A stretch of DNA of 64,000 bases from Phycisphaerales bacterium (lineage in GTDB: Bacteria; Planctomycetota; Phycisphaerae; Phycisphaerales; SM1A02), in NCBI GenBank assembly GCA_022446795.1, contig JAKVBX010000003.1, positions 175,056 through 239,055 on the forward strand, written 5' to 3'. A program made the translations under genes and the position numbers. This document shows, piece by piece, positions 1 through 64,000 of the stretch; positions within the stretch are counted from its first letter, which is position 1; each line of letters starts with the position of its first letter. Under the pieces are notes generated by a model. The model was given only the letters and a program-made list of their open reading frames with translations. It was not told where the DNA came from and ran no database searches.

Positions 1-2
1 CG

Positions 3-953
3 ATCATCCTGGTGACCCTGGCCCTGGCTGGATGCCAGGGGCACCAATCTGTCAATGTCCCCACCCGGCCCAGCCGCCAGCCGTCTGCATTGCCGGCCAC
101 GGCCCCTTCAGACGCCCGCCCCCTGGCCCTGCTGGACCAGGACCCCGTCGCCCTTCGTGACATGCGGGTGCGACTGCTGGAAGCCTCCGGCGGCGAGGTG
201 ATCCGGGAGCTCCGGCTCGAGCATGCCCTGCAGACGCAACTGGACCGGGAGTCGATCGAGATCACGGACGCCGCAATCGAGGCAGAAGAGGCCAGGCTCC
301 TCGCCGAACTGGATGATGACCGGGACGTGGCGCTCCGCTTGTTGCAGAACATCCGTGACGCCCAGGGCCTGGGGCCCGCACGCTATCGCAGCCTGCTCTG
401 GCGCAATGCGGCACTCCGCGCCCTGGTCCAACCACATGTCGCCGTGGACGAGGACGCCATGCGGCTGGTCTGGGAAATCAGCCATGGCCCGAAGGTCCGG
501 GTCCGGGTGATCGCCGTGTCCTCCTTCTCACGAGCCGCCGCGATTGCCGAACAACTGGAACAAGGCGCCCCCTTCGACCGGCTTGCGGTCGACTGGTCCA
601 CCGACCCAAGTCGTGATCGTGGTGGACTGCTCGACGTGTTCAGCACGGCCGACCCCAGCTTCCCGACGGCCCTGCGCCAGGCGATCGACGAGTTGGAATC
701 GGGCGAACACACCAACCCGGTTCTCCTTGGCGATCGATACGTGGTCGCATTGCTGGAGGAACGCCTCCCTGCCGACGCGGTGACCTTCGATTCCATACAG
801 GGCGAACTGCAAACCCGCACTCGTCTCTCGCAGGAACGACTCCTCATGCAGGAAGAGGCATATCGCCTGCGAAACGAACCGTCGATGCGTCTGTTTGACG
901 AGACGCTGGAAGCGTCGTACCTGGCCACTGATCCGGAACGGCCGAGCCCGTGA
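3..953 (+). CDS. PpiC-type peptidyl-prolyl isomerase lipoprotein (5' end cut by window)
   Basis: The frame is open to the left window edge, so the true start lies outside. The visible N-terminus reads ILVTLALAGCQG, the end of a lipoprotein signal peptide with a lipobox-like A-G-C, so the mature protein should be lipid-anchored in the envelope. A helical SurA-like region (about residues 45-145) is followed by a parvulin-like module (about 155-255) with FDRLAVDWSTDPSRDRGG, the family's usual 'FaelAkehS.d....GG' pattern. The likely role is folding of exported proteins. The stop overlaps the GTG start of the ABC ATPase by 4 bases (GTGA), so the three genes form one coupled operon. The PPIase assignment rests on this motif and the overall architecture only. 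Confidence 0.7.
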   Translation: MILVTLALAGCQGHQSVNVPTRPSRQPSALPATAPSDARPLALLDQDPVALRDMRVRLLEASGGEVIRELRLEHALQTQLDRESIEITDAAIEAEEARLLAELDDDRDVALRLLQNIRDAQGLGPARYRSLLWRNAALRALVQPHVAVDEDAMRLVWEISHGPKVRVRVIAVSSFSRAAAIAEQLEQGAPFDRLAVDWSTDPSRDRGGLLDVFSTADPSFPTALRQAIDELESGEHTNPVLLGDRYVVALLEERLPADAVTFDSIQGELQTRTRLSQERLLMQEEAYRLRNEPSMRLFDETLEASYLATDPERPSP

Positions 954-1903
954 GCGAATCGGCAGCCACTCCATCCCCGGGAACTCCTGCACAACCAGGT
1001 GCAGCCCTCGATGTCCGCGACCTTTCAGTCGCGTATCGCCAGCGCGGACAGATGCGGCAGGCCCTGGCTGGTTTGACCCTGGAGATTCCCCGCGGCCGTT
1101 GGGTCGCCCTCCTGGGCCCCAACGGGTCGGGCAAGTCGACCCTGCTTCGCGTCGCCTCCGGTCAGCAACGACCCGATTCGGGTGACTGTCATGTCCTGGA
1201 TCAACCGGTCTCCAACGTCAATCGACAGCAGTTGGGCGTCATCTTCCAGTCCACTGCGCTCGATCCCCGGCTCAGTGTCCGCGAGAACCTCCACGATCTG
1301 GCACGACTCCAGGGCCTTGATCCAGGCACGGCGCGCCAGCGAATCGAAGTGGAATTGACCGGGCTGGGCATCCAGGATCGCGCGAATGACCGGGTGGCCA
1401 CGCTCTCCGGTGGCCTGGCCCGTCGGGCCGACCTGGCCCGGGCCCTGCTGCACCACCCCGACCTGCTGCTTCTTGATGAACCCACCACTGGGCTGGACCC
1501 ACTCGCTCGTGAGGCGGTTCTCAACCGGCTTGCGGAAGCACATCGCCAGGGCCGGTCCATCATCATGAGTACGCACCTCGTGGAGGAAGCCGCCCGCGCC
1601 CAACGGGTCATCATGCTGCACGAGGGTACGTGCGTCGCTGATGGTGCACCGGAAGACCTCTGTCATGAACTGGGCCCTCGGATGGTCCGGGTGTCCCAGG
1701 AGGGATTCACGCCGGATCAGCCGGAAGGCTGGGTCCAGCGCGGAGGAACCTGGACACGCACCCTCTCCAGTGGTCCCGATCCCGTGCTGGAGAACCTCCT
1801 GGCCGCGGGGATTGACCTGGCGGTGACAAGGCCCACCCTCGCTGACGTGTTCGCTCAACGCAGCGGATCGGTTCTTCACGCGGAACAGGAGGTGGCGACG
1901 TGA
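950..1903 (+). CDS. ABC transporter ATP-binding protein (ABC-2 exporter type)
   Basis: This is the nucleotide-binding subunit of an exporter. It has a Walker A GPNGSGKS (residues 56-63), Q-loop Q100, signature LSGGLARR (152-159), Walker B LLLLDEP (172-178) and switch histidine H209. The first 230 residues are a standard ABC domain of the CcmA/DrrA/NodI kind. The last 85 or so are a C-terminal extension of the sort found in multidrug and polysaccharide exporters. It starts with GTG inside the previous gene's stop and its own stop is overlapped by the GTG of the permease gene, so ATPase and permease are almost certainly partners. The substrate cannot be told from sequence. Confidence 0.93.
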   Translation: MSESAATPSPGTPAQPGAALDVRDLSVAYRQRGQMRQALAGLTLEIPRGRWVALLGPNGSGKSTLLRVASGQQRPDSGDCHVLDQPVSNVNRQQLGVIFQSTALDPRLSVRENLHDLARLQGLDPGTARQRIEVELTGLGIQDRANDRVATLSGGLARRADLARALLHHPDLLLLDEPTTGLDPLAREAVLNRLAEAHRQGRSIIMSTHLVEEAARAQRVIMLHEGTCVADGAPEDLCHELGPRMVRVSQEGFTPDQPEGWVQRGGTWTRTLSSGPDPVLENLLAAGIDLAVTRPTLADVFAQRSGSVLHAEQEVAT

Positions 1904-2667
1904 CCTCCTCCCCCGCGGGAATCACGACCAGCACCGGGATCATCTTCCGCCGGGAGGTCACGCGTTTTCTCCGTCAGCGCAGCCGGGTCATTGCCGCCGT
2001 CGGCACGACGGTCCTGCTGTGGCTGCTGCTGGGAAGTGGATTTGCCGAGAGCCTGAAGCCGTCCATGCCGGGTGATCTCACCGTTTCATTCGCCGCGTGG
2101 CTGCTGCCCGGAATGATGACGCTGGTCGCGGTGTTCTCCGCTGTCTTCAGCAGCCTCTCCACGATCGAGGATCGCCAGACGGGTTGGCTCCAAGCCGTGC
2201 TCGTCTGCCCGGTCCCGCTGTTCTCGGTGGCCCTGGGACGCACCCTCGGTGGCGGCCTCGTGGCGTTCGTTCAGGCCGGGATCCTGCTGGCTGCGATCCC
2301 ACTGGTGGACCTGCAGACGTCCGCCTGGGGCATCCTGCTGGCCTTGCTTTCGCTGGCGTTCACCACCATCGCGATGGCAGCACTTGGCCTGGTCTTCGCC
2401 TGGCGGTGCACCAGTGCTGCAGCCTTCCACGGGATCATGAATCTCATCTTCATGCCCATGTGGCTGCTCTCGGGTTCCGTCTTTCCCATTACCGGTGCGG
2501 CACCCTGGCTCGAGACCGTCGCCTGGTGCAATCCGCTCACGTGGTGCACCGTCGCCATTCGGTCCTCGCTGGCCGGCAATCCGGACTGGGGCATGATCGG
2601 TATTGCCGCTGCAGTCGCCCTCGTGGCGGTCGCTGCCGCCACCGCCGTCGTATCGAGGCGCAGCTAG
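1900..2667 (+). CDS. ABC-2 type transporter permease
   Basis: A 255-residue membrane protein with about six predicted transmembrane segments (near residues 30-46, 67-88, 100-122, 132-160, 168-198 and 228-250) and the ABC-2 layout: a cytoplasmic N-terminus with FRREVTRFLRQRSR just before the first helix. It pairs with the upstream ATPase, whose stop it overlaps by 4 bases (GTGA). Its TAG stop shares the sequence CTAG (2664-2667) with the stop of the convergent LptG-like gene, so there is no intergenic space for a terminator. The substrate is unknown; the parvulin lipoprotein upstream suggests an envelope or protein-secretion context. Confidence 0.88.
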   Translation: MTSSPAGITTSTGIIFRREVTRFLRQRSRVIAAVGTTVLLWLLLGSGFAESLKPSMPGDLTVSFAAWLLPGMMTLVAVFSAVFSSLSTIEDRQTGWLQAVLVCPVPLFSVALGRTLGGGLVAFVQAGILLAAIPLVDLQTSAWGILLALLSLAFTTIAMAALGLVFAWRCTSAAAFHGIMNLIFMPMWLLSGSVFPITGAAPWLETVAWCNPLTWCTVAIRSSLAGNPDWGMIGIAAAVALVAVAAATAVVSRRS

Positions 2668-3800
2668 GTCCGCATCCACCCGAACCGGGCGAACCCCAGC
2701 GGCAACAGGAAGGCCAGCGGAAGGAACACGCCCAACAGCGGTGAGACACCACCAATGGGTACCAGCATGGCTGCTGCCGCGATGACGTAGAGCGGCAGCA
2801 CCACCGCGGCACATGCGATCGTCCGCCGCAGGAGTTCACCGGGCAGGCGATCCAGGAAGAACGGCATCGCGATGAGCAGGATGAGGATGTTGACACCGAC
2901 CGCGACGAAGCGGCTCCACAAGCTTCGCCTCAGGGCCGCAGACTCGCGAGTCTCGGGCCCATCAAGCAAGTTCAGGATCTGTCCGACAGAAAGCATCCCG
3001 GCAAAGGCGCCATGTCGGCGGACCAGGAGAATCCGTGGAGACAGGTCCGTCTCGATGAAGGTCTCCGGCTCGGGCAGCCCGGCCCGAGCGGGACCACCAT
3101 CCTCCCGTTCCAACGTCGTGGCGTAGCCCTCCTCCAGCACCCAACCTTCTCGCTGTGGATCCCATTCCGCCGCAGCGGCACGGATCCGACGAGTCGCCAG
3201 GCCCGCGGAGTTGCGTTCGATGAAATTCGGCTTGGTCAGCCTGGCTGAATCAGGATGAAAGGCGGTGGCCTGCAACAAACGCCGTTGCGAGTCCACGGTG
3301 ATCGGGACCGGGTAGGAACGCAATCCCGGCTGGCCAGCCTGGTCGTGGTTCCGAAGCAGGAGCGGCGCGAGTCGCGGCAGCATGAGCTCCTGGTTCAGGA
3401 TCTGCAGTCCGCCCAGCAAGCAGACGACGACGATCAACGGTGTCGCGACGCGCTGGAGGTTCCAGCCACTGGCCAGCAGTGCAACGAGTTCCCGGTGACG
3501 GCTCATCTGGGAAACGGTGAAGGCCATCGCCCCGACCGCGAGAATCCCCCACAGCCAGGCATAGAACTGGAACAGCTGGGGCAGGTGATATCCGATGGCC
3601 ACGCCAGTCGTCGCCAGGATGCCCCGGATGGTGCCCGCGTCCTCCGGTAGCGACGCTCGCGCGATCCTGGAGAACACCTCGAGATTCAGGATGACATCGA
3701 TGACCGCGGCAAAGAGAAACAGCAGCAGGAACAACAACACGAAGTTGGCGGCCATCCGAGCAGCGACATGTCGATCGATTCGGGTCATCTTCAACCGCAC
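2664..3800 (-). CDS. LptF/LptG-family (YjgP/YjgQ) permease, LptG-like
   Basis: A 378-residue YjgP/YjgQ-type membrane protein with the family layout: two transmembrane helices near residues 15-40 and 63-95, a third near 115-135, a periplasmic beta-rich domain (about 140-285) and three C-terminal helices (about 295-370). Such proteins form the inner-membrane heterodimer that extracts lipopolysaccharide with LptB. It starts with GTG immediately after the TGA of the upstream gene; an in-frame ATG four codons later (3788) is an equally good start. It is cotranscribed with the 3801-5423 paralogue. No lptA, lptB or lptC is nearby. Confidence 0.82.
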   Translation of the reverse strand: MRLKMTRIDRHVAARMAANFVLLFLLLFLFAAVIDVILNLEVFSRIARASLPEDAGTIRGILATTGVAIGYHLPQLFQFYAWLWGILAVGAMAFTVSQMSRHRELVALLASGWNLQRVATPLIVVVCLLGGLQILNQELMLPRLAPLLLRNHDQAGQPGLRSYPVPITVDSQRRLLQATAFHPDSARLTKPNFIERNSAGLATRRIRAAAAEWDPQREGWVLEEGYATTLEREDGGPARAGLPEPETFIETDLSPRILLVRRHGAFAGMLSVGQILNLLDGPETRESAALRRSLWSRFVAVGVNILILLIAMPFFLDRLPGELLRRTIACAAVVLPLYVIAAAAMLVPIGGVSPLLGVFLPLAFLLPLGFARFGWMRT

Positions 3801-5423
3801 TCAGTTTCGACTCACCTTGAAGAATGACAGCCCGATCAGGATCACCAGGATCGCGTTCCCGGACCACGCCAGGACAAACCCGGTGGCGGCATCGCCGTTA
3901 CGCACCATGCCCGTACCGCTGGCGATGAGAATGAGATCGAGGAGGGCCGGGAGGAAGGCGAACACGTAGACGCCAAGCGGCGGCACGTTTCGCAGGAGGA
4001 CGGCCAGCACCGCCCCCAGCAGGAGCAGCAGCCCCGCCGTACAGGCCAGCGTGCTGCGGCGCAGGACCTGACCGTCGATCAGGCCCATCAATGAGTCGAT
4101 CCTGACGTTGACGAACCTCACGCCGTGCTCAATCGCAGGGGACTCCTCCCGAAGTGGCTCCGCGACATCCAGGAGCTCACGCAATGGCGTCCCACCGGGA
4201 TATTGCCAGACGTCCTGCCCGGCACTCAGGCCCGAGACCGCCAGGCTCTCCCGTCGATTGGGCCGCAAGGCCACTTCCAGCGACTCGACGTCGACCCCTG
4301 ACATCTCGAGCATGAACAGCTCTCCCAGCGGCCCCAGCATCCGCTGGCGACCGAGCGTCGCCGTATTCGTCGTGAACTTCCGACTGGGGGCGCCATCGAC
4401 CATCTCGGTGACGACGACCAACTCGTCGGCCCTGGGCTGCAGGACACCCTCCTGGATGGACTCGGCTTCGATGCGATAGGACCGGTCGATCGGACCGGAC
4501 TTGGTGATGACCAATGCACCGTCCGTTTCCAGTTGCTCGTTGAGCGCTTTCGACACGAGGTAGTCATTGATGGTCTTCAGCAGGACCATGCGGACTTCCT
4601 CGACCATGAGTGAGCGTTCCGGATGGGCCCTGGCGTCAGCGAGCTGCCACCGCGTGAGGTTCTCAGGATCGCTGCGATCCGGCCGCGGCACGGGAATCGC
4701 GTGAGTCGGCTCCAGGCGGGGAAACCCACGGAGCGTGCTGGAGGAGGCATCCCATGACACCGTGTCCTCCAACGCCATCTTCATGAAGGTCCCGTTTTCC
4801 AGGTCATACAGGTCGATCACCGCCCCGGCGGCGGTAACGTCACTGGCCGGCGCCCCATCCTCCCCGAGTTGCGCCGCAACCACGCGACGCAGGAGGATCC
4901 GCTCATTCGCACCGGTCTCGGGGTCGTCAATGGACTCGAAGTCCTCTGCGTAGATCTGAAGGTCGCTGAATGCGAAGGGCACGCCGCGGTCAATGGAGGT
5001 CGAGATCAACTGCTTCACGTCCCCGGTCAGCGTGGCCGCCATGAGGCCGAAGAACCGTGGAATCACCGCCTGCGTCAGGATGACCATGATCAGGAGCAGC
5101 ACCACGCCCAGGGCAAGCACCGGGGCGAAGATCGCTCGATAGCTCATGCCGCTGGTGGCCATGGCCAGGATCTCGTTGTCCGAGGCAAACCGATGAAGCG
5201 TCAGCGTGGCCGCGAATCCGGCCGCGAACGGCAGGGCGTACTGCATCATCGGGATCATGGCCAGGGCGATGTACTTCAGAGCCTGCCCGGCGGTCAGGAC
5301 CGAGTCCCCCGCCAGCGGCTTGATCACGGCCCCGAAGGCGATGATGGTCACCAGGATCGCGGTGGTCAGACAGACCTGCCGAAGCAGTTCACCGAGGATG
5401 TAACGGTAGAGCCGCCACGGCAT
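3801..5423 (-). CDS. LptF/LptG-family permease, LptF-like, with enlarged periplasmic domain
   Basis: This has the same fold as the downstream gene: N-terminal helices (about residues 15-40, 50-75, 95-120), a periplasmic part and three C-terminal helices (about 445-535). At 540 residues it is about 150 longer than the usual LptF/LptG, and the extra length lies in the periplasmic domain (about 125-440). The two genes probably encode the LptFG heterodimer of a lipopolysaccharide export system, implying a Gram-negative-type outer membrane. The ATG at 5423 has no Shine-Dalgarno; GATAAT lies exactly 6 nt upstream, so the message may be leaderless. Confidence 0.82.
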   Translation of the reverse strand: MPWRLYRYILGELLRQVCLTTAILVTIIAFGAVIKPLAGDSVLTAGQALKYIALAMIPMMQYALPFAAGFAATLTLHRFASDNEILAMATSGMSYRAIFAPVLALGVVLLLIMVILTQAVIPRFFGLMAATLTGDVKQLISTSIDRGVPFAFSDLQIYAEDFESIDDPETGANERILLRRVVAAQLGEDGAPASDVTAAGAVIDLYDLENGTFMKMALEDTVSWDASSSTLRGFPRLEPTHAIPVPRPDRSDPENLTRWQLADARAHPERSLMVEEVRMVLLKTINDYLVSKALNEQLETDGALVITKSGPIDRSYRIEAESIQEGVLQPRADELVVVTEMVDGAPSRKFTTNTATLGRQRMLGPLGELFMLEMSGVDVESLEVALRPNRRESLAVSGLSAGQDVWQYPGGTPLRELLDVAEPLREESPAIEHGVRFVNVRIDSLMGLIDGQVLRRSTLACTAGLLLLLGAVLAVLLRNVPPLGVYVFAFLPALLDLILIASGTGMVRNGDAATGFVLAWSGNAILVILIGLSFFKVSRN

Positions 5424-5429
5424 GCTGGC

Positions 5430-5435
5430 ATTATC
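5430..5435 (-). promoter_or_regulatory. -10-like hexamer of the lptF-like gene
   Basis: On the minus strand GATAAT (5 of 6 matches to TATAAT) ends exactly 6 nt before the ATG at 5423. That would place the transcription start at or next to the A of the ATG. No Shine-Dalgarno is present. This is one of six such start sites in the window. Confidence 0.5.
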
Positions 5436-5637
5436 GCCCCTACGAGCCCTGAATATCCACTGGGAGTGCCCGGGCGGCCTCCCGGGTCCGGTCGTGAGGC
5501 CTGGACGGGTTCTCCGGCGAGGCCGTCCCCGGGGTGACCAGGGATCTGCTCCCGCCGCTCCAGTCAGGCCGGTTCCGGACCGAAGGGGCTGGCAGGGGAC
5601 CGTGCATCCACCCGGTCCCAGTCAGGAGTCAACCGCG

Positions 5638-6135
5638 ATGCCTCAACCAGTCCATGAAGACCAGCTCGTCCGGCGGCGATCGCCCCGGGGCCGGGTCCGG
5701 AAGGGCCTGACCCTGTTTGAGTCGCTGATCGCCATCGGGCTCCTGGCGGCCACGGTGACGGCCGTGATGTCCGCACTGGCCTCCGGACGGCAGCATTCCG
5801 AGGCCGCCCGACAGCACCTCTCCGCCAGCCTCGCAGCAGAAATGCTGATGGCCCGGGTGACGGCGACAGCCCACACCAACGAGGGCTGGGACTCGCTTTC
5901 CCGATGGCAGGGCTACACGGAGGCCCCCGGCAATATCCAGGCCGGATCCGGGTCCGACCTCCCCCACGCCTACCAGCAGATCGGCCTGAGCGTCGACCTG
6001 GCCACGGTCCACCACGAGATCCCCAAGCTGGCCGTTCGCATCGATGGGCGGGACATCCGCGTCCGAGCCCACGACCAGAAGGGGCAGCCCCTTGCTGAAA
6101 TCGTTCGATTCGTTCCGGAGCCCCAGGCACCATGA
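5638..6135 (+). CDS. GspI-like minor pseudopilin
   Basis: A 165-residue prepilin-like protein with a prepilin peptidase site R-K-G / L-T-L-F-E (residues 21-27), the conserved Glu at +5 and a hydrophobic helix behind it. The frame is open for about 70 codons upstream, but the ATG at 5638 is preferred: CAGGAG lies about 8 nt before it and upstream codons give an Arg/Pro/Gly-rich sequence unlike a protein. Its small size and first position suggest GspI of a type II secretion or type IV pilus tip complex. The next gene overlaps it by 4 bases. The 214-nt gap to the divergent lptF-like gene is the probable promoter region. Confidence 0.8.
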   Translation: MPQPVHEDQLVRRRSPRGRVRKGLTLFESLIAIGLLAATVTAVMSALASGRQHSEAARQHLSASLAAEMLMARVTATAHTNEGWDSLSRWQGYTEAPGNIQAGSGSDLPHAYQQIGLSVDLATVHHEIPKLAVRIDGRDIRVRAHDQKGQPLAEIVRFVPEPQAP

Positions 6136-6776
6136 ACATGAAGAAGACTCATCGAGCCGCTCGACGCGGCATGACGCTCATCGAGACCGTACTGGCCATC
6201 AGCATCACCGCCATGGTCGGTGGCGCCATCACCACCATGATGGCCGCCGTCACGGACGAGGTCACGGCCAACCAGGAAACGCGGACCAATCTCATCCGCT
6301 CGGGCCTGGCCCAGTCCCGGTTCTCCTCCTACATCGCTCGAGCGCATTGCGTGCTCGACATGACGGACACGTCCATGACCTTGTGGTTGGAAGACAGCCG
6401 CGAAGGTGGAACGGTCCATGCCAGTGAGATCCGTTGGATTCGATTCGATCCCAGGACCGGCACGGTCGAGTCGTCCTTCGTCTGCTTCCCGGAGACCTGG
6501 TCCGAGGCCACCCGACTGATGGCTGACACCGAGTTTCTCGATGTCGACCATGTCGACTGGCCGAGTGTCCTGGCGTCCTTCGAGACCCGGGGGCTGATCT
6601 GCATGCTGCCCATGGTGGAAGGCGTCTCGAACCTGAACATCACTGGCAATGCGACCGAACCCCAGGACATCACGCTCATCGAAACGTCGATGGACCTGTC
6701 GCTTTTCAACGATTACGAACAGTCCTGCACGGCCGAGTCCATCCGTGTCCACCGGCGCCCCGGTGAGGAGGGCTGA
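6132..6776 (+). CDS. GspJ-like minor pseudopilin
   Basis: A 214-residue prepilin-like protein with cleavage site R-R-G / M-T-L-I-E at residues 12-18 and a hydrophobic N-terminal helix. The rest is a soluble mixed domain of the size expected for GspJ. The ATG overlaps the stop of the GspI-like gene (ATGA), so translation is coupled. In the type II secretion pilus, I, J and K form the tip complex with H as adaptor; the same four kinds of protein occur here in a row. The assignment to J over other minor pilins rests on order and size. Confidence 0.78.
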   Translation: MNMKKTHRAARRGMTLIETVLAISITAMVGGAITTMMAAVTDEVTANQETRTNLIRSGLAQSRFSSYIARAHCVLDMTDTSMTLWLEDSREGGTVHASEIRWIRFDPRTGTVESSFVCFPETWSEATRLMADTEFLDVDHVDWPSVLASFETRGLICMLPMVEGVSNLNITGNATEPQDITLIETSMDLSLFNDYEQSCTAESIRVHRRPGEEG

Positions 6777-6812
6777 GCCACGTTCATCCGACTCCCCCAG
6801 CCTGGTCCCCGC

Positions 6813-8396
6813 ATGCGACCGGTCCGTCGACCGAGCCGTCGCGGTGTTGCCCTGCTGCTGGTCCTCGTGGCCATGGGGACGGCGACGACGTTGACGCTCG
6901 GCTGGTTGGTCAGCCAGGACAACGCCATGCCGGTGAGTCGAAACGTCATCCGGACGTCACAGGCCCGAAGCGTGGCCTCGAGCGGCATGGAGTTGGCGGT
7001 CGCCATCATGCAGACCGAGACCGCATGGCGAACCAACCACGACAATGGACTGCTCCTCTCGAATCACCCGATTGACATCGGTTTCATCGATGTGCACCTG
7101 GTTGATGTCGCGACCGAACTCCCCCCCGTCGAAGGTGCGGACACGATTCACGTCACCGTCACGGCCCGAGTCGACGACTACGTCCAGCAGATCGAGGCCA
7201 TTGCCTCGGTCGTCAACATGGAGACTCCCGGCGAGAACGACATGAGCGGCTTCAGTGTCTGGGCCACCGGTGGCCTGCGCATGCAGGGGCAGTCCTCGAT
7301 TCGCCGGTGGGACGATGCCCCCATGTCCTCCCTCGGTCGCCGCCTGTTCATCGGCACCACAGCGAGTTCACCGCGGAGCATCGATATCGGGCCGAACGCG
7401 GCCCTCGTCGATGCCACCATCGTTCACGGGCTCCAGGTCTCCCAGGGGCTTGTCCGCAACGACAGTGATCTTCACCTGCGTCGGCGCACGGCCAGCAGTA
7501 CGATCGGCCCGGCACCCTCGGGTCGTCTCCCGAGCCTCACCGGACAGCGATCGGCCAGCAGCACGCACTTCAATCCCCGGTATGACGACTGGTCATCACA
7601 TCCCCAGGACCTCCGCCTGGGCTCGGGCATGACTGTCGAACTCCCGCCCGGCGCGGTACTCGGGCTGGATTCGCTGGAACTGACCAGCGGAACAACGGTG
7701 GTCGTCTCCGGTGAAACGACGATCTCGGTCCACGGGGATGTCCGGCTCGACGACGCCAGCATCGTCCTGGCGCCCGGCGCCTCGTTGAATCTCGCCTGTG
7801 GTGGCGCCATGCATCTCACCGGCGCCTACATCGGCGACCAGGGCGGTCACCAATTCGACAAACGCCACACGCCCGCCTGGTCGGATGCCTCGCGAATCAC
7901 CATCGAATCAAGTGCCTCCGTCGAGACCCCCTGGCGAATCAGTGGAGAGACGCTGCTGAAAGCCGTCATCGAAGCACCGGATGCCGAGCTCATCGTCCGT
8001 GATGACGCCATCATCGCTGGTCGCGTCGCGGTTGATGAACTTCGCCTTCGCCACCGCGCTGAGATCCTGTATGACCACTCACTGGATACGGGAACGAGTG
8101 CCACCAGGCTGCTTGAACAGATTGCCGAGACGGGACAGAACCGGATCAGCCGTCGGCTGAACCAACGACTGCGCCGAATTGCGGAGCGAATCGGCCAGTT
8201 GAGTGATCGCCTGAAGGGCAACACGGTAGCCAATGCACCGAGCAGCTCCCGCTACCAGATCGCCCCGGATGCCGCGTGGTCATCATCGCCCAGCCTGCGA
8301 GAGGTCCCGGTGGAGTTGCGACTGCTCATGCATGGCGGCGATACCCAGCAGTGGGAAGCCCTGGTGACCTCCGCAGCGAAGGGTGGTGCCAGGTGA
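6813..8396 (+). CDS. GspK/PilX-like minor pseudopilin with large beta-rich insert
   Basis: The N-terminus R-R-G / V-A-L-L-L-V-L-V (residues 9-18) is a prepilin site without Glu at +5, which is the hallmark of GspK among type II pseudopilins. At 527 residues it is far longer than usual GspK (about 320). The middle (about residues 270-400) is rich in short strands with a turn-like rhythm (LELTSGTTVVVSGETTISV, then DVRLDDASIVLAPGAS), resembling a beta-solenoid or bactofilin-like domain; this is inference from pattern only. The C-terminal part is helical. It starts 36 nt after the J-like gene and overlaps the H-like gene by 4 bases. Confidence 0.72.
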   Translation: MRPVRRPSRRGVALLLVLVAMGTATTLTLGWLVSQDNAMPVSRNVIRTSQARSVASSGMELAVAIMQTETAWRTNHDNGLLLSNHPIDIGFIDVHLVDVATELPPVEGADTIHVTVTARVDDYVQQIEAIASVVNMETPGENDMSGFSVWATGGLRMQGQSSIRRWDDAPMSSLGRRLFIGTTASSPRSIDIGPNAALVDATIVHGLQVSQGLVRNDSDLHLRRRTASSTIGPAPSGRLPSLTGQRSASSTHFNPRYDDWSSHPQDLRLGSGMTVELPPGAVLGLDSLELTSGTTVVVSGETTISVHGDVRLDDASIVLAPGASLNLACGGAMHLTGAYIGDQGGHQFDKRHTPAWSDASRITIESSASVETPWRISGETLLKAVIEAPDAELIVRDDAIIAGRVAVDELRLRHRAEILYDHSLDTGTSATRLLEQIAETGQNRISRRLNQRLRRIAERIGQLSDRLKGNTVANAPSSSRYQIAPDAAWSSSPSLREVPVELRLLMHGGDTQQWEALVTSAAKGGAR

Positions 8397-8905
8397 TTCG
8401 CATCAAGCCCCCCACCCGCGCTCGCGCGGGATTCACGTTCATCGAGATCATGATGGTTGTCATGATCATGGCCACGATGGCCATGTTCGCCGTTCCCATG
8501 ATTCGCAGCAGTAATGCCGGTGCGCTTGATGCGGCAGCCCGCCTCCTTCGCTCTGACCTGGAACGAGCCCAGGTCACGGCCATGGCCTGCCCCGACCGGC
8601 GAATCGGACTGCGGTTCGACCAGGACGGCGGTGGCTGGCAGCTCGTCGATGCCGATGCCCCTGGTGTCGCCCTGCGCGATGAGTATTCCGGCCAACCGAT
8701 CTCCATTCGACTGGGGCAGGGACGTGGCCAGGTAGCCGCCGATGTCCGACTGGACCCGACCGGGCTGGCTGGCGAAATGCTGGTCTTTGATCCCCTCGGC
8801 GGGCTGGAAAACCCAGGCCCCCCCGCCAGGCTGAGACTGCGGAGTGACGAGAACACCGCCGCTGTCCGAATCAGTGCCGCCACAGGCTGGATCACGATCG
8901 ACTAG
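8393..8905 (+). CDS. GspH-like pseudopilin
   Basis: A 170-residue protein with prepilin site R-A-G / F-T-F-I-E-I (residues 12-18), Glu at +5 and a very hydrophobic methionine-rich helix. Downstream the text LLRSDLERAQVTAMA is typical of GspH/FimT (usually 'la..L..aR.eAi...'). The GTG start overlaps the stop of the K-like gene (GTGA). A longer reading from 8276 is open, but it would overlap the K-like gene by 120 nt and puts a non-hydrophobic tail before the cleavage site. It closes the pseudopilin operon; no ATPase, platform protein, secretin or prepilin peptidase is in the window. Confidence 0.8.
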   Translation: MIRIKPPTRARAGFTFIEIMMVVMIMATMAMFAVPMIRSSNAGALDAAARLLRSDLERAQVTAMACPDRRIGLRFDQDGGGWQLVDADAPGVALRDEYSGQPISIRLGQGRGQVAADVRLDPTGLAGEMLVFDPLGGLENPGPPARLRLRSDENTAAVRISAATGWITID

Positions 8906-8947
8906 CGATCACACCCATGAGGAAGTTCTCGCGGGCCACTGGCGCAC

Positions 8948-8963
8948 GGGTTTCATGAAACCC
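8948..8963. promoter_or_regulatory. 16-bp perfect palindrome upstream of the DDAH-like gene
   Basis: GGGTTTCATGAAACCC is a perfect inverted repeat 54 nt before the DDAH-like start and 42 nt after the last pseudopilin gene. A TACCAT hexamer at 8983-8988 could be a -10 for the DDAH-like gene, which would put the palindrome just upstream of the promoter. It may be an operator, or a short hairpin ending the pilin operon; there is no T-run behind it. Confidence 0.35.
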
Positions 8964-9017
8964 CGGTGCAGTCAATACCCACTACCATGTGCGGTCTGGC
9001 CAACCCGAGGGGCTCCA

Positions 9018-9779
9018 ATGACCACCGCCTTCGTCCGATCCGTCAGTACTGCCATCAACGAGTGCGAGCTTACGCACATGGATCGTGAGCCGGTCGACCT
9101 GGACAATGCTCGCGCCCAGCACGCCGCCTACGTCGACGCCCTGTCCGACCTGGGCTGCGAGATCCACCGACTGCCAGCGCTGGACCACCAGCCCGATGCC
9201 GTCTTCGTCGAGGACACCGCCGTCGTGGTCCCCGAACTGGCGGTGCTGACCAATCCGGGCGCCGCCAGTCGCCGCGGCGAAGTCGATACCGTCGGCGAGG
9301 TCCTCTCGGCGCATCGCAAGGTCGTCCGATTGGATGACTCCGGAACGCTGGAGGGTGGTGATGTCCTGAGAATAGACCGTCGGGTCTACGTCGGACTGTC
9401 TACCCGCAGTTGCGAGCAGGGCATCGGCCAGCTCAGGGCCTTCCTTGAGCCACTGGGCTACGACGTTGTGACCGTGCGTCACCGGGATGCGTTGCATCTC
9501 AAGACCGCCTGCACCTACCTCGGCGATGGCGTTCTGCTCCTGAACCCCGAGTGGGTCGACATCGAGGACTTTGACGGCCTCGAACCGCTGGAGTGCGACC
9601 CGGACGAGGCCTTTGCCTGCAATGCCATCCGAATCGGCGACAAGGTGCTGTTCCCAGCCGAGTTCACGCGGACCCAGGAACGCATCGAGGCCCGCGGGTT
9701 TGCGGTGCACCCGGTCTCGGCATCTGAACTGGCCAAGGCCGAAGGTGGCCTCACCTGTTCCAGCATCATCATCGACTAG
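9018..9779 (+). CDS. Dimethylarginine dimethylaminohydrolase-like amidinotransferase-fold hydrolase
   Basis: A 253-residue protein of the guanidino-group modifying superfamily. Visible motifs match DDAH: FVEDTAVV (63-70), LEGGDVL (111-117), the catalytic histidine in LHLKTA (H160) and the nucleophile in GLTCSSI (C247). DDAH turns N-methylated arginines into citrulline and methylamines; related enzymes act on other guanidino substrates, so the substrate is open. The ATG at 9018 is chosen because GAGGGG stands about 7 nt upstream and the protein then begins like the family. The length agrees with known DDAHs. It is a single gene with no amino-acid transporter beside it. Confidence 0.88.
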   Translation: MTTAFVRSVSTAINECELTHMDREPVDLDNARAQHAAYVDALSDLGCEIHRLPALDHQPDAVFVEDTAVVVPELAVLTNPGAASRRGEVDTVGEVLSAHRKVVRLDDSGTLEGGDVLRIDRRVYVGLSTRSCEQGIGQLRAFLEPLGYDVVTVRHRDALHLKTACTYLGDGVLLLNPEWVDIEDFDGLEPLECDPDEAFACNAIRIGDKVLFPAEFTRTQERIEARGFAVHPVSASELAKAEGGLTCSSIIID

Positions 9780-9802
9780 AACACTGATCCCACGGGACGC
9801 GT

Positions 9803-10822
9803 TCAGCGATCACGGCCTGGACCACGCGGTCCGCCCGGGCGGCCTCCACGTCCACCGCGACCACCTCGTCCACCCCGCTCCCCGCGTTGACCACCGCGAC
9901 CAGCGCCGCGGCCCCGGGACTGGCCCAGTCCACCCTTCTGCTGGAAGCTGGAATCAGGCATGCCCTTGAAGCTTCGTGCGAGGAACGGGAACTCGACGGT
10001 GACCACGTAGTAGTAGGTCCCGTCGGGAAACTCCGGTGTCACGCCGTAGCGGCCGTTGAGTTCATCGAGATCACCACTGCCGGCCACGAACTCGAAGTCC
10101 TGTTCGTATCGACCGTCGTATCGACTCCCCGGGCCCGTCGGAGGCTCGGGGCGATCACCCTTCTTCAGCTGCCAGCTGCTGCGGAGCGGCTTGATCGGGC
10201 TCGTGGCATTGTCTGCCTGCACATGACCACGTGCCGAGTAGATGGGATAACCGTCAGCAGCCCAGCCCAACTGGATCATGCCTTCCTTGTTTTCCGCATC
10301 CTTGGCACGCTGGGACATGAGCCCCGTGGGTGGACCGTGATAGTGATACAACCCGGATGACTGCACGTGAGCGTTGTTCTCGTCCAGGCCCAGGCTGTGC
10401 CTCGGTGACTTCACTTCCATTCGCCATCCCGAATTCCGGTCGTTCTTCCAGTACTCCGCGGTGTGCGGCTCGAATGGAACACCATTCAGCGCAACGCCGA
10501 AGAAGCCACGGCCATTGGGAACTGGCTTGGTCGCCTCCCGGGGCACCATCGGCACCCGCAGGACGATTTCCTGGGGGCTCATCGCGTGGGGATTGCCACG
10601 ATTGGGAAAACGGCCCATGGCATGTGCCGGCACGGCATTGGACGTGATGACGCGAAACCCCTCGACCTCCGTGATCTCCACGCGAGGTGCGGTCGCCTTG
10701 GCGGACTGCTCACCTTCGGCTCCCGGGCGGGTATCCGGCGGATAGGCCGCATGGTCATGGCCATCGTGGGCCAGGACGGACGGACAGGCAATGAGCGAAA
10801 ACAGGATCAGGCTGCGGATCAT
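9803..10822 (-). CDS. Secreted YHYH-domain protein with Arg/Gly-rich tail
   Basis: This carries the SGLYHYHGPP motif that names the YHYH family, in a beta-rich context that is often extracellular and metal-linked. The ATG at 10822 starts a clear signal peptide (MIRSLILFSLIACPSVLAHD); GAGAGGAG lies upstream, and the longer reading lacks a signal. A His/Asp cluster HDGHDHA follows the cleavage region. The last 40 residues are an RGG-like tail made of repeated G-G-R-G units, which is odd in a bacterial exported protein. It lies 43 nt downstream of the carbonic anhydrase gene on the same strand, so the two are probably cotranscribed. Function unknown. Confidence 0.75.
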   Translation of the reverse strand: MIRSLILFSLIACPSVLAHDGHDHAAYPPDTRPGAEGEQSAKATAPRVEITEVEGFRVITSNAVPAHAMGRFPNRGNPHAMSPQEIVLRVPMVPREATKPVPNGRGFFGVALNGVPFEPHTAEYWKNDRNSGWRMEVKSPRHSLGLDENNAHVQSSGLYHYHGPPTGLMSQRAKDAENKEGMIQLGWAADGYPIYSARGHVQADNATSPIKPLRSSWQLKKGDRPEPPTGPGSRYDGRYEQDFEFVAGSGDLDELNGRYGVTPEFPDGTYYYVVTVEFPFLARSFKGMPDSSFQQKGGLGQSRGRGAGRGGQRGERGGRGGRGGRGGRPGGPRGPGRDR

Positions 10823-10865
10823 TTGGTGCACTCCTCTCGGGAGTACTACGACCCCCGCCCCCGGA

Positions 10866-11585
10866 TCATCCCTCCACGGGAACAAATTGCCCAGTTCCCA
10901 ACTCGTAGACGCCTCCGATGATCTTCAGGCTGCCCTTGGCATGGGCCTCCTGGATGATGTCGGACATCTTCGGAAGACGCTTCATGGCCAGCCGGACATT
11001 CTCCCGGATGGTGTTGTCCAGCACGTCGCCCTCTTCACCCTTGGTGTTGATGACCGCGGGCAGGATCTCACCGATCAGACCCGGCAGGGAACCGGGCAGA
11101 TCATCCAGGGAATCAAAGTTCTTGATGGCGGCATCAACCGCTCCACAGGAGCTGTGACCCATCACGACGATCAGCGGAGAGCCCAGGACGGCAATCGAGT
11201 ACTCCATGCTGGCGACGATCTCCGGCGTCGGGATGTTGCCCGCCACGGCACAGACGAAGATGTCGCCGATGCCCTGATCGAACACGATCTCCGGCGAAAC
11301 CCGGGAGTCCGCACATCGCAGGATGATGGCGAACGGCGCCTGGCTGTCGACCAGTTGCTTCCGCATGGCATTGAAGTCATGCGGGTTCATCTCACCGGAG
11401 ATGAACCGCTTGTTGCCCTCCATGAGCATGCGGACACCTTCATCCGCCGTGGGCTGACTGGCCCGGATCTTTGCCGCGGTTCGTCCCATGGCGGTCAATG
11501 GTAAACCAGCCAGGCAACTCATTCCAACAAGTCCGGTGAGTGCACGACGTCGAGAGGGTCCAGAGGGGGTGCAGCCGCAGCTCAT
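10866..11585 (-). CDS. Exported beta-class carbonic anhydrase
   Basis: Zinc ligands and the catalytic dyad of beta carbonic anhydrases are present: C91-A-D93-S-R95, then H144-S-S-C147-G. The enzyme interconverts carbon dioxide and bicarbonate. Residues 11-34 (SRRRALTGLVG followed by a hydrophobic stretch and T-A-M-G) look like a Tat signal peptide, so the enzyme would be periplasmic, whereas most beta-CAs are cytoplasmic. CGGAGA lies about 8 nt before the ATG. At 239 residues it is the usual size plus a signal. It is followed by the YHYH gene, probably in one operon. Confidence 0.92.
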   Translation of the reverse strand: MSCGCTPSGPSRRRALTGLVGMSCLAGLPLTAMGRTAAKIRASQPTADEGVRMLMEGNKRFISGEMNPHDFNAMRKQLVDSQAPFAIILRCADSRVSPEIVFDQGIGDIFVCAVAGNIPTPEIVASMEYSIAVLGSPLIVVMGHSSCGAVDAAIKNFDSLDDLPGSLPGLIGEILPAVINTKGEEGDVLDNTIRENVRLAMKRLPKMSDIIQEAHAKGSLKIIGGVYELGTGQFVPVEG

Positions 11586-11670
11586 GTCCTGATCTCCGTT
11601 GTTTGGGACTTCACGTGGCGTGGATATCGGCCAATTCCCGTGTTGAACAACACAGGGAGTTCAGCGGGGC

Positions 11671-13587
11671 CTACTGGGTGCCGGCCTCACGCCGATACTC
11701 GAAGGGCGAGGCCGGGAGCCCGGCTTCGTTCACGAGATCGGCATCGACGGGATCAGGCGCCCAGGCATATCGAACCAGGGTTGGGGGGCGAGCCGTGACC
11801 GGCAGTTTGATCAGGACCTCGTAGTCCGAGGTCAGCGTGGCCTCGGCCGGCATCAGAACGCCAGTGGGCCCCGCGACTTCGAACCCGGCGACCATCCGAT
11901 CACCACCGGCCGATCCACCATGGCCGCGAACCGCCAGTGGCGAGCCGAAGATGTCGAATTCCACCCGAACACCGGAGTCCGACCAGGACACATCCCGCGG
12001 GATCGGGCCGGACTTGACGATGTTGTCCTTGCCGTACACATCCACCAGGGCCCAGCGACCCAGGCGGTCACCGATGTCGTGCTTGTTTCGAGGGTGAATG
12101 TCCTTGGGATCACCAATGTCGGTGGTGATCGCCAGTCCCGTGCCGGGCACCTTCTCGTGCGTTCGTCGTTGCGCCTCCCGCAGGCGAGGATAGTTCCAGT
12201 CGGATCCTGTGTGCGCCCAGTTCGGCAGTTGGACGATCAGGAACGGCAGCTCATCGTTGTCCATCGTCCGTCGCCAGTCCTCGATCAGCAGGGGCAGCAT
12301 GATGTCATACTCGGCCGCCCGACCTTTACCGATGGCATTGTTCTCACCCTGGTACCAGGCGGCCCCGGCGAACTCGTAATCCTTCAGGGGATACAGCATG
12401 CCGTGGTACAGATGACTGGGCTTGTGCTGTGCGGGCAAACTCCTGATCTCAGCACCCACGATCATGCTGGCCGGGCCGGCCAGGCTGATGCGATCCTCGG
12501 GTGCATCGGCCGGGTGGACATAGACCATATCGGCCTCACCATGCAGACCACCGGGTCCAGCACCGTCCTTGACTCGAAGTGCCACAACCGCCGGCCCCGG
12601 GCTCACCAGTTCACCGGGAACATCGTAGTTTCGCCGGGTCTGCCATCCGTTGGTTCGTCCGATTTCAAAGCCGTTGAAGTAGGTGATGTCGTCATCATCA
12701 ACCATGCCGAGCGACATCCGGAGCGGTCGTCCCGTCCAATGCTTCGGCACTTCCATGGGGATGCGCAACCAGAAAATCCCATCAACCTCATCGGGAATCC
12801 CGAAGGTACTGCTGTGACCGGGAACGGCGCCCTGCTTCCACTCGGAGTCGTCGACGTCCAGGCCCGTGTACACGGCCGGATTCGTCTGGGCTTCTTCCTG
12901 GATCGCCGCAAACTGCGATTGAACTCGTCGGCCCGGCGCCACGGTCGACAGGGCCTCGGGACCGATCCAGGCCTCGGCGGAACTACCGCCCCAGCTTGAT
13001 GCCACGAGCCCGACGGGAACGCCCAGGTGATCCGAAATCGTCCGACCCATGTGGTAGGCCGAACCGGAGAAGTCGACCACGGTCTCCGGGCTGCATACCG
13101 ACCAACGTCCCGAGACATCGGCCGCCGGCGCGTCAACCGATGCCAGGCCGACGGTGAACATTCGAATCGTAGGACGATTCGCATCCGCCTTGACGTCATC
13201 GACCCGATCGCAACTGCGGACCTTCCACTGCATGTTGGACTGGCCTGAGCAGAACCACACCTCCCCGACGAGGACATCATTGATCGTAATCGTCCGCCCG
13301 TCAGATGTGATCGTCATGAGCTTGGGCTTGCTCGACGCCGCCATGGCCGGGAGCGTGGCCTTCCACTCGCCAGCGGGATCCGCCTGCGTCTCCACGACGG
13401 GCTTCCCACCGATTCGGATCGTGACCAAGGCATCCGGATTGGCCCAGCCCCAGATCGTATTGGGGCGGCCCTGCTGGAGAACCATGTGATCGGAGAAGAT
13501 CTTCGCGACCGAGAACTCAGCCGACCAGGCAACCCCGGTCGACAGGAAACCGATCACCACCATCACCGGGAGCAGCCACTTCTTCAT
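11671..13587 (-). CDS. Secreted sialate O-acetylesterase-like SGNH hydrolase
   Basis: A 638-residue exported protein with a signal peptide of about 23 residues. It shows the family start FSDHMVLQQ (31-39), the nucleophile block FCSGQSNMQW with S117, VASSWGGSSAEAWI, and AWYQGENNA, all typical of the sialate O-acetylesterase family. A galactose-binding-like beta domain is inserted in the middle (about residues 250-350). The family removes acetyl groups from sialic acid or from plant and algal polysaccharides, and in marine planctomycetes the latter is more likely. A very good AAAGGAGGA precedes the ATG. No dockerin is present, unlike its neighbours. Confidence 0.88.
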   Translation of the reverse strand: MKKWLLPVMVVIGFLSTGVAWSAEFSVAKIFSDHMVLQQGRPNTIWGWANPDALVTIRIGGKPVVETQADPAGEWKATLPAMAASSKPKLMTITSDGRTITINDVLVGEVWFCSGQSNMQWKVRSCDRVDDVKADANRPTIRMFTVGLASVDAPAADVSGRWSVCSPETVVDFSGSAYHMGRTISDHLGVPVGLVASSWGGSSAEAWIGPEALSTVAPGRRVQSQFAAIQEEAQTNPAVYTGLDVDDSEWKQGAVPGHSSTFGIPDEVDGIFWLRIPMEVPKHWTGRPLRMSLGMVDDDDITYFNGFEIGRTNGWQTRRNYDVPGELVSPGPAVVALRVKDGAGPGGLHGEADMVYVHPADAPEDRISLAGPASMIVGAEIRSLPAQHKPSHLYHGMLYPLKDYEFAGAAWYQGENNAIGKGRAAEYDIMLPLLIEDWRRTMDNDELPFLIVQLPNWAHTGSDWNYPRLREAQRRTHEKVPGTGLAITTDIGDPKDIHPRNKHDIGDRLGRWALVDVYGKDNIVKSGPIPRDVSWSDSGVRVEFDIFGSPLAVRGHGGSAGGDRMVAGFEVAGPTGVLMPAEATLTSDYEVLIKLPVTARPPTLVRYAWAPDPVDADLVNEAGLPASPFEYRREAGTQ

Positions 13588-13740
13588 CCTGTCCTCCTTT
13601 TGAGAACTCGAACCCTACACCCTGAGGACGGACCCATCAATGCCGGCGTGACGCAACGGCTTGATCGCCATCCCCAAGGCCATGGAGGAGGAGAGAAAGA
13701 GAGAAGAGAAGCAGGCTGGTTTGACCTGGATACCAATGGA

Positions 13741-13775
13741 CATCGGCCGACCGCAGCCTTTGCGGTCGACCGATG
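13741..13775. other. Strong 15-bp inverted repeat between minus-strand genes
   Basis: Arms CATCGG-c-CGACCGCA and TGCGGTCG-a-CCGATG pair with one mismatch around the loop GCCTT. It lies 80 nt after the stop of the 13855-15429 gene and 154 nt before the start of the esterase gene. No T-run follows on either strand, so it is either a factor-dependent terminator or an mRNA-stability element. A second smaller hairpin CCAGTC/GACTGG is at 13824-13841, and a purine-only tract at 13682-13709. Confidence 0.4.
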
Positions 13776-13854
13776 CCGGCCTTGCGGCCTGCTCTGAGCG
13801 AACCAGGCATTCCCTGTTCCGGGCCAGTCGCTCCGGACTGGAAGGCGATCCGGT

Positions 13855-15429
13855 TCAGCAGCCCCCGTACCACTTCAGCATCTGGAGCAGATCTTCAACA
13901 TCCACGACGAGGTCGCCATTGAGATCCGCATCACTCTCACCGGTCTGGCCCCATCCGCCAATCACGGCAAGGGCATCATCGACATCGGCATCGCCATCAC
14001 CGTCAGCATCACCCTCGCAGGTACTCTCACACTCGTCGGGCACGCCATTTCCATCCTGGTCCTGGCTGGGACCGTTGGCAATGTCGCAGGCATCCGGGAT
14101 CCCGTTCTCATTGCAATCCGCGGACGGTTCGTAGGCAAAGGTGTGATCAACCAGGTCCTGCCAGGGCTCGCCGTATTCATCTCGCCCCTGCACGAGCGCC
14201 TCGACCATGACCGTGGAATCGAGTCCCATCGCCGTCAATCGGGCAATCCGTACCCCGTGCTGCTCGGAGCAGTCCTGCGACACGAACGGCTGGGCCACCC
14301 CCTGTTCCTGGTCCGCAAGGACATACCAGGTTCCATTACCCACAGAGAGGTCCCCACCACTCTCGAACACCTCCCAGTCAATACCCACGACACCCAGGTT
14401 GTTCTCATCGAAGGGATCGCCGGTCATGTCCAGGGCCCCGATGGTCACACGGCTGTCCAGGTGAAGATCGGCAGCAAAGGGGTAGAACGCCGGGTTGATT
14501 TCCTTGGAGGTCGGCCCACCATAGGCATCCTGGTAGAAGCCATGGGTCGACGCGATCATCTTGGGCTGAACACTGTTGCCCGCGATCGCTTCGATTCGAC
14601 TGCCTTCCGAAACAGCGGCATAGACATCGAATGTCCAACAGGGTTCACCAGTCGAGAGCAGGGAACTCCCGACGATCGAGTGGTGAATATCCACGTACGC
14701 AAGTTTCTCACAGGCCACGGTCGCGCAGGTACTGTCCTCACCATTCCACGACCCACCGGCGGACTGGCAGCTGGCCTCGGTCATGGCGTCGACACATTGT
14801 CCCAGCGCCAGGCAGCAGGCTCCAGTCATCTCCGCGAACTCGTAGTTGATGGTCACCCGGGTCGACAGAGTGCCGGAGTTGTAGATGGCGCAACCACTGC
14901 TCGTACCATTTTCGGTCAACATGCAGAGGTATCCACCGGAAAGTGCTTCCTCGATCACCTCAGGGCTGACCGCCCAGGAGACGGCTGATCCGGAGTACGT
15001 CTGGTTGAGGTAGCTCTGATCGGACGAACTGCGCATCTGCGAGCAGTAGCTCGAGTTGAGAACCTGGGTATTGGCGTCGATCCAGACGTCGACATAGGAC
15101 GCGTAGCAACTGTAGGGCTGGTTCCATCGGATGGTGGCACCGGTGATCTCCGCCCCCTCCGGAACCTGCCCCTCCAGGTCCCAACGCCAGGCCGCCCGTT
15201 CCCGCTCGTGGCCGCAGCCGTAGTAACTGTCGAAACAGCCCGTGAGGACGAAGGTGCTCGCGGAGCTGTTGTAGTAGTTGTAGGGATTGCAGCAGGACGC
15301 GTCATCCACCAGCCCCGACTGGACCGGGTAGACCGTCACGGAACCACTTTGTGCCTGGGCGAGCGAAGGCCATGCAAGCAGAATGGCAAAGACCGTGACC
15401 ATAGCCAGGACGTCATTCATGGAACGCAT
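13855..15429 (-). CDS. Secreted multidomain protein: CC module, GACC repeat, unknown domain, calcium repeats, dockerin
   Basis: 524 residues. Signal peptide (about 1-27), then a beta-rich module (about 30-195) with V-T-V-Y-P-V-Q-S-G and DDASCC, in which AAWRWDLEGQVPEGAEITGA resembles a DNRLRE/CBM96-like domain. One GACC cysteine repeat follows (about 202-240), then a domain of unknown function (about 245-435), a thrombospondin-type-3-like calcium region (DCNENGIPDACD, DQDGNGVPDECE) and a C-terminal EF-hand pair (dockerin-like) opening with C-E-G-D and ending Y-G-G-C. The ATG at 15429 has GGAGAG about 7 nt before it. It is the last gene of a same-strand run; role unknown, presumably extracellular matrix or surface. 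Confidence 0.82.
   Translation of the reverse strand: MRSMNDVLAMVTVFAILLAWPSLAQAQSGSVTVYPVQSGLVDDASCCNPYNYYNSSASTFVLTGCFDSYYGCGHERERAAWRWDLEGQVPEGAEITGATIRWNQPYSCYASYVDVWIDANTQVLNSSYCSQMRSSSDQSYLNQTYSGSAVSWAVSPEVIEEALSGGYLCMLTENGTSSGCAIYNSGTLSTRVTINYEFAEMTGACCLALGQCVDAMTEASCQSAGGSWNGEDSTCATVACEKLAYVDIHHSIVGSSLLSTGEPCWTFDVYAAVSEGSRIEAIAGNSVQPKMIASTHGFYQDAYGGPTSKEINPAFYPFAADLHLDSRVTIGALDMTGDPFDENNLGVVGIDWEVFESGGDLSVGNGTWYVLADQEQGVAQPFVSQDCSEQHGVRIARLTAMGLDSTVMVEALVQGRDEYGEPWQDLVDHTFAYEPSADCNENGIPDACDIANGPSQDQDGNGVPDECESTCEGDADGDGDADVDDALAVIGGWGQTGESDADLNGDLVVDVEDLLQMLKWYGGC
14135..14541. repeat. Copy A of a 407-bp duplicated coding block
   Basis: About 95 percent identical (some 22 substitutions counted by eye, no indels) to 17261-17667, in the same frame. 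It encodes about residues 297-432 of the unknown domain. The sequence on both sides is related but more diverged. Confidence 0.9.
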
Positions 15430-15473
15430 AAAAGAACTCTCCAAGAGGAACGAGGGCAGCCTATTGCTGAAAC

Positions 15474-16238
15474 TCAGGGACATTCGCCATACACCGACAG
15501 CATCACGAGGACATCGTCGACCGTGATGACCGCATCGCCGTCGAGGTCATACTCCGAAGACGTCGTGCCAAAGGCGCCGATCAATGCCAGCAGGTCATCG
15601 ACATCGACGGCATTGTCACCGTCGAAGTCGCCCTCGCATGTGTCCAGTTCATACTCGATGATGATCCGAACTCCCAGATCACCACTGCTGTGCATCAGAC
15701 AACCCTGTCCGCTGGACCCGATCTGATTGACAAGGCTCAGATACCCTCCGTTCAGGGCTTCGTCCATGACAGCCTCGTCAAGAGACCACGAGAAGGTTGA
15801 GGCGTAGTAGGCCTGGTCTGAATACTGCTGATCCGGATTGCTGCGAATCTGTTGACAGTAGCTCGAACTGAGAACCTGGGTACCAGCATCAATCCAGAGA
15901 TAGACACTCCATGCATCGCATAGACCCGGGTGATTCCAATGAATATGAGCCGATGTCGCGACAGCGGTTTCAGGCAAGGCGTTTTCAAGATCCCAACGCC
16001 AGGCACCGCGCTCACGATCATTCCAACAGCCGTAGTGGGGGTCACTGAAGCACCCAGTCAGCATGTATGTCAGAGAACTGCTGTTTGAATAGACGTATGG
16101 ACTGCAGCAGGAGGCATCATCAATGAGGCCACTCTGGACCGGATAGACGGTCACTGACTCTGCCTGGAGCTTGCCTGCCATCAACATGAATGACAAGACA
16201 ATCAACATGCTGATCACAACACGCCACCTCATGGACAA
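15474..16238 (-). CDS. Small secreted dockerin protein with CC module
   Basis: 254 residues: signal peptide (about 1-26), one CC module (27-200) closely related to the N-terminal module of the 13855-15429 product (V-T-V-Y-P-V-Q-S-G-L-I-D-D-A-S-C-C, then RERGAWRWDLE), and a dockerin-like EF-hand pair (C-E-G-D-F-D-G-D ... Y-G-E-C-P). In effect it is a short version of its neighbour without the middle domains. Its start lies inside the upstream gene (10-base overlap with 16229-16984), so it is translationally coupled. No enzymatic motif is seen. Confidence 0.82.
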   Translation of the reverse strand: MSMRWRVVISMLIVLSFMLMAGKLQAESVTVYPVQSGLIDDASCCSPYVYSNSSSLTYMLTGCFSDPHYGCWNDRERGAWRWDLENALPETAVATSAHIHWNHPGLCDAWSVYLWIDAGTQVLSSSYCQQIRSNPDQQYSDQAYYASTFSWSLDEAVMDEALNGGYLSLVNQIGSSGQGCLMHSSGDLGVRIIIEYELDTCEGDFDGDNAVDVDDLLALIGAFGTTSSEYDLDGDAVITVDDVLVMLSVYGECP

Positions 16239-16984
16239 GCTCCATACAGGGAGAGGATCGCCAGCACGTCTTCGATCGTGATATGGTCATCACCATCGAG
16301 GTCATACTCCGGTGCATAGCTGCCGAAGGCACCAATGATGGCCAGTACGTCATCGACATCGACGCTGGAGTTGCCGTCGAAGTCACCTTCGCAGGTCTCC
16401 AGGTCATATTCCACCAGCAGCACCGCAGTCGGCTCCAGGTAGGCTATCGAACCCCAGTACTCTCCGACTGACATGCTCATCACCAACCATTCCGTGCTGT
16501 CCTGCGCCTCGATGATGTCATTTGTCGCCAGTTCGTATTCCATTGACTCCAGTTGCCCCGGTTGCTCGAAGAGCTCGCCAGAACCGTACAGGTCATTCCC
16601 ATCCTGGATGGTAAAGGTCCCTGTCCCAGCCTTCATGCCGAGCTTGAACAAGTGGCCCGCCTGGCCATAGGCATTGTCTCCCCAGAGACGTACCTTCAGC
16701 GAGCTGATGACCGCGCCCTCTGGAATCTCTGACAAGTTGAATCGCCACATGGAGATCTTCTTGCCGCTGTAGGTGTAATCACCCGTGTTCAGACTGCACC
16801 AGCCACCCCGCATCGTGGGCGGGTTGTTGTACCAATAGGTGTTGGCGCACTGGAACCCCCCGCTCCACCAGAGCTGGACGGCCTGCGTGTCCTCGATCTC
16901 GACAACCTGAGTCTCCGCATGACCGTATCCGGCCAAAGCAAGAAGACAACCAGCCATCATTGATTTGCAAAGACTCATCAACAT
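16229..16984 (-). CDS. Small secreted dockerin protein, DNRLRE-like module
   Basis: 251 residues with a signal peptide (about 1-24, ending Y-G-H-A), a beta-rich module in which ISMWRFNLSEIPEGAVISSL gives the clearest DNRLRE/CBM96-like signature of the group, and a C-terminal EF-hand pair (C-E-G-D-F-D-G-N ... Y-G-A-C-P). Aromatic residues near the N-terminus (WWSGG, TYWYNN) could serve carbohydrate binding, but that is inference. It overlaps the upstream gene by 7 bases and the downstream gene by 10, so it is the middle of a coupled operon. Confidence 0.82.
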   Translation of the reverse strand: MLMSLCKSMMAGCLLALAGYGHAETQVVEIEDTQAVQLWWSGGFQCANTYWYNNPPTMRGGWCSLNTGDYTYSGKKISMWRFNLSEIPEGAVISSLKVRLWGDNAYGQAGHLFKLGMKAGTGTFTIQDGNDLYGSGELFEQPGQLESMEYELATNDIIEAQDSTEWLVMSMSVGEYWGSIAYLEPTAVLLVEYDLETCEGDFDGNSSVDVDDVLAIIGAFGSYAPEYDLDGDDHITIEDVLAILSLYGACP

Positions 16985-18531
16985 CCTCCGAAGTAGTTCA
17001 GCATTGACAGCAGATCATCAACGTCAACGTCGCCATCGCCATCAAGATCCGCATCCAGATCATCTCCAGCCATGCCGTAGCTTCCGATGACCAGCAGGAG
17101 GTCATCAACATCCGCATCAGCATCGCCATCAACATCACCTTCACAGACATTTTCGCACTCATCAGGAATGCCATTGCCATCCTGATCCTGGCTGTCTCCA
17201 TTGGCGATGTCACAGGTATCTGATACCTGGTTGCCATTGCAATCCTGGACTTCTTCATAGGCAAAGGTGTGATCAACCAGGTCCTGCCAGGGCTCGCCGT
17301 ATTCATCTCGCCCCTGCACGAGCGCCTCGACCATGATCGTGGAATCGAGCCCCATCGCCGTCAATCGGGCAATACGTACCCCGTACTGCTCGGAACAGTC
17401 CTGCGACACGAATGGCTGGGCCACACCCTGTTCCTGGTCCGCAAGGACGTACCAGGTTCCATTACCCACCGAGAGGTCCCCACCACTCTCGAACACCTCC
17501 CAGTCAATACCCACGACACCCAGGTTGTTCTCATCGAAGGGATCACCCGTCATGTCCAGGGCCCCGATCGTCACCCGGCTGTCCAGATGCAGATCCGGCG
17601 CGAAGGGATAGAACGCCGGGTTGATCTCCTTGGATGTCGGCCCACCATAGGCATCCTGGTAGAAGCCATACGTTGAGGAAATCATCTTCTGCTGCAAACT
17701 GTTGCCTGCAACAGCTTCAACCCGATCACCTTCTGCTACGGCAGCGAAGACGTCGACTGTCCAACTGGGCTCACCCGTAGATAGCATGGAACCACCAACG
17801 ATTCGATGATGGAGTTGTGCGTATTCCATCTTCTCGCACTCCACCAAGCCACAGGAACTGTCAACACCACGCCAGGTGCCGCCCTTGGCTGCACAGTCCT
17901 CCTCGGTCAGGCTGTCGAGGCACTGCCCAAGACTCATGCAGCAGGCACCGATGACTGGCGCAACATCAATGGCGATGCTCAGGCGAGCAGCATTGGGACC
18001 GGTGTTATGGACATCCACACCACCACTGTTGGATACGTAGGTATAGATCGTCAGCATGCCGTCTTCGCGAGCCGATTCCACGATGTTCGCCGGCAGCGAA
18101 AAGTTGAATGTCCCCCCCCAGAAGTATCCGTTGTACTGCCATTCAGGCGAATTGATGACTGAGTAGGCCATGGTATTGCTCAAGGAACCACTGGTTCCCC
18201 TGATCCCAACCGTGGTGTCTCCACCCATGTCACTGAATTCCGTCTGACCCTTGAAATGGCAGTAAAGAATGCTGGCATCCTCGGGGATACTCGAAAGATC
18301 AAAATGCCAGAAGGCGCCTCGTTTCGAACCAATGCAGGACCCTGCGTAGCTAGAGCATTTCTGGGTGTAGGTGAATTCGCCATTCCACCACGACAGCGAG
18401 CTGTAGGTGCAGCAATTGGTAGCACCCATGCTGGCGGTCTGAGACCAGGGGATCTCGATGGTCTCCACCGCGCCAATGGCACTCGCAGCAGGCAGGAACA
18501 TCATGGCAATCACTCTTGAGACGAACTTCAT
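16978..18531 (-). CDS. Secreted multidomain dockerin protein, paralogue of the 13855-15429 product
   Basis: 517 residues with the same domain order as the 13855-15429 product: signal peptide (about 1-20), CC module (N-C-C-T-Y-S; RGAFWHFDLSSIPEDASI), a GACC repeat (about 195-232), the unknown domain (about 238-425), calcium repeats (DCNGNQVSDTCD) and a dockerin-like pair (C-E-G-D-V ... F-G-G-C). The ATG at 18531 is chosen because it begins the signal peptide and has AGGAAAGG about 7 nt upstream; a longer open reading to 18837 would run into the next gene. A 407-bp block is nearly identical to its paralogue. First gene of a four-gene operon. Confidence 0.82.
   Translation of the reverse strand: MKFVSRVIAMMFLPAASAIGAVETIEIPWSQTASMGATNCCTYSSLSWWNGEFTYTQKCSSYAGSCIGSKRGAFWHFDLSSIPEDASILYCHFKGQTEFSDMGGDTTVGIRGTSGSLSNTMAYSVINSPEWQYNGYFWGGTFNFSLPANIVESAREDGMLTIYTYVSNSGGVDVHNTGPNAARLSIAIDVAPVIGACCMSLGQCLDSLTEEDCAAKGGTWRGVDSSCGLVECEKMEYAQLHHRIVGGSMLSTGEPSWTVDVFAAVAEGDRVEAVAGNSLQQKMISSTYGFYQDAYGGPTSKEINPAFYPFAPDLHLDSRVTIGALDMTGDPFDENNLGVVGIDWEVFESGGDLSVGNGTWYVLADQEQGVAQPFVSQDCSEQYGVRIARLTAMGLDSTIMVEALVQGRDEYGEPWQDLVDHTFAYEEVQDCNGNQVSDTCDIANGDSQDQDGNGIPDECENVCEGDVDGDADADVDDLLLVIGSYGMAGDDLDADLDGDGDVDVDDLLSMLNYFGGC
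17261..17667. repeat. Copy B of the 407-bp duplicated coding block
   Basis: Matches 14135-14541 at a constant offset of 3126 bases with about 22 substitutions and no gaps. The few amino-acid changes (for example A to P, H to Y, V to I) show that most differences are silent. Confidence 0.9.
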
Positions 18532-18793
18532 CTTGTGACCTTTCCTGGGAGCCCTCCGTGGACTCGCCCATAGCAATCCAAACTCATCAGACTTCGATCT
18601 GCCGATCACACCACTCCGTGTTCCCGGCTCCTGGCAGGACTGTTCCAATTCCGGCTGCTCCCGACGGCCCGATCGACGAACCGTGAAGGGAGGGAGGAGC
18701 GCTGCACAGAGGCTGTTGCCGCTTGCCCGAAGGGCCGGGATGACGCCGTCAAACCGACGAAGCCCTTGAGCAGACCTGTAGCGTGTGAGGAAC

Positions 18794-19543
18794 TCATGCA
18801 CAGCCCCCGTACCCCCCCAGAAGGAGCAGAATGTCATCCACAGTGATTTCGTTGTCCCCGGTCAGGTCATGATCGGGGTCCTCCTCCCCGAAGACCCCGA
18901 TCAGGCTGAGCAGGTCATCAACATCAACGGTGCCGTCACCGTCGTAGTCCCCCCGGCACTGCTGATCGACATGCATGACGATCCGGGCGCCACTGGTGCC
19001 GCTGTTGACGAGGTTCATGCTGTAGGTATTGCTGATTGCCGCGACGACCATCAGGTATCCCCCACTGGCATTGGCGTAGACGGACAACGGCACGTTGTAG
19101 GTGTAGGTGTAGGATCCCGGCCAGTTGATGTACATCACCGCATCAGCGTTGGATATCGTGTCGTTGACGGACGTCGCCGTCAGGCTGCCGGTCGGCACCC
19201 AACGCATGTAGATGGCGCCCGAGCCGTATCCGCCCGAGCGATTTCCGGTGAAGACCATGGCGTCGATGGACTCCCCCTCGGCGAGATCAGGAACCTGGTA
19301 GATCCAGGCTGCCTGATGCTTGTCACCCATGCAGTACCCGCCCTGGTAGGTGCAGGTATTGATGGAGATGGAACTGGGGTTCATCGACAGGGAACTGGTT
19401 CCACAGCAACAGCCCCAGCAATCAGAGGGTGAGGTGCGGGCTGATGTCAACGGCTGCAGAATCTGAACTTCGGCATGGCCAGTCGTTGCCAGCATGCCAA
19501 GAACAGACAGGCTGAACGCCATCAAGGCAGCAATACGAGACAT
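18794..19543 (-). CDS. Small secreted dockerin protein with cysteine-cluster module
   Basis: 249 residues: signal peptide (about 1-24), a module opening with SDCWGCCCGTSS and containing AAWIYQVPDLAEGESIDAM, a divergent relative of the modules in the next four genes, then a dockerin-like EF-hand pair (C-R-G-D-Y-D-G-D ... Y-G-G-C-A). GGGAG precedes the ATG. A 262-nt gap separates it from the following gene, so it may be its own unit or the promoter-proximal gene of the array. I saw nothing I could name in that gap apart from a small GCCC/GGGC hairpin near 18737. Confidence 0.8.
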   Translation of the reverse strand: MSRIAALMAFSLSVLGMLATTGHAEVQILQPLTSARTSPSDCWGCCCGTSSLSMNPSSISINTCTYQGGYCMGDKHQAAWIYQVPDLAEGESIDAMVFTGNRSGGYGSGAIYMRWVPTGSLTATSVNDTISNADAVMYINWPGSYTYTYNVPLSVYANASGGYLMVVAAISNTYSMNLVNSGTSGARIVMHVDQQCRGDYDGDGTVDVDDLLSLIGVFGEEDPDHDLTGDNEITVDDILLLLGGYGGCA

Positions 19544-19887
19544 GGCAAGTCTCCCGGGTTGTTCCGGGGAGCCCGTGTCGCCTTACGACATGATGCTGAC
19601 ACCAGGTGCCGTCATCACGCAGGTTCTTCGAATTGGCAGGACTGGACGTCCCCCACCTCGTTGTTCGACGGATCCACCATGGACACCGTCTCCTCCTGGT
19701 CCGCCTGATGGCGAACGCAACGATCATGCTCGGATCGGAAACTGGCGAATATCGCCAGGCGGCGCGTCATGACGCCTATGCCCCGGGAACCCGTGCCGGG
19801 AACGGCCCTCTCCGAACACCGTCGATATTCACGCAGGATGCGGATCGTGTCAAGGCAGGAAATGCCTCATTCGGGCAACGCGGCCCG
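19544..19887. other. Intergenic region with a hairpin after the desaturase gene
   Basis: These 344 nt without a gene separate two minus-strand units. CTGGCGA-ATA-TCGCCAG (19742-19758) is a perfect 7-bp stem followed on the minus strand by TTT, a weak candidate terminator for the desaturase gene. The palindrome CGTCATGACG follows at 19764-19773. The promoter of the 18794-19543 gene should lie in the lower half; I cannot pick it out. Confidence 0.4.
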
Positions 19888-20859
19888 TCAACCCTCTCCA
19901 TGGCCCTCGGACAGGCACTTGGGCCGCCGGACCTTCTTGGCCAGGCCGACCATCTCCAGCATCCGAATCTGCCACCAGGTGACATCGAACTCCCACCACC
20001 GATGCTGATTGGACGCACTCGCCGGGTCATGATGGTGGTTGTTGTGCCACCCTTCGCCCACGGTCAGGAGGGCCACGAGCCAGTTGTTGCGGCTTTCATC
20101 CGAGGTCTCGTAGTTGGAATAGCCGAACATGTGAGAGAGGGAATTGACCGACCACGTGATGTGCCACACGGCCACCGTCCGAACAATGACGCCCCAGACC
20201 AGCAGGCTCAGGCCGAACTGAACGCCCGCCATGGGAACCCCGTGCACCGCCCAGCCGATGGCGAAACCGACCAGGAAGAACAGGACCGCGTGGGCCACGT
20301 AGATCCAGACCCACAGGTAGCCTTTTTCCAGCCGCATGTAGAACGGATCGCGCAGGACATCGCCGGCAAACTGGCGATAGGTATCGATGTTGTGGGTCGC
20401 CTTGTTCCGAACGAGCAACCAGCCCACGTGACCCCATAGAAATGCCACCAGCGGACTGTGTGGATCATCCTGCTCATCAGAATGCTTGTGGTGATAGCGG
20501 TGAATCGCCACCCACTTTGCAGGCGTGTCTTCCATGCAGCACAGGGCGATGACGACGAAGAACCGCTCAAGCCAACGCGGGAGTACGGCACTTCGATGGG
20601 TGAGAATGCGGTGGTAACACAGGTTGATGCCCTGGCCGAAGACGTGAATCCCAAGCACCATCACGATCAAGCCGGTCCAGCTGAAGAGCCACGGGATGAA
20701 TGCCGCCAGGGCCAGCACATGCACCAGCCCGATGGCGATGGCATACGGCCACACGATCTGCCCACGGACGATCGTGTCCGGCAGGGCAAGTCGCGGCTCA
20801 GCAGGGCTTTGCGTGGCCGGGAGATCGGCCGTCCGTGGCGAGCTGGGAGGGCTTGGCAT
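19888..20859 (-). CDS. Membrane fatty acid desaturase (delta-9 acyl type)
   Basis: A 323-residue di-iron membrane desaturase with all three histidine boxes: HRILTH (83-88), HRYHH (120-124) and HNNHH (272-276). Hydrophobic segments fall near 36-60, 62-85, 182-205 and 212-235. It would introduce a double bond into acyl chains and so control membrane fluidity, with the box spacing of stearoyl-CoA/acyl-lipid delta-9 enzymes. The ATG at 20859 has AAAGGA about 5 nt upstream; the longer reading to 21024 would overlap the divergent transporter gene and adds non-homologous sequence. Confidence 0.9.
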   Translation of the reverse strand: MPSPPSSPRTADLPATQSPAEPRLALPDTIVRGQIVWPYAIAIGLVHVLALAAFIPWLFSWTGLIVMVLGIHVFGQGINLCYHRILTHRSAVLPRWLERFFVVIALCCMEDTPAKWVAIHRYHHKHSDEQDDPHSPLVAFLWGHVGWLLVRNKATHNIDTYRQFAGDVLRDPFYMRLEKGYLWVWIYVAHAVLFFLVGFAIGWAVHGVPMAGVQFGLSLLVWGVIVRTVAVWHITWSVNSLSHMFGYSNYETSDESRNNWLVALLTVGEGWHNNHHHDPASASNQHRWWEFDVTWWQIRMLEMVGLAKKVRRPKCLSEGHGEG

Positions 20860-20994
20860 GCGGTCCTTTCTGGATGACGCTGACCCCGGAACGCATCCGT
20901 GCCAAGGCACAGTAGCCGCAAGAGTCTGGTGACGCAAACAACGCCAGACCAACGATCTACGACCGGCAACAGGCCACAATTTGTATCGAATAGC

Positions 20995-22344
20995 ATGCGT
21001 GCCGAGCCGCGGAACCACGCCCACATGGACCAGACACCGGAGCCGGACATCCAGCGTTCGTCACATCGCTTCTTCTGGTGGCGGATCTTCATACTCCAGA
21101 CGTTCCTGATGACCTCGGTCATCATGCCGGTGTACGGCTTCAACGCACTGATCCGGCCGGTCAACGCGGTCTTTCATGCTGACAGCACGCTCGATGGCTG
21201 GCCCGGGGCCCTCGCCGGCGGCGTCATGTTCCTCGGTCTGGCGTGTGGCTACGTGCTGACCTCCCTGCTGACGAAGGTGGGCCTGGGCTTCCGCGGGCGA
21301 TGGATCACCGCGTGCGGCATGATCTCACTCTGCCTGGTTGTCGCGGCCATCGCCTGCTGGACAGAGTCCCTCCCACTACTGCTGCTCGGCGGTGTATTCC
21401 CGGTTGGTGTCGGGGTGGGCTGCTGCTTCATGCACTCGGCCAACCTGCTTCTGTCCTGGGGACGATACGCGGGCCACCTGGGACTTCAGTCCGGCATGTT
21501 CGGCTTGATGTTCGGCCTCTGGGGCGCCGCCTTCTCGCTGCTAGCCACGCTGACCGTCGCGCGCTGGGGACTGGAGTGGACCCTGGTAGGTACCGCTGTC
21601 TTGATCATGGTTCTTTCGCTCGTGTCGTTGATCAACATGCAACCGCCACCAGCAGCAACGCCACAGCAGGAAGCCAACATTCCGCGCCTGACCTTCCGTC
21701 GAGTACTCGGCTCCAAGACCCTCTGGCTCGTGTTCGTCTTCCTGCTGATCTTCCTCACGCCAGGATTCGGATTCAAGGTCATCGTCCAGTCACTCTCGCA
21801 ACGGATCTACCACGTGTCGGACTTGACCGCGTCCCTCGTGGCCGTCGCTTTTCTGGTGTCCTATGGCGTCTCCAGGCTCGTGTGCGGACTCGTCGCCGAT
21901 CACCTGTCGCTGAAAGGCCTGATCCTCTTCTTCACGGCAGGCCAGTGCCTCCTGCTGGCGGCAACCGCCATCGGGCTTCCGCTCGTCGAGGGCATCGCCT
22001 TCCTGACGGTGATGATGTGCCTGGTCGGTGCCCTGTTTGCGGCGGGCAAGAGTCTCTGGGGAATGCTCCTGATCACCCTGTTCGGCCCCTCGAACCTGAA
22101 CGTGGGCATCGGCACGACGCTCCCGGCGTTTGGACTGGCGGGGCTGATCGGACCCCTGTCGCTCAACTGGGCGCTGCGGTCCGATGATGTGCTGACGATG
22201 ACCTCCTGGTGGCTGTACATCATGGCGGCCGCCATGGCGATCGCCGTGATCATCGTCTGGCTCCTCCGGAAATTCGACTTCGAGGCAACACACCAGGCCC
22301 TGCATTTCAGACCCAGCACGCGTGACCAGCTTGATCGATTCTGA
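20995..22344 (+). CDS. MFS transporter (12 TM), possibly organic-anion type
   Basis: About 449 residues with twelve hydrophobic segments split into two sixes by a cytoplasmic loop near residues 210-240. Major-facilitator features include a G-R-W-ITACG stretch after helix 2 and a second-half SRLVCGLVADHLSLKG, the usual 'GR...G.laDr.g' loop. It resembles monocarboxylate/oxalate-formate antiporters, but the substrate is not readable. The ATG at 20995 is supported by TATCGA 5 nt upstream (leaderless type); the ATG at 21025 is the alternative. Divergent from the desaturase and nearly touching the convergent methyltransferase (5 nt gap). Confidence 0.82.
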   Translation: MRAEPRNHAHMDQTPEPDIQRSSHRFFWWRIFILQTFLMTSVIMPVYGFNALIRPVNAVFHADSTLDGWPGALAGGVMFLGLACGYVLTSLLTKVGLGFRGRWITACGMISLCLVVAAIACWTESLPLLLLGGVFPVGVGVGCCFMHSANLLLSWGRYAGHLGLQSGMFGLMFGLWGAAFSLLATLTVARWGLEWTLVGTAVLIMVLSLVSLINMQPPPAATPQQEANIPRLTFRRVLGSKTLWLVFVFLLIFLTPGFGFKVIVQSLSQRIYHVSDLTASLVAVAFLVSYGVSRLVCGLVADHLSLKGLILFFTAGQCLLLAATAIGLPLVEGIAFLTVMMCLVGALFAAGKSLWGMLLITLFGPSNLNVGIGTTLPAFGLAGLIGPLSLNWALRSDDVLTMTSWWLYIMAAAMAIAVIIVWLLRKFDFEATHQALHFRPSTRDQLDRF

Positions 22345-22349
22345 TCGCG

Positions 22350-23015
22350 TCAGGGCCGCAGCATCGCGATGGCCAATCCGTCCCCGATGGGATTGAGGCT
22401 GTACTCGACCCGATCGTCCGCCAGCAGCTTGGCAGCCAGCTCCCGCGTCGCGACCGTGCTCTCGTCATTGATCTCCGGATCCGCCACACGACCGCCACGA
22501 AGCATGTTGTCGAAGGTCAGCAGCCCGCGGGGTCGCAGCAACTGCAGGCCCAGTTCGTAGTACTCGGGGTATCCGGTCTTGTCGGCATCGACATAGATGA
22601 AGTCATAGGTCCCGGCTTCACCGGCGTCAATCATCGCTGCCAGGCTGTCCGCTGCTGGACCAACCCGGGGCTGAATACGATCGGACACGCCCGCTCGATC
22701 CCACCACTCCTGGGCCACGGCCATGTGCTCGGGACTGAGATCGCAGGCCACCAGGACACCGTCATCCGGAAGCGACATTGCCATTCCCATGGCGCTGTAC
22801 CCGGTGAAGACACCGACCTCGATGACGCGACTGGCCTGCATCGTCTTGAGCAGCACGGACAGGAGTTGAACCTGCTCCGGTGACGTCTGCATCTCACCCT
22901 CGGGGTGGCCCTCCATCGCATCACGCAGTTCTCGCTGGATGGGCGTCTCGCGAAGGCTGTGGGTCATCAGCCACTGGTGGACCGGCATATCGAGTTGTAT
23001 GGTTCGTCGTGACAT
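22350..23015 (-). CDS. Class I SAM-dependent O-methyltransferase (caffeoyl-CoA OMT-like)
   Basis: A 221-residue methyltransferase with motif I VIEVGVFTGYSAMGMA (about 64-79), acidic residue D91 for SAM ribose, and the divalent-metal/active-site block DFIYVDADKTGYPEYYE (about 138-154), followed by LTFDNML. This is the COMT-like bacterial family (small O-methyltransferases of catechol or caffeoyl-CoA type). The physiological acceptor is unknown. TACAAT stands 8 nt before the ATG with no Shine-Dalgarno. It is convergent with the MFS gene. Confidence 0.88.
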   Translation of the reverse strand: MSRRTIQLDMPVHQWLMTHSLRETPIQRELRDAMEGHPEGEMQTSPEQVQLLSVLLKTMQASRVIEVGVFTGYSAMGMAMSLPDDGVLVACDLSPEHMAVAQEWWDRAGVSDRIQPRVGPAADSLAAMIDAGEAGTYDFIYVDADKTGYPEYYELGLQLLRPRGLLTFDNMLRGGRVADPEINDESTVATRELAAKLLADDRVEYSLNPIGDGLAIAMLRP

Positions 23016-23052
23016 GGCGGGGAATTGTACCCCCCGGCGTCATTCCAGTCGT

Positions 23053-24441
23053 TCAGGAACAGTCCGAGCCCCAGGCCGCAAGCACGGCCAGGACATCACT
23101 GGAATCGCAGTCCCCGTCGTTGTCCGCATCGCCCGTGCCATCGGTCGAACCGTAGGCACCGACAACGGCCAGGATGTCGTTGACATCGACCACATCATCA
23201 TCGTTGACATCCCCAGGGCAGAACTCATCGACCGGGTCCAGGATACTGAAGGGATACTTGACGGCACGCATGATGTTGGCCGGCGTGATGTGCTGCCAGG
23301 CGATCGATCCGTCCGGTTCGATCTCCCGGATCTCCCGGTTTGGACCGTCCGTGGCCAGGTAGTTCCCGTTGGGAAGCTTGTAGACACCGCACAGGTGAGT
23401 GCCATGAAAGTCAGGTGACTCGTAGAAGAAGACGTAGTCACCTGGCACCGGCCCCCAGGGCTCGTCGTCGTCCAGGGCATAGGTGCCGTCCGGGAGAAGC
23501 GGCGGGATGAACTCGATGACATCGGAGCTGTTGTCGTCATTCCCATTGTTGAAGAGCAGCAGGTTCTCTTCTCCCGGCAGGCCTGGATCAATCCAGTTGA
23601 CCCCGTGAACATTCCACAGGACATGGTCCCCACTGCGTTGATAGTTCGAGGGATTTCCCCATCGATACAGAATGTCACCGGCTGGACCGGCCGCCTCCTC
23701 CGTGGTGATGCCGTGATCGATGATGAAGATCTCGTCCAGTCGATTGGAACTGAAGACGATCTGGTCCAGGACCGGGTGGTAGTCCAGCGCATTGACGTGG
23801 ATCCAGTCCCCGGGGCTGTTGCCCTGTCCCACATTGCCGACGTTGATATCCATCTTCCCGGGGTTCTCCGAGATCACACCGTAATTGGGCAGGCTCGGGT
23901 CCACATCCTGGACCAGGTGATCCCACAGGTGCCAACTCCAGACGATGTCGCCACTGGTCGGCCCCGTGGGCATGACCTCGACGATCTGCGTCGGCCAGAT
24001 CTCGCTGTTGAGCCCCACTCGACCGGCCGCCTGTCCTTCGGCCTGGGTCTTGCGTTCCCACGCCACCATCAGGACATTTCCATTGGGCATGACGCAGATG
24101 TCATGATGCGGCTGGTTGTCAGAGTCTGAAAAGGTGAAGTCCCACAGGATGTCGCCGTCCCAGTTGAAGTGCTGGATGCGTCCACCCTTGGCCGCCCCGT
24201 TCATCGGACCATTGGCCCGGCAGGGCCGCATCAATTCGCCGCCGGGGAGCAGGTAAGGCGTGCTGGCAATCGAATCAGCGCCATCCCACTGCTGGATGAC
24301 CTGTCCGGTGTTGTCGATCAACGTCGTCTGGTGTGAGAACTGGCCGTTGATCGGGTTGTAGATCGTGTAGCCCTCGTAGGCATCAAACGCCATGGCCGAA
24401 CCAGCGATGACTGGAATGGCAAGACCACTGATGGACTTCAT
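23053..24441 (-). CDS. Secreted arylsulfotransferase-like beta-propeller protein with dockerin
   Basis: 462 residues: signal peptide (about 1-17), then a six-bladed-propeller-like region in the style of the arylsulfate sulfotransferase family: HHDICVMPNGNVLMVAWE, VWSWHLWDHL, ALDYHPVLDQIVFSSN, ILYRWGNPSNY, VHGVNWID, YKLPNGNYLATDG. The repeated H and PNG-N elements fit; whether sulfotransferase activity is kept is not clear. The tail is a dockerin-like EF-hand pair (C-P-G-D-V-N-D-D ... G-S-D-C-S). The ATG at 24441 is chosen for its signal peptide and a G-rich Shine-Dalgarno (GGGGGAAG) just upstream. It lies 62 nt behind the 24504-25175 gene on the same strand. Confidence 0.82.
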   Translation of the reverse strand: MKSISGLAIPVIAGSAMAFDAYEGYTIYNPINGQFSHQTTLIDNTGQVIQQWDGADSIASTPYLLPGGELMRPCRANGPMNGAAKGGRIQHFNWDGDILWDFTFSDSDNQPHHDICVMPNGNVLMVAWERKTQAEGQAAGRVGLNSEIWPTQIVEVMPTGPTSGDIVWSWHLWDHLVQDVDPSLPNYGVISENPGKMDINVGNVGQGNSPGDWIHVNALDYHPVLDQIVFSSNRLDEIFIIDHGITTEEAAGPAGDILYRWGNPSNYQRSGDHVLWNVHGVNWIDPGLPGEENLLLFNNGNDDNSSDVIEFIPPLLPDGTYALDDDEPWGPVPGDYVFFYESPDFHGTHLCGVYKLPNGNYLATDGPNREIREIEPDGSIAWQHITPANIMRAVKYPFSILDPVDEFCPGDVNDDDVVDVNDILAVVGAYGSTDGTGDADNDGDCDSSDVLAVLAAWGSDCS

Positions 24442-24503
24442 CACTTCCCCCCTGGGGTTGCCGGTCTCTCTCGAACACCGCCGGGCGGAGTCCCCTGGCA
24501 TAC

Positions 24504-25175
24504 TCAGGCGCAGGGCCCCCAAGCCTCGATCACCAGGAGAATGTCGTTCACGCCGACGATTCCGTCTCCATCCACGTCGGCATCGGAACCCGACATGCCA
24601 TACTCGCCGATCAGTTCCAGGATGTCATTGACATTCGTCGACCCGTCGCCATCGATGTCGGTCGGGCAGTTGGACCCGATGACCTCCACGTTCATGGTGC
24701 CGTTGAGATACAACTCCACCAACTGGACCGTGACCTCACCGAAGATGGGGATATCCGTCGTGGCCGTCCCCAGCACGATGTTGGTCATGGCCAGATCCCC
24801 GGAACCCTCCGCATCGAGGCCGAAGCTCACGTCGAAGGCAATCGTCACTGGATCCGGCGGCGGTGGCTCAACCACTGATTCCGTACCCCCGCCGATGGGG
24901 CAAGGACCATCGAAGAGGCCTCCGAAGGTGGTCGATGGCAGTTGATCCGAGACATCGATCGGACCGAACTCGATGCCGAAGTAGCTCACCAGGACGGAGA
25001 CCCCCGTGACCTCGAACTCAAGGTCATAGGTCGCACCATCGGGGCGGACCTCGGAGGGGCTCTCCCAGAACACGTCCTGGCCGGCCGTCTCGATATACAG
25101 CGGCCAACTGGCCGAATCGGCTCCGCCCAGGGCGGCTGCCACGATACAGATGGAGGTGAACATGTCATCCATCAT
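24504..25175 (-). CDS. Secreted dockerin protein of unknown function
   Basis: About 223 residues. Several starts are possible between 25163 and 25181; 25175 and 25163 both give a short signal-like stretch (MFTSICIVAAALGGADSAS). The body is a beta-rich domain with no motif I recognise, with a proline tract E-P-P-P-P-D-P in the middle. It ends in a dockerin-like EF-hand pair (C-P-T-D-I-D-G-D ... W-G-P-C-A). Upstream codons to 25367 are open but run through a terminator hairpin and are not believed. Probably cotranscribed with the arylsulfotransferase-like gene. Confidence 0.7.
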   Translation of the reverse strand: MMDDMFTSICIVAAALGGADSASWPLYIETAGQDVFWESPSEVRPDGATYDLEFEVTGVSVLVSYFGIEFGPIDVSDQLPSTTFGGLFDGPCPIGGGTESVVEPPPPDPVTIAFDVSFGLDAEGSGDLAMTNIVLGTATTDIPIFGEVTVQLVELYLNGTMNVEVIGSNCPTDIDGDGSTNVNDILELIGEYGMSGSDADVDGDGIVGVNDILLVIEAWGPCA

Positions 25176-25264
25176 GACAACCCCGCCGCCAAGGTCAACC
25201 CCCTGGGCCGCCACGAGGGGCGATGTTCCAGCCAATTCGACGAGTTCCGGCTCGCCGAGGACAC

Positions 25265-25299
25265 GAAAACGGCCCCGCGACTGATCGTCGCGGGGCCGT
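25265..25299 (-). terminator. Intrinsic terminator of the protease gene
   Basis: Arms ACGGCCCCGCGA (25269-25280) and TCGCGGGGCCGT (25288-25299) pair perfectly over 12 bp around a 7-nt loop. On the minus strand they are followed by TTTT (25266-25269). It lies 24 nt after the stop of the 25324-27783 gene. This is the clearest rho-independent terminator in the window. Confidence 0.85.
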
Positions 25300-25323
25300 C
25301 GCGCGGTCTCGGGAAGATGGTAC

Positions 25324-27783
25324 TCAGCTACCAAATTCCGCCAGCAAGGCCAGCAGGTCGTCGACATCGGTCAGTCCATCACCGTTGACGTCGCCCTCGT
25401 CCGACACCCCGTAAGCGCTCAACAAACGAAGCAGGTCATCCACATCCGTATCACCGTCCTGGTCCAGGTCCGTCGGCGAATACACCGGCGTGCACTCCAG
25501 CGAGAGGCTGCCGGAGCCACTGATCGTGCCATTCCAGCCACCAACCCGCACGAGGTACTGCTCACCCGCGGAGACGGGAATGGTCAACTCGGACGTGTAG
25601 TTGTCGCAACCGACGCCGTCGTCATTACATCCCAGGAGCTCACGTGTACCACAATCACCGAACCAGGTGTACGCGACCAGGTCACTGTCATAGTCGACCG
25701 AGTCACACGTCGAGATCGTCCCGATGCCCGTGCACTCAGCCGTCCACAGGAACCAGATGTCATTGACCGTGACCCCCCCATCACCCTCGGTATCACACTC
25801 GGGGTGGGCGTTGCCATCCGTGGTGGCGTAGCGCGTGGTGAAGTCCAGGCTGCCACTCGTTACCGGTATGGCATTCGAGCAGTCATCATTGGCCGGCCGG
25901 ACGAACACCGTGATCGGATCATCCACGACGCCGACCGTGTCATCTCCCGAGGAACTGGCGATGGCACCGATCCAGATCTCCGATGACAGTTCACCGGCCA
26001 GCCCGGCCGGCAACGTCAACACGTCAGAACCGTTCAAGACGGCACCGCCATCCAGGTCGCTGTACACGGTCGTTCCCAGGTAGATGTCGGTGTAGGAGAT
26101 CGTCGGCCCATCGGAGGCGTAGTAGTCGACCCAGATGTTGGAGCCGGTGTTGTCCCCGCCCACGTTCTCCAGGACCCAGTCAGCCGTAATCGAGCTGCCG
26201 TCCAGAACCTCGCCCGCGGGGGTGACCGCGAAATCGGTCATGTCCAAAGTCGTGACACCATCGATCACCAGTTCAAGCGTATCCCAGCCCTGCGTGGTGT
26301 TGTTGCTCGAGTCCGTATCGGCATCTGATTCCATCGTGACCCCCACGTAGTAGGTCCCACTGGCAAGATCGGTGGGAATCAGGCAGTACATGGCCACGTC
26401 GTAGTTCATCATCTCGTCGATGACGGCATTCTCGATGGTGAACGACTGGATGGGCCGGTCACCAGCATCAATCTGATCATCCTCCGACAACCACACGGTG
26501 AATGACCAGTCCTCGGTCGCCGAAGCGTTGCACGGATTCGATACCGTGAACACGAAGTTCGGAATGACATCCCCTACGGCCAGCTGGCTGGCGGATGATC
26601 GAGCGTACAGGGCGTGGGGATCGAAGTCCGTGCCACGGCCCGCCGGGATCATGTCGTCATAGCAGTCATCCATCATGAAGTCCTGGATGTGGACGTACTG
26701 CCCCCTCCATTGCCGGTCGGAATTGGAACAGATACCGAGGATGTATCGGTTGTCATCCTCCATGTAGTAGGCACTGCTTCCGCTCATGCCGCCCCAGACC
26801 GTATCCAGGCAGTTGCCGCCGCCCGTGAGAACCCGGAACTGGTTGGCCCCGACACAGGTATCAAAGGTCCCGTTCCAGTAGTACATCTGGTTGCCCGTGT
26901 GCAATACGCCGCCCGGGCAACTCTCCGCCGGATATGACGCGTTGTGGAACTGGTAGTTCGCGATGATGCTGGAACACGTCCCACCAGCCGCAAGCGGATG
27001 CCAGCCAACCATCGATCCCACCGGCCGCCTCAGGTTGACGATCCCGACATCCCCATCGAAGTTCCCCCCCTGGCTCCAGGAGGTGTAGACCATCAGGCTC
27101 TTGCTCCAGGAGTCTCCGTAGTAGAAGTCATCGCCCACGCCGTCGAGATCAACATCGGCATACGACGGGATCACGCGAACATAGTCCGCGAAGGCGTTGT
27201 AGGTGATGTTGTTGTTGGTGCGCATGTACAGACAATGCCCCGCCGTGATCACGGTCTGGGCATCGACCAGGGTCCCTGAACCAGAGAACTTCCGCTGTAC
27301 GCCGTTGACGTCCGTGAACCACATCTCCAACTTGCAGTTGCGTCGCCAGGGGATGTCCTCCTCGACGACGACCTGCACCATGTTGTTGAACAGGCGATAG
27401 TCACCCACGATTTCGCCGTCACCGTGGTGACCCATCGGGGCATGACCCTCGAAGCCTTCCGGTCCGGTCCGGAGCAGGCCGGACGCCGAGGGGGCGATGG
27501 GACCATTGATCCTGGTGACCACCCCGGTTTCAACGTCATAGTGGACCACTTCCGTGGACCCTTCGAACTTTGGGTCGCCGGGGTCATCCGAGTCCGGCAT
27601 GGCTGAAAGCCCCGGCCCTTCGGACTCCGGGTACTCGAACGGATCCGCCTCGGGCAGGATCGGCATGAACACACCTTCGACTGGCTCGGCCACCCCCGCT
27701 CCCGATGACATCCCCGACTCGGCCAGCCCCACGCCCGGCATCACGATGGTCAATGCAACGAACGGAACGATTCTTTTGTTCAT
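25324..27783 (-). CDS. Secreted chymotrypsin-fold serine protease with CARDB-like domain and dockerin
   Basis: 819 residues. Signal peptide (about 1-22), a propeptide-like region to about 145, then a trypsin-like domain with the triad H183 (VITAGHC), D245 (FDGDVGIV) and S334 (GGMSGSSAY), closest in style to V8/glutamyl endopeptidases. A CARDB-like beta domain (about 395-620, LEIVIDGVTTLDMTDFAV type) and a pre-peptidase C-terminal-like domain (about 635-765, NDDCSNAIPV, LGCNDDGVGCD) follow. The dockerin-like pair at the end lacks the flanking cysteines seen in its relatives. The role is extracellular proteolysis. GAGG precedes the ATG and an intrinsic terminator follows the stop. Confidence 0.87.
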   Translation of the reverse strand: MNKRIVPFVALTIVMPGVGLAESGMSSGAGVAEPVEGVFMPILPEADPFEYPESEGPGLSAMPDSDDPGDPKFEGSTEVVHYDVETGVVTRINGPIAPSASGLLRTGPEGFEGHAPMGHHGDGEIVGDYRLFNNMVQVVVEEDIPWRRNCKLEMWFTDVNGVQRKFSGSGTLVDAQTVITAGHCLYMRTNNNITYNAFADYVRVIPSYADVDLDGVGDDFYYGDSWSKSLMVYTSWSQGGNFDGDVGIVNLRRPVGSMVGWHPLAAGGTCSSIIANYQFHNASYPAESCPGGVLHTGNQMYYWNGTFDTCVGANQFRVLTGGGNCLDTVWGGMSGSSAYYMEDDNRYILGICSNSDRQWRGQYVHIQDFMMDDCYDDMIPAGRGTDFDPHALYARSSASQLAVGDVIPNFVFTVSNPCNASATEDWSFTVWLSEDDQIDAGDRPIQSFTIENAVIDEMMNYDVAMYCLIPTDLASGTYYVGVTMESDADTDSSNNTTQGWDTLELVIDGVTTLDMTDFAVTPAGEVLDGSSITADWVLENVGGDNTGSNIWVDYYASDGPTISYTDIYLGTTVYSDLDGGAVLNGSDVLTLPAGLAGELSSEIWIGAIASSSGDDTVGVVDDPITVFVRPANDDCSNAIPVTSGSLDFTTRYATTDGNAHPECDTEGDGGVTVNDIWFLWTAECTGIGTISTCDSVDYDSDLVAYTWFGDCGTRELLGCNDDGVGCDNYTSELTIPVSAGEQYLVRVGGWNGTISGSGSLSLECTPVYSPTDLDQDGDTDVDDLLRLLSAYGVSDEGDVNGDGLTDVDDLLALLAEFGS

Positions 27784-28199
27784 GGATCCTCAGGTCCTCT
27801 TTGTGGTGTCAAGTAATGAACATGAAACAAACCCTCCCAGCGGAAAACGAATTGCGTCCGACTGTAATGCGTAGTTGCGCCGGGCCGAAGACAAAAGTCA
27901 GCGCGCTTCATGATGAAAAAGAACGCAGACCGCACAGACAGAACGTCGTGAAGTGCAACGGTTCATGAACTACTGCAGTATTGACGAAAGTGAATCCGAC
28001 GTGACAACACGAACGCTCCAGCGTTCCTTTGTTCATCGAACATCGTCATGGCGCATGGCGGCGCACCGATCCGGTGTCACCTCATTCGCATGGCGCGGCA
28101 GCCGAGTTGCAGCACAACGTGACAGCTGCATCCAACAGGACAGTCTGTGTTCCTAGGACTATCGATACGAGAACGCCGGCCGCAGGCGACGGAGGCGAT
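27784..28199. other. AT-richer intergenic region with two adjacent perfect palindromes
   Basis: These 416 nt without a convincing gene are visibly lower in G+C than the flanks. GTTCATGAAC (27961-27970) and TACTGCAGTA (27971-27980) are two perfect 10-bp palindromes placed end to end, about 180 nt before the protease start. GAACGCT/AGCGTTC (28011-28026) is a further small hairpin. Short frames here have no Shine-Dalgarno or family features. Confidence 0.45.
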
Positions 28200-28655
28200 C
28201 TAGTTGATCATTCCAAGGGTGCACTCGATATCCGGCAGGTCGGCACACTGTGGTGCAGAACCCCAGCCATCGAGAACCGCCAGGATGTCATTGACATTGA
28301 CGACGCGATTCCCGTCGACATCATTGGCACAGGCATATCCCTCGGCGGTGTCCGGCATCACGGTCCACGGACTCCAGGACGTCGCTTCAAGACACCATTG
28401 ACCGGGATTCTGCGAACAGTTGTTGTGACTGGTGTTGACGAACTTCGCTTCGACCGTTCCATCGGACCACATCCGGAAGAGATAGACCGCCTCGTACCAG
28501 CCGGCTGGCGAGGTCGAGAATCCCACCACGGTCGGCGGCGGATCGCCGATCGCGACGGTCGCCTCAGCCGGGTTTCGATTCGCAGAGAGGATCACCATCA
28601 CGGCCATGCCGCACAGCAGTCCAACGAGAGGGCCACTCCAGTTCTGACGTGTCAT
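28200..28655 (-). CDS. Small exported protein with a single EF-hand dockerin unit
   Basis: 151 residues. A hydrophobic segment at about 9-25 acts as signal peptide or anchor. A short beta domain (about 35-105, with W-Y-E-A-V-Y-L-F-R-M-W and paired cysteines at N-C-S-Q and Q-W-C) leads into one dockerin-like EF-hand (C-A-N-D-V-D-G-N-R-V-V-N-V-N-D-I-L) and a cysteine-bearing tail. Other dockerin genes here have two EF-hands, so this is a half domain, either degenerate or made to pair with another half. AAGGAAGG precedes the ATG. Function unknown. Confidence 0.72.
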   Translation of the reverse strand: MTRQNWSGPLVGLLCGMAVMVILSANRNPAEATVAIGDPPPTVVGFSTSPAGWYEAVYLFRMWSDGTVEAKFVNTSHNNCSQNPGQWCLEATSWSPWTVMPDTAEGYACANDVDGNRVVNVNDILAVLDGWGSAPQCADLPDIECTLGMIN

Positions 28656-28788
28656 CGGGATCGTCCTTCCTTCATCATGGGTCTACTGGGCAGGAGAGAA
28701 TCACGGTAGTTAGACCATGACGCCCCCCTGGGATCAACCAGGAAATCACCAGGAGCTCGTCCAACGGGCCTCAGTCACCCGACATGGA

Positions 28789-30168
28789 CTACTTCAGCCC
28801 GTATTCCTTGAGCTTGCGATACAGCGTCCGCTCACCGATGCCCAGCAGTTCCGCGGTCTTCTCGCGGTTGCCGCCGGTCATCGCCAGCGTCTGTCGCATG
28901 GCTTCCTTCTCCAGCCGGTCCAGGCCGATGCCCGCCAGCGCGCCCATGTGCAGGTGCTCATCCTCGTCACTCATTCGAACGTCGTCGGGAACTTCCGCGA
29001 CGTCGATGTGCGGCGAGGTCGCCATGACCACCATCCGCTGGATGACATTGAACAACTGCCGGATGTTGCCGGGCCAGTTGTAGGCGACGAGTCGAAGCAT
29101 GGCCGCCTCGGTGAAATCCGGCTGGGGCTTGCCCTGCTCGCTGGCGAACCGGCCCGCGGCATGGTTGACCAGCATCGGGATGTCCTCGCGACGCTCCCGC
29201 AGTGGCGGCAGGTGGATCTCGGCACCATTGATGCGGAAGTAGAGGTCCTCGCGGAACTCCTCCTTCTCGATCTGGTGACGCAGGTCACGATTCGTCGCGC
29301 TGACGAAGCGGACATCCACGTGGTGATCCGTATTGGTACCCAGTCGAACGACCTCGCCCGTTTCCAGGACGCGAAGCAACTTCGACTGCATCGGCAGTGG
29401 CATGTCGCCGATCTCGTCAAGGAACAGCGTCCCTTGGTCGGCATACTCGAACACGCCCTCGCGGTCCTTCTCGGCACCGGTGAACGCGCCCTTCACGTGT
29501 CCGAAGAGCTGGTCCTCAAGGAGACTCTCGCTCTGGCCGGCACAGTTGAAGGCGACGTACCGCTTGTCCACCCGCTGGGACTGGTTGTGAATCGCCCGCG
29601 CGATGAGTTCCTTGCCCGTGCCCGATTCGCCCGTGATCAACACCGGGATCATGCTCGGGCCAACCTGCTTGATGGTCTGGATGACCTTCCGCATGGGCGG
29701 GGAGTCACCGATGATGCCCTCGAAGCCGAAGGCGGAGTCGACCTTGCCCTGGAGGCGGACATTGTGATGTCGCAGCCGCACCGTCTCGACGGCCCGGTTG
29801 ACGAGATTCCGGAAGACCTCCAGGTCCAGCGGCTTCTCGATGAAGTCATAGGCGCCACCCTGGAGTGCGGCCTTGGCCGTGGGTACGTCGCCATGGGCGG
29901 TCACCATCACGACCTCGGAATCCGGCTGATGCTCGCGAGCGGTACGCAGGACGTCCAGGCCAGAGTCGGGCTTGTCCATGCTCAGGTCCGTCACGATCAC
30001 GTCGAAGCTGCCCAGCCGGAGTTCCTCCTCGGCCGGCTCGACCCCGTTCACGATCGTGCAGACATGCCCGAGGCGACGCAGGGCCTCGGCCATGACCTCG
30101 GCATGATCGACCTCGTCTTCGACGATCAGGATCTGGGCGTGGATGGCCTCGTGCTCGGTGGACGACAT
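28789..30168 (-). CDS. NtrC-family sigma-54-dependent response regulator
   Basis: 459 residues. Receiver domain 1-125 with acidic pocket E17/D18, phosphoacceptor D61, T90 and K112. The AAA+ domain (about 150-380) has Walker A GESGTGKE (180-187), the sigma-54 contact loop GAFTGA (227-232) and Walker B LFLDEIG (248-254). A Fis-type HTH follows at 436-459 (KTAELLGIGERTLYRKL). It should activate sigma-54 promoters when phosphorylated by a histidine kinase, which is not in the window. The ATG at 30168 is fixed by the start of the receiver domain and by TACACT exactly 6 nt upstream. Divergent from murC. Confidence 0.95.
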   Translation of the reverse strand: MSSTEHEAIHAQILIVEDEVDHAEVMAEALRRLGHVCTIVNGVEPAEEELRLGSFDVIVTDLSMDKPDSGLDVLRTAREHQPDSEVVMVTAHGDVPTAKAALQGGAYDFIEKPLDLEVFRNLVNRAVETVRLRHHNVRLQGKVDSAFGFEGIIGDSPPMRKVIQTIKQVGPSMIPVLITGESGTGKELIARAIHNQSQRVDKRYVAFNCAGQSESLLEDQLFGHVKGAFTGAEKDREGVFEYADQGTLFLDEIGDMPLPMQSKLLRVLETGEVVRLGTNTDHHVDVRFVSATNRDLRHQIEKEEFREDLYFRINGAEIHLPPLRERREDIPMLVNHAAGRFASEQGKPQPDFTEAAMLRLVAYNWPGNIRQLFNVIQRMVVMATSPHIDVAEVPDDVRMSDEDEHLHMGALAGIGLDRLEKEAMRQTLAMTGGNREKTAELLGIGERTLYRKLKEYGLK

Positions 30169-30174
30169 GGTCGA

Positions 30175-30180
30175 AGTGTA
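30175..30180 (-). promoter_or_regulatory. -10-like TACACT of the response-regulator gene
   Basis: TACACT on the minus strand ends exactly 6 nt before the ATG at 30168, with no Shine-Dalgarno, so the transcript may begin at the ATG itself. It mirrors the identical arrangement of murC 40 nt away. Confidence 0.55.
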
Positions 30181-30220
30181 TGACAAACTGACCAACCGCT
30201 CGTAACTGACACCCCCTCGA

Positions 30221-30226
30221 TACACT
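30221..30226 (+). promoter_or_regulatory. -10-like TACACT of murC
   Basis: TACACT followed by CCGAGG and the ATG at 30233. The 6-nt spacing predicts a leaderless mRNA; the GAGG touches the ATG and is too close to serve as a Shine-Dalgarno. Confidence 0.55.
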
Positions 30227-30232
30227 CCGAGG

Positions 30233-31708
30233 ATGCCCGCCTTGACCGCCCCTGAAGAGACTGGACGCGAGGACATCGACCTGAGACCGGGTCGACACCT
30301 GCACCTGGTCGGTATCGGTGGCTGCGGCATGAGCGGACTGGCCCGGATGCTTGTCGCACGCGAGTGCCACTGCACGGGCTCTGATCAAGCCGCCTCCCCC
30401 GTCACCACTGCCCTGGCCGAGGCCGGCCTCGAACTGCACCTGGGCCCGCCGCAGGAGTCCATCCCCGCTGAGACGGAACTGCTCGTGGCCTCCGCCGCCG
30501 TCCCGACCGACCACCCGGAGGTCGAGGCCGCCCGGACCCGCGGCATCCCGATCCTGTCATACCCCGAGGCCCTGGGCCAACTCCAGCGGGACCGGCTGAG
30601 CATCTGCATCAGCGGAACGCACGGCAAGAGCACCACTGCATCGATGCTCTGCCACATCCTGATCGAGTGCGGGCTTGACCCGGGATTCATCATCGGCGCC
30701 ACGTGCGACCAGATCGGCGGTGGCTCGCGGCCGGGCGCGGCGACGGTCCCACACGGTCCGCACGAAGGGGAACCGGGCATCCTGATCTCCGAGGCCTGTG
30801 AGTTCAATCGATCCTTTCACCACCACAACCCGGACCTCGCCCTCATCAACAACATCGAGGAAGACCATCTCGATATCTACGGTTCACTCGAGGCGATCAT
30901 CGAGGCCTTCCGTGACTTCGCCGCCCTGCTGCCACCGGCGGAGGACGGTGGCTCGCTGCTGATCGCGCACGACGGCGCCCACCGGCAGCAGATCACACCG
31001 AGCCTGCCCTGTCGCGTGGCCACCTTCGGCTTCCACCCCGAGGCGGACTACCAGGTCGTCTATGACGCGGCCGTGCTTCGCATCGGCATCCTCCGGGAAG
31101 GCATGTGGGTCACCCAGTGGACCAACCAGATGCCTGGCGGACACAACGCCCTCAATACCGCCGCAGCCGTAATCCTCGCGCACCAACTCGGTGCCGAATG
31201 GGAAGACGCCGCCGAGGCCATGGCGTCCTTCACCGGCCTGGATCGCCGCATGCAGCGTCTCGGCGAACGGGCGACACCCGATGGTGGCTCGGTCGTCGTC
31301 TATGACGACTATGGACATCACCCCACCGAGATCGAGCACACCCTGAAGGCGCTCCGCCTGGCGGAGAAACCCGATCGACTGATCTGCGTGTTCCAGCCCC
31401 ACCAGCACAGCCGGACTCGATTCCTGCTCGACCAGTTCGCAGAGAGCTTCGCCAGCGCTGACGAGGTGATCGTGCCTCGGATCTACTTCGTTCGGGACTC
31501 GCTGGAGGAAAAGAAACGAATCAACGCCGTCGACCTCGTCGAGCGACTCGGCGATCGAGGCGTCCTCGCGCGACACATCCCCGAGTTCGATGACATCACC
31601 GCCCTGCTCCGGGAGGAGTGCCAGGACGGCGATCTCGTGGTGATCATGGGTGCGGGACCGGTCTGGACGATCGGCCGCGACTTCATGGCGGATTCCGCCA
31701 ACCCGTGA
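30233..31708 (+). CDS. murC: UDP-N-acetylmuramate--L-alanine ligase
   Basis: A 491-residue Mur ligase with the N-terminal nucleotide motif GIGGCGMSG (27-35), the ATP loop GTHGKST (128-134), EACEFNRSF and the family block INNIEEDHLDIYG. The MurC-specific C-terminal region shows YDDYGHHPTEI and FQPHQHSRT. It adds L-alanine to UDP-MurNAc, the first step of the stem peptide. The gene heads a run of murB, ddl and an ftsQ-like gene joined by overlaps or short gaps, a remnant of the dcw cluster. Its presence supports a peptidoglycan-making planctomycete. Confidence 0.97.
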   Translation: MPALTAPEETGREDIDLRPGRHLHLVGIGGCGMSGLARMLVARECHCTGSDQAASPVTTALAEAGLELHLGPPQESIPAETELLVASAAVPTDHPEVEAARTRGIPILSYPEALGQLQRDRLSICISGTHGKSTTASMLCHILIECGLDPGFIIGATCDQIGGGSRPGAATVPHGPHEGEPGILISEACEFNRSFHHHNPDLALINNIEEDHLDIYGSLEAIIEAFRDFAALLPPAEDGGSLLIAHDGAHRQQITPSLPCRVATFGFHPEADYQVVYDAAVLRIGILREGMWVTQWTNQMPGGHNALNTAAAVILAHQLGAEWEDAAEAMASFTGLDRRMQRLGERATPDGGSVVVYDDYGHHPTEIEHTLKALRLAEKPDRLICVFQPHQHSRTRFLLDQFAESFASADEVIVPRIYFVRDSLEEKKRINAVDLVERLGDRGVLARHIPEFDDITALLREECQDGDLVVIMGAGPVWTIGRDFMADSANP

Positions 31709-32652
31709 TGGACGTGAACCGCTCCAACCTGCTGGGCGACCTGGCCGTGGACGTGGCCTTCGATGCACCCATCGGCGCCATGACCTGGTTCGGCATCGGT
31801 GGTCGTGCCACCATGCTGGTCAAACCGCAGACGGAGGACGCCCTGGTCACCCTCATGCAACGCTGCCACCAGTCCGGGATGACCGTTCGGGTCCTCGGCG
31901 GTGGTGCCAACCTGCTGGTCGATGACTCTGGCATTGATGGCGTGGTGATCCGGCTCGACCACGAGACCTTCACCCGACTCCGTTTCAATCGCCAGGGACC
32001 GGTCGATCGTGTTCGCGTCATGGGCGGTACCGACCTGTTCAAGCTCGTCAATGAAACCGCGAGACATGGCCTCGACGGTGTCGGCCAACTGGCCGGCATC
32101 CCCGGAACCCTCGGTGGCGCCCTGCGGATGAACGCGGGTGGCGCCTATGGCGACACCGGGCAGGTCGTCGACTCCGTGTCCATGGTTGCGCTCAATGGCG
32201 AACGACTGGACCTGTCGCGCGATCAACTGCAGTTCGACTACCGATACAGCAACCTGCCCAACGGCATCGTGCTGTCGGCCGTCCTGGGCCTGGAGCCCGG
32301 CGATCCCGTCGCCATCCGGTCGAAGGTCCGCGAGATCTTCGCCTACAAGTCGGCCTCGCAACCCATGGCGGACAACTCCGCCGGCTGTGCCTTCCGGAAC
32401 CCCACGGTCAACGGCGAACGCGTGCCCGCCGGACGGCTCATCGACGAGGCCGGGCTCAAGGGCTTCACCATCGGGGGCGCCACCGTCAGCGATCGACATG
32501 CCAACTTCATCTCCACGACACCGCAGGCCACGGCCCGCGACGTGATGAACGTCATGGCCGAGATCCAGGCCCGTGTCCAGGATCATCACGGCATCGCCCT
32601 GCAACCGGAGGTCGTCACCTGGAGTGATGACCCGGGAGTCGGAACACCATGA
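31708..32652 (+). CDS. murB: UDP-N-acetylenolpyruvoylglucosamine reductase
   Basis: 314 residues. FAD-binding segments TWFGIGGRA (26-34), RVLGGGANLLV (61-71) and AGIPGTLGGALRMNAGG (129-145), then the MurB C-terminal domain with FDYRYS (R179), AGRLID and a final QPEV. It reduces UDP-GlcNAc-enolpyruvate to UDP-MurNAc. In the SAGCAFRNP block residue C227 stands where E. coli MurB has the catalytic proton donor Ser229, a possible functional substitution. The ATG overlaps the murC stop by one base (TGATG). Confidence 0.95.
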   Translation: MDVNRSNLLGDLAVDVAFDAPIGAMTWFGIGGRATMLVKPQTEDALVTLMQRCHQSGMTVRVLGGGANLLVDDSGIDGVVIRLDHETFTRLRFNRQGPVDRVRVMGGTDLFKLVNETARHGLDGVGQLAGIPGTLGGALRMNAGGAYGDTGQVVDSVSMVALNGERLDLSRDQLQFDYRYSNLPNGIVLSAVLGLEPGDPVAIRSKVREIFAYKSASQPMADNSAGCAFRNPTVNGERVPAGRLIDEAGLKGFTIGGATVSDRHANFISTTPQATARDVMNVMAEIQARVQDHHGIALQPEVVTWSDDPGVGTP

Positions 32653-33560
32653 GCACACCTCGACATCACGTCGCCGTACTCATGGGCGGCCCTGATGGAG
32701 AACACGACGTGAGCCTGGTCTCCGGCGCCGCCATCGCCGAAGCGCTCCGTGCCATCGACGATGTCCACGTGACCGAACACGTGATCGGACGACTCGACCA
32801 GGCCGACCTCGCCGCCATTCCCGGTGACGTCATCTTTCCGGCCCTTCACGGACCGTGGGGTGAAGGCGGCCCACTGCAGCACCTGCTGGAGGTCGATGGC
32901 CGTCCGTTCGTGGGGTGCGGTTCCGCCGCCGCCAGCGCCGCCATGAACAAGCACCAGGCCAAGCAGGTCGCACGTGACCTGGGCATTCCAACCGCGGACT
33001 GGGAGTCCATCCCGGCTGGCGGCGTCACGACCATGGCCCCACCCGTCGTCATCAAGCCCGTGGCCGAGGGGTCCAGCCTGGGCGTGCACATCGCTCGATC
33101 CGACACCGAGCGGGACAACGCCATCGCCGAGTTGTCCAAACACGGTGCCGACATCCTCGTCGAGCAGTTCGTCGATGGGCGGGAACTGACCGTCGGCATC
33201 CTCGGCGAGATGGCCCTCCCCATCATCGAGATCACCGCGGCCTCGGGCACCTACGACTACGACGCCAAGTACGACCGGGACGACACGATCTACACCGTCG
33301 ACCCGGACCTGGACCCGGCCACGCGGGCCATGGTGTCCGACGCCGCCCTGGCCCTGCATCGGGCCATCGGTGCCCGGCACCTCTCCCGCGTCGACTTCCT
33401 CCTCGATGCCACCGGCCCGTGGCTCCTTGAGATCAACACGATGCCGGGTTTCACGAGCCACTCCCTTCTTCCGATGGCCGCCAAGGCCCACGGCTGGCCG
33501 CTCCCCGAGGTGTGCCGAAGGCTGATCGAGTTGGCCTGCCCGGCCCATCGCACCGCCTGA
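32649..33560 (+). CDS. ddl: D-alanine--D-alanine ligase
   Basis: A 303-residue ATP-grasp ligase. The N-terminal loop GGPDGEHDVSLVSG matches the family's GG.S.EH.VSL.S pattern. ATP-grasp elements PPVVIKPVAEGSSLGVHIA and ILVEQFVDGRELTVGILG follow, and the metal site reads LLEINTMPGFTSHSLLP. It makes D-Ala-D-Ala for the peptidoglycan precursor. The ATG overlaps the murB stop (ATGA). Length and motifs are standard. Confidence 0.96.
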   Translation: MSTPRHHVAVLMGGPDGEHDVSLVSGAAIAEALRAIDDVHVTEHVIGRLDQADLAAIPGDVIFPALHGPWGEGGPLQHLLEVDGRPFVGCGSAAASAAMNKHQAKQVARDLGIPTADWESIPAGGVTTMAPPVVIKPVAEGSSLGVHIARSDTERDNAIAELSKHGADILVEQFVDGRELTVGILGEMALPIIEITAASGTYDYDAKYDRDDTIYTVDPDLDPATRAMVSDAALALHRAIGARHLSRVDFLLDATGPWLLEINTMPGFTSHSLLPMAAKAHGWPLPEVCRRLIELACPAHRTA

Positions 33561-33660
33561 GCAGCACCCCGGGATCGGCCCTGGAACACCCCTGGAGCCC
33601 GGAAGCAGGCATGTCGTCTCAAGCGCCCCGGGCCTGGAAGCCGATGACTCCACCACGGTC

Positions 33661-34542
33661 ATGGCTTCGCGTCGTTCCAACTCGCGTTCCACCGCCACCC
33701 CGCGGTGGCATCGTCGCCTGCTGTCCGCCAGCGGCGGGATGTGGCAGTGGTCCCGCACGCGGACCGGCCGAACGACCTGGACCGCAGTGGGCGTACTGGC
33801 ACTTCTCCTGGCGACGGTGGCGGTGATCCCGACCCTGAGTCGCCGGGTCGAACGACCCGTGGACCAGGTTGAGGTCCGGTTCTCCAGCCTCCCGGGCTGG
33901 GCGGGCCCGAGCCTGCTCGACCACGTGACCTCCCTGGCCGAATCCCGTCTCAACGGCACGACCCTGGCCCGAGGCGATCTCCAGGCTGTCCACCAGGACC
34001 TGCTGGACTCGGGCTTCTTCGAAGTCGTCAGCCAGGTCCGTCGCTCCGGAACCGATGAGATCACCGTCGACGCCACCCTGGTGACGCCGATGGCCAAGGT
34101 CAGGGACCGGCATGGCACGGCCCTGATCGATACCGCTGGCAACCTCATGCCCCCGGGCTGTGGTGTCTCTGGTGATGTCCATGTCGTCACGATCACGAAC
34201 CCGAGATACAGCCGACCGACCAGGCCACGGCAAACATGGACCGGCGGCGACGTCGCCGCGGCCATCCGCGTGCTCAAGCAGATCTCCGGCGCCGCCTGGA
34301 TCGACCAGGTCGAGGCCATCGACCTGACCAAGTACGCGGCCAGCGGAAGCCTGGTACTCGTGACCGACAACGGCAGTCGCATTGTCTGGGGCTCGGCGCC
34401 TGGCGCCGAGAAGGCGATGGAATCGCTGCAGGAGTGGAAGATCGAGCGACTCGACGAGTTGCATCGACTCTCCGGTCGCATTGACCAGTATCACTCCGGC
34501 GAGATTGACATCACCGATGCCTCCGTCGTGATCAAGCGGTGA
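33661..34542 (+). CDS. FtsQ-like divisome protein (POTRA-type), divergent
   Basis: 293 residues: a basic cytoplasmic N-terminus, one transmembrane helix (about 41-60), then an extracytoplasmic region that could hold a POTRA domain (about 65-140) and a beta domain. Topology, size and position directly after ddl are those of ftsQ, the septal scaffold that binds FtsB/FtsL. Sequence similarity cannot be judged by eye, so the name rests mainly on context. No ftsA or ftsZ follows; instead the stop is overlapped by a six-TM protein gene. A 100-nt gap separates it from ddl. Confidence 0.6.
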   Translation: MASRRSNSRSTATPRWHRRLLSASGGMWQWSRTRTGRTTWTAVGVLALLLATVAVIPTLSRRVERPVDQVEVRFSSLPGWAGPSLLDHVTSLAESRLNGTTLARGDLQAVHQDLLDSGFFEVVSQVRRSGTDEITVDATLVTPMAKVRDRHGTALIDTAGNLMPPGCGVSGDVHVVTITNPRYSRPTRPRQTWTGGDVAAAIRVLKQISGAAWIDQVEAIDLTKYAASGSLVLVTDNGSRIVWGSAPGAEKAMESLQEWKIERLDELHRLSGRIDQYHSGEIDITDASVVIKR

Positions 34543-35231
34543 TCCGGAACTGGGCGCGGCCATCGCCGGAGACCGTTCTCTCGCACCGGCTGCTGGTCTT
34601 CCTGGGTTCGGGCTGGTTGCTCCTGTCGTGGATCCTGGTCATCGGGCTGAAACAACCACTGCTTCCAACGGTCCACACCTGGCTGCCGGGTGTCCGGATG
34701 ATGTTGGTCATGGCATCCATCGGCCTGGTCGTCGTGTGGCCAATGGCCGCCATGACCACGGCCCGTGCCATGCGACCCGGACGAACACTCCGTGAGTCGA
34801 TCATCCTGCTGATCCTCGCCCAGTTGATCATCTGGCCCGCCGGACTGGTGACGGCCTGGACACCCGGGCGAACCTCGGTGCTGGCGCTGGCCCTCATCGG
34901 CTGGGGCCTGGTGGCCGCTGCCGTCACCGCCTGGGGCCGCGTCCGACCTCGGGCGATGGAACGCATGGCCGCGATGTCGATCTGCCTGCTGATCATGCTG
35001 GTCGCCGTGATCATCTCCCTGGCAGACCCCTCGACAACCTGGGCCATCCCGTGGAGCCCCGCGACCAACCTCTGGTCACTGGCCGGTGGCGGTATTGACC
35101 CGCCCCGATCGAGCGACTGGATACATGCCGCCATCCTGTGGGCCGTGGCAGTGGTTGGATGGACGGTACTGCTCGCCTGCCCCACCGATGGTTGCAGGCT
35201 GGCCACCCAGACGCGAGGATCATCGACGTGA
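34539..35231 (+). CDS. Six-TM membrane protein of unknown function
   Basis: 230 residues with about six hydrophobic helices (near 15-37, 53-72, 86-105, 112-131, 144-163 and 194-212) and almost no soluble parts. The loop between the last two helices (IPWSPATNLWSL) may be a re-entrant or surface loop. Translation starts with GTG overlapping the ftsQ-like stop (GTGA), and the cls gene overlaps its own stop in the same way. The coupling suggests a role in envelope or lipid metabolism with cardiolipin synthase, but nothing in the sequence names it. Confidence 0.7.
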   Translation: MIRNWARPSPETVLSHRLLVFLGSGWLLLSWILVIGLKQPLLPTVHTWLPGVRMMLVMASIGLVVVWPMAAMTTARAMRPGRTLRESIILLILAQLIIWPAGLVTAWTPGRTSVLALALIGWGLVAAAVTAWGRVRPRAMERMAAMSICLLIMLVAVIISLADPSTTWAIPWSPATNLWSLAGGGIDPPRSSDWIHAAILWAVAVVGWTVLLACPTDGCRLATQTRGSST

Positions 35232-36673
35232 CCCACCTCATTGTCGTGCTGTCGCTGATCGCTCTGGACGTCATTATCTTCGTCCTGCTGTTGATCCATA
35301 TCCTGATTCGCCGCAATGGAACCAGTGAGACGCGGCTGGCCTGGGTCGTGTTCCTGATTCTCGTGCCCTATGTGAGCGCCCTGATCTACCTGTTGGTCGG
35401 CGGTACTCACTTCGGATGGCGGAGACAGAAACGCCACCAGGACATCCACAAGATGATGCCCACGGTCGAACGGCCGGACCTGGCTGATCTCCCGGGGATG
35501 GAACCGACAACACCTCCGCCCTACCGGCGTGTCTTCACCTTGGCCGAGAACCTCTCCGCCTCCGACGTGGTCGGCGGCAACCAGTTGGAGCTCAAGGCGG
35601 ATGCCGAGCACTTCCTGAAGCCGCTCTGCGCGGACATTGCAGCAGCCACACGACACGTGCACCTGCTGACCTACATCTACCTCACCGACAAGACCGGACA
35701 GACCGTCGCCGACGCGTTGATCGCGGCGGCCAAGCGTGGTGTCACCTGCCGGCTCCTGGTCGATTCACTGGGGTCCCGCGACTTCCTGCGATCAGACCTG
35801 TGCCGGAAACTCCGCGATGGCGGTGTCCAGGTGGTCGAGGCGCTTCCGGCGAGGCTCGTCCGGATCCTGCTCTCGCGCATCGACCTGCGGAACCACCGCA
35901 AGATCGTGGTCATCGACAACCGGGTGGGCTATGTCGGCAGCCAGAACATCGCGGACCCATCATTCGCCCCGAAGGCCAAGTATGCCCCGTGGATCGACTG
36001 CATGGTCCGCATGGAGGGCCCCGCCGTCCATGACCTGCAGTTGCTGTTCCTCGAGGATTGGTACATGGACACGGAGGAACTGGAAGAAGGACTGCTGGAG
36101 GAGGTCCCCCACGTCAAACCCGATGGTGCGGACGTCCAGATCATCGGCAGTGGTCCAGAGAGCGGCGGCGACATGCTGACGCTGGTGCTGCAGACCTGTT
36201 TTCACATGGCCTCCGAAGAGCTCATTCTCACGACCCCGTACTTCGTTCCAGATGTGGCCACCGAGACCGCCCTCATCGCAGCCGCCCGACGTGGCGTTGA
36301 GACTTCGATCATCGTGCCAAAGAACAACGACTCGCGGCTGGTGGCCCTGGCCAGTCGCAGCCACTACCAGTCACTGCTGGAAGCCGGCGTTCGCATCTTC
36401 CAGTTCCACGCGGGACTGCTTCACGCCAAGACCCTCACCGTCGACCGACAGTTGTTCCTGCTGGGATCAGCCAACCTGGATCGCCGGAGCCTGGAACTCA
36501 ACTTCGAGGTCAACATGCTGGGCTGGAACCCGGACTTTGCCGGCCAGTTGCGGATGCTCCAGAAGTCGTACCTGAACGACTCGACCGAGGTCGACGGCAT
36601 CAAGTGGCTTGATGCCCCATGGACACACCGGCTCGCCCGCAATGCCGCCGGGATGCTCAGTCCCCTGCTCTGA
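35228..36673 (+). CDS. cls: Cardiolipin synthase (phospholipase D family)
   Basis: 481 residues from the GTG at 35228. Two N-terminal transmembrane helices (about 5-27 and 37-58), then two PLD-type active-site motifs: H223-R-K225 ... D230 and H399-A-K401 ... D406, each followed by the expected G-S-x-N. It joins two phosphatidylglycerols, or PG and PE, to make cardiolipin at the membrane. The GTG overlaps the preceding stop. A longer reading from 35138 would overlap the upstream gene by 90 nt and lacks the hydrophobic start. Confidence 0.93.
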   Translation: MTHLIVVLSLIALDVIIFVLLLIHILIRRNGTSETRLAWVVFLILVPYVSALIYLLVGGTHFGWRRQKRHQDIHKMMPTVERPDLADLPGMEPTTPPPYRRVFTLAENLSASDVVGGNQLELKADAEHFLKPLCADIAAATRHVHLLTYIYLTDKTGQTVADALIAAAKRGVTCRLLVDSLGSRDFLRSDLCRKLRDGGVQVVEALPARLVRILLSRIDLRNHRKIVVIDNRVGYVGSQNIADPSFAPKAKYAPWIDCMVRMEGPAVHDLQLLFLEDWYMDTEELEEGLLEEVPHVKPDGADVQIIGSGPESGGDMLTLVLQTCFHMASEELILTTPYFVPDVATETALIAAARRGVETSIIVPKNNDSRLVALASRSHYQSLLEAGVRIFQFHAGLLHAKTLTVDRQLFLLGSANLDRRSLELNFEVNMLGWNPDFAGQLRMLQKSYLNDSTEVDGIKWLDAPWTHRLARNAAGMLSPLL

Positions 36674-36698
36674 CCTCCTGATCGACCGTCCAAGGTCC

Positions 36699-36741
36699 AA
36701 AAAAACCCCCGAAGGGCCCATCCCAGGCCCCAGGCGGGGTT
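36699..36741 (-). terminator. Intrinsic-terminator-like hairpin facing the minus strand
   Basis: Outer arms AACCCC (36704-36709) and GGGGTT (36736-36741) enclose inner arms GGGCC (36714-36718) and GGCCC (36726-36730). On the minus strand the stem runs into seven T's (36699-36705). It would stop minus-strand transcription, yet no minus-strand gene ends here; on the plus strand it lies between cls and the next gene and has no T-run. Confidence 0.5.
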
Positions 36742-36767
36742 GTCTGCCCCAAGTCCCTGGCTATACT
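36740..36767 (+). promoter_or_regulatory. Candidate promoter of the 36790 gene
   Basis: TTGTCT (36740-36745), a 16-nt spacer, then TATACT (36762-36767). It predicts a transcript start near 36774, about 16 nt before the GTG at 36790. Confidence 0.45.
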
Positions 36768-36789
36768 GGGGTTCGGACACCCCCAGGGC

Positions 36790-37569
36790 GTGTCCACCGA
36801 GGAAGAGAGAAGGTCCAACATCCGTTCCCTGACTGCCAACCGGGCTTGGGTTGTTCCCACGGCGATTCTCGTGACCGCTGCCGCTGCGTACGCCAACCAG
36901 TCGGCACGGCTCGTGTCGTGGTCCGGCACCGAGATCAACATCGCCGCCGGCAACTTCTCGGGCATCCTCAGCGATGGTGGAACGACGTTCTCCACCGAGG
37001 ACATGACGCTGGTCGACCAGTCCATCCAGGCATCGGGCCTCGCGACCCAGGGGTTCATCACGCTGCTGCTGGCCGAGACCTCCGCAGGCTTGTCACTGAT
37101 CACGCTGATGGACGGAATCACCGACCCCTCTCCTCCCGGCGCCAAGACGATGACGGCGGCCACGAGTTTCGTCCCCGAGACGGCGACCTGGCAGTACAAC
37201 GTGGACGCCGGTGGCACCTTCGACTCGTTCCCGCTGGGCGATCAGACGGTCCTGAGCGGCGCATTCCAGTGGCAGTCGGGTATCGAGAGCGAGGCCTTCG
37301 CCATCTCCAACCTGGCCTTCGAGGACATTGGTTCGATCACGTACAACGAGATCCTGCCCGGCGGGCTCTCCCCGAACAATACGATCCAGATCCTCACCAG
37401 CGATGGCGGCACCTGGTCGATCGCCAACCAGTTCGACTTCGACCCCGCTGATGCAGGCGGCCCCGACTTCCAGTACTTCGACTTCGAGATCACGGCCATT
37501 CCGACTCCAGGTGTACTCGCGATGCTGGCCGTAGCCGGCCTGAGCGGCCGTCGTCGACGCCGATCCTGA
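36790..37569 (+). CDS. Secreted protein with C-terminal P-x-P-G / hydrophobic / poly-Arg anchor
   Basis: 259 residues: signal peptide (about 11-36), a beta-rich body of unknown function, and a tail I-P-T-P-G, a hydrophobic segment and R-R-R-R-R-S. This tripartite tail looks like a PEP-CTERM sorting signal with P-T-P-G in place of P-E-P. The minus-strand gene at 53703-54431 ends the same way. No exosortase is in the window. The GTG at 36790 has no Shine-Dalgarno, whereas GAGAGAAGG lies about 6 nt before an ATC codon at 36820, where the signal peptide proper begins; a rare ATC start is possible. Confidence 0.7.
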   Translation: MSTEEERRSNIRSLTANRAWVVPTAILVTAAAAYANQSARLVSWSGTEINIAAGNFSGILSDGGTTFSTEDMTLVDQSIQASGLATQGFITLLLAETSAGLSLITLMDGITDPSPPGAKTMTAATSFVPETATWQYNVDAGGTFDSFPLGDQTVLSGAFQWQSGIESEAFAISNLAFEDIGSITYNEILPGGLSPNNTIQILTSDGGTWSIANQFDFDPADAGGPDFQYFDFEITAIPTPGVLAMLAVAGLSGRRRRRS

Positions 37570-37589
37570 TTCCACAATCCACACCCTGC

Positions 37590-37595
37590 TACGAT
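37590..37595 (+). promoter_or_regulatory. -10-like TACGAT of the DNA methyltransferase gene
   Basis: TACGAT, six bases (TGACCC), then the GTG at 37602. No Shine-Dalgarno is present, so leaderless initiation on GTG is suggested. Confidence 0.5.
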
Positions 37596-37601
37596 TGACC
37601 C

Positions 37602-38366
37602 GTGAGCACCTCACTGCATCACGGTGACTGTCTTGACGTCCTGCAGCGTGAAGATCATCTCGCCGCGGACATGGCGTACCTCGACCCACCCTTCGGCATG
37701 GGACGACGCATGGAGGGCCGGGACGGTGTCGCCTTCGAGGACCCACTCGATACCCCGGCGGAATACATCGCATTCATGCGGCCACGGGTCGAAATGGTGC
37801 TCGGACACCTCCAGGATCACGGGGTCATCCTGCTTCACTGTGACTGGCGGCACGTCCATCACCTCCGCCTGATGCTGGACGATCTGCTCGGCGCCACGGC
37901 CTTCGTCAATCACCTCGTGTGGCACTACGGCCTTGGGGGGTCTTCCCCGCGACGCTTCGCCCGCAAGCATGACGACATCCTGTTCTATGCCAAGGGCCGG
38001 GACTACTACTTCGAACCTCCACTGGTGCCGGCCACCAGCCAGCGACTCAAGGGGCAGATGAAGAAGGCCACCGACGTGCTGGACATTCCCACCATCAACA
38101 ACATGGCACACGAGCGCACCGGATGGCCGACCCAGAAGCCACTCGCCCTGCTTCGGATGCTGATCACGGCCTGCTGCCCCGAGGGCGGACTGGTCCTCGA
38201 CCCGTTCTGTGGATCCGGCACCACCGTGGTCGCCGCCGCGGAACTGAATCGCCGGGGTGTCGGCATTGACGCCAGTGATGAGGCGATCACGCTGGCGAGG
38301 TCGCGCCTGGTTCGACCCGACAGCCAGCAGACCTCCGGAGCCGGAAGGGCCGCATCGTCCGCCTGA
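37602..38366 (+). CDS. Beta-class DNA adenine (N6) or N4-cytosine methyltransferase, orphan
   Basis: 254 residues. The catalytic motif D-P-P-F (28-31) precedes the SAM motif DPFCGSGTT (200-208), which is the beta-class order; T-G-W-P-T-Q-K-P (173-180) is the family's motif before motif I. DPPF favours N6-adenine. The central part between them (about 100-165) should hold the recognition region. No restriction endonuclease or specificity subunit is nearby, so this may be a solitary regulatory or epigenetic methylase. It ends 20 nt before the convergent stop of the dockerin gene. Confidence 0.9.
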   Translation: MSTSLHHGDCLDVLQREDHLAADMAYLDPPFGMGRRMEGRDGVAFEDPLDTPAEYIAFMRPRVEMVLGHLQDHGVILLHCDWRHVHHLRLMLDDLLGATAFVNHLVWHYGLGGSSPRRFARKHDDILFYAKGRDYYFEPPLVPATSQRLKGQMKKATDVLDIPTINNMAHERTGWPTQKPLALLRMLITACCPEGGLVLDPFCGSGTTVVAAAELNRRGVGIDASDEAITLARSRLVRPDSQQTSGAGRAASSA

Positions 38367-38386
38367 TCAAGCCTTGTTTCGCCGTG

Positions 38387-39892
38387 CTACTCGCACTCGC
38401 CCCAGGCGCTGATGACGATGAGAATGTCATCGACGTCCGTATCCCCGTCGCCGTCGGTGTCACCGGATGGGTCATCCGTGCCATACGCGCCGAGGACGGC
38501 CAGGACGTCATTCACGTCAACCACGGCGTCGCCATTGGTATCCCCGGGACAGTCACTGCCCCCACCGCAGGCATCCGAGTCGGAACACGCCGTGCCTCCA
38601 CCGCCCCACGTGCCACCGAAGGCATCGCAGGTCTCCTCTTCCAGGTCGAAGCAGTCACCAGCACCGGTGCAGCACCAGCCCTCGGGCGCCGGGCACTCGA
38701 TCGATGCACAGGAGGTGCCATCACCCTGGAACTTGCCGCCGAAGGCGACGCAGGATTCCGGGCTCGCATTCGAAACGCACGAACCGTCGGCCAGGCAACA
38801 GGCCCCCTCTGGGAAGCAGACGACATTGGAGCAGATCTGCCCGATCAGCCAGGTCCCACCAAAGGCACCGCAGAGTTCCTCCGAGGCATCGACACACTCC
38901 CCAGTCGATGGGACGCAGCAGGCGCCCTCTGGTTCCGGACAGGGTTCGTCGCCACAGACCGTGTCCTCACCGAGGAACGTGCCGCCAATCACGTCGCATT
39001 GACCACTGGTGGACTCCGTACAGGTTCCATCGACTCGACAGCAGGCGCCCAGGACACTGCCGCAGTCGAAGGGTGTCACGGTGGCTCGCATGACCCAGTC
39101 GCCACTGGGGCGACAGAAGTTTGGCAACTGCTGGAACGATGTCCAACCCTCACCGCACAAGCAGAATGCTCCCGTGACCATGTCGATCCAATTCCCCGAT
39201 GGTGATGCCAATCCGGAGGTATCCGTCGTCGGGAAGGCATTCAGAGTCGCTGCCGGGGGGTCCAGGCAGGGGGTGCCGGGCGAGTGATGTGCATCGATGC
39301 GGAACGCCACCGTGAATGACTGGGTGCCCTGGTCCGCGATGTAGATCTGCTGCGCATCGTCCGGGGCAATGGAGAACTGGATGATCGTTCCGGTGGTTCC
39401 CGGGGGCATCTCCAGGTGAGGAAGAATGACCCCGTCGGAGCTGTACTCCGCCACGATGACCCCACCGGAATCGGGTGTATTGGCGATCACGATGATGGAC
39501 CACTCCGTGGTCGTGCTGACCGTTGCCCCAGATGTGGCAAACAGGATTTCGGCGGTGTCGAGCTTCAGGGGAAAGGCACTGGCCGGCATCGTGAAAGACA
39601 CGGCCGCACTTTCACCCTGTTCGATTCCCGCCTGAAGCGTGTACTCGCCAGCTCCGAAGTTCGAATCCGTGTGGGCCTTGACCTCCGGCGGGCAATCTCC
39701 ACGAGATGACGTGCGGCGCGTCGTCACCGTGGCGGTCGGGTCCGATGGTGAGTAGACGATCCGAAGCACATCCACCGAGTCCAGCGTCGCGTCAGTGGCC
39801 TGCCCACGGAGGTCCGCTCGGGCCAGGCTGCTGCCTACGAGAATCACCACCCCCCAGGAAATCGTCATGGTGAGAGCCGTGATCCGACGCAT
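38387..39892 (-). CDS. Secreted protein with four GxCC cysteine repeats and dockerin
   Basis: 501 residues: signal peptide (about 1-26), a beta-rich domain of unknown function (about 30-280), four roughly 40-residue cysteine repeats (282-442) of the form G-x-C-C-x(3-5)-C-x(7-8)-C-x(2-4)-G-G-x-F/W-...-C-x(3-5)-C, then a dockerin-like EF-hand pair (C-P-G-D-T-N-G-D ... W-G-E-C-E). Single copies of the same repeat occur in the two large proteins at 13855 and 16978. The six cysteines per repeat suggest disulfide-bonded knots. The ATG at 39892 has AAGGAG upstream. It may be an adhesive or matrix protein. Confidence 0.8.
   Translation of the reverse strand: MRRITALTMTISWGVVILVGSSLARADLRGQATDATLDSVDVLRIVYSPSDPTATVTTRRTSSRGDCPPEVKAHTDSNFGAGEYTLQAGIEQGESAAVSFTMPASAFPLKLDTAEILFATSGATVSTTTEWSIIVIANTPDSGGVIVAEYSSDGVILPHLEMPPGTTGTIIQFSIAPDDAQQIYIADQGTQSFTVAFRIDAHHSPGTPCLDPPAATLNAFPTTDTSGLASPSGNWIDMVTGAFCLCGEGWTSFQQLPNFCRPSGDWVMRATVTPFDCGSVLGACCRVDGTCTESTSGQCDVIGGTFLGEDTVCGDEPCPEPEGACCVPSTGECVDASEELCGAFGGTWLIGQICSNVVCFPEGACCLADGSCVSNASPESCVAFGGKFQGDGTSCASIECPAPEGWCCTGAGDCFDLEEETCDAFGGTWGGGGTACSDSDACGGGSDCPGDTNGDAVVDVNDVLAVLGAYGTDDPSGDTDGDGDTDVDDILIVISAWGECE
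38567..39049 (-). repeat. Four tandem GxCC cysteine-rich repeats (protein level)
   Basis: Units begin at GACCRVDG, GACCVPST, GACCLADG and GWCCTGAG, each about 40 residues with six cysteines and a GG-F/W step. DNA identity between units is low, so the expansion is old or under diversifying selection. Confidence 0.8.
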
Positions 39893-39968
39893 GCTGTCGC
39901 TCCTTGTCCCTGGTGTCCAGTCAACCAACTCATCCTACACACCTATCTTGGGCGATCTGGAAACGATG

Positions 39969-41300
39969 TCAATCCGCAAGTGGCATGGAGGTGGAATGAG
40001 CCTCCTCCTCGGGCCCATGATCGGCATCCCGGAGAAAAAAGACGATCACGGCACCAACGAAGAGGCTGACCGGAAGGATCAGGAAAGCCTGCCGGAAGTC
40101 GCCTGAAGCCAGGTTCTGATCGCCCCCCTTCGATTCCGACCCCGCATCCAGCAACAGACCGACGAACCACTGTCCCAGTCCGGCGAAGATCATCTGCAGG
40201 AAATTGACGAACGTCATCGCGATGCCGCGACTGTGATGTGGATTGTGCTCCATGGCCAGCGGGAACGCCACGACGATCGTCCCGGCACTCCCACCCAGCA
40301 GAACCAGCAGCGTGTAGACGGCCCAGTCCGCACCGGTGGGCAACAGCAACAGTCCACCGGAACTCAGGAACGCCACGATCGTCCCCACCTTCAGGTAGAT
40401 GGCGCGATGACCAACCCGATCCGAAAGCCAACCGACCAGGGGCCCCACCACGGCCAACCCGACGAACACCATCGAGACCGCCGGACCCGCGGTGGCCGGG
40501 GTGAAGCCCATGGCCTCTTCCAGGTACCGCACACCCCACAAGGCGGCAAAGGTGCCGATGGGCAGGTAGATCAAGGCCGTGACAACGGCCAGTATCCAGG
40601 TCTGCCGGCTGCGAAGAACGCACTTCATGCCCGACAGGAGACCGGCACCATGCGTCTCACGGGCCTGCTCCACCTGGTGGAGGTACCAGGTTGGACTCCG
40701 GGGAATGAGCAACCACATCAACAGCGAGATGAGCACGGCGACACCCGCGAAGATGTCGAAGGCCTGTCGCCAGGTCACGGCCTCGAGGAGCACGCCCAGG
40801 AGCGCTTCGGCCGAGATGGCGCCGAGCATGCCAAGGGTCGCGGTCACCCCGGAGAGCAACGCGATCCGCCGACCCGGGAACCAGATCGTCGCGACGTAGA
40901 CCGTGCCGACGTACGCAAAGGCGGAGCCGAATCCCATGAGGAACCGGGCCGCCCCGAGACCGCCGATCCCACCGGCCACCGCGAAGAGCAGGCAGCCCGC
41001 CGCGCAGACCAGTGACGCCACCGCCAGCGGGCTGCGTCCCCCGAGTCGATCAAGCAGGACCCCCACCACCAGTTGCATGGGTGCATAGGCGTAGTAGTAC
41101 AGGCTCATGTTGAACCCGATCACGCCCGCCGTGACGTCGAACTCCTGCTGCAGCGTGCCCTCGATGACGCCGGGAGTCACACGAATGAGAAATTCGTAGA
41201 GGAAGAACAACGCCGGCATCGACCAGGCCAGCCAGGCCTTTCCACGACCGCCGGGGTAGGTATTGTGCAAGTCGATGGTGGCGGTCTGGGGAGCCGACAT
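39969..41300 (-). CDS. MFS transporter (nitrate/hexose-phosphate-like MFS fold)
   Basis: 443 residues with twelve hydrophobic segments and MFS loop signatures: LLDRLGGRSPLA after helix 2 and GWLSDRVGHRAIY in the second half. The N-terminal FFLYEFLIRVTPGVI and MSLYYYAYAPMQL are shared with a branch of MFS proteins of unknown substrate found in many environmental bacteria. The ATG at 41300 is preferred: TACACT lies 10 nt upstream and the upstream frame belongs to no family I know. Divergent from the ATP-grasp gene (75-nt gap). Confidence 0.82.
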   Translation of the reverse strand: MSAPQTATIDLHNTYPGGRGKAWLAWSMPALFFLYEFLIRVTPGVIEGTLQQEFDVTAGVIGFNMSLYYYAYAPMQLVVGVLLDRLGGRSPLAVASLVCAAGCLLFAVAGGIGGLGAARFLMGFGSAFAYVGTVYVATIWFPGRRIALLSGVTATLGMLGAISAEALLGVLLEAVTWRQAFDIFAGVAVLISLLMWLLIPRSPTWYLHQVEQARETHGAGLLSGMKCVLRSRQTWILAVVTALIYLPIGTFAALWGVRYLEEAMGFTPATAGPAVSMVFVGLAVVGPLVGWLSDRVGHRAIYLKVGTIVAFLSSGGLLLLPTGADWAVYTLLVLLGGSAGTIVVAFPLAMEHNPHHSRGIAMTFVNFLQMIFAGLGQWFVGLLLDAGSESKGGDQNLASGDFRQAFLILPVSLFVGAVIVFFLRDADHGPEEEAHSTSMPLAD

Positions 41301-41375
41301 GTTCACGCAGAGTGTAGCGATGCCGCCGGTCCTGGACCGGCCGGGCCACCTCAGTCCACGGTGATACCATTCGCC

Positions 41376-42284
41376 ATGATGCGAATCGCACTGGCTACCT
41401 GCGACTCCGTTCCGGACTGGGAAGTGGATGACGTCCCGCTGCACGAGGCCCTCGACGGACTCGGCATCGAGACCGCGCACCCCTCCTGGACGGATAGGTC
41501 CGTTGACTGGTCGAGATTCGACGGATGCCTCATCCGCACCACCTGGGATTACGCCTGCCAGCGGGAGGCCTTCGTCACCTGGGCCGAATCCGCGGCCGCC
41601 ATGACGCGTCTGTTCAACCCGGCTCGAACCGTCCGGTGGAATACCTGCAAGTCCTACCTTCGGGACCTGGAAGCCGGTGGCATTCCCGTCATCCCGACCT
41701 GCTGGATCGAACCGGGCGAGACCCCCGACCTGGCCACGCTGATGGCGGACCGGAACTGGACTCGCGGGTTCATCAAGCCACGGATCGGCGCCACCGCCCG
41801 GGGCACGCTCCGCTTCGATGCCACCAACGAAGGGCTTGAGCAGGCGACGCGGCACCTCGAATCACTGCTGGCCACCGAAGCCGTCATGGTGCAGCCCTAC
41901 CTCTCCCAGGTCGAGCAGGATGGCGAATGGTCCGGGATCTTCATCAATGGCGAGTGGTCCCATGCCGTCCGCAAGATTCCCCAGCCCGGCGACTTCCGGG
42001 TCCAGGATGACTTCGGCGCCACCGATGAGGCGTACACGCCCAGCCAAGAGGAACGTTCGCTTGCTCAACAGGTAATCAATCTCCTGGATACGTCGCCGCA
42101 GTGGACCGGCCAGGCCGGCGGCGTACCGCTGCTGTATGCCCGGGTAGATTTCCTTCGCGACGGTGACCAGTCACTGCTGACCGAAGTCGAACTGGTTGAG
42201 CCGTCCCTGTTCTTCCGACATGCACCATCCGCGGGCGCCCGACTGGCCAAGGCCCTGGTCAACCGGTGTCAGGCCCCGGCCTGA
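41376..42284 (+). CDS. ATP-grasp protein, DcsG/RimK-like
   Basis: 302 residues starting MMRIALATCDSVPDWEVDD, close in pattern to the DcsG-type ATP-grasp proteins (O-ureido-serine cyclo-ligase and uncharacterised relatives): VDWSRFDGCLIRTTWDY, GFIKPRIGATARGTLRF (ATP loop), VMVQPYL and VEPSLFF near the end with the acidic metal ligands E-V-E. It probably joins a carboxylate to an amine or similar nucleophile; the substrates are unknown. Two tandem ATGs (41376, 41379); TACCAT lies 5 nt before the first. Its stop overlaps the convergent Ppx/GppA gene by 16 bases. Confidence 0.8.
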   Translation: MMRIALATCDSVPDWEVDDVPLHEALDGLGIETAHPSWTDRSVDWSRFDGCLIRTTWDYACQREAFVTWAESAAAMTRLFNPARTVRWNTCKSYLRDLEAGGIPVIPTCWIEPGETPDLATLMADRNWTRGFIKPRIGATARGTLRFDATNEGLEQATRHLESLLATEAVMVQPYLSQVEQDGEWSGIFINGEWSHAVRKIPQPGDFRVQDDFGATDEAYTPSQEERSLAQQVINLLDTSPQWTGQAGGVPLLYARVDFLRDGDQSLLTEVELVEPSLFFRHAPSAGARLAKALVNRCQAPA

Positions 42285-43237
42285 TCCATCATCTCGATCA
42301 ACAGGCCGTCCCGGAGTCCCACGTCGAACATGGTGACCCATTCCAGGTCGAAGATCGCCATCAACTCGGCAACGATGCAGACCCCGGCCACGATGATCTC
42401 CGCACGACGTGTTCGCAGGCCCGTTTCCGCCTTCCGCTCCGACGTCTCCATCCGGCGAAGCCAGGTCAGCTGTGTCTCGATGGTCTCCTTCGACATCGTG
42501 TGCTGCTCACGAAGGATCGATGGGGGTTTGCTTCCCCGGGCCATGGGCAACGGTCCGATGTCCAGCAGCGCCAGGGCCGTGCAGGTTCCGCCCGTCCCGA
42601 CGAGGATGTCCGCCGGACCGCCCTGGAGCCCGGTCGCCGATACCACCTCGCGGACATGATCACGGATGGCCTCCATGACCTTGCTTCCGACGCGTCCGGT
42701 GGCGTCAAACTCCTCCGCCAGGCGCAGGGCACCCAGCGGCACCGAACGCCAATGATCGACTTCACCATTGGTGGCGACGACGATCTCGGTGCTGCCCCCA
42801 CCGGTATCGAAAACGATGCTGTTCTGTTCCTTGACGAGGTGGCTGCTTGAGACGGCGCGGAAGACCAATTCGGCTTCCCGCTCACCGGGGATGATCTCGA
42901 GATCGATACCGGCGAGTGCCTGTACTCGTTCACGGAACGCCTCCGCATTGGGGGCCTCCCGTGCGGCACTGGTGGCCACCGCACGAATCACGGTGGCGTC
43001 CTGTGACCGTGCCTCTTCCGCCAGTTGCGCAATCGCCTCGGCCGTTCGCTCGAGCGCCTCCGGGTCGAGCGTCCCGTCGTCCTGGGCCTGTTGGCCAAGT
43101 TGCGACACGATCCGGGCGGTCTCGATGACCGCCGGGCGTCGTCTTCCACGCACGGCGATGGACAACTTGACGCTGTTGCTGCCGACATCGATCACGGCGA
43201 ATCGGTCAGCCTTGCGAATGCCTGCAGACTGCGACAT
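42269..43237 (-). CDS. Ppx/GppA-family exopolyphosphatase or pppGpp phosphatase
   Basis: 322 residues with the actin-like ATPase fold: phosphate-1 motif FAVIDVGSNSVKL (about 13-25), phosphate-2 FDTGGGSTEIV, LGALRLAEEF and GTGGTCTAL. It lacks the C-terminal HD extension of E. coli Ppx and has the short actinobacterial or Gram-negative MTH-type length. It hydrolyses polyphosphate or pppGpp, linking it to starvation responses. The ATG at 43237 is supported by the start of the domain and by TATAGT exactly 6 nt upstream; the longer reading to 43270 is rejected. Confidence 0.9.
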   Translation of the reverse strand: MSQSAGIRKADRFAVIDVGSNSVKLSIAVRGRRRPAVIETARIVSQLGQQAQDDGTLDPEALERTAEAIAQLAEEARSQDATVIRAVATSAAREAPNAEAFRERVQALAGIDLEIIPGEREAELVFRAVSSSHLVKEQNSIVFDTGGGSTEIVVATNGEVDHWRSVPLGALRLAEEFDATGRVGSKVMEAIRDHVREVVSATGLQGGPADILVGTGGTCTALALLDIGPLPMARGSKPPSILREQHTMSKETIETQLTWLRRMETSERKAETGLRTRRAEIIVAGVCIVAELMAIFDLEWVTMFDVGLRDGLLIEMMDQAGA

Positions 43238-43243
43238 GCCTCG

Positions 43244-43249
43244 ACTATA
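43244..43249 (-). promoter_or_regulatory. -10-like TATAGT of the Ppx/GppA gene
   Basis: TATAGT on the minus strand, then CGAGGC, then the ATG at 43237. It has the same 6-nt spacing as five other genes in the window, suggesting a leaderless transcript. Confidence 0.55.
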
Positions 43250-43310
43250 TCTCCCGCCGGGCACTCGCATGGCGAATCCCCACCGGACGGGCCCGACCTG
43301 GAGATCCGGC

Positions 43311-44303
43311 TCAGGTGCCCGGCAGCAGAACCAGTTCCGGCTTCAGCAACTGGTGGCCGCCGGCATCACTGGTCGCCAATCGGAATCCCGGTCGGAGGGC
43401 CCCCGACCCCCAGTGACCATCCGGTCGCAGGGCGATCACCGCGATCTGGTGACCCGGTTCCAGGTCACTTCGCTTGGCAATCCGCTCCAGGACTTCCCGA
43501 ATGGCATCGCCGGGCATGGCGCCGCCTCGCATCAGTTCAACCGCCAGGAAGCTGCCGCAGATCGCCATCACGAGTTCGCCCGTCCCCGTGGCCACGGCGG
43601 CGCCGCCCTCGGGATCCACGTACAGACCATGGCCGATGATCGGCGAGTCCCCCACGCGCCCCGGGACCTTCCAGGGCATGCCGCTGGTGGAACAGGCCCC
43701 CGCGAGGGTGCCTCGCTCATCAATCGCCAGGACCCCGATCGTGTCATGGTTGTTGGACCACCGCGACTCGTCATCGCCATGGGCGAAGAGTTGCCCCCGT
43801 GGATCGACATCAACCGGGCGCGGACTGCTGGCCCGGGACTGTTCCGGAAGTTCCCGCTGTCGTTTCTCCCACGCCTCACGCGCGCCTGGAGAGAGAAGCT
43901 CCTCGACCGGATGATCATGAGCGTCCGCGAAGGCGTCGGCGCCTTCCCCCGCCAGCATGATGTGCGGTGTGTGGTCCATCACCTGTCGCGCGATGGACAC
44001 CGGATGCCGATGTCGTCGGATGGCACAGACACTTCCGCACTGTTCCGGCGAGAGCATGACGCATCCATCAAGCGACATGGCACCGTCGCGGTCGGGCAGC
44101 CCGCCGTAGCCCACGGAGTCGATCTCCGGATCATCCTCGCAGAAGACACTGACCGCCTCGACGGCATCGATGGACGAACCACCCGCGGCCAGGGCCGGCC
44201 AGGCGGCCTCGTTGGCCCGCTGTCCAAATGACCATGTCGACAGCAGAAATGGACAGCGTGCGGCGTTCTCAGGCGATTCCATGGGTGATTCAGGCGTGCT
44301 CAC
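43311..44303 (-). CDS. N4-(beta-N-acetylglucosaminyl)-L-asparaginase / isoaspartyl peptidase family (Ntn hydrolase)
   Basis: 330 residues of the plant-type asparaginase (Ntn) family. The autocleavage site and nucleophile are in N-N-H-D / T188-I-G, preceded by the alpha subunit with A-A-G-G-S-S-I-D-A-V and G-Y-G-G-L-P; V-G-D-S-P-I-I-G and G-T-G-E are the substrate-loop motifs. It splits the GlcNAc-Asn bond of glycoasparagines or isoaspartyl/asparagine substrates. The GTG at 44303 has GGAGGG 10 nt upstream and is preferred; the ATG at 44321 would place this GGAGGG inside the gene. No signal peptide is visible. Confidence 0.87.
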   Translation of the reverse strand: MSTPESPMESPENAARCPFLLSTWSFGQRANEAAWPALAAGGSSIDAVEAVSVFCEDDPEIDSVGYGGLPDRDGAMSLDGCVMLSPEQCGSVCAIRRHRHPVSIARQVMDHTPHIMLAGEGADAFADAHDHPVEELLSPGAREAWEKRQRELPEQSRASSPRPVDVDPRGQLFAHGDDESRWSNNHDTIGVLAIDERGTLAGACSTSGMPWKVPGRVGDSPIIGHGLYVDPEGGAAVATGTGELVMAICGSFLAVELMRGGAMPGDAIREVLERIAKRSDLEPGHQIAVIALRPDGHWGSGALRPGFRLATSDAGGHQLLKPELVLLPGT

Positions 44304-44340
44304 GGGCGGTACTCCCTCCACCAGATGCTATCCTCCCCCG

Positions 44341-44359
44341 GTGGGCTGGTGAAGCCCAC
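44341..44359 (+). promoter_or_regulatory. Hairpin at the predicted 5' end of the 44369 mRNA
   Basis: GTGGGCT-GGTGA-AGCCCAC is a perfect 7-bp stem. TATCCT at 44329-44334 could be a -10 element, putting the transcript start near 44341, so the hairpin would be the first thing in the mRNA. The ATG follows 9 nt after the stem. Confidence 0.4.
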
Positions 44360-44368
44360 GTCTGCATT

Positions 44369-44821
44369 ATGGGAAACCGATACGTGAATTTCGCTGCACG
44401 CCTGCTGACCATCATGACCCCCTGCCTGGCCGGCCTGCCAATCCTGGCCAGTTGCGCCGCACCCGTGGGCTGGGGGACCGATGTCACGGCAACCTCGCTC
44501 AACGAGGACCAGTGGAAGGTCGAGGTGGTGATCACCAAGCACCCCAACGAGAAGCACGGCACCGATCAGGTCGTCTCTGCACCGACGCTGATCTGTCGAG
44601 GCGGGGAATCGGCCGAGATGCGTATCGGTGATGGCCAGGACGACATGGACCTGGTGCGTGTCCAGGTGGACACGGCCAAGGATCCCGCGACGGACGAGAT
44701 GACCTTCATGGTCGTGGTCCGCGAAGGCGGCTGGCTGCGAAGCAGGACCTCGTTCAAGGTACAACCAGATGACGCCGCCAACGCCACCACGGCGATGGCC
44801 GGTGACTCCGGCGCCAAGTGA
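44369..44821 (+). CDS. Small lipoprotein of unknown function
   Basis: 150 residues. A hydrophobic signal with lipobox L-A-S / C at residues 26-29 (PILASCAAPVGWG) predicts lipid anchoring after cleavage. The mature part is a single small beta domain of about 105 residues (WKVEVVITKHP, RVQVDTAKD, FMVVVREGGWLRSRTSFKV) with a C-terminal low-complexity tail. I do not recognise the family. It lies 9 nt upstream of greA and is probably cotranscribed with it. Confidence 0.75.
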   Translation: MGNRYVNFAARLLTIMTPCLAGLPILASCAAPVGWGTDVTATSLNEDQWKVEVVITKHPNEKHGTDQVVSAPTLICRGGESAEMRIGDGQDDMDLVRVQVDTAKDPATDEMTFMVVVREGGWLRSRTSFKVQPDDAANATTAMAGDSGAK

Positions 44822-44830
44822 GAGAAACAG

Positions 44831-45295
44831 ATGGACTACATCACACAGGCTGACAAGGACAAGATCGAAGAGGAACTCGCCACCCGCATCAAGCAGCGGA
44901 AGGAGCTGTCCGACCGTATTGGTCGAGCTCGCGAGCTGGGTGACCTCAAGGAAAACGCCGAGTACCACGCCGCCCGCGAGGACCAGGGCATGAACGAGGC
45001 GAGAATCCGGCAGCTCGAGGAACGCCTGTCAACGGCCATCGTCGCGGATGACACCGAGACGCCGGACGACATGGTCTTCATCGGCGCCACCGTGAAGCTC
45101 AAGGACGTCAAGACCGGCGATGAACAGATCTACCGCCTGGTCGGTGAAATGAGTGGCGACTTCGATCCCGAGTGCATCGAGGTCACCCCCACGTCGGCCC
45201 TCGGCATGGCCCTCATGAAGTCACGGCTGGGCGAGACGGTCCGGGCGGACCTGCCCCGCGGCGAAAAGCGATTCGAGATCATGGAGCTGCTGTGA
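44831..45295 (+). CDS. greA: Transcription elongation factor GreA
   Basis: 154 residues, normal GreA length. The N-terminal coiled coil (about 8-72) carries the tip acidic pair D38/E41 in [13 protein letters not shown], which reaches the RNA polymerase active site and stimulates transcript cleavage in backtracked complexes. The C-terminal domain (about 80-154) has the usual FKBP-like motif and ends [18 protein letters not shown] precedes the ATG. The YtoQ gene overlaps its stop by 4 bases (GTGA). Confidence 0.96.
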
Positions 45296-45744
45296 GCGAT
45301 CGCTGGCAGGTCTACCTCGGCGGAGAAATCCACAGCGACTGGCGCGATCGCATCCGCGAAGCGGCGGCCGGCCTGCCCGTGGACTTCACGGCGCCCGTGA
45401 CCGATCACGATGACAGCGATCGATGTGGAGTGGCCATCCTGGGCGACGAGGACTCCGCCTTCTGGACGGATCACCAGGGCGCGTCGGTGAATGCGATCCG
45501 CACCCGGACGTTCATCAAGCGAGCAGACCTGGTGGTCATCCGCTTCGGCGAGAAGTATCGACAGTGGAATGCCGCCTTCGACGCCGGACAGGCCGCGGCG
45601 CTCGGCAAGCCGCTGGTCATCCTCCATCCGGAGGAACACGATCACGCGTTGAAGGAAGTCGATGCCGCGGCCAATGCCGTGGCGCGGACCCCGGAGCAGG
45701 TCGTGGCCTTGATTCGCTACGCGATCGAGGGATCACTCGGCTGA
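45292..45744 (+). CDS. YtoQ family protein
   Basis: 150 residues from a GTG that overlaps the greA stop. The sequence [13 protein letters not shown] and later [22 protein letters not shown], then GKPLVILH, match the YtoQ family, whose fold resembles nucleoside 2-deoxyribosyltransferase-like sensor domains. No biochemical role is established for the family. A longer reading from 45172 is out of frame with greA but unsupported by homology. Its stop overlaps the convergent membrane-protein gene by 12 bases. Confidence 0.85.
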
Positions 45745-46107
45745 TGCACGGTTCTTGCGAGCCGTGACGAAACTCGCGATACAGAAGCCGAAGTAGACCA
45801 GGCACAAGATCGCGAGAATGCCCTGGTCCCAGACCTTGAACCAACTGACCTCCTCGGCACCAAGGCTCTTGATGACCATCATCACGCCGCCGACGATCCC
45901 CACGAGTGCCACGAGGATCGACACGTGCATCAGGTGCTTGCGAAGCGACGGCAGCAGTGCCGAGAAGATCCCCAGGCCCAGCAGGGCGATCCCGAAGAAC
46001 GCCGGTATGGCCGCGGTGAACCGGGCGGATTCGAATCCAGCAGCCAACCAGAATCCGATTCCCTGGAGAATCAGTACCGCACCGAATACAACTGCTACCA
46101 GCGCCAT
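45733..46107 (-). CDS. Small four-TM membrane protein
   Basis: 124 residues with four hydrophobic helices (about 3-25, 29-50, 58-80 and 92-114) and a basic C-terminus ([10 protein letters not shown]). The family is not recognised; the size and layout resemble small uncharacterised inner-membrane proteins. AAGGGAGG stands 7 nt before the ATG, and TACACT further upstream could be its -10. It stands alone on this strand. Confidence 0.75.
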   Translation of the reverse strand: MALVAVVFGAVLILQGIGFWLAAGFESARFTAAIPAFFGIALLGLGIFSALLPSLRKHLMHVSILVALVGIVGGVMMVIKSLGAEEVSWFKVWDQGILAILCLVYFGFCIASFVTARKNRASAE

Positions 46108-46172
46108 GGTCAGGCCTCCCTTGTGACGGGAGTGTAGCCGGACGGGGCCCGGGCAGCCGAAATCGCCTGGTA

Positions 46173-47792
46173 TCAGTTGCCGAAGTTGGCCAGGACGATC
46201 AGCATGTCATCGACATTGACGACGTTGTCGTCGTTGAAGTCGGCGGAACAGTCGCCGGTGCATCCCCACTGGGCGATGGCCACCAGGACATCATTCACGT
46301 CCACGTCGCCGTCACCGTCGCCGTCACCGGGCAGCGAGTCGCCCTCGACGATGATGATGCCACTGGAGTCGCCGCCGGTGTTGCCGTCGCCATCACGGGC
46401 CAGGACTCGCAGGCGTCCCTGGTTGGTCGGTGTATCGGGGATGCAGACCGTCGTTGACCCCGCCGGAGACAGGTTGGCCTGGAGCGTGCTCCAGGACGCG
46501 CCGTCATCGGTGGAGTACTCGATATCGACCGAGACCACGTCGTACTCGTCGTCATCGCTGATCCAGGAAATGCTGGGGCAGTCGGCCGGGTCGATGATGC
46601 CTTCCACGGGTGTCTGGAGGCAGGTCGTGGGAGAGATCCCACCGACATGGGCTGGCATGTGCATGCAGATGCAGTGCATGACGCCGGCGGAGTAGGCCAG
46701 CGAGTCACAGACGATCTGCACCACCTGCCGACCCGGCATCGCGGCCTGGACGGCCGCAACGGCCTGGTTGTCGTAGGTGTTGGAGATGTCGTTGTACTCC
46801 GGCAGGAGCACGAGATCATTGCAGACCACCATGTTGGTGTAGGTGTAGTGCGTTCCGCCCTGCGCGAAGGCCGGGGTGCGGAAGACCTCCCAGCCGAGGC
46901 CCTGGTAGTAGTTGGCCGCCCAGTCACAGATCTGATCCTGGGTGCTGCCCGACTGCGTCGGCCAGTCACTGATGATGATCCGATCCTCGCCACACATCAG
47001 CATCCACATGTCGATGTGCTGCGTGTAGTCCACCGACGTGGGGAAGGCATCGTGGATGTAGGTCTCGACGTTCTGGTACTCACGCCAGTACTGCACGATC
47101 TGCGACTCGGACAGGCTCGGGTTCTCGTCCGCAATCAACTCGGTCGCTGCAGCGATGCCGTTGCCGTTGCCGTGCCAGTTGCCGCCACCATGCACCAGGG
47201 GCAGCTCATACACCTCGTGACCGAACAGCGGGCCGAAGTAGCCGCTGTAGGCGTTGTCGTTGGGGCGGGGTCGGTTGTAGGTGTGATCGACGACCACGCG
47301 GCAGTCACCCTCGTAGGCATAGCGTGGGCCATAGTCCCGGATCCAGACGGTGTTGGTGGACCGGACCACGATCACCACCCGATCGGGATCTGCTCCCGCG
47401 GCGATGCAGTTGTTGCGGGCCGAGTTGCCTTCACTGTTGCTGTCGCAGGCGATGAAGACCTTGGCATTGCCGATCGTCGTGATCGCGGCCGCCATCTGGG
47501 ACAGGATCGATGAATACCCTTCCCAGGCCAGGAGGATGCCATCCATGTCCTCGAATTCCGAGGCCGTCCGGATCGGACCCAGGGGCGGTGGCGTCGCACC
47601 GCGGGGAGCCGGGACGGGCTGACCGCCGAGGAATCGGTCCTCGACCTCGGTCATGAACTTGGGGATCAGGGCCCCCTCGGGGAAGATCAGTTCGCCATCC
47701 TGCAGGATGGGCTGGTCATGGGCCGGGGGTGGCGAGACCTGGTCAGTGGAACTGATCGCCAGGACAAGGGCAGCAAGGGCAAATGACGGCAT
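46173..47792 (-). CDS. Secreted peptidylarginine/agmatine deiminase-like enzyme with dockerin
   Basis: 539 residues: signal peptide (about 1-18), then a PPAD/agmatine deiminase-type catalytic domain (about 70-385) with IRDYGP (D153), HGGGNWHGNGNG (201-212), HIDMWM (H259, D261) and the nucleophile in G-V-M-H-C374-I-C. These are the Asp/His/Asp/Cys residues of guanidino-group modifying enzymes of this branch. A beta-sandwich (about 395-475) and a dockerin-like EF-hand pair follow; this dockerin lacks the usual flanking cysteines. It would convert arginine-type groups to citrulline or hydrolyse agmatine outside the cell. GGAGAG precedes the ATG. Confidence 0.85.
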   Translation of the reverse strand: MPSFALAALVLAISSTDQVSPPPAHDQPILQDGELIFPEGALIPKFMTEVEDRFLGGQPVPAPRGATPPPLGPIRTASEFEDMDGILLAWEGYSSILSQMAAAITTIGNAKVFIACDSNSEGNSARNNCIAAGADPDRVVIVVRSTNTVWIRDYGPRYAYEGDCRVVVDHTYNRPRPNDNAYSGYFGPLFGHEVYELPLVHGGGNWHGNGNGIAAATELIADENPSLSESQIVQYWREYQNVETYIHDAFPTSVDYTQHIDMWMLMCGEDRIIISDWPTQSGSTQDQICDWAANYYQGLGWEVFRTPAFAQGGTHYTYTNMVVCNDLVLLPEYNDISNTYDNQAVAAVQAAMPGRQVVQIVCDSLAYSAGVMHCICMHMPAHVGGISPTTCLQTPVEGIIDPADCPSISWISDDDEYDVVSVDIEYSTDDGASWSTLQANLSPAGSTTVCIPDTPTNQGRLRVLARDGDGNTGGDSSGIIIVEGDSLPGDGDGDGDVDVNDVLVAIAQWGCTGDCSADFNDDNVVNVDDMLIVLANFGN

Positions 47793-47923
47793 GGGGACCT
47801 CTCTCCTCTACTCCCAATTGGACACCCGAAATGGACTCCGGGCAACCCCCGTTGGGATGATTCCATAGTGGTTATTCTGCCTGTAAGGCCCGGTGGTTCC
47901 ACTTCACCGGCCGACCCGTCCCA

Positions 47924-49186
47924 ATGAGCACCTCATCCGCCATTTCCGGACCCTCTGGGGCCCCTGCCAGCCGCTACCGGTACTTCGTCGCCGGGTTCTG
48001 CTTCCTGCTGGGGCTGGTCAACTACCTCGATCGCGTGGTGATTTCCTACGCCATCAGCCCGATCGAGAAGGACTTCGGAATCACGGACACCGGCTTCGGC
48101 CTGCTGATGTCCGCCTTCGCCATCGGAACCCTCTCCATCAACGGTCTCTCCGGCTTCCTGCTGGACCGCTTCGGGGTCAAGGTCATCTGGACCATCGGGC
48201 TCTTCAGCTGGTCGGTGATCATGGCCCTGCAGGGGCTGGTCGATGTCCTCTGGATCCTGGTGGGACTGCGGGTCCTGCTGGGTATCGGGGAAGGCGTGAA
48301 CTTCCCGGCCATGAACCGGGCACTGGTGGACTGGATGCGGCCCGGGGAACTGGGCAAGGCCATCTCCATCTCGCTGCTTGGCGTTCCGCTGGCCCTGCTC
48401 ATCGGTGGCGTGGTCCTGGCCCCCCTGATCCTGTCGATCGGGTGGCGATGGTCGTTCATCTGCCTGGGCATCCTGGGTGGCGTGCTGGGACTCGTGTTCC
48501 TCCTGTGCTATCGAGCACCGGAATCGACGCCCCGGCCAGCTTCGCCGCGAGCATCAAGTGGCCCGAAACCGTCATTCCGACAGGTGCTCTTCAACCCAAC
48601 CCTGCTGGCTACCGGCTGGTCCTTCTTCGCTTTCGGCTGGGTGCTCTTCTTCGGACTGTCCTGGCTGCCGGGGTACCTGGAGCAGACCTGGCACATGGAT
48701 CTGCAGAAGGTCGGCTTCTTCAGCCCGCTGCCATGGGCCATCGCCATCGTGCTCATGCCGGTGGCCGGATGGCTTTCGGATGTCATCATGCGAAAGACCG
48801 GCCGCACGCGACTGGCCCGCGTTCACGTGATCTGGATCTGCCAACTGGTCAGCGTCCTGTGCTTCATTCCGGTGATCTTCATGTCCTCGGTCATCGCGGC
48901 CGTGATTTTCGTCTCGATTGCCATTGGCTTCTCGATGGCACCCAACAGCCCGTACTACTCGATCTGTGCCGACCTGTTCCCTTCCCGTACCGGCGTAGCG
49001 ACCGGGATCATCGTGACCTTCTTCTCCGCCTCGGGAATCGTGTGCCCCCTGCTCACCGGCTGGCTGGCCGAGGCCTTCGGCGGCTTCGGTGGCGCCTTCG
49101 CCGCCCTGTGCATCGTCGTGGTGACCTCGGTGCTCGGCCTTCTCTTCTTCGGCTCCGGTCGCCCCCCTGAAGTGGCCGCCGCCTGA
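47924..49186 (+). CDS. MFS transporter, anion:cation symporter (ACS)-like
   Basis: 420 residues, twelve hydrophobic segments. Helix 1 ends FLLGLVNYLDRVVISYA, the 'NY.DR' signature of the ACS family (hexuronate, galactonate, phthalate and similar organic anions). LLDRFGVKVIW, GEGVNFPAMNRALVDWM and GWLSDVIMRKTGRTRLARVH are further family elements. It is likely a proton-coupled carboxylate or sugar-acid importer. No Shine-Dalgarno is seen at the ATG. It is divergent from the dockerin-deiminase gene. Confidence 0.88.
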   Translation: MSTSSAISGPSGAPASRYRYFVAGFCFLLGLVNYLDRVVISYAISPIEKDFGITDTGFGLLMSAFAIGTLSINGLSGFLLDRFGVKVIWTIGLFSWSVIMALQGLVDVLWILVGLRVLLGIGEGVNFPAMNRALVDWMRPGELGKAISISLLGVPLALLIGGVVLAPLILSIGWRWSFICLGILGGVLGLVFLLCYRAPESTPRPASPRASSGPKPSFRQVLFNPTLLATGWSFFAFGWVLFFGLSWLPGYLEQTWHMDLQKVGFFSPLPWAIAIVLMPVAGWLSDVIMRKTGRTRLARVHVIWICQLVSVLCFIPVIFMSSVIAAVIFVSIAIGFSMAPNSPYYSICADLFPSRTGVATGIIVTFFSASGIVCPLLTGWLAEAFGGFGGAFAALCIVVVTSVLGLLFFGSGRPPEVAAA

Positions 49187-49243
49187 GGGATCCTGCACGC
49201 TCGACGAGTCGCGACGATACTGCACGCTGACGAAAGGAACGCC

Positions 49244-50329
49244 ATGGCCGATTCACCCGGCGACCTCAATGATCTTCGGCAGCGCATCGACGAACTCGAT
49301 GCCAGGCTGATCGAACTGCTGAACGAGCGGGCGAAGATCGTCGTGTCCGTCGGCGAGGCCAAGCGTGGCAGCGACACGCCCATCTATGCCCCCCACCGGG
49401 AACGCCAGGTCCTGGATCGCGTCCGGGCCGCCAACGAGGGTCCGCTGCCGGATCGAGCGCTTGAAGCCATCTGGCGTGAACTGATGTCAGGGAGTTTCCG
49501 GCTGGAACACGGCGTCAGCATCGGCTACCTCGGACCGCCCGGGTCATTCAGCCACGTGGCGGCCGTGCGACACTTCGGATCCTCCGTGGAGTTCAACCAG
49601 TTCGACGACATCGCCGCGGTCTTCCGTGACGTCTCCGCCGGCAACTGCACCTACGGACTGGTGCCCTACGAAAACTCGACCGGCGGCAGTGTCACCGACA
49701 CGCTGGATGCCTTTGCCGAGTTCGAGGTCACCGTCTATGCCGAGGCCTTGATCGCCATCTCCCACTGCCTGCTGGCGAACATCGACATGGAATCGATCAC
49801 CCGGGTCGCCAGCAAGCCGCAGGTCTTCGCGCAGTGCCGACGATGGCTGGAGAACCACCTGCCCAAGGCTGAACGTGTCCCCTTCGCTTCCTCATCGGCA
49901 GCGGTTCAGCACATCGCGACCAGCACCGACATGGCCGCCATCGGCTCCCGGCTGGCCGGGAAGATTCATGGCGTCAACCGGATCAGCGATGGGATCGAGG
50001 ACAACCCCGGCAACATCACCCGCTTCCTGGTGATCGGTCGTCAGGCCGCCGAGCCCAGCGGGAGTGACCGGACCAGCATCATGTTCACAACATCCCACGA
50101 GCCTGGCGCGTTGGTAGACGTCCTGGCCGTGTTCCGGGACGCGGATCTCAACCTGAGCCACATCGACAAGCGGCCCAGCGGCCACGAGAACTGGGACTAC
50201 TCCTTCTTCATCGATGTGGATGCACACCAGTCCGAGCCCGTGATGGCCGAGTCCCTGGAGAAGGCACGGGGCCTCTGCCGGGCATTTACGGTTCTCGGCT
50301 CCTACCCCCGGGCCGAGCACGTGCTGTAG
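49244..50329 (+). CDS. pheA: Bifunctional chorismate mutase / prephenate dehydratase (P-protein)
   Basis: 361 residues. Chorismate mutase domain (about 5-90: LRQRIDELDARLIELLNERAKIV, R-Q-V-L-D), prephenate dehydratase (about 92-275: GYLGPPGSFSHVAA, VPYENSTGGSV, DNPGNITRFLVIG) and a C-terminal ACT domain (about 280-355: HEPGALVDVLAVFRDADLNLSHID, then K-R-P-S in place of the usual E-S-R-P). It turns chorismate into phenylpyruvate, and the ACT domain should sense phenylalanine. AAAGGA precedes the ATG and GATACT at 49215 could be its -10. Confidence 0.96.
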   Translation: MADSPGDLNDLRQRIDELDARLIELLNERAKIVVSVGEAKRGSDTPIYAPHRERQVLDRVRAANEGPLPDRALEAIWRELMSGSFRLEHGVSIGYLGPPGSFSHVAAVRHFGSSVEFNQFDDIAAVFRDVSAGNCTYGLVPYENSTGGSVTDTLDAFAEFEVTVYAEALIAISHCLLANIDMESITRVASKPQVFAQCRRWLENHLPKAERVPFASSSAAVQHIATSTDMAAIGSRLAGKIHGVNRISDGIEDNPGNITRFLVIGRQAAEPSGSDRTSIMFTTSHEPGALVDVLAVFRDADLNLSHIDKRPSGHENWDYSFFIDVDAHQSEPVMAESLEKARGLCRAFTVLGSYPRAEHVL

Positions 50330-50370
50330 CCCCCCGGGGCCCCTGGCTGCGGTTCCGGCCCGGGAGCCGG

Positions 50371-50376
50371 TATGCT
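50371..50376 (+). promoter_or_regulatory. -10-like TATGCT of the ECF sigma gene
   Basis: TATGCT, then GCTGTC (6 nt), then the ATG at 50383, with no Shine-Dalgarno. This fits a leaderless transcript. Confidence 0.55.
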
Positions 50377-50382
50377 GCTGTC

Positions 50383-50988
50383 ATGTCCGAGGGAAGTCGA
50401 ACAACCACCGCCCTGCTCAACAACCTCCACGATGCGGACAACGATGCCGCGTGGCGGGAATTCGACGAGCGGTACCGCCCGATCCTCGTGGGCTTCGCCC
50501 GTCGACTCGGCCTTTCCGAGGCGGATGCCGTTGACGTCGCCCAGGAGACGATGGTCCAGTTCATCAAGGAATATCGCGAGGGCAAGTACGACCGGGAACG
50601 GGGTCGACTTCGATCGTGGCTCCTGGGCATCGCCCGGTTCCGCGTGGCCGGCATCTACCGCAAGCGGGCGGTCAGCCGCGTCAGCCGAGGCGAATCGGCC
50701 ATCGTCGACATGCCCCGGGACGACGAATTCGAAGAAGCCTGGGACACCGAGCGCCGCATGACCATTCTCCGGAGTGCCCTGGAGAAGCTGCGAACCACGA
50801 CCAAGATCGCGGACAAGACCGTTCGGGCATTCGAGATGGTGGCACTGCAGCAGCGACCAACCGCAGAAGCTGCCGCCGAACTTGAGATGACCGAGAACGA
50901 CGTCTACCTGGCCAAGAGTCGTGTCGCTTCCAAGCTGCGAGAGATCGTCGCGTCGCTTGAGAAGGTCTACGACGAGGACTCGGTGTGA
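50383..50988 (+). CDS. ECF-type RNA polymerase sigma factor
   Basis: 201 residues. Region 2 (about 20-95) shows WREFDERYRPILVGFARRLGLSEADAVDVAQETMVQFI and GRLRSWLLGIARF, the planctomycete-type form. Region 4 (about 120-185) ends in AAAELEMTENDVYLAKSRVASKLRE. It should direct RNA polymerase to a specific regulon. A Ser/Thr kinase gene overlaps its stop by 4 bases (GTGA), an arrangement known for planctomycete ECF groups in which the kinase replaces a classic anti-sigma factor. Confidence 0.92.
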   Translation: MSEGSRTTTALLNNLHDADNDAAWREFDERYRPILVGFARRLGLSEADAVDVAQETMVQFIKEYREGKYDRERGRLRSWLLGIARFRVAGIYRKRAVSRVSRGESAIVDMPRDDEFEEAWDTERRMTILRSALEKLRTTTKIADKTVRAFEMVALQQRPTAEAAAELEMTENDVYLAKSRVASKLREIVASLEKVYDEDSV

Positions 50989-53690
50989 GCCCAGCCCGGC
51001 AACGCAAGCCCACCGACGAGGAGTTGCGACTCATCGCCGCGGGCGGGACCGTCGAATCCGAGGTGATGTCCTGGCTGGCCGAGCATGACCCGGACGGCGA
51101 ACTGCTGGCCCAGGCTGGCGAGGACACCCCCGCAAGCGAGACCCCCTCGGAACCGGAATCGAAAGACGCCACCACACCGCGACGCCCCTCGCCCGCTGAG
51201 ATGCACCGCATCGCGGATGGTCGACGGGTTGATCCGGCGGTCGAACGGTGGCTCAAGGAAGAGGACGACGGCAGCGTCAAGGCAGAGATCGATCGCATCA
51301 AGAGTGACGCGGGCCTGCTGGCGGAACTGGCGGCCGTTCACAAGGAACGAGTGACACCTGGCAAGTCGATGCTCGATGCGCCGACTCCCGATGGCTACGA
51401 GATTCTCCGGGAGATCGACCGGGGCGCACAGGGCGCGGTCTACCTGGCCCGGCAGGTCGCCGCCAAGCGAGATGTCGCGTTGAAGGTCCTGTTGCAGGGC
51501 AGCTTCGCCACCGAACGCCAGCAGATGCGATTTGAACGGGAAGTCGAGGTCGTGGCCTCGCTGAAGCACCCCTGCATCGTCACGCTCTATGACAGTGGCC
51601 TCACGGACGAGGGCAATGCGTTCCTGGCCATGGAGTTCATCGATGGCGCCCCGCTGACGTCATTCCGGGTCGAATCCGGTGATGACCAGCGGCGCAAGCC
51701 CACGCTTGCGGAGAAGGCCGAATTGTTCATCGATGTCTGCGAGGCCGTCGGCTACGCCCACCAGCGCGGCATCATCCACCGCGACCTGAAACCAGCCAAC
51801 ATCCTGGTTGATCATGACGGGCAGCCTCACATCCTGGACTTCGGTCTCGCCAAGGCGGTCGAGAGCGACAACATGACGGAGTCCAAGTACGAGATGACCG
51901 CCGCGGGCGAGTTCATGGGCACCTTCGCCTATGCCTCCCCGGAACAGGTCTCTGGTGATCCGGATGCCGTCGATACCCGGACCGATGTCTATGCCCTGGG
52001 TGTCCTGCTGTATGAACTCGTGCTGGGTGAACGACCATATCGCGTCACCGGCTCCATCGCGCAGATGGTCAAGGCCATCATCGATGAACCACCGGTTCCC
52101 CCCCAGAGCATCGACGACTCGATCGACCAGGACCTGGAGACGATCCTGCTGCGGGCGCTCGACAAGGACGTGGATCGGCGCTACCAGTCACCCGGGGCGC
52201 TCGCGGCCGATGTGCGGCACTGGCTGCGAGGCGAGGCCATCGAGGCCCGGCGGGATGACGCCTGGTACGTCGCCCGGAAGTACCTGCGGCGGCACTGGAT
52301 TCCCGTCTCGGCCATCGCATCAGGCATGGTCGTGCTCGCCGTGTTCGCCGTCTTCATGACCGTGCTCTGGGAGCGAGCGGATCACTTCAACCGGACCTCC
52401 GATCGCATGCTGCTGGCGGCCACCGAACTGCTGGGCAACATGGACCCCGAAAACCCCGATACCCCCATGTCCGCTCGCAGCCAGGTTGAGGTCATGCAAC
52501 GGTGGGCAGCCATCATCAACGAGAACTTCACCGAGTTTCCCGATGTGCTGGCACGGCTCAACATCGACCTGGCCGTCAACTTCACCAGCCTGAACCAGCC
52601 CTCGGAATCTCGCCCACTGCTGGATGATGTCCTGAGCCATTACCGCAGCAAGGGAGAGGCGGACTCCGCCGAACTGGCCTTCGTCCTGCATCACTACGCC
52701 CGGACCCTGTTCTTCCAGAAGATCTATGAGGACTCCGAGGAGACCTACCAGCAGGCCTTCGAAATGCGACGCCGCCACCTCGGTGAGGACCACGTCGACA
52801 CTCTCGAGACCATGCAGCACTATGGCTACCTCCTGGGCCTGAATGGGAAGGTCGAGGAATCAGATGCCATCCTGAACGAAGCCTTGACGCTCTACGACCA
52901 ACAGCTTGCCACGGTTACCGATGCCAGCGAACAGAAGGCACTGGGCAACGGCCGGCTCAATGTCATGAACACGATCGTGCAGCGGAACCTGCTGGACCGT
53001 CCAGAACTTGCGTTGCCAGTGATCGTGCAGATCCTCGCGGACTTCTCCCGGAACTCGGACTCCGAGGAGCCCGACTGGCGCGTCGCAAATGTCCTGAGCA
53101 GCGCCGGGCTGGCTCGCCTGCTGCTTGATGATCTCGATGGCGCCCAGCGAGACCTGGAGCGGGCCCAGGAATACAAGGAGTTCCTCGGCAGCCCGGTGCG
53201 CATCGCCAACGGACAAGTACTGCTGGCCCGGCTGGCGATTCGACAGGATCGACTGGACGACGCCCGCGAGTGGATCGAGGCGGCCCGGGCCGAGCGATTG
53301 TCCAGGCTGCCGCCCACCGCGTCCGACGTCCGGGCCACCGAGCAGATCCTCGCTGAGATCCTGCTGAGACAGGGTCACGTGGATGAAGCGAAGCCACTCG
53401 TGGATGACATCGCCGAGCGGACCGCCAATTCACGCGATGTCGAGCGGCTGGTCATGCTGGATCGACTGCGGGCACTGGAGGCACTGGCCCAGGATGCCCC
53501 TGCCGATGCCGCCAGCCGACTGACGGCCGCCTGGGTCCGACTGGAAACAGCAGACAAGCTCGGGCACCCCCTGGCCCGAACGGTCGCGCGTGAACTGGCC
53601 GCCGTGCTCGACGCACTGGGTCAGGCGGAGGACGCTGAGACGTTCCGGATGCGCGCGCAACCACCGGCAGTGATCATCGAATCCAATTGA
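50985..53690 (+). CDS. Membrane Ser/Thr protein kinase with TPR-like sensor domain
   Basis: 901 residues. Two related N-terminal motifs of about 26 residues (9-35 and 69-94) precede a Hanks-type kinase domain (about 138-415): glycine loop DRGAQGAVYLA, K167, H265-R-D267 with LKPAN, D285-F-G and YASPEQ. A transmembrane helix (about 438-462) leads to a long helical TPR-like region (about 465-890), probably periplasmic. It is coupled to the ECF sigma gene by a GTGA overlap, so it likely controls that sigma factor by phosphorylation. The glycine loop departs from G-x-G-x-x-G, but the catalytic residues are intact. Confidence 0.92.
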   Translation: MSPARQRKPTDEELRLIAAGGTVESEVMSWLAEHDPDGELLAQAGEDTPASETPSEPESKDATTPRRPSPAEMHRIADGRRVDPAVERWLKEEDDGSVKAEIDRIKSDAGLLAELAAVHKERVTPGKSMLDAPTPDGYEILREIDRGAQGAVYLARQVAAKRDVALKVLLQGSFATERQQMRFEREVEVVASLKHPCIVTLYDSGLTDEGNAFLAMEFIDGAPLTSFRVESGDDQRRKPTLAEKAELFIDVCEAVGYAHQRGIIHRDLKPANILVDHDGQPHILDFGLAKAVESDNMTESKYEMTAAGEFMGTFAYASPEQVSGDPDAVDTRTDVYALGVLLYELVLGERPYRVTGSIAQMVKAIIDEPPVPPQSIDDSIDQDLETILLRALDKDVDRRYQSPGALAADVRHWLRGEAIEARRDDAWYVARKYLRRHWIPVSAIASGMVVLAVFAVFMTVLWERADHFNRTSDRMLLAATELLGNMDPENPDTPMSARSQVEVMQRWAAIINENFTEFPDVLARLNIDLAVNFTSLNQPSESRPLLDDVLSHYRSKGEADSAELAFVLHHYARTLFFQKIYEDSEETYQQAFEMRRRHLGEDHVDTLETMQHYGYLLGLNGKVEESDAILNEALTLYDQQLATVTDASEQKALGNGRLNVMNTIVQRNLLDRPELALPVIVQILADFSRNSDSEEPDWRVANVLSSAGLARLLLDDLDGAQRDLERAQEYKEFLGSPVRIANGQVLLARLAIRQDRLDDAREWIEAARAERLSRLPPTASDVRATEQILAEILLRQGHVDEAKPLVDDIAERTANSRDVERLVMLDRLRALEALAQDAPADAASRLTAAWVRLETADKLGHPLARTVARELAAVLDALGQAEDAETFRMRAQPPAVIIESN

Positions 53691-53702
53691 CTCTCGCGAA
53701 CC

Positions 53703-54431
53703 TCAGGCTCGGCGGCGACGCGTGCCGACCAGGCCTGCCACGGCCAACACAGCCAGGCCAGCGGGACCCGGGATCGGAAGTGAATCCACGCCGCTGACGA
53801 ACAGGTCGTAATCGCCGAAGTTGGCTGGATTGGGTGTCGTCCACTCGCTGGTCCAGGTCAGGTTCTCTGCACCCTGGGCCGGCCCGATGCTGCCAAAGGG
53901 CTGCTCGAACAGGTCGAACAGCAGCGTCGCGACGCCATCGACGTTGTCAACGAAGGCCTGCGACGGTGCCGACGTGATCGCCAGGTAGTAGATGCCGGGC
54001 TGATCGAAGAACTGGCCCTGCCCCCCGGATCCGCCGATGTTGTCCAGGATCGGATTGAAGTTCTGCGGGCTCGTGTTGTCACTCGCCATGATGGGATTGC
54101 CGTCCTTGTTGAAGAGGAACATCATCGAGTCCGGCACACCAAAGGTGGTGTCAGTCAGGCTGATCTTGAAGATCGAGGGATCAGAGACGAAGATCCTGTA
54201 GACGTCCTGGTAGTCACCATCGACGCTGCGGAAGCCTCCGCCACCTTCCAGGGAGCCAGCGATCGAGGTCACCGGCCCGGAGCCATTGGGATTCTTGACG
54301 TCTGCCGCATCATCACGGCTGGAACCCGCATCACCGGGCTCGACAAAGTTCGGACCTCGATAGGTCGACGCACCAGCCACCGCGGTGACCAGGACCACCC
54401 CCCCAATCACGGCCAGGAATTGGCGAGACAT
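53703..54431 (-). CDS. Secreted protein with P-x-P-G / hydrophobic / Arg C-terminal anchor
   Basis: 242 residues: signal peptide (about 1-21), a beta-rich domain with DVYRIFVSDPSIFKISL and IYYLAITSAP, similar in pattern to PPC/DVUA0089-type domains, and a tail L-P-I-P-G-P, hydrophobic helix, R-R-R-R-A. The tail matches the one at 36790-37569. AAAGGGAGAG precedes the ATG. Like the dockerin proteins it is exported, but it uses another C-terminal signal. It ends 12 nt from the convergent kinase gene. Confidence 0.78.
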   Translation of the reverse strand: MSRQFLAVIGGVVLVTAVAGASTYRGPNFVEPGDAGSSRDDAADVKNPNGSGPVTSIAGSLEGGGGFRSVDGDYQDVYRIFVSDPSIFKISLTDTTFGVPDSMMFLFNKDGNPIMASDNTSPQNFNPILDNIGGSGGQGQFFDQPGIYYLAITSAPSQAFVDNVDGVATLLFDLFEQPFGSIGPAQGAENLTWTSEWTTPNPANFGDYDLFVSGVDSLPIPGPAGLAVLAVAGLVGTRRRRA

Positions 54432-54540
54432 ATCTCTCTCCCTTTGATTTACGGGACCTGGCCGCGCGGGGCCGTCGTCCCATTGGATCCACCCAGAGGC
54501 TACCCTGCTCCAGCCCCTGATCCAAGCAGAGACCCTGAGA

Positions 54541-55623
54541 ATGCCCGATTCCGACCCCCTGAACCTGCGTGAGTACGCCCCAGAGGCCCAGGACAGCCTG
54601 GCCGAGATGGCCTGGAACTACTACGCGAGCGGTGCTGATGACGAGATCACCCTCCGGGACAACGAGGCCGCCTGGAGCCGGGCCCGGCTGCACTACCGCA
54701 TCCTGGCCGATGTTGCTGACCGCTCCGCCGCCTGCACGGTCCTCGGACATGACCTCTCCCTCCCCGTGATCGCAGCACCAACGGCCTTTCACCGGCTGGC
54801 CGACGACGTAGGCGAAGTCGCCACCGTACGGGCAACGACCGCTGCCGGAACGGCCATGGTCCTCAGCAGTTTGTCGACTGTTGATGTTGAAGAGGTGATG
54901 GCCGCCGCGACGGGCCCCGTGTTCTTCCAGTTGTATCTCTACCGTCACCGCGACGTCAGCCGGGACCTGGTGCGTCGCATCGAGGCCGCCGGTTGCCAGG
55001 CCCTGGTGCTCACCGTTGATGCGCCGGTCTGGGGGAATCGCGAACGCGATGTGCGTGACCAGTTCTCGCTTCCGGAGGGCATGGAGATTCGGAACCTCAC
55101 GGCCGAGGGTGGTCTCTCGCTGTCCTCCCGCGGCGGCTCGGGCCTGGCGGAGTTCTGCCATGAACACCTGGACCCCGGGCTGCGATGGGAACACGTCGAG
55201 TGGCTGCGCAGCATCACCGAACTGCCCATCGTGGTGAAGGGTGTCTGCCGACCTGATGATGCCGAACGCGCCGTGGAAGCCGGTGTCGCCGGGCTCATCG
55301 TGTCCAACCATGGTGGTCGCCAACTGGACACGTCACCTGCGACCTTCGATGTCCTCCCGGCTGTCTGTGAAGCCGTTGATGGCCGAGCGGAGGTCTGGGT
55401 CGACGGTGGCATTCGACGAGGAACGGACGTTCTCAAGGCGATCGCTGCTGGCGCCACGGCCACCCTCATCGGTCGACCGATCCTCTGGGGCCTCGCCGCC
55501 CGTGGCGAGGCCGGGGTAGCCCATGTCTGGTCCATCCTCAAGGATGAGTTCGATCGTGCCATGGCCCTGTCCGGCTGCCGCACCGTCGAGGACATCACCT
55601 CCGACCTGCTCGGACCTCGCTAG
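54541..55623 (+). CDS. FMN-dependent alpha-hydroxy acid oxidase/dehydrogenase
   Basis: A 360-residue TIM-barrel enzyme. FMN and catalytic motifs: P-V-I-A-A-P-T-A-F (75-83), Q130-L-Y, T158-V-D, K233 and S-N-H257-G-G-R260-Q-L-D, then D-G-G-I-R-R-G-T-D and G-R-P near the end. It oxidises a 2-hydroxy acid (lactate, glycolate or mandelate type) to the keto acid; which one is not evident. Its TAG stop shares CTAG (55620-55623) with the stop of the convergent DAG-kinase gene. Confidence 0.94.
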   Translation: MPDSDPLNLREYAPEAQDSLAEMAWNYYASGADDEITLRDNEAAWSRARLHYRILADVADRSAACTVLGHDLSLPVIAAPTAFHRLADDVGEVATVRATTAAGTAMVLSSLSTVDVEEVMAAATGPVFFQLYLYRHRDVSRDLVRRIEAAGCQALVLTVDAPVWGNRERDVRDQFSLPEGMEIRNLTAEGGLSLSSRGGSGLAEFCHEHLDPGLRWEHVEWLRSITELPIVVKGVCRPDDAERAVEAGVAGLIVSNHGGRQLDTSPATFDVLPAVCEAVDGRAEVWVDGGIRRGTDVLKAIAAGATATLIGRPILWGLAARGEAGVAHVWSILKDEFDRAMALSGCRTVEDITSDLLGPR

Positions 55624-56555
55624 AACCGCGACAGCACGCGAAGGGACGCGGGATCGCGGGCCGGCAGGAGGACCGGAATCGCCGCCCGTTCAGTGGTCAC
55701 CGTGACCGATGACATCGGGCCGTCGGCCAGCGTGTCGCCATCAACCTGCCAGCGTGTCCCCGGGTTGGACTGGATCGTGACCTCGTGCCCTCGGAATTCC
55801 AGGGCGTTTCGACCTCGCAAAAGCCGGTTCCGGAAGCGGGTCAGCCGAAGTCGACACCGCACGATCCAGTCGATCATGCCGATCATCCCGCGCATGGGGA
55901 CGAACAGGACATCGAGTCGGCCGTCATCCATGAGGGCACCGGGAACAGGATCGAACCGCGCCGCGTAGTCGGGACTGTTGGCCACGATGACCCAGCCTCG
56001 CCCATCCGTCACGCGACGTTCACCATCCACGTCGATCGTGTACCGAGCGGCTTTCCAGCGGAACATGACCTGCACCATGGGCCAGAGGTAGTTCAGGTTG
56101 GACACCGCACCGGTCCGGTTATCGCTGACGGTCTTCACGATCTCGGCATCGAAACCGGACGACACCATCAACAGGCTCGTTGTCGTTCCAACCTGGAGTC
56201 GATCAACCCGGTGGATCACCCGCTGCTCCAGGGCCGCCTCCAGGGCCGCCGGAGTGGCCGCCATGCCCAGGCTCCGCGCGAACAGGTTCTCGTTTCCCCC
56301 GCTGTGATGCCAGATCGGAATTCCGGTCGCTGCAGCCACGTCTGCCAGCAGTCGGACCGTGCCATCACCCCCCACCAGTACGAGCACCTCGGACCCCTCG
56401 ACTCGCTCGGCGACGCGATCCACCGGTTCTCCCGGTGCCCGCGTTGTTCGATTGACCGTCCAACCGCTCCGCTCAAGTGCCTGTTCCAATTGATCGGCTT
56501 TCCCGGTGGCCTTTGCCGAGGTTGGATTGGCCAGGATGGACAGGAAACGGGCCAT
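55620..56555 (-). CDS. Diacylglycerol/sphingosine-kinase-like lipid kinase (YegS family)
   Basis: 311 residues from the ATG at 56555. The catalytic domain shows I-L-A-N-P-T-S (7-13), V-G-G-D-G-T-V (61-67) and H-S-G-G-N-E-N-L-F-A-R-S-L-G (84-97), the bacterial DAGK form of GGDGT and GT.N.FA. The C-terminal beta domain includes GALMDDGRLDVLFV and VDGD. It phosphorylates a lipid alcohol such as diacylglycerol. The start is preferred over 56714 because the longer reading adds unrelated sequence. AGGA lies about 8 nt upstream. Confidence 0.9.
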   Translation of the reverse strand: MARFLSILANPTSAKATGKADQLEQALERSGWTVNRTTRAPGEPVDRVAERVEGSEVLVLVGGDGTVRLLADVAAATGIPIWHHSGGNENLFARSLGMAATPAALEAALEQRVIHRVDRLQVGTTTSLLMVSSGFDAEIVKTVSDNRTGAVSNLNYLWPMVQVMFRWKAARYTIDVDGERRVTDGRGWVIVANSPDYAARFDPVPGALMDDGRLDVLFVPMRGMIGMIDWIVRCRLRLTRFRNRLLRGRNALEFRGHEVTIQSNPGTRWQVDGDTLADGPMSSVTVTTERAAIPVLLPARDPASLRVLSRF

Positions 56556-56675
56556 GTGTGAATCCTGCGCATGTTTCAGCGCATACTTGAGGCAAGGGCT
56601 ACCGATCAGCGAATCGGTGGCGTATCGTCTCTGCTGACATGGACCACGTCCAGCCATGGCCCCGGACACCCTCAC

Positions 56676-58109
56676 ATGACTCCTCACCCACTCAATCGAC
56701 GCCAATTCGTACACCGAGCGGCTGCCGCGTCAGTGGGCTTCACGGGCCTTGGGCGACTGCTGGAGCAGCCGCTGCAGGGCAACTGGCTGCGAGAGTTGGC
56801 CGACCCGGGGTATGGGCCGCTGCAGGCAGACCCGCAGAAGGTGGTCGACTTGCCCGAGGGGTTCAGCTACACGGTCCTGTCGATCGCCGGCGAGACCATG
56901 ACCGATGGCCTCCTGGTACCCGGCAAGCACGACGGGATGGGCGCCATTCCCGGCCCGGGTGGCACCACGATTCTCATTCGCAACCACGAGATCTCACCGG
57001 GTCACCGATGCATCGGACCATTCGATCCGGAACTGGCCGGGCTGGTCAAGGTGAAGCAGGATCTCATCTATGACATCGGGAAGACCGCTACAGGTGAGCC
57101 GGCACCCTCCCGTGGTGGATGTACCCGCCTGGTCTATGACACCCAGGCCAACGAAGGCACGGGCGCCCTGGTCAGTCACGAGTTGGCGCTGGTTGGAACC
57201 GAACACAATTGCGCGGGAGGAATCACTCCCCACGGCACGTGGCTCAGTTGTGAAGAGTCGATCGTCGGCCCCACGGTGGACAAGCCCTGGCAGCAACCGC
57301 ACGGGTATGTCTTTGAAGTCCCGGCCACCCCGGGAGGTGGACTCGTCAAGCCGGTACCCATCGTTCCGATGGGCCGCATGAACCATGAAGCCGTCGCCAT
57401 CGACGCTCGAACCGGAATCGTGTACCTGACGGAAGATCGCAACGACGGTTGCCTGTACCGGTTCATCCCGGAGTCCAGCCACCGCTATCTCGAGGGTGGT
57501 CGACTCGAAGCCCTCGCGATCACCGGAACTCGACAGGTGGACACGAGGCACTGGGAAGACCCCGACCCGACCCCGGTCGGCCATTCACTTCCCGTTCGCT
57601 GGATACCGCTTGAGGATGTGGATTCCGCCGATGACTCCCTCCGCTACCAGGCCTGGGAGAAAGGTGCTGCCCGCTTCGCCCGTGGCGAAGGCATGTGGCC
57701 CGGCAAGGACGAGATCTACTTCGCCTGCACCACTGGCGGCACGAATCAACGGGGCCAGATCTGGCGATACCGGCCCGCGGATCCAAGCGTCGAAGGCACA
57801 CCCATGGAACGGATCGCCCCGAGTGGGCGACTGGAACTGGTCGCGGAGCCCAATGATGCCAGCATCGTCGAGCATGCCGACAACCTGACGGTCGCCCCGT
57901 GGGGAGACCTGATCGTCTGTGAGGACGGAACCGAGGATCAGTTCCTCCTTGGTGTCACGCCCACGGGCCAGTTCTACAAGTTCGGACGCAACGCCATGAA
58001 TCGGTCCGAGTTCGCGGGCGCCACGTTCTCACCAGATGCCTCGACGCTGTTCGTCAACATCCAGAACCCGGGGTTGACCCTGGCCATTCGTGGCCCCTGG
58101 CGCACCTGA
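56676..58109 (+). CDS. Tat-exported PhoX-like protein (DUF839)
   Basis: 477 residues. The N-terminus LNRRQFVHRAAAASVGFTG is a twin-arginine signal. The body is a beta-propeller of the PhoX/DUF839 family: DGMGAIPGPGGTTILIRNHE, GTWLSCEESI, GRMNHEAVAID, YLTEDRNDGCLYRFIP, GEGMWPGKDEIYFACT, DNLTVAPWGDLIVCEDG. PhoX members are calcium-dependent alkaline phosphatases; many DUF839 proteins lack proven activity, so phosphatase function is possible only. The ATG at 56676 starts the Tat signal; upstream codons are in frame but unsupported. Confidence 0.87.
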   Translation: MTPHPLNRRQFVHRAAAASVGFTGLGRLLEQPLQGNWLRELADPGYGPLQADPQKVVDLPEGFSYTVLSIAGETMTDGLLVPGKHDGMGAIPGPGGTTILIRNHEISPGHRCIGPFDPELAGLVKVKQDLIYDIGKTATGEPAPSRGGCTRLVYDTQANEGTGALVSHELALVGTEHNCAGGITPHGTWLSCEESIVGPTVDKPWQQPHGYVFEVPATPGGGLVKPVPIVPMGRMNHEAVAIDARTGIVYLTEDRNDGCLYRFIPESSHRYLEGGRLEALAITGTRQVDTRHWEDPDPTPVGHSLPVRWIPLEDVDSADDSLRYQAWEKGAARFARGEGMWPGKDEIYFACTTGGTNQRGQIWRYRPADPSVEGTPMERIAPSGRLELVAEPNDASIVEHADNLTVAPWGDLIVCEDGTEDQFLLGVTPTGQFYKFGRNAMNRSEFAGATFSPDASTLFVNIQNPGLTLAIRGPWRT

Positions 58110-58111
58110 CG

Positions 58112-59032
58112 TCACGAGCATGAACGCATTCGAAACCTGGCGGTATAGGTACACCCCGGGTCCACCACCGGACCCGGTGGGTCCTGGTCATCCAACGCTG
58201 CGGTGATCGCGGTCATGGGTTCGATGCAGGCGAAGTCCGCACCATCCGGCGAGTAGATCTGCATCCACCGCCAGCCCTCGAGAAACTCGAATTGAATACC
58301 ACCGGCCGTGGCACGCAACTCGACCGTGTCACCATCACTGATTCCCGAGAAGCAGTGATCCCAGCTTCGTTCACCGAGCGGCCGGGCCCCACCGGCGGGT
58401 GTCCGGTCGGCCCCGGGCACGGGCAGGCAGTCCTCGTCCAGCGGAACCTCTTCCACATCAGGCAGGTGCATGGTGATGTCACCACGTGAGGCACCGGGTA
58501 TCACGACGTAGGGGTGCCATCCGAAGCTCACCGGAACACGTTCATCGCCGGCGGTCACGCTTGTTCGAACCTCGAGGCCATCGGAATCAAGTGTCCATTG
58601 GATTTCCAACCGATGAGCGAACGGAAAGGCCGCCATCAGGACCTCGTGGTCCTGCCAGTCGATGGCCGCCATGCACCCACCATCGGTGGCCTGCGTTTCC
58701 CAGTCCGACCACCTCACGAGCAGACCATGCATCGGCCGCCCATTGCCATCACGATGGACACGAGCATGGCCGTCCAGGTCGATGCGCTTGCCGCCGAAGG
58801 ACCACTGGTCGCTGCGCAGTCGATTCGCCCACGGGTACAGCAGGGGCAGACCGCCCGTGTGTTCCTCCCGCAGGAACTGGTCCAGCGGCTGCGAGAGATG
58901 AAGATGCTCCCGCCCCCCGACCTGCCATGACACACCCGCGAATCCCGCCGCCGGCGCGAGCCGGAGCAGTTGACCGCTGGCGGGATGCGTGAGATCCAGG
59001 AGTCCCTGGGTCGATGTCGAGGACTGGTCCAT
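58112..59032 (-). CDS. Aldose 1-epimerase-like sugar mutarotase
   Basis: 306 residues with the galactose-mutarotase fold pattern: LPLLYPWANRLRSDQW (conserved R and N of the sugar site), P-M-H-G-L-L (catalytic His), VSFGWHPYVVIPG (second His) and ACIEPMTAITAAL (the catalytic Glu in 'EP.T'). It interconverts anomers of aldoses or hexose-6-phosphates. The ATG at 59032 fits the family start; earlier codons overlap the neighbour. It ends 2 nt from the stop of the PhoX-like gene, so the two are convergent with no spacer. Confidence 0.87.
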   Translation of the reverse strand: MDQSSTSTQGLLDLTHPASGQLLRLAPAAGFAGVSWQVGGREHLHLSQPLDQFLREEHTGGLPLLYPWANRLRSDQWSFGGKRIDLDGHARVHRDGNGRPMHGLLVRWSDWETQATDGGCMAAIDWQDHEVLMAAFPFAHRLEIQWTLDSDGLEVRTSVTAGDERVPVSFGWHPYVVIPGASRGDITMHLPDVEEVPLDEDCLPVPGADRTPAGGARPLGERSWDHCFSGISDGDTVELRATAGGIQFEFLEGWRWMQIYSPDGADFACIEPMTAITAALDDQDPPGPVVDPGCTYTARFRMRSCS

Positions 59033-59058
59033 GATCCGGATCGCTCCGTCGCTGTGCG

Positions 59059-59985
59059 CTACTCGGGCTGGGGTGGCGAGGCCTTGGACCCCGCAGCCGC
59101 CGGCACCGTCGGCTTGGCCACGGTTTCGGGGAGCAGTGGATCCCATGTCGGCGTCGCATCATTCTGGCTGGCGGCGATGAAGACACCCATCCACGGCTGC
59201 TCACCTGCTGGATCGGCACCGGAGAAGAGATCTTCCCGCTCACCCCTCGCGTTCGCGATATCGGGCGTGTCACGACGCTCGACATGCAGATCAGCGAACA
59301 GGACCCAGGAGGACCACTGGTCCGGGCTGCCCATGAATCGCAGCGTCGGAGACTGCACGAACTCGGGGCCGGACGTCACGCCGTCACGAGGACCTCGAAG
59401 CGACAACAGCGGCCACGAACTGGGCCGCTTCGACTTGGTGTTCCAATGCTTGATGAGCCGGGCGCCGCAGAGCGCCTCGGTGGCGTAGGACGCATTGCTG
59501 GTCACGGTGACATTTCCGGGATCAACCTGGAAAGCCGGATCCCACATCGTGGCATTCTCCCCGAACGGTGAATACGCACCGAAGTCATACTCCTCGATCA
59601 CCTTCACGAGATGACTGACCTCGAGCGGACTCACGAGCAATTCCGGAGACACGAGTTGCTGCATGACCATCATGGCGTACAGGTTGGCGGTAGTGTTCAG
59701 CGACCAGTCCGGTTTCCCACGACCCAGGATGCGTTGCGACGTGCCACCGGGCATTTCGACCGGCAACCGCAACGCCATTCCCGGAACCGGGAATCGGCCC
59801 TTCTCAACCTCGGCATAGGCCATCATCGCCTTGCCGATCTGCCGTTGGTGTTGAGCATCTCTGGTCTCCAGGGCCTGCTGAGCAGAAGACTGCACAACGG
59901 CAACACCCAGGCTCGCCAGCAACAGAACCGCAAACCCGCAAACCAAGACCTCTACCTGGGCCAGGCCACGTCTCTTGATCATCAC
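59059..59985 (-). CDS. Pseudopilin-like protein, planctomycete type
   Basis: 308 residues. The start K-R-R-G / L-A-Q-V-E-V-L followed by a hydrophobic helix (about 9-34) looks like a prepilin site with Glu at +5. The rest is a long soluble domain with an early helix (QHQRQIGKAMMAYAE) like the DUF1559-type major pseudopilins abundant in planctomycetes, and a proline-rich end. GGGAG precedes tandem ATGs. It is 27 nt upstream of the epimerase gene on the same strand. Role unknown. Confidence 0.72.
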   Translation of the reverse strand: MMIKRRGLAQVEVLVCGFAVLLLASLGVAVVQSSAQQALETRDAQHQRQIGKAMMAYAEVEKGRFPVPGMALRLPVEMPGGTSQRILGRGKPDWSLNTTANLYAMMVMQQLVSPELLVSPLEVSHLVKVIEEYDFGAYSPFGENATMWDPAFQVDPGNVTVTSNASYATEALCGARLIKHWNTKSKRPSSWPLLSLRGPRDGVTSGPEFVQSPTLRFMGSPDQWSSWVLFADLHVERRDTPDIANARGEREDLFSGADPAGEQPWMGVFIAASQNDATPTWDPLLPETVAKPTVPAAAGSKASPPQPE

Positions 59986-60119
59986 GATACTCCCTGGTTA
60001 GGCAGCCCATCGGCCGCACATCCAATGGCAACATGCTACGCCACACGAACCGCTGATGAGGGCACTCCCACGGATGGACCTTCCCACGAGGCCCCTCCCG
60101 ACTCTATCCTGTTGACACC

Positions 60120-61229
60120 ATGATGAGCAGCCCCTTCATAGCCACGATCCTGGCCTGTGCCATCACCCCGGGGACCTCCGCACCACCGGGTGACGCCGCA
60201 AGCACACCGGTCCCTGGCCAGTCCGCTCAGCCCGTTACGAAACCTGTCGCCTATCGCGTGGAAACGCGCCGGAATGGTGTCCTGTTGACCTTCGATCAAC
60301 CGGTTGCACCGAACGTCTCCGCCGGGACTGCTCGGTTCACGGTTCTGACTTCGACCGGACAACCCATCGCGATTCAGAACACCATCATGTCACCCGATGG
60401 CCGACGCGTGTTCCTGGAGACCGCGCCGGCCCCCGCCGAAAGCACGCTGGTCGTGAAGACCAACCTCGGACAGGAGACGGCAGCAAAGGGCAGTCCCCCA
60501 CATCGCGACGCCGCCGGACCCGACTTTGCCGCCAGCACCATGGCGATCGATCCGGCCCTTTCCCGAAAAGCGCCGGACAACGCCATCATCCTGTTCGATG
60601 GCACCGACACCTCCAACCTGGTGATGCGGAAGTCGGGCAAGCCGATCACCTGGACGGTCTCGGGTGATGTGCTGATCAGCAAGAAAGGGCACGGGGACGT
60701 GCTCTCTGCGCAGCCGTTGAGCGATGGGCTCTACCACATCGAGTGGCTCTCGCCTCCGGGCGGCCGGGCAAGTACCCAGCAGAACGGCAACAGTGGAGTG
60801 AAGTTCGAAGAACGCTACGAACTGCAGATCCTCAATAATGACGGCGCCCCCCGCGAACCCCTGTTCAACGAGTCCGGGGGGATCTACCGATTCCGCGCCG
60901 CTGACGTGAATGCATCACTGGGCGCCGGCAAATGGCAGACCTTTCACGCCTGGTACACCGCGCCGCGATGGGACGGCGAGAAGAAGATTGCTGACGCCCG
61001 GCTGACGGTCTACTGGAACGACGTCCTGGTCCATGATGACGTCGCGATACCGGCCAAGACCGGCGCGTCCCTCGAGGAAGGTCCTGATCCGAAGCGGTTG
61101 CTGCTCCAGGACCACGCCTACTCGGAAGAGGACGAGGTCCGCTTCCGAAATGTCTGGCACGTCCCGGCCAGGTCGTTGACAGCGGACCGGCAGCCTCCGG
61201 GGACAGACGCCCCGGGCCAACACCCCTGA
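60120..61229 (+). CDS. Secreted 3-keto-disaccharide hydrolase-like (DUF1080) protein
   Basis: 369 residues: signal-like N-terminus (about 1-20), a beta module (about 40-120), then a concanavalin-like DUF1080 domain (about 155-350) with N-A-I-I-L-F-D-G-T-D, G-D-V-L-S-A, Y-H-I-E-W, N-G-N-S-G-V, YELQILNND, G-I-Y-R-F-R-A and W-Q-T-F-H-A-W-Y. Members are common in planctomycetes and some hydrolyse 3-keto-disaccharides. TATCCT lies 9 nt before the ATG, with no Shine-Dalgarno. The N-terminal beta module is unusual for the family. Confidence 0.85.
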   Translation: MMSSPFIATILACAITPGTSAPPGDAASTPVPGQSAQPVTKPVAYRVETRRNGVLLTFDQPVAPNVSAGTARFTVLTSTGQPIAIQNTIMSPDGRRVFLETAPAPAESTLVVKTNLGQETAAKGSPPHRDAAGPDFAASTMAIDPALSRKAPDNAIILFDGTDTSNLVMRKSGKPITWTVSGDVLISKKGHGDVLSAQPLSDGLYHIEWLSPPGGRASTQQNGNSGVKFEERYELQILNNDGAPREPLFNESGGIYRFRAADVNASLGAGKWQTFHAWYTAPRWDGEKKIADARLTVYWNDVLVHDDVAIPAKTGASLEEGPDPKRLLLQDHAYSEEDEVRFRNVWHVPARSLTADRQPPGTDAPGQHP

Positions 61230-61251
61230 CTGGCGGCGACGCCGCTCGGGG

Positions 61252-63645
61252 TCAGCAGGCGCCCCAGCCGGCGATCACGATCAGCACATCGTTGACGTCG
61301 ACAACACCATTGCCATCAAGGTCACTCTCGGCATCAGTACTGCCGAAGGCTGCGAGAATCGTGAGCAGGTCGTCAACATCGATCGTCCCGCTCCCGTCAA
61401 CATCACCCGGGCAGAGGACTTCGCAGTCCAGGACCTCCAGGGAGACATTGTCGATACCCGCTTCCACGAGTGATGGCTGACCGGCATCCTGGACGGAGAA
61501 CCGAAGGCGCATCTGGGACGTGGGCACGACGAAGTCACCGACGATGAACGAAGCCGTCTCCCAGGACTGGTTCGTGCCCAGGGTGGCCTGGACGAAGGTC
61601 CACGAGCCGCCACCGTCATTGCTGATCTCGGTAATGAGCTCATCCGTCGATTGGCTGTCGTACATCCATCGCGAGTAGGCGATGGTGCCGTCGATGTCCT
61701 CGAGGGAGAAGACCGGCGAGAGCAGGCGGGTCGGACCACCGTCCACGTCGGCTTCACCCGGTGAACCGGGATCCGTTCCGTTCTGCGTGATGTAGCAGAT
61801 GACGGCATCCGATCCGGCCGTGGCATCATCCTCGGGCTGGGGCTGGTCCTGGCCGTAGATCGTGCCGTCTGGATCGACGCGTTCCCAGGCACCGGTCTCG
61901 AGCGAGGGGTCATTCTCGACCGTCCACTCGGGTGATGGCGGCGCTTCGAATTCCTCCCGCTGAACGATGATCGAGCCATTGGCGATGATCGATGAATAGG
62001 GCGAGGCAGCACCCGCGGGCGGATCCGTGAACTGCCCTTCGCCGGTCATGCTGGCCTGGAACCAGTAGCTGAACTTCTGCGTGCAGGTTCCGGCTGGAAG
62101 CGTGGCCCGGTAGGCATTACCACCGAGGTCCTCGAGCGTCAGTTCATTGGCGCTGCCACCATCGACGGCAAGGAACATCCGGCCGCTGCCCGGCTCGATG
62201 GCCCCCTCGCCGATGAGGTCGAGTTGGAAGCGAAGCGTGTAGGCCTGTCCCGGCGCGATGTACCCGGGCAGGCCATCGGGGTAGGAGAACACGATCCCGG
62301 TCGGGGGCTGGTTCATCCACACCTCGGTCGAGGCGCAACGCCCCACGACCATGTCCATCCAACCATCACCGTTGATGTCGATCAACGCCACGTCATGAAC
62401 GCCGGTCCGCTGGCTGACTCCGAGACCGGTCGGCTCCAGGGAGAACGTCACGTCGGGCACGTCACCACGGTTGCGGAAGATGTGCGTTTCACGGCTGCAG
62501 CCGGGAATGTCGACATCAACATCCGTGATGATGACGTCCTGGTTGCCATCGTTATTCAGGTCGACGATGTAGGCATCGCCACCGAAACCGTTGGTAATCG
62601 AGTCGAAGGTCCGCTCGTTGAAATTGGCATAGCCATCGGAGCCGTTACCCGTGTTCAGGTAGTAGGCATCCACGCCATCGTCCGTGACAATCATGTCGAG
62701 CCGGCCGTCACCGTTGAGATCACCGGTTTCCACGAAATACGGTGCCCGCTCATCGTAGATCTCGTACCCGACGAACCAGCCCTGGTTGCCGGGATCGTTG
62801 TAGGTGATCGCCACGTGCTGAGGCGGATTGAGCGAGGTCTGCTTGACCACGTCCAGGGCACCGTCATCGTTCATGTCCGCAATGACACTGGCCGCACCGA
62901 AGGCGGACTCACGCATCTCGAAGGTCAAGCGTGCATCACTCTGATCCGTGAAGTACCCGTTGCCATCATTGATCAGCAACTTGTTGTTGTAATCGTAGAT
63001 CTGGGTGGGACCGGAATCGTAGTCACCGAAGTACAGGTCGAGATCGCCGTCGCCATCCATGTCGCCCGCCGCAACCGAGCAGAACCGGGGGCCGGCCGTC
63101 GGGTGCATCCGCGGGATGCGGCCATCCTCGTACCGGAAACCCTGCCAGATGCCGTTGTCCTCACCGAGGTTGATGTAGACCCGCGGATGCGAAAGGTGCT
63201 TCGAGTCGTTGTCCGTCAACGTGGTGGCCGTGACCACATCGAGCCAACCATCACCGTTCAGGTCCGCGAGCTTCACGTCGCGATCGTTGGTCGGTGTCAG
63301 AAAGCCCTGGTCCCCCGCGACGTCCGATGCCGTGGCGTAGGCCGATGTCCGGTCAACGAGTACACCACCCTCGTTCATGAGGAGCAGGTTGATGTCCCGG
63401 CCCTCCGAGGTGAATGGCTCCTTCCGGACGATGACCAGGTCGCTGTCACCGTCGCCGTCAACATCGCCGACCGCGTAGTCCTTCTCCTGGACATCACCGG
63501 CTCCCAGGTTGGAGTCCACCGACAGTCGTACGGCGGTCTCGTCGGAAAAGTCGACCCAACCCCCCCCGCTTCCAGCCAACAGGACGTCTGTCATCAGCAG
63601 ACCCGAGGCCAGCATGGTCATCGCAGGGATTGTCTTGTTCATCAT
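61252..63645 (-). CDS. Secreted FG-GAP/VCBS repeat protein with dockerin
   Basis: 797 residues. Signal peptide (about 1-24), then seven FG-GAP/VCBS repeats with calcium loops (DVDGDGDSDLVIV, DLNGDGWLDVVTA, DMDGDGDLDLYFG, DMNDDGALDVVK, DLNGDGRLDMIVT, DLNNDGNQDVIIT, DINGDGWMDMVVG), forming an integrin-type beta-propeller (about 45-400). Two beta-sandwich regions follow (about 410-560 and 570-735; the second resembles a MAM/LamG-like domain) and a dockerin-like EF-hand pair (C-P-G-D-V-D-G-S ... W-G-A-C). It probably serves surface binding. GAGAG precedes two tandem ATGs. Confidence 0.87.
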   Translation of the reverse strand: MMNKTIPAMTMLASGLLMTDVLLAGSGGGWVDFSDETAVRLSVDSNLGAGDVQEKDYAVGDVDGDGDSDLVIVRKEPFTSEGRDINLLLMNEGGVLVDRTSAYATASDVAGDQGFLTPTNDRDVKLADLNGDGWLDVVTATTLTDNDSKHLSHPRVYINLGEDNGIWQGFRYEDGRIPRMHPTAGPRFCSVAAGDMDGDGDLDLYFGDYDSGPTQIYDYNNKLLINDGNGYFTDQSDARLTFEMRESAFGAASVIADMNDDGALDVVKQTSLNPPQHVAITYNDPGNQGWFVGYEIYDERAPYFVETGDLNGDGRLDMIVTDDGVDAYYLNTGNGSDGYANFNERTFDSITNGFGGDAYIVDLNNDGNQDVIITDVDVDIPGCSRETHIFRNRGDVPDVTFSLEPTGLGVSQRTGVHDVALIDINGDGWMDMVVGRCASTEVWMNQPPTGIVFSYPDGLPGYIAPGQAYTLRFQLDLIGEGAIEPGSGRMFLAVDGGSANELTLEDLGGNAYRATLPAGTCTQKFSYWFQASMTGEGQFTDPPAGAASPYSSIIANGSIIVQREEFEAPPSPEWTVENDPSLETGAWERVDPDGTIYGQDQPQPEDDATAGSDAVICYITQNGTDPGSPGEADVDGGPTRLLSPVFSLEDIDGTIAYSRWMYDSQSTDELITEISNDGGGSWTFVQATLGTNQSWETASFIVGDFVVPTSQMRLRFSVQDAGQPSLVEAGIDNVSLEVLDCEVLCPGDVDGSGTIDVDDLLTILAAFGSTDAESDLDGNGVVDVNDVLIVIAGWGAC

Positions 63646-63700
63646 CAGGCTCTCTCAATCTCAGTTCAGGACTATTTGGATGCGAGTCTCTACTCGCGTC

Positions 63701-64000
63701 TCACGCACAGTCCCCCCACAGCATCAACAGCATCAGCAGATCATCAACATCCACTGTTCCACTTCCATCAAGGTCCGCGTCGCACGGATCCGGGCAGGAT
63801 TCCCAGACCGCCAGCATAGCCAGCAGATCGTTGACATCAACCGCACCGGAGCCATCAATGTCCCCGGGACAGGTCTTGCAGTCGTCCGGCACACCATTCT
63901 GGTCCGCGTCGATGAGCGGATTCCGGATGATCTCGATCACGTCCGGCGTCCCATCCCCATCGCAATCCAGCACCTCACCGTCGAAGGCCGCCAGGAAGTC
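63701..64000 (-). CDS. Dockerin protein, N-terminal part outside the window
   Basis: The frame is open to the right window edge, so only the last 99 residues are seen. A thrombospondin-type-3-like calcium segment (LDCDGDGTPDVIE, DADQNGVPDDC) is followed by a dockerin-like EF-hand pair opening with C-P-G-D-I-D-G-S and ending W-G-D-C-A. There is an extra cysteine pair between the two EF-hands (E-S-C-P-D-P-C). A 55-nt gap separates it from the FG-GAP gene on the same strand, so they may form one operon. Confidence 0.85.
   Translation of the reverse strand, partial: DFLAAFDGEVLDCDGDGTPDVIEIIRNPLIDADQNGVPDDCKTCPGDIDGSGAVDVNDLLAMLAVWESCPDPCDADLDGSGTVDVDDLLMLLMLWGDCA

What the first reader, a model, noticed from the sequence alone, without database searches (positions are those of the whole stretch)
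13855..19543. Cysteine pair brackets the dockerin-like domain and is gained or lost as a unit
In ten of thirteen domains a cysteine stands directly before the first EF-hand (C-E-G-D, C-P-G-D, C-R-G-D) and a second is within two residues of the protein end (G-G-C, G-E-C-P, G-P-C-A). The domains at 25324 and 46173 lack both, and the one at 28200 has only one EF-hand. Known dockerins have their two ends close together, so this looks like a covalent clasp.
Basis: partly seen in the sequence, partly recalled or inferred. Interest (0 to 1): 0.62.

Follow-up and report, generated by a model that had tools for sequence, protein, structure and literature searches.

The report
Disulfide-stapled ends of bacterial dockerin domains
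About 150 proteins of this Phycisphaerae-type bacterium, many apparently exported, end in the same small calcium-binding "dockerin" domain, and two cysteines that bracket the domain come and go together so strictly, also in related genomes, that they very probably form a disulfide bond stapling the domain's two ends together.

Summary
Ten of the window's 13 domains carry both cysteines, 25324 and 46173 carry neither, and 28200 has a degenerate second EF-hand. In the whole genome (164 domains, strict columns) 136 have both, 22 neither and 6 one. Across four genomes plus scattered relatives (543 domains) 417 have both, 99 neither and 27 one (Fisher 1e-77). Most of the 27 are cut off, misaligned or compensated by a cysteine at a nearby position.

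An independent second pair lies in the linker between the EF-hands, at repeat-equivalent positions. Coupling is strong within pairs (phi 0.87 and 0.91) and near zero between them, which predicts N–C and linker–linker disulfides. AlphaFold2 models (mean pLDDT 93) have the dockerin fold and place the C-terminal tail against EF loop 1.

The domain is already catalogued: NCBIfam NF041540 ("GC-type dockerin") runs exactly from the first cysteine to the last. A non-covalent clasp between dockerin ends is published. The covalent version, its symmetric twin and the compensating shifts were not found in the papers searched. No Pfam cohesin was found in the genome, so the docking partner is unknown. No disulfide has been measured.

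The parts
13858..14019 (-). GC-type dockerin, Cys codons 14017-14019 (N) and 13858-13860 (C)
15477..15638 (-). GC-type dockerin, Cys 15636-15638 (N) and 15480-15482 (C)
16232..16393 (-). GC-type dockerin, Cys 16391-16393 (N) and 16235-16237 (C)
16981..17145 (-). GC-type dockerin, Cys 17143-17145 (N) and 16981-16983 (C)
18797..18958 (-). GC-type dockerin, Cys 18956-18958 (N) and 18800-18802 (C); modelled with AF2 (pLDDT 93)
23056..23220 (-). GC-type dockerin on an arylsulfotransferase-like protein, Cys 23218-23220 (N) and 23059-23061 (C), plus an unpaired Cys 23107-23109
24507..24668 (-). GC-type dockerin, Cys 24666-24668 (N) and 24510-24512 (C)
25327..25479 (-). dockerin without any cysteine (neither of the pair)
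   Evidence: a close homologue in the same genus also lacks both
28203..28331 (-). degenerate dockerin with a single EF-hand; N Cys 28329-28331 and two further Cys
38390..38551 (-). GC-type dockerin, Cys 38549-38551 (N) and 38393-38395 (C)
46176..46334 (-). dockerin on an agmatine-deiminase-like protein: no N/C pair but a linker pair, Cys 46260-46262 and 46248-46250; conserved in homologues of related genomes
61255..61413 (-). GC-type dockerin, Cys 61411-61413 (N) and 61255-61257 (C)
63704..63871 (-). GC-type dockerin with both pairs: N/C Cys 63869-63871 and 63707-63709; linker Cys 63794-63796 and 63782-63784; modelled with AF2 (pLDDT 93)

Best explanation
Each domain is a C-terminal calcium-binding dockerin (two EF-hand loop-helix units) on an exported or surface protein. 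The Cys three residues before EF-hand 1 and the Cys about three residues after the last helix form an intradomain disulfide. It staples the N- and C-terminal ends together and replaces the hydrophobic or aromatic 'clasp' of cellulosomal dockerins. A second, optional disulfide in the linker (3 residues after helix 1 to 3 residues before EF-hand 2) is the pseudo-two-fold mate of the first. Likely effect: it locks the domain against unfolding, proteolysis or calcium loss outside the cell. Shown: co-occurrence, the connectivity pattern, the predicted fold. Inferred: the bond itself, its effect, and that the domain docks or anchors.
For: N x C table 136/22/1/5 in the genome and 417/99/15/12 in 543 domains, seen separately in three genera of one family; nearly invariant 'both' in a different family of the order. 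Redundancy-weighted phi N-C 0.87 and L1-L2 0.91, all N/C-to-linker cross pairs within 0.08 of zero; N-C ranks 6th of 1225 column pairs by APC-corrected mutual information; an odd Cys number in 15% against 41% expected if segments were independent. Same-branch co-changes 56 (N/C) and 77 (L1/L2) against 1-4 for cross pairs. Positions are repeat-equivalent: Asp1 minus 3 and aromatic plus 3 in both pairs. Exceptions compensate nearby: N Cys at Asp1-1 goes with C-side Cys at aromatic-1 (three domains, two genera); N Cys replaced by a Cys at EF-loop-1 position 6 (four domains); one genome has the equivalent on loop 2. AF2 model of 18797: its only two strand segments are residues 12-13 (loop 1) and 53-54 (next to Cys55), so they must pair. 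Fold match 2y3n Z 9.8, rmsd 1.5, 56 residues aligned. Members lacking the pair have L/V/I/M at the N-Cys site in nearly half of cases and mostly end 1-2 residues after the aromatic. A VKOR-family (disulfide-forming) protein is present.
Against: No coordinates, so the Cys-Cys distance was not measured. No biochemical data. Roughly 7 complete discordant domains remain unexplained. The domain tree rests on 40 columns and has almost no supported branch, so the number of independent events is uncertain. Intermolecular (domain-swapped) pairing gives the same covariation.
Confidence: 0.85

Rival explanations
1. The two cysteines are independent functional thiols; the terminal Gly-Cys in particular is a processing, lipidation or covalent-anchoring site (a sorting signal), and the N-terminal Cys merely belongs to the preceding linker.
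For: The last Cys sits 0-4 residues from the C-terminus of about 140 proteins of one genome. No Pfam cohesin was found in the genome, so the anchoring mode is unknown. NCBI calls the proteins 'domain-anchored'.
Against: An anchoring Cys would not need a partner 50 residues away, yet N and C cysteines almost never occur apart and shift together. About 15% of the genome's members lack both and keep the domain.
Confidence: 0.07
2. The cysteines pair between molecules (domain-swapped dimers or disulfide exchange with a receptor) rather than within one domain.
For: Covariation alone cannot tell intra- from intermolecular pairing. The partner of these dockerins is unknown.
Against: The AF2 monomer already brings the tail beside loop 1. 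The linker pair, a few residues apart in sequence, sits at the symmetry-equivalent place and is most easily intradomain. Known dockerin ends touch within one chain (PMC4728124).
Confidence: 0.06
3. The coupling is only shared ancestry: two subfamilies, one with and one without the cysteines, without functional linkage.
For: The domains are paralogues; states are inherited stably, for example the agmatine-deiminase-like homologues all lack the pair. Strongly supported branches are too few for a formal pair test.
Against: The best tree needs 73-75 changes of each cysteine, mostly joint. Both states occur in three genera with different sequence backgrounds. Relatives of the 25324 family differ in the pair as a unit. 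Linker and N/C pairs on the same tree are uncoupled.
Confidence: 0.02

Closest known systems
NCBIfam NF041540, GC-type dockerin domain-anchored protein
   Same: Same domain: the model's first position is the N-Cys and its last (67) the C-Cys where it aligns end to end (18794, 23053). At least 27 members of this genome score over its cut-off.
   Different: The window members score under the cut-off (13-28 bits, cut-off 29). Members in the same genomes also lack the pair, carry the linker pair or have shifted cysteines.
Intramolecular clasp of cellulosomal dockerins (R. flavefaciens ScaA, C. thermocellum Doc48S Tyr5-Pro66)
   Same: N- and C-terminal ends of the dockerin held together at corresponding places; stabilises the module (PMC4728124, PMC5934362).
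   Different: Known clasps are non-covalent aromatic/proline stacking; here a predicted disulfide.
Bacteroides cellulosolvens Cel48 dockerin (PDB 2y3n)
   Same: Closest solved fold, Z 9.8, rmsd 1.5 over 56 residues, and closest sequence.
   Different: No cysteine in the matched stretch; it docks on a type II cohesin, and no Pfam cohesin was found in this genome.
'Planctosome' cohesin/dockerin modules of Nemodlikiaceae (PMC6461901)
   Same: Non-cellulosomal dockerins on exported proteins of freshwater Planctomycetes.
   Different: That proposal rests on cohesin partners; no Pfam cohesin was found here. Cysteines are not mentioned in the passages read.

Membership tests
Dockerin fold (type I/II, Pfam PF00404 and relatives) | Two EF-hand loop-helix repeats of about 22 residues in about 60 residues | tested here: met
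   Alignment A1/A2; AF2 pLDDT 93, match to 2y3n Z 9.8. PF00404 finds 33 places in the genome, most over its cut-off; window members score below it.
Dockerin fold (type I/II, Pfam PF00404 and relatives) | Binds a cohesin | tested here: inconclusive
   No PF00963 match in the genome and in only 2 of 31 genomes searched; a divergent receptor is not excluded.
Dockerin fold (type I/II, Pfam PF00404 and relatives) | Calcium binding | not testable with these tools
   EF-loop ligands are conserved, binding not measured.
NCBIfam NF041540 GC-type dockerin | Score over the curated cut-off of 29 bits | tested here: inconclusive
   Window members that match have 13-28 bits; at least 27 other members of the genome are over it.
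NCBIfam NF041540 GC-type dockerin | C-terminal position, ends in Gly-x-Cys within a few residues | tested here: met
   C-Cys in 141 of 164 domains of the genome; 10 of 13 in the window.
Intramolecular dockerin clasp | Residues at the two ends in contact | tested here: inconclusive
   AF2 secondary structure implies tail-loop 1 pairing; distance not measured; covariation strong.
Intramolecular dockerin clasp | Loss of the contact destabilises the module | not testable with these tools
   Needs protein.

The most novel reading that the evidence does not exclude
The staple is not only structural: these abundant C-terminal dockerins use the terminal disulfide for redox- or exchange-controlled attachment to an as yet unknown non-cohesin receptor, making a general display system for 100-150 exported proteins per cell.
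Probability: 0.1. Interest if true: 0.75.

Novelty: new variant of a known kind. Interest (0 to 1): 0.5.

Why it matters
Dockerins are standard building blocks for protein assembly, and in the papers found their ends are clasped only non-covalently. A natural, widespread covalent clasp, with a symmetric twin and evolutionary swaps of cysteine position, offers hundreds of natural examples for testing how end closure affects stability and docking, and a way to make more robust dockerin tags. It also draws attention to a huge set of Phycisphaerae proteins sharing an attachment-type domain without a known receptor.

Tried and rejected
The formal independent-pairs test had only one pair on supported branches, so only a descriptive count on the best tree is given. 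Structure tools return no coordinates, so no Cys-Cys distance. 28200 was checked for a frameshifted second EF-hand: none in the other frames. The in-frame 'stops inside' matches in G017 that were looked at turned out to be the normal stop after NWG in members lacking the C-Cys, not recoding. The papers by Slutzki 2013 and Peer 2009 are not held. 'GC-type dockerin' appears in no paper of the library. Metal binding by the cysteines was considered and set aside: the EF loops already hold the calcium ligands and the pair is 50 residues apart (inference).

Full report
WHAT IS THERE. The window lies in a 3.54 Mb assembly (78 contigs) whose relatives by record title are Phycisphaerae/Phycisphaerales MAGs. 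Thirteen genes on the minus strand end in a short domain made of two EF-hand loop-helix units. Ten have a Cys three residues before the first EF-hand Asp and a second Cys 0-1 residues from the end. 25324 and 46173 have neither; 28200 keeps the N-Cys but has a degenerate second half, with no second EF-hand in other frames.

SCALE. A profile of the 13 domains finds over 150 matches in the genome, almost all at the extreme C-terminus. Six same-genus genomes, the own included, hold 97-150 each; most same-family genomes hold 18-137 and one has none. Most window proteins begin with a hydrophobic signal-like segment; a few have uncertain starts (simple hydropathy only).

COVARIATION. In the own genome: both 136, neither 22, N only 1, C only 5. 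In 543 domains from four genomes and scattered relatives: 417/99/15/12, with each of three same-family genera showing the same association separately. A second Cys pair in the linker occurs in about a quarter of domains. Redundancy-weighted phi is 0.87 for N-C and 0.91 for the two linker cysteines; the N/C-to-linker combinations are within 0.08 of zero. N-C ranks 6th of 1225 column pairs by APC-corrected mutual information; the top pairs mostly join repeat-equivalent or helix positions that separate lineages (my reading). An odd number of cysteines occurs in 15% of domains against 41% expected under independence. This predicts connectivity N-C and L1-L2.

GEOMETRY. N-Cys is at Asp1-3 in 402 of 417 and C-Cys at aromatic+3 in 336. 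The linker cysteines are at aromatic+3 and Asp1-3 of repeat 2 in 93 of 117. The terminal pair is therefore the pseudo-two-fold mate of the linker pair: the junction that the chain makes between repeats 1 and 2 is repeated by the bond between repeats 2 and 1. The AF2 models (pLDDT 93) agree. The 18797 model has only two strand segments, residues 12-13 of loop 1 and 53-54 next to Cys55, which must therefore pair. The 63704 model adds 26-27 (next to Cys28) and 42-43 (loop 2), the equivalent contact. The fold matches the B. cellulosolvens dockerin 2y3n (Z 9.8, rmsd 1.5).

EXCEPTIONS. Of 27 discordant domains, about five are cut off at an end of the fetched DNA, two have the C-Cys just outside the counting window and a few are degenerate or misaligned. 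The informative ones compensate. In three domains from two genera the N-Cys moves to Asp1-1 while the C-side Cys moves to just before the aromatic (L046, L326, L302). In four, the N-Cys is replaced by a Cys at loop-1 position 6, next to where the model puts the tail (L083 twice, L051, L247). Genome G017 has a class without the terminal pair, ending NWG-stop, with three linker cysteines and a Cys at loop-2 position 6, again the symmetric equivalent. About seven remain unexplained.

HISTORY. On the best FastTree of the domain core (Cys and linker columns excluded) N changes 75 and C 73 times, 56 on the same branch and in the same direction, mostly losses; L1/L2 77 of 85-86; cross pairs 1-4. Branch support is poor (40 columns), so treat these as descriptive; the formal test had too few supported pairs. 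Homologues tell the same story. The agmatine-deiminase-like protein 46173 lacks the terminal pair and keeps the linker pair in the same-genus and other relatives examined. A same-genus homologue of 25324 lacks both, while more distant relatives sharing its preceding domain have both. Members without the pair often have L, V, I or M at the N-Cys site and mostly end 1-2 residues after the aromatic, so the tail shortens with the loss.

KNOWN OR NEW. NCBI has a model for the domain, NF041540, whose first and last positions are the two cysteines; its best scores are in another family of the order. No paper in the library uses the name. Non-covalent clasps between dockerin ends are published and stabilise the module (PMC4728124, PMC5934362), and terminal segments bias the binding mode (PMC5864761). 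I found no report of a disulfide clasp in the papers searched. It is therefore a covalent variant of a known feature in a catalogued family.

MECHANISM. Shown: predicted fold, co-occurrence, connectivity pattern, compensating shifts. Inferred: the disulfide, and that it protects an exported anchoring domain against unfolding, proteolysis or calcium loss. A VKOR-family protein exists in the genome, so oxidative folding of exports is plausible. No Pfam cohesin was found, so what the domain docks to is open.

Noticed in passing
window 46248-46262 and 63782-63796; about 140 of 543 domains elsewhere: A second, independent cysteine pair in the linker between the two EF-hands, at positions repeat-equivalent to the terminal pair.
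   Followed up: yes
L260, L267, L268, L274, L276, L280, L290, L252, L255 (genome G017): A four-cysteine variant GPCxxCxxCPA-DLDGDC with no terminal pair and proteins ending exactly NWG; seen only in this genome of those examined.
   Followed up: partly
whole genome G000 and relatives: About 150 copies of the C-terminal dockerin but no Pfam cohesin; one complete same-family genome (G014) has no copies at all. The receptor is unknown.
   Followed up: partly
window 13855-19543: Five genes on one strand overlap their neighbours by a few to about 40 bases, all ending in the domain; looks like a tandem-duplicated operon.
   Followed up: no
window 46173-47792: An agmatine-deiminase/peptidyl-arginine-deiminase-like enzyme with a hydrophobic N-terminal segment and a C-terminal dockerin, conserved across the genus.
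   Followed up: partly
window 28200-28655: Short protein with a truncated, degenerate dockerin (one EF-hand, three Cys); possibly decaying.
   Followed up: partly

Follow-up and report, generated by a model that had tools for sequence, protein, structure and literature searches.

A probable operon-like array of enzyme-free, glycan-binding-like heads on recombining dockerin-type tails in a Phycisphaerales bacterium

The locus described here lies in a 64,000-nt stretch of DNA (the window; positions 175056-239055 of contig C23) from a 3.54-Mb, 78-contig Phycisphaerales genome of 95.96% completeness, whose host we read as marine from the isolate names of its relatives, such as ALOHA. Five open reading frames occupy positions 13855-19543, all on the minus strand and in the transcription order g1 to g5 (Table 1), as an earlier note on this DNA had claimed. 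Each begins with a hydrophobic leader that closes in A-x-A, as judged by eye, which agrees with the signal peptides proposed in that note and points to secretion of the five proteins. The leader is followed by a 170-176-residue N-terminal module, hereafter the head. The extra middle parts reported for two genes were located in g2 and g5, where a cysteine module with a GACC motif, a 192-residue middle domain and a Ca-type repeat lie between the head and the C-terminal tail. Pfam identified no enzyme domains in the five array proteins and returned only weak EF-hand or dockerin traces. A neighbouring carbohydrate esterase (SASA), which also follows the array in the sister genomes G145 and G147, was not counted as an array member. 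Plus-strand open reading frames at 14143-14988 and 17269-17676 were rejected as genes, being judged by eye to be antisense frames opposite the middle domains in GC-rich coding sequence, and an Rfam search of the window returned no matches.

Table 1 Features of the array and its surroundings (coordinates within the window)
Feature	Position	Strand	Length	Parts and remarks
g1	18794..19543	-	249 aa	Leader; N-module 18962-19471 (six Cys, DCWGCCC); GC-type dockerin 18797-18958
g2	16978..18531	-	517 aa	Leader; N-module 17950-18471; GACC module 17833-17949; middle domain 17257-17832; Ca-repeat 17146-17256; dockerin-like tail 16981-17145
g3	16229..16984	-	251 aa	From first ATG; leader; N-module 16397-16915; dockerin 16232-16393
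g4	15474..16238	-	254 aa	Leader; N-module 15639-16160; dockerin 15477-15638
g5	13855..15483	-	542 aa (ORF)	Leader; N-module 14824-15351; GACC 14707-14823; middle domain 14131-14706; Ca-repeat 14020-14130; dockerin-like tail 13858-14019
g2 stop/g3 start junction	16978..16980	-		TGATG, GGAGG ahead
g3 stop/g4 start junction	16229..16232	-		ATGA, GGAG ahead
Recipient tract of gene conversion	17260..17563	-	304 nt	g2 middle domain
Donor-type matching tract	14134..14437	-		g5
Carbohydrate esterase (SASA)	11671..13587	-		Pfam PF03629, E 1.9e-14

The overlaps of 7 and 10 bases noted earlier between adjacent genes hold for maximal open reading frames and are lost with starts preceded by a Shine-Dalgarno-like GGAG. 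The g2 frame opens at 18837 and its leader begins at 18531; for g3, a start at 16978 is more likely than the first ATG at 16984, for g4 the ATG at 16232 is the more likely start, and g5 more likely begins at 15429 than at the opening of its frame. With these inferred starts g2 and g3 overlap in TGATG, g3 and g4 overlap in ATGA, and a gap of 44 nt separates g4 from g5. The five genes are probably co-transcribed in an operon-like manner; the transcription unit is unproven, because a promoter scan found no σ70-like site (0 against 2.5 expected), and a terminator scan, with 3 sites found against 3.2 expected, was uninformative.

The cysteine motifs quoted in the earlier note are all present and fall within one shared region of the head alignment, where two Cys residues are invariant among 30 aligned heads and probably form a disulfide. 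The paralogy of the five N-termini was borne out above chance by shuffling and by an array-specific HMM. Local alignment scores compared with 300 shuffles gave z values of 6-80 for pairs among g1, g2, g4 and g5 and of 2.7-6.4 for pairs including g3, and the HMM of the five heads, run against the whole genome, matched just g1-g5 at E ≤ 1. The g4 and g5 heads share 57% amino-acid identity; g4/g5 aside, head identities inside the genome are about 16-30%, including 27% between g1 and g2 (E 3e-12) and 22-23% between g2 and both g4 and g5 (E 9e-9 and 2e-10). The most divergent and most weakly related head is that of g3, with E 5e-5 to g2 (all E-values for a five-sequence comparison).

Structure prediction for g3 and g2 yielded related rather than unrelated folds and matched the DNRLRE/CBM96-like module that had been proposed from the sequence. 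The model of mature g3 had a mean pLDDT of 83.4 (28 rows), and the AlphaFold2 model of mature g2 (30 rows) had a pLDDT of 67.4 overall, with the blocks of residues 1-180 at 82-95. The top VIA-align match of both was 8WAB, a chondroitin sulfate-binding CBM (g3: Z 14.2, rmsd 3.3, 155 residues; g2: Z 15.1, rmsd 3.2, 155 residues), followed by 7VBO, the CBM96/DNRLRE module TM6-N4, with which the heads share a beta-sandwich over about 150 residues at Z 12.6-13.4 (g3: Z 12.6, rmsd 3.2, 149 residues; g2: Z 13.4, rmsd 3.2, 151 residues). Foldseek likewise returned 8WAB and 7VBO as the leading hits of each model. Further VIA-align matches, near Z 10, paired the g3 tail with a dockerin and both heads with pro-TGF-beta/BMP prodomains; these prodomains bind protein, not sugar. 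The models thus support a CBM96/DNRLRE-like fold of the heads, which in g1, g4 and g5 would follow from homology to the modelled g2 and g3.

In sequence the heads lie far from both relatives. The DNRLRE model NF033679 (cut-off 34 bits) was not reached by any of the five proteins (g3 20.7 bits; g1, g2, g4 and g5 no match at E ≤ 1), gave a single match of 19.9 bits in a scan of the whole genome, and, among 30 array proteins, weakly matched 8 at E ≤ 0.1; a profile of the N-module matched no chain among PDB sequences even at E 10. Apart from falling below this family cut-off, the heads differ from CBM96 in having 9-10% identity to it, extra Cys pairs, no lyase and an acidic rather than basic character. 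Their net charges are -5, -8, -16, -16 and -12 for g1 to g5, and all 53 heads tested are acidic (-1 to -17) and poor in Lys. The CBM96 paper (PMC9971899) lists Lys10, 22, 25, 27, 31, Arg36 and Tyr159 as the alginate-binding residues of CBM96; the same Lys/Arg groove is unlikely in the array heads because by composition they hold 0-5 Lys each. The identity to 8WAB is 8-12%, and that CBM comes, according to its title, from a chondroitinase, whereas the heads are enzyme-free.

Binding of an extracellular matrix or of a substrate, as suggested in the earlier note, would be consistent with these models, and the fold makes glycan binding the most probable function of the heads, by a modest balance; a shared fold alone is no proof of function. 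The proteins could instead be structural, matrix or S-layer-like components whose heads pack together or with cell-wall components and engage no foreign glycan. The heads are indeed Cys-rich, their set is conserved as a block, and it was in archaeal disaggregatase and S-layer proteins that the DNRLRE domain was originally recognised (PMC9971899). We regard this possibility as rather unlikely, since the nearest solved folds are CBMs and the heads diverge strongly within the genome, unlike a repeated structural unit.

The earlier description of the locus as recently expanded did not survive comparison with related genomes. Copy numbers did reveal lineage-specific extras (g5 and others), but the bulk of the array is old: g1-g4 each group with orthologues in sister MAGs, and g5 alone is private to this genome. 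A head at E ≤ 0.001 was found in 26 of the 181 genomes of the family, our own included, and in 15 of the 104 good ones. Arrays of 4-5 intact copies on one contig occur in four of the five other matching members of the genus (G144-G147); the fifth, G148, has a two-gene locus of another type and nothing more. In a tree of 53 heads, where 17 of the 50 inner branches are open and some branches are long, g1, g2, g3 and g4 each cluster with heads of G144-G147, in identical contig order, and the g5 head is basal to the g4 group with no partner in the sister arrays. The four head types predate the split of the genus and have since been retained. Recent tandem expansion would bring the copies nearer to one another than to their orthologues, a pattern that this tree did not show. 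A second g4-type copy is peculiar to G144, and an additional g1-type copy occurs in both G145 and G147, that of G147 being interrupted by an in-frame stop. The 57% identity of the g4 and g5 heads, the lack of a sister orthologue of g5 and the additional copy in G144 are what a recent, lineage-specific multiplication of a single ancestral gene would leave, but the tree refutes it for four of the five copies and the other head identities within the genome are low, making this origin highly improbable for the array.

The flanking desaturase, esterase and carbonic anhydrase recur at the G145 and G147 loci but were not detected next to the array in G144 or G146; thus the array stayed together while its surroundings changed. 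A sulfur link was considered and dropped, as the enzyme by the arrays (arylsulfotransferase, sulfatase or sulfotransferase) differs from genome to genome. Outside the family, an order-level draw of 301 genomes gave 3 weak matches, and a phylum-level draw gave one of 392 genomes beside our own, with at most 9 candidates per genome scored, so that absence there is weak evidence. None of 28 pattern matches on viral contigs was confirmed.

The terminal dockerin assigned earlier to all five proteins held in part. Two Ca-loop repeats and a terminal Cys are present in each, but against the GC-type dockerin model NCBIfam NF041540 (cut-off 29 bits) g1 was borderline (28.3 bits in the protein scan, 30.5 bits in the genome scan), g3 (19.3 or 22 bits) and g4 (21.8 or 24.4 bits) stayed below, and g2 and g5 gave no match at E ≤ 1. 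Across an alignment of 28 proteins the first and last Cys and the loop Asp are invariant, 22 of 30 array proteins match the GC-type dockerin at E ≤ 0.1, and the g3 tail superimposes on the type II dockerin chain 2Y3N (Z 10.2, rmsd 1.6, 58 residues). The tails are like this family in the C-terminal double Ca loop closed by Cys, and unlike it in that just g1 of the five comes near the cut-off and the genome has no Pfam cohesin partner. With 150 of 199 candidates scored, GC-type dockerin matches at E ≤ 0.1 number at least 140 in this genome, and at least 47 exceed the cut-off. No cohesin (Pfam PF00963) was found at E ≤ 1 in this genome of 95.96% completeness, a negative that covers Pfam-recognisable cohesins and that a strongly diverged cohesin or one in the missing part of the genome may have escaped; this sets the array apart from the dockerin-cohesin cellulosome. 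The tails probably act as anchors. The name of NF041540 includes 'anchored', which is annotation only, and a literature search for 'GC-type dockerin' did not find the term in the papers that it covered.

The middle domain of g2 and g5 matched nothing in Pfam and PDB sequences only at E 0.2; in the g2 model it lies mostly below pLDDT 60, so we claim no fold for it and its absence from fold lists is uninformative. The g2 genes of the window and of G147 have this domain and those of G144, G145 and G146 lack it; it was probably gained in the window/G147 line rather than lost elsewhere, because outgroup g2-type genes are without it. Two other proteins of the genome, an M12B reprolysin (L005, E 3e-20) and one that is trypsin-like (L004, E 1.2e-4), carry the same tail of GACC module, middle domain and dockerin. 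PMC6461901 proposes a 'planctosome', a complex with dockerin-bound M12B peptidases in a freshwater planctomycete, which resembles our case in its secreted dockerin-linked proteins, M12B peptidases included, and differs in its cohesins and its freshwater Nemodlikiaceae host, whereas our genome has no Pfam cohesin and the heads are enzyme-free. The heads might accordingly be adaptor subunits that target secreted proteases with the same tail, as the reprolysin and the trypsin-like protein would suggest. This role is improbable, as within the array the tail is confined to two of the five genes and is probably a late acquisition, and the planctosome model requires a cohesin.

Part of the g2 middle domain carries a trace of gene conversion. 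Over the 304-nt tract g2 is identical to g5 at 293 positions (96%, 11 sites differing) and to its own G147 orthologue at 232 (76%); outside the tract, from GACC to the end, the agreement is 469/662 with g5 and 596/662 (90%) with the G147 orthologue. None of 10000 shuffles of the informative sites reached the observed segment, and protein-level selection fails to explain it because the third positions of g2 and g5 agree within the tract too. By this sequence pattern, g5-type sequence overwrote the g2 tract, the direction following from g2 being the copy that departs from its orthologue.

The tails likewise move independently of the heads. We compared by nucleotide identity 27 intact array genes from seven genomes, with g4 and g5 taken as one type and the broken G147 copy excluded. 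The nearest head was of another type in 0 of 27 genes and the nearest dockerin in 12 of 27, two of which (g1 of the window and g1 of G147) have identities of 62-63% and carry little weight. In the most striking pairs from a single genome, heads and dockerins are 31% and 95% identical between g1 and g2 of G137, 37% and 87% between g3 and g4 of G145, 49% and 87% in a G094 pair, and 34% and 72% between g3 and g4 of the window. Dockerins of different type have a mean identity of 56% across genomes (sd 4.8, n=230; maximum 87, G146_g3 with G144_g4) and of 60% within genomes (n=41), and with so small a rise in the mean the effect is confined to some pairs. Mis-joining of repeats by short reads could in principle produce both the g2/g5 near-identity and the dockerin likeness, the named relatives being MAGs, but the 11 differing sites of the tract and the likeness of neighbouring dockerins in three independent assemblies (95% in G137, 87% in G145 and in G094) leave assembly error a very small chance.

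On balance, though by no wide measure, we favour an array, arranged like an operon, whose heads are non-catalytic and glycan-binding-like and whose GC-type dockerin tails recombine and do without a cohesin. The operon-like array would supply five secreted non-catalytic proteins, each head a beta-sandwich of the CBM96 or chondroitin-binding CBM kind stapled by the invariant disulfide-type Cys pair. The heads would most likely bind different glycans, on particles, on algae or in the cell's own matrix, and the Ca-loop tail would keep them on the cell surface, or within a complex that lacks a classical cohesin. Four head types were established before the genus split and have been kept as a set, while gene conversion would swap or overwrite tails and the middle domain among adjacent genes; heads could then diverge while anchors stay alike because the anchors are exchanged or overwritten. 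Only tentatively do we extend this to a cohesin-free display system of marine Phycisphaerales, in which at least four fixed lectin-like heads sit on Ca-dependent tails and the locus serves module exchange, copying tails, including that of secreted proteases, while heads keep their identity.

Tandem arrays of surface-protein genes can undergo gene conversion and concerted evolution. The present array is like them in that adjacent copies are homogenised over part of their length, and unlike them in that the dockerin tail or the middle domain is homogenised while the binding-like head stays type-specific. In this evolutionary split of head and tail, partial concerted evolution is clear and can be counted, and the small, conserved, enzyme-free array is a compact set for probing both the anchor and the ligands; what most deserves a second look is the recombination of the tails.

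Stop/start junctions of the ATGA or TGATG form were also seen by eye at most array junctions of G144, G145 and G146. The GGAG at the junctions usually lies within the codons for the dockerin's terminal Gly-x-Cys, and the dockerin end of one array gene may double as the ribosome-binding site for the next; a GGAG inside the upstream coding end is common among overlapping genes generally.

The C-terminal part of g2 and g5 (two of the five array genes), consisting of the GACC cysteine module, the middle domain and the dockerin tail, was also found in two other proteins of the same genome, one an M12B reprolysin and the other trypsin-like, encoded on contigs C9 and C23 respectively. No Pfam family was assigned to the middle domain of this tail. 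Within the window itself, a row of three more genes with overlapping ORFs on the same strand (23053-27783) showed dockerin matches close to the gene ends.

Genes carrying the g2/g5-type tail and further genes with dockerin matches
Gene	Locus	Positions	Matches
M12B reprolysin	L005	1-2460	g2/g5-type tail
Trypsin-like	L004	1-2457	g2/g5-type tail
Arylsulfotransferase-like	window	23053-24522	dockerin near end
Second gene of row	window	24504-25367	dockerin near end
Third gene of row	window	25324-27783	weak trypsin and galactose-binding; dockerin near end

N-terminal modules (heads) belonging to a second type at L049 2438-3850 and L051 2137-3600 lacked the dockerin ending and were fused to another C-terminal part, which resembled residues 622-765 of an 819-aa neighbour in the window that itself gave a weak galactose-binding match.

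Among related genomes, the two-gene array of G137 was directly followed by a large sulfatase-type gene (L073 8918-11896), matching Pfam Sulfatase over two stretches (E 3.5e-104). The single MAG G145 contained the array on two contigs (L068 and L069) with equal head scores, reflecting either assembly redundancy or two strains. An additional array copy in G147, with a head grouping with that of g1 (L047 4942-5748), was split by an in-frame TGA and is likely a pseudogene.
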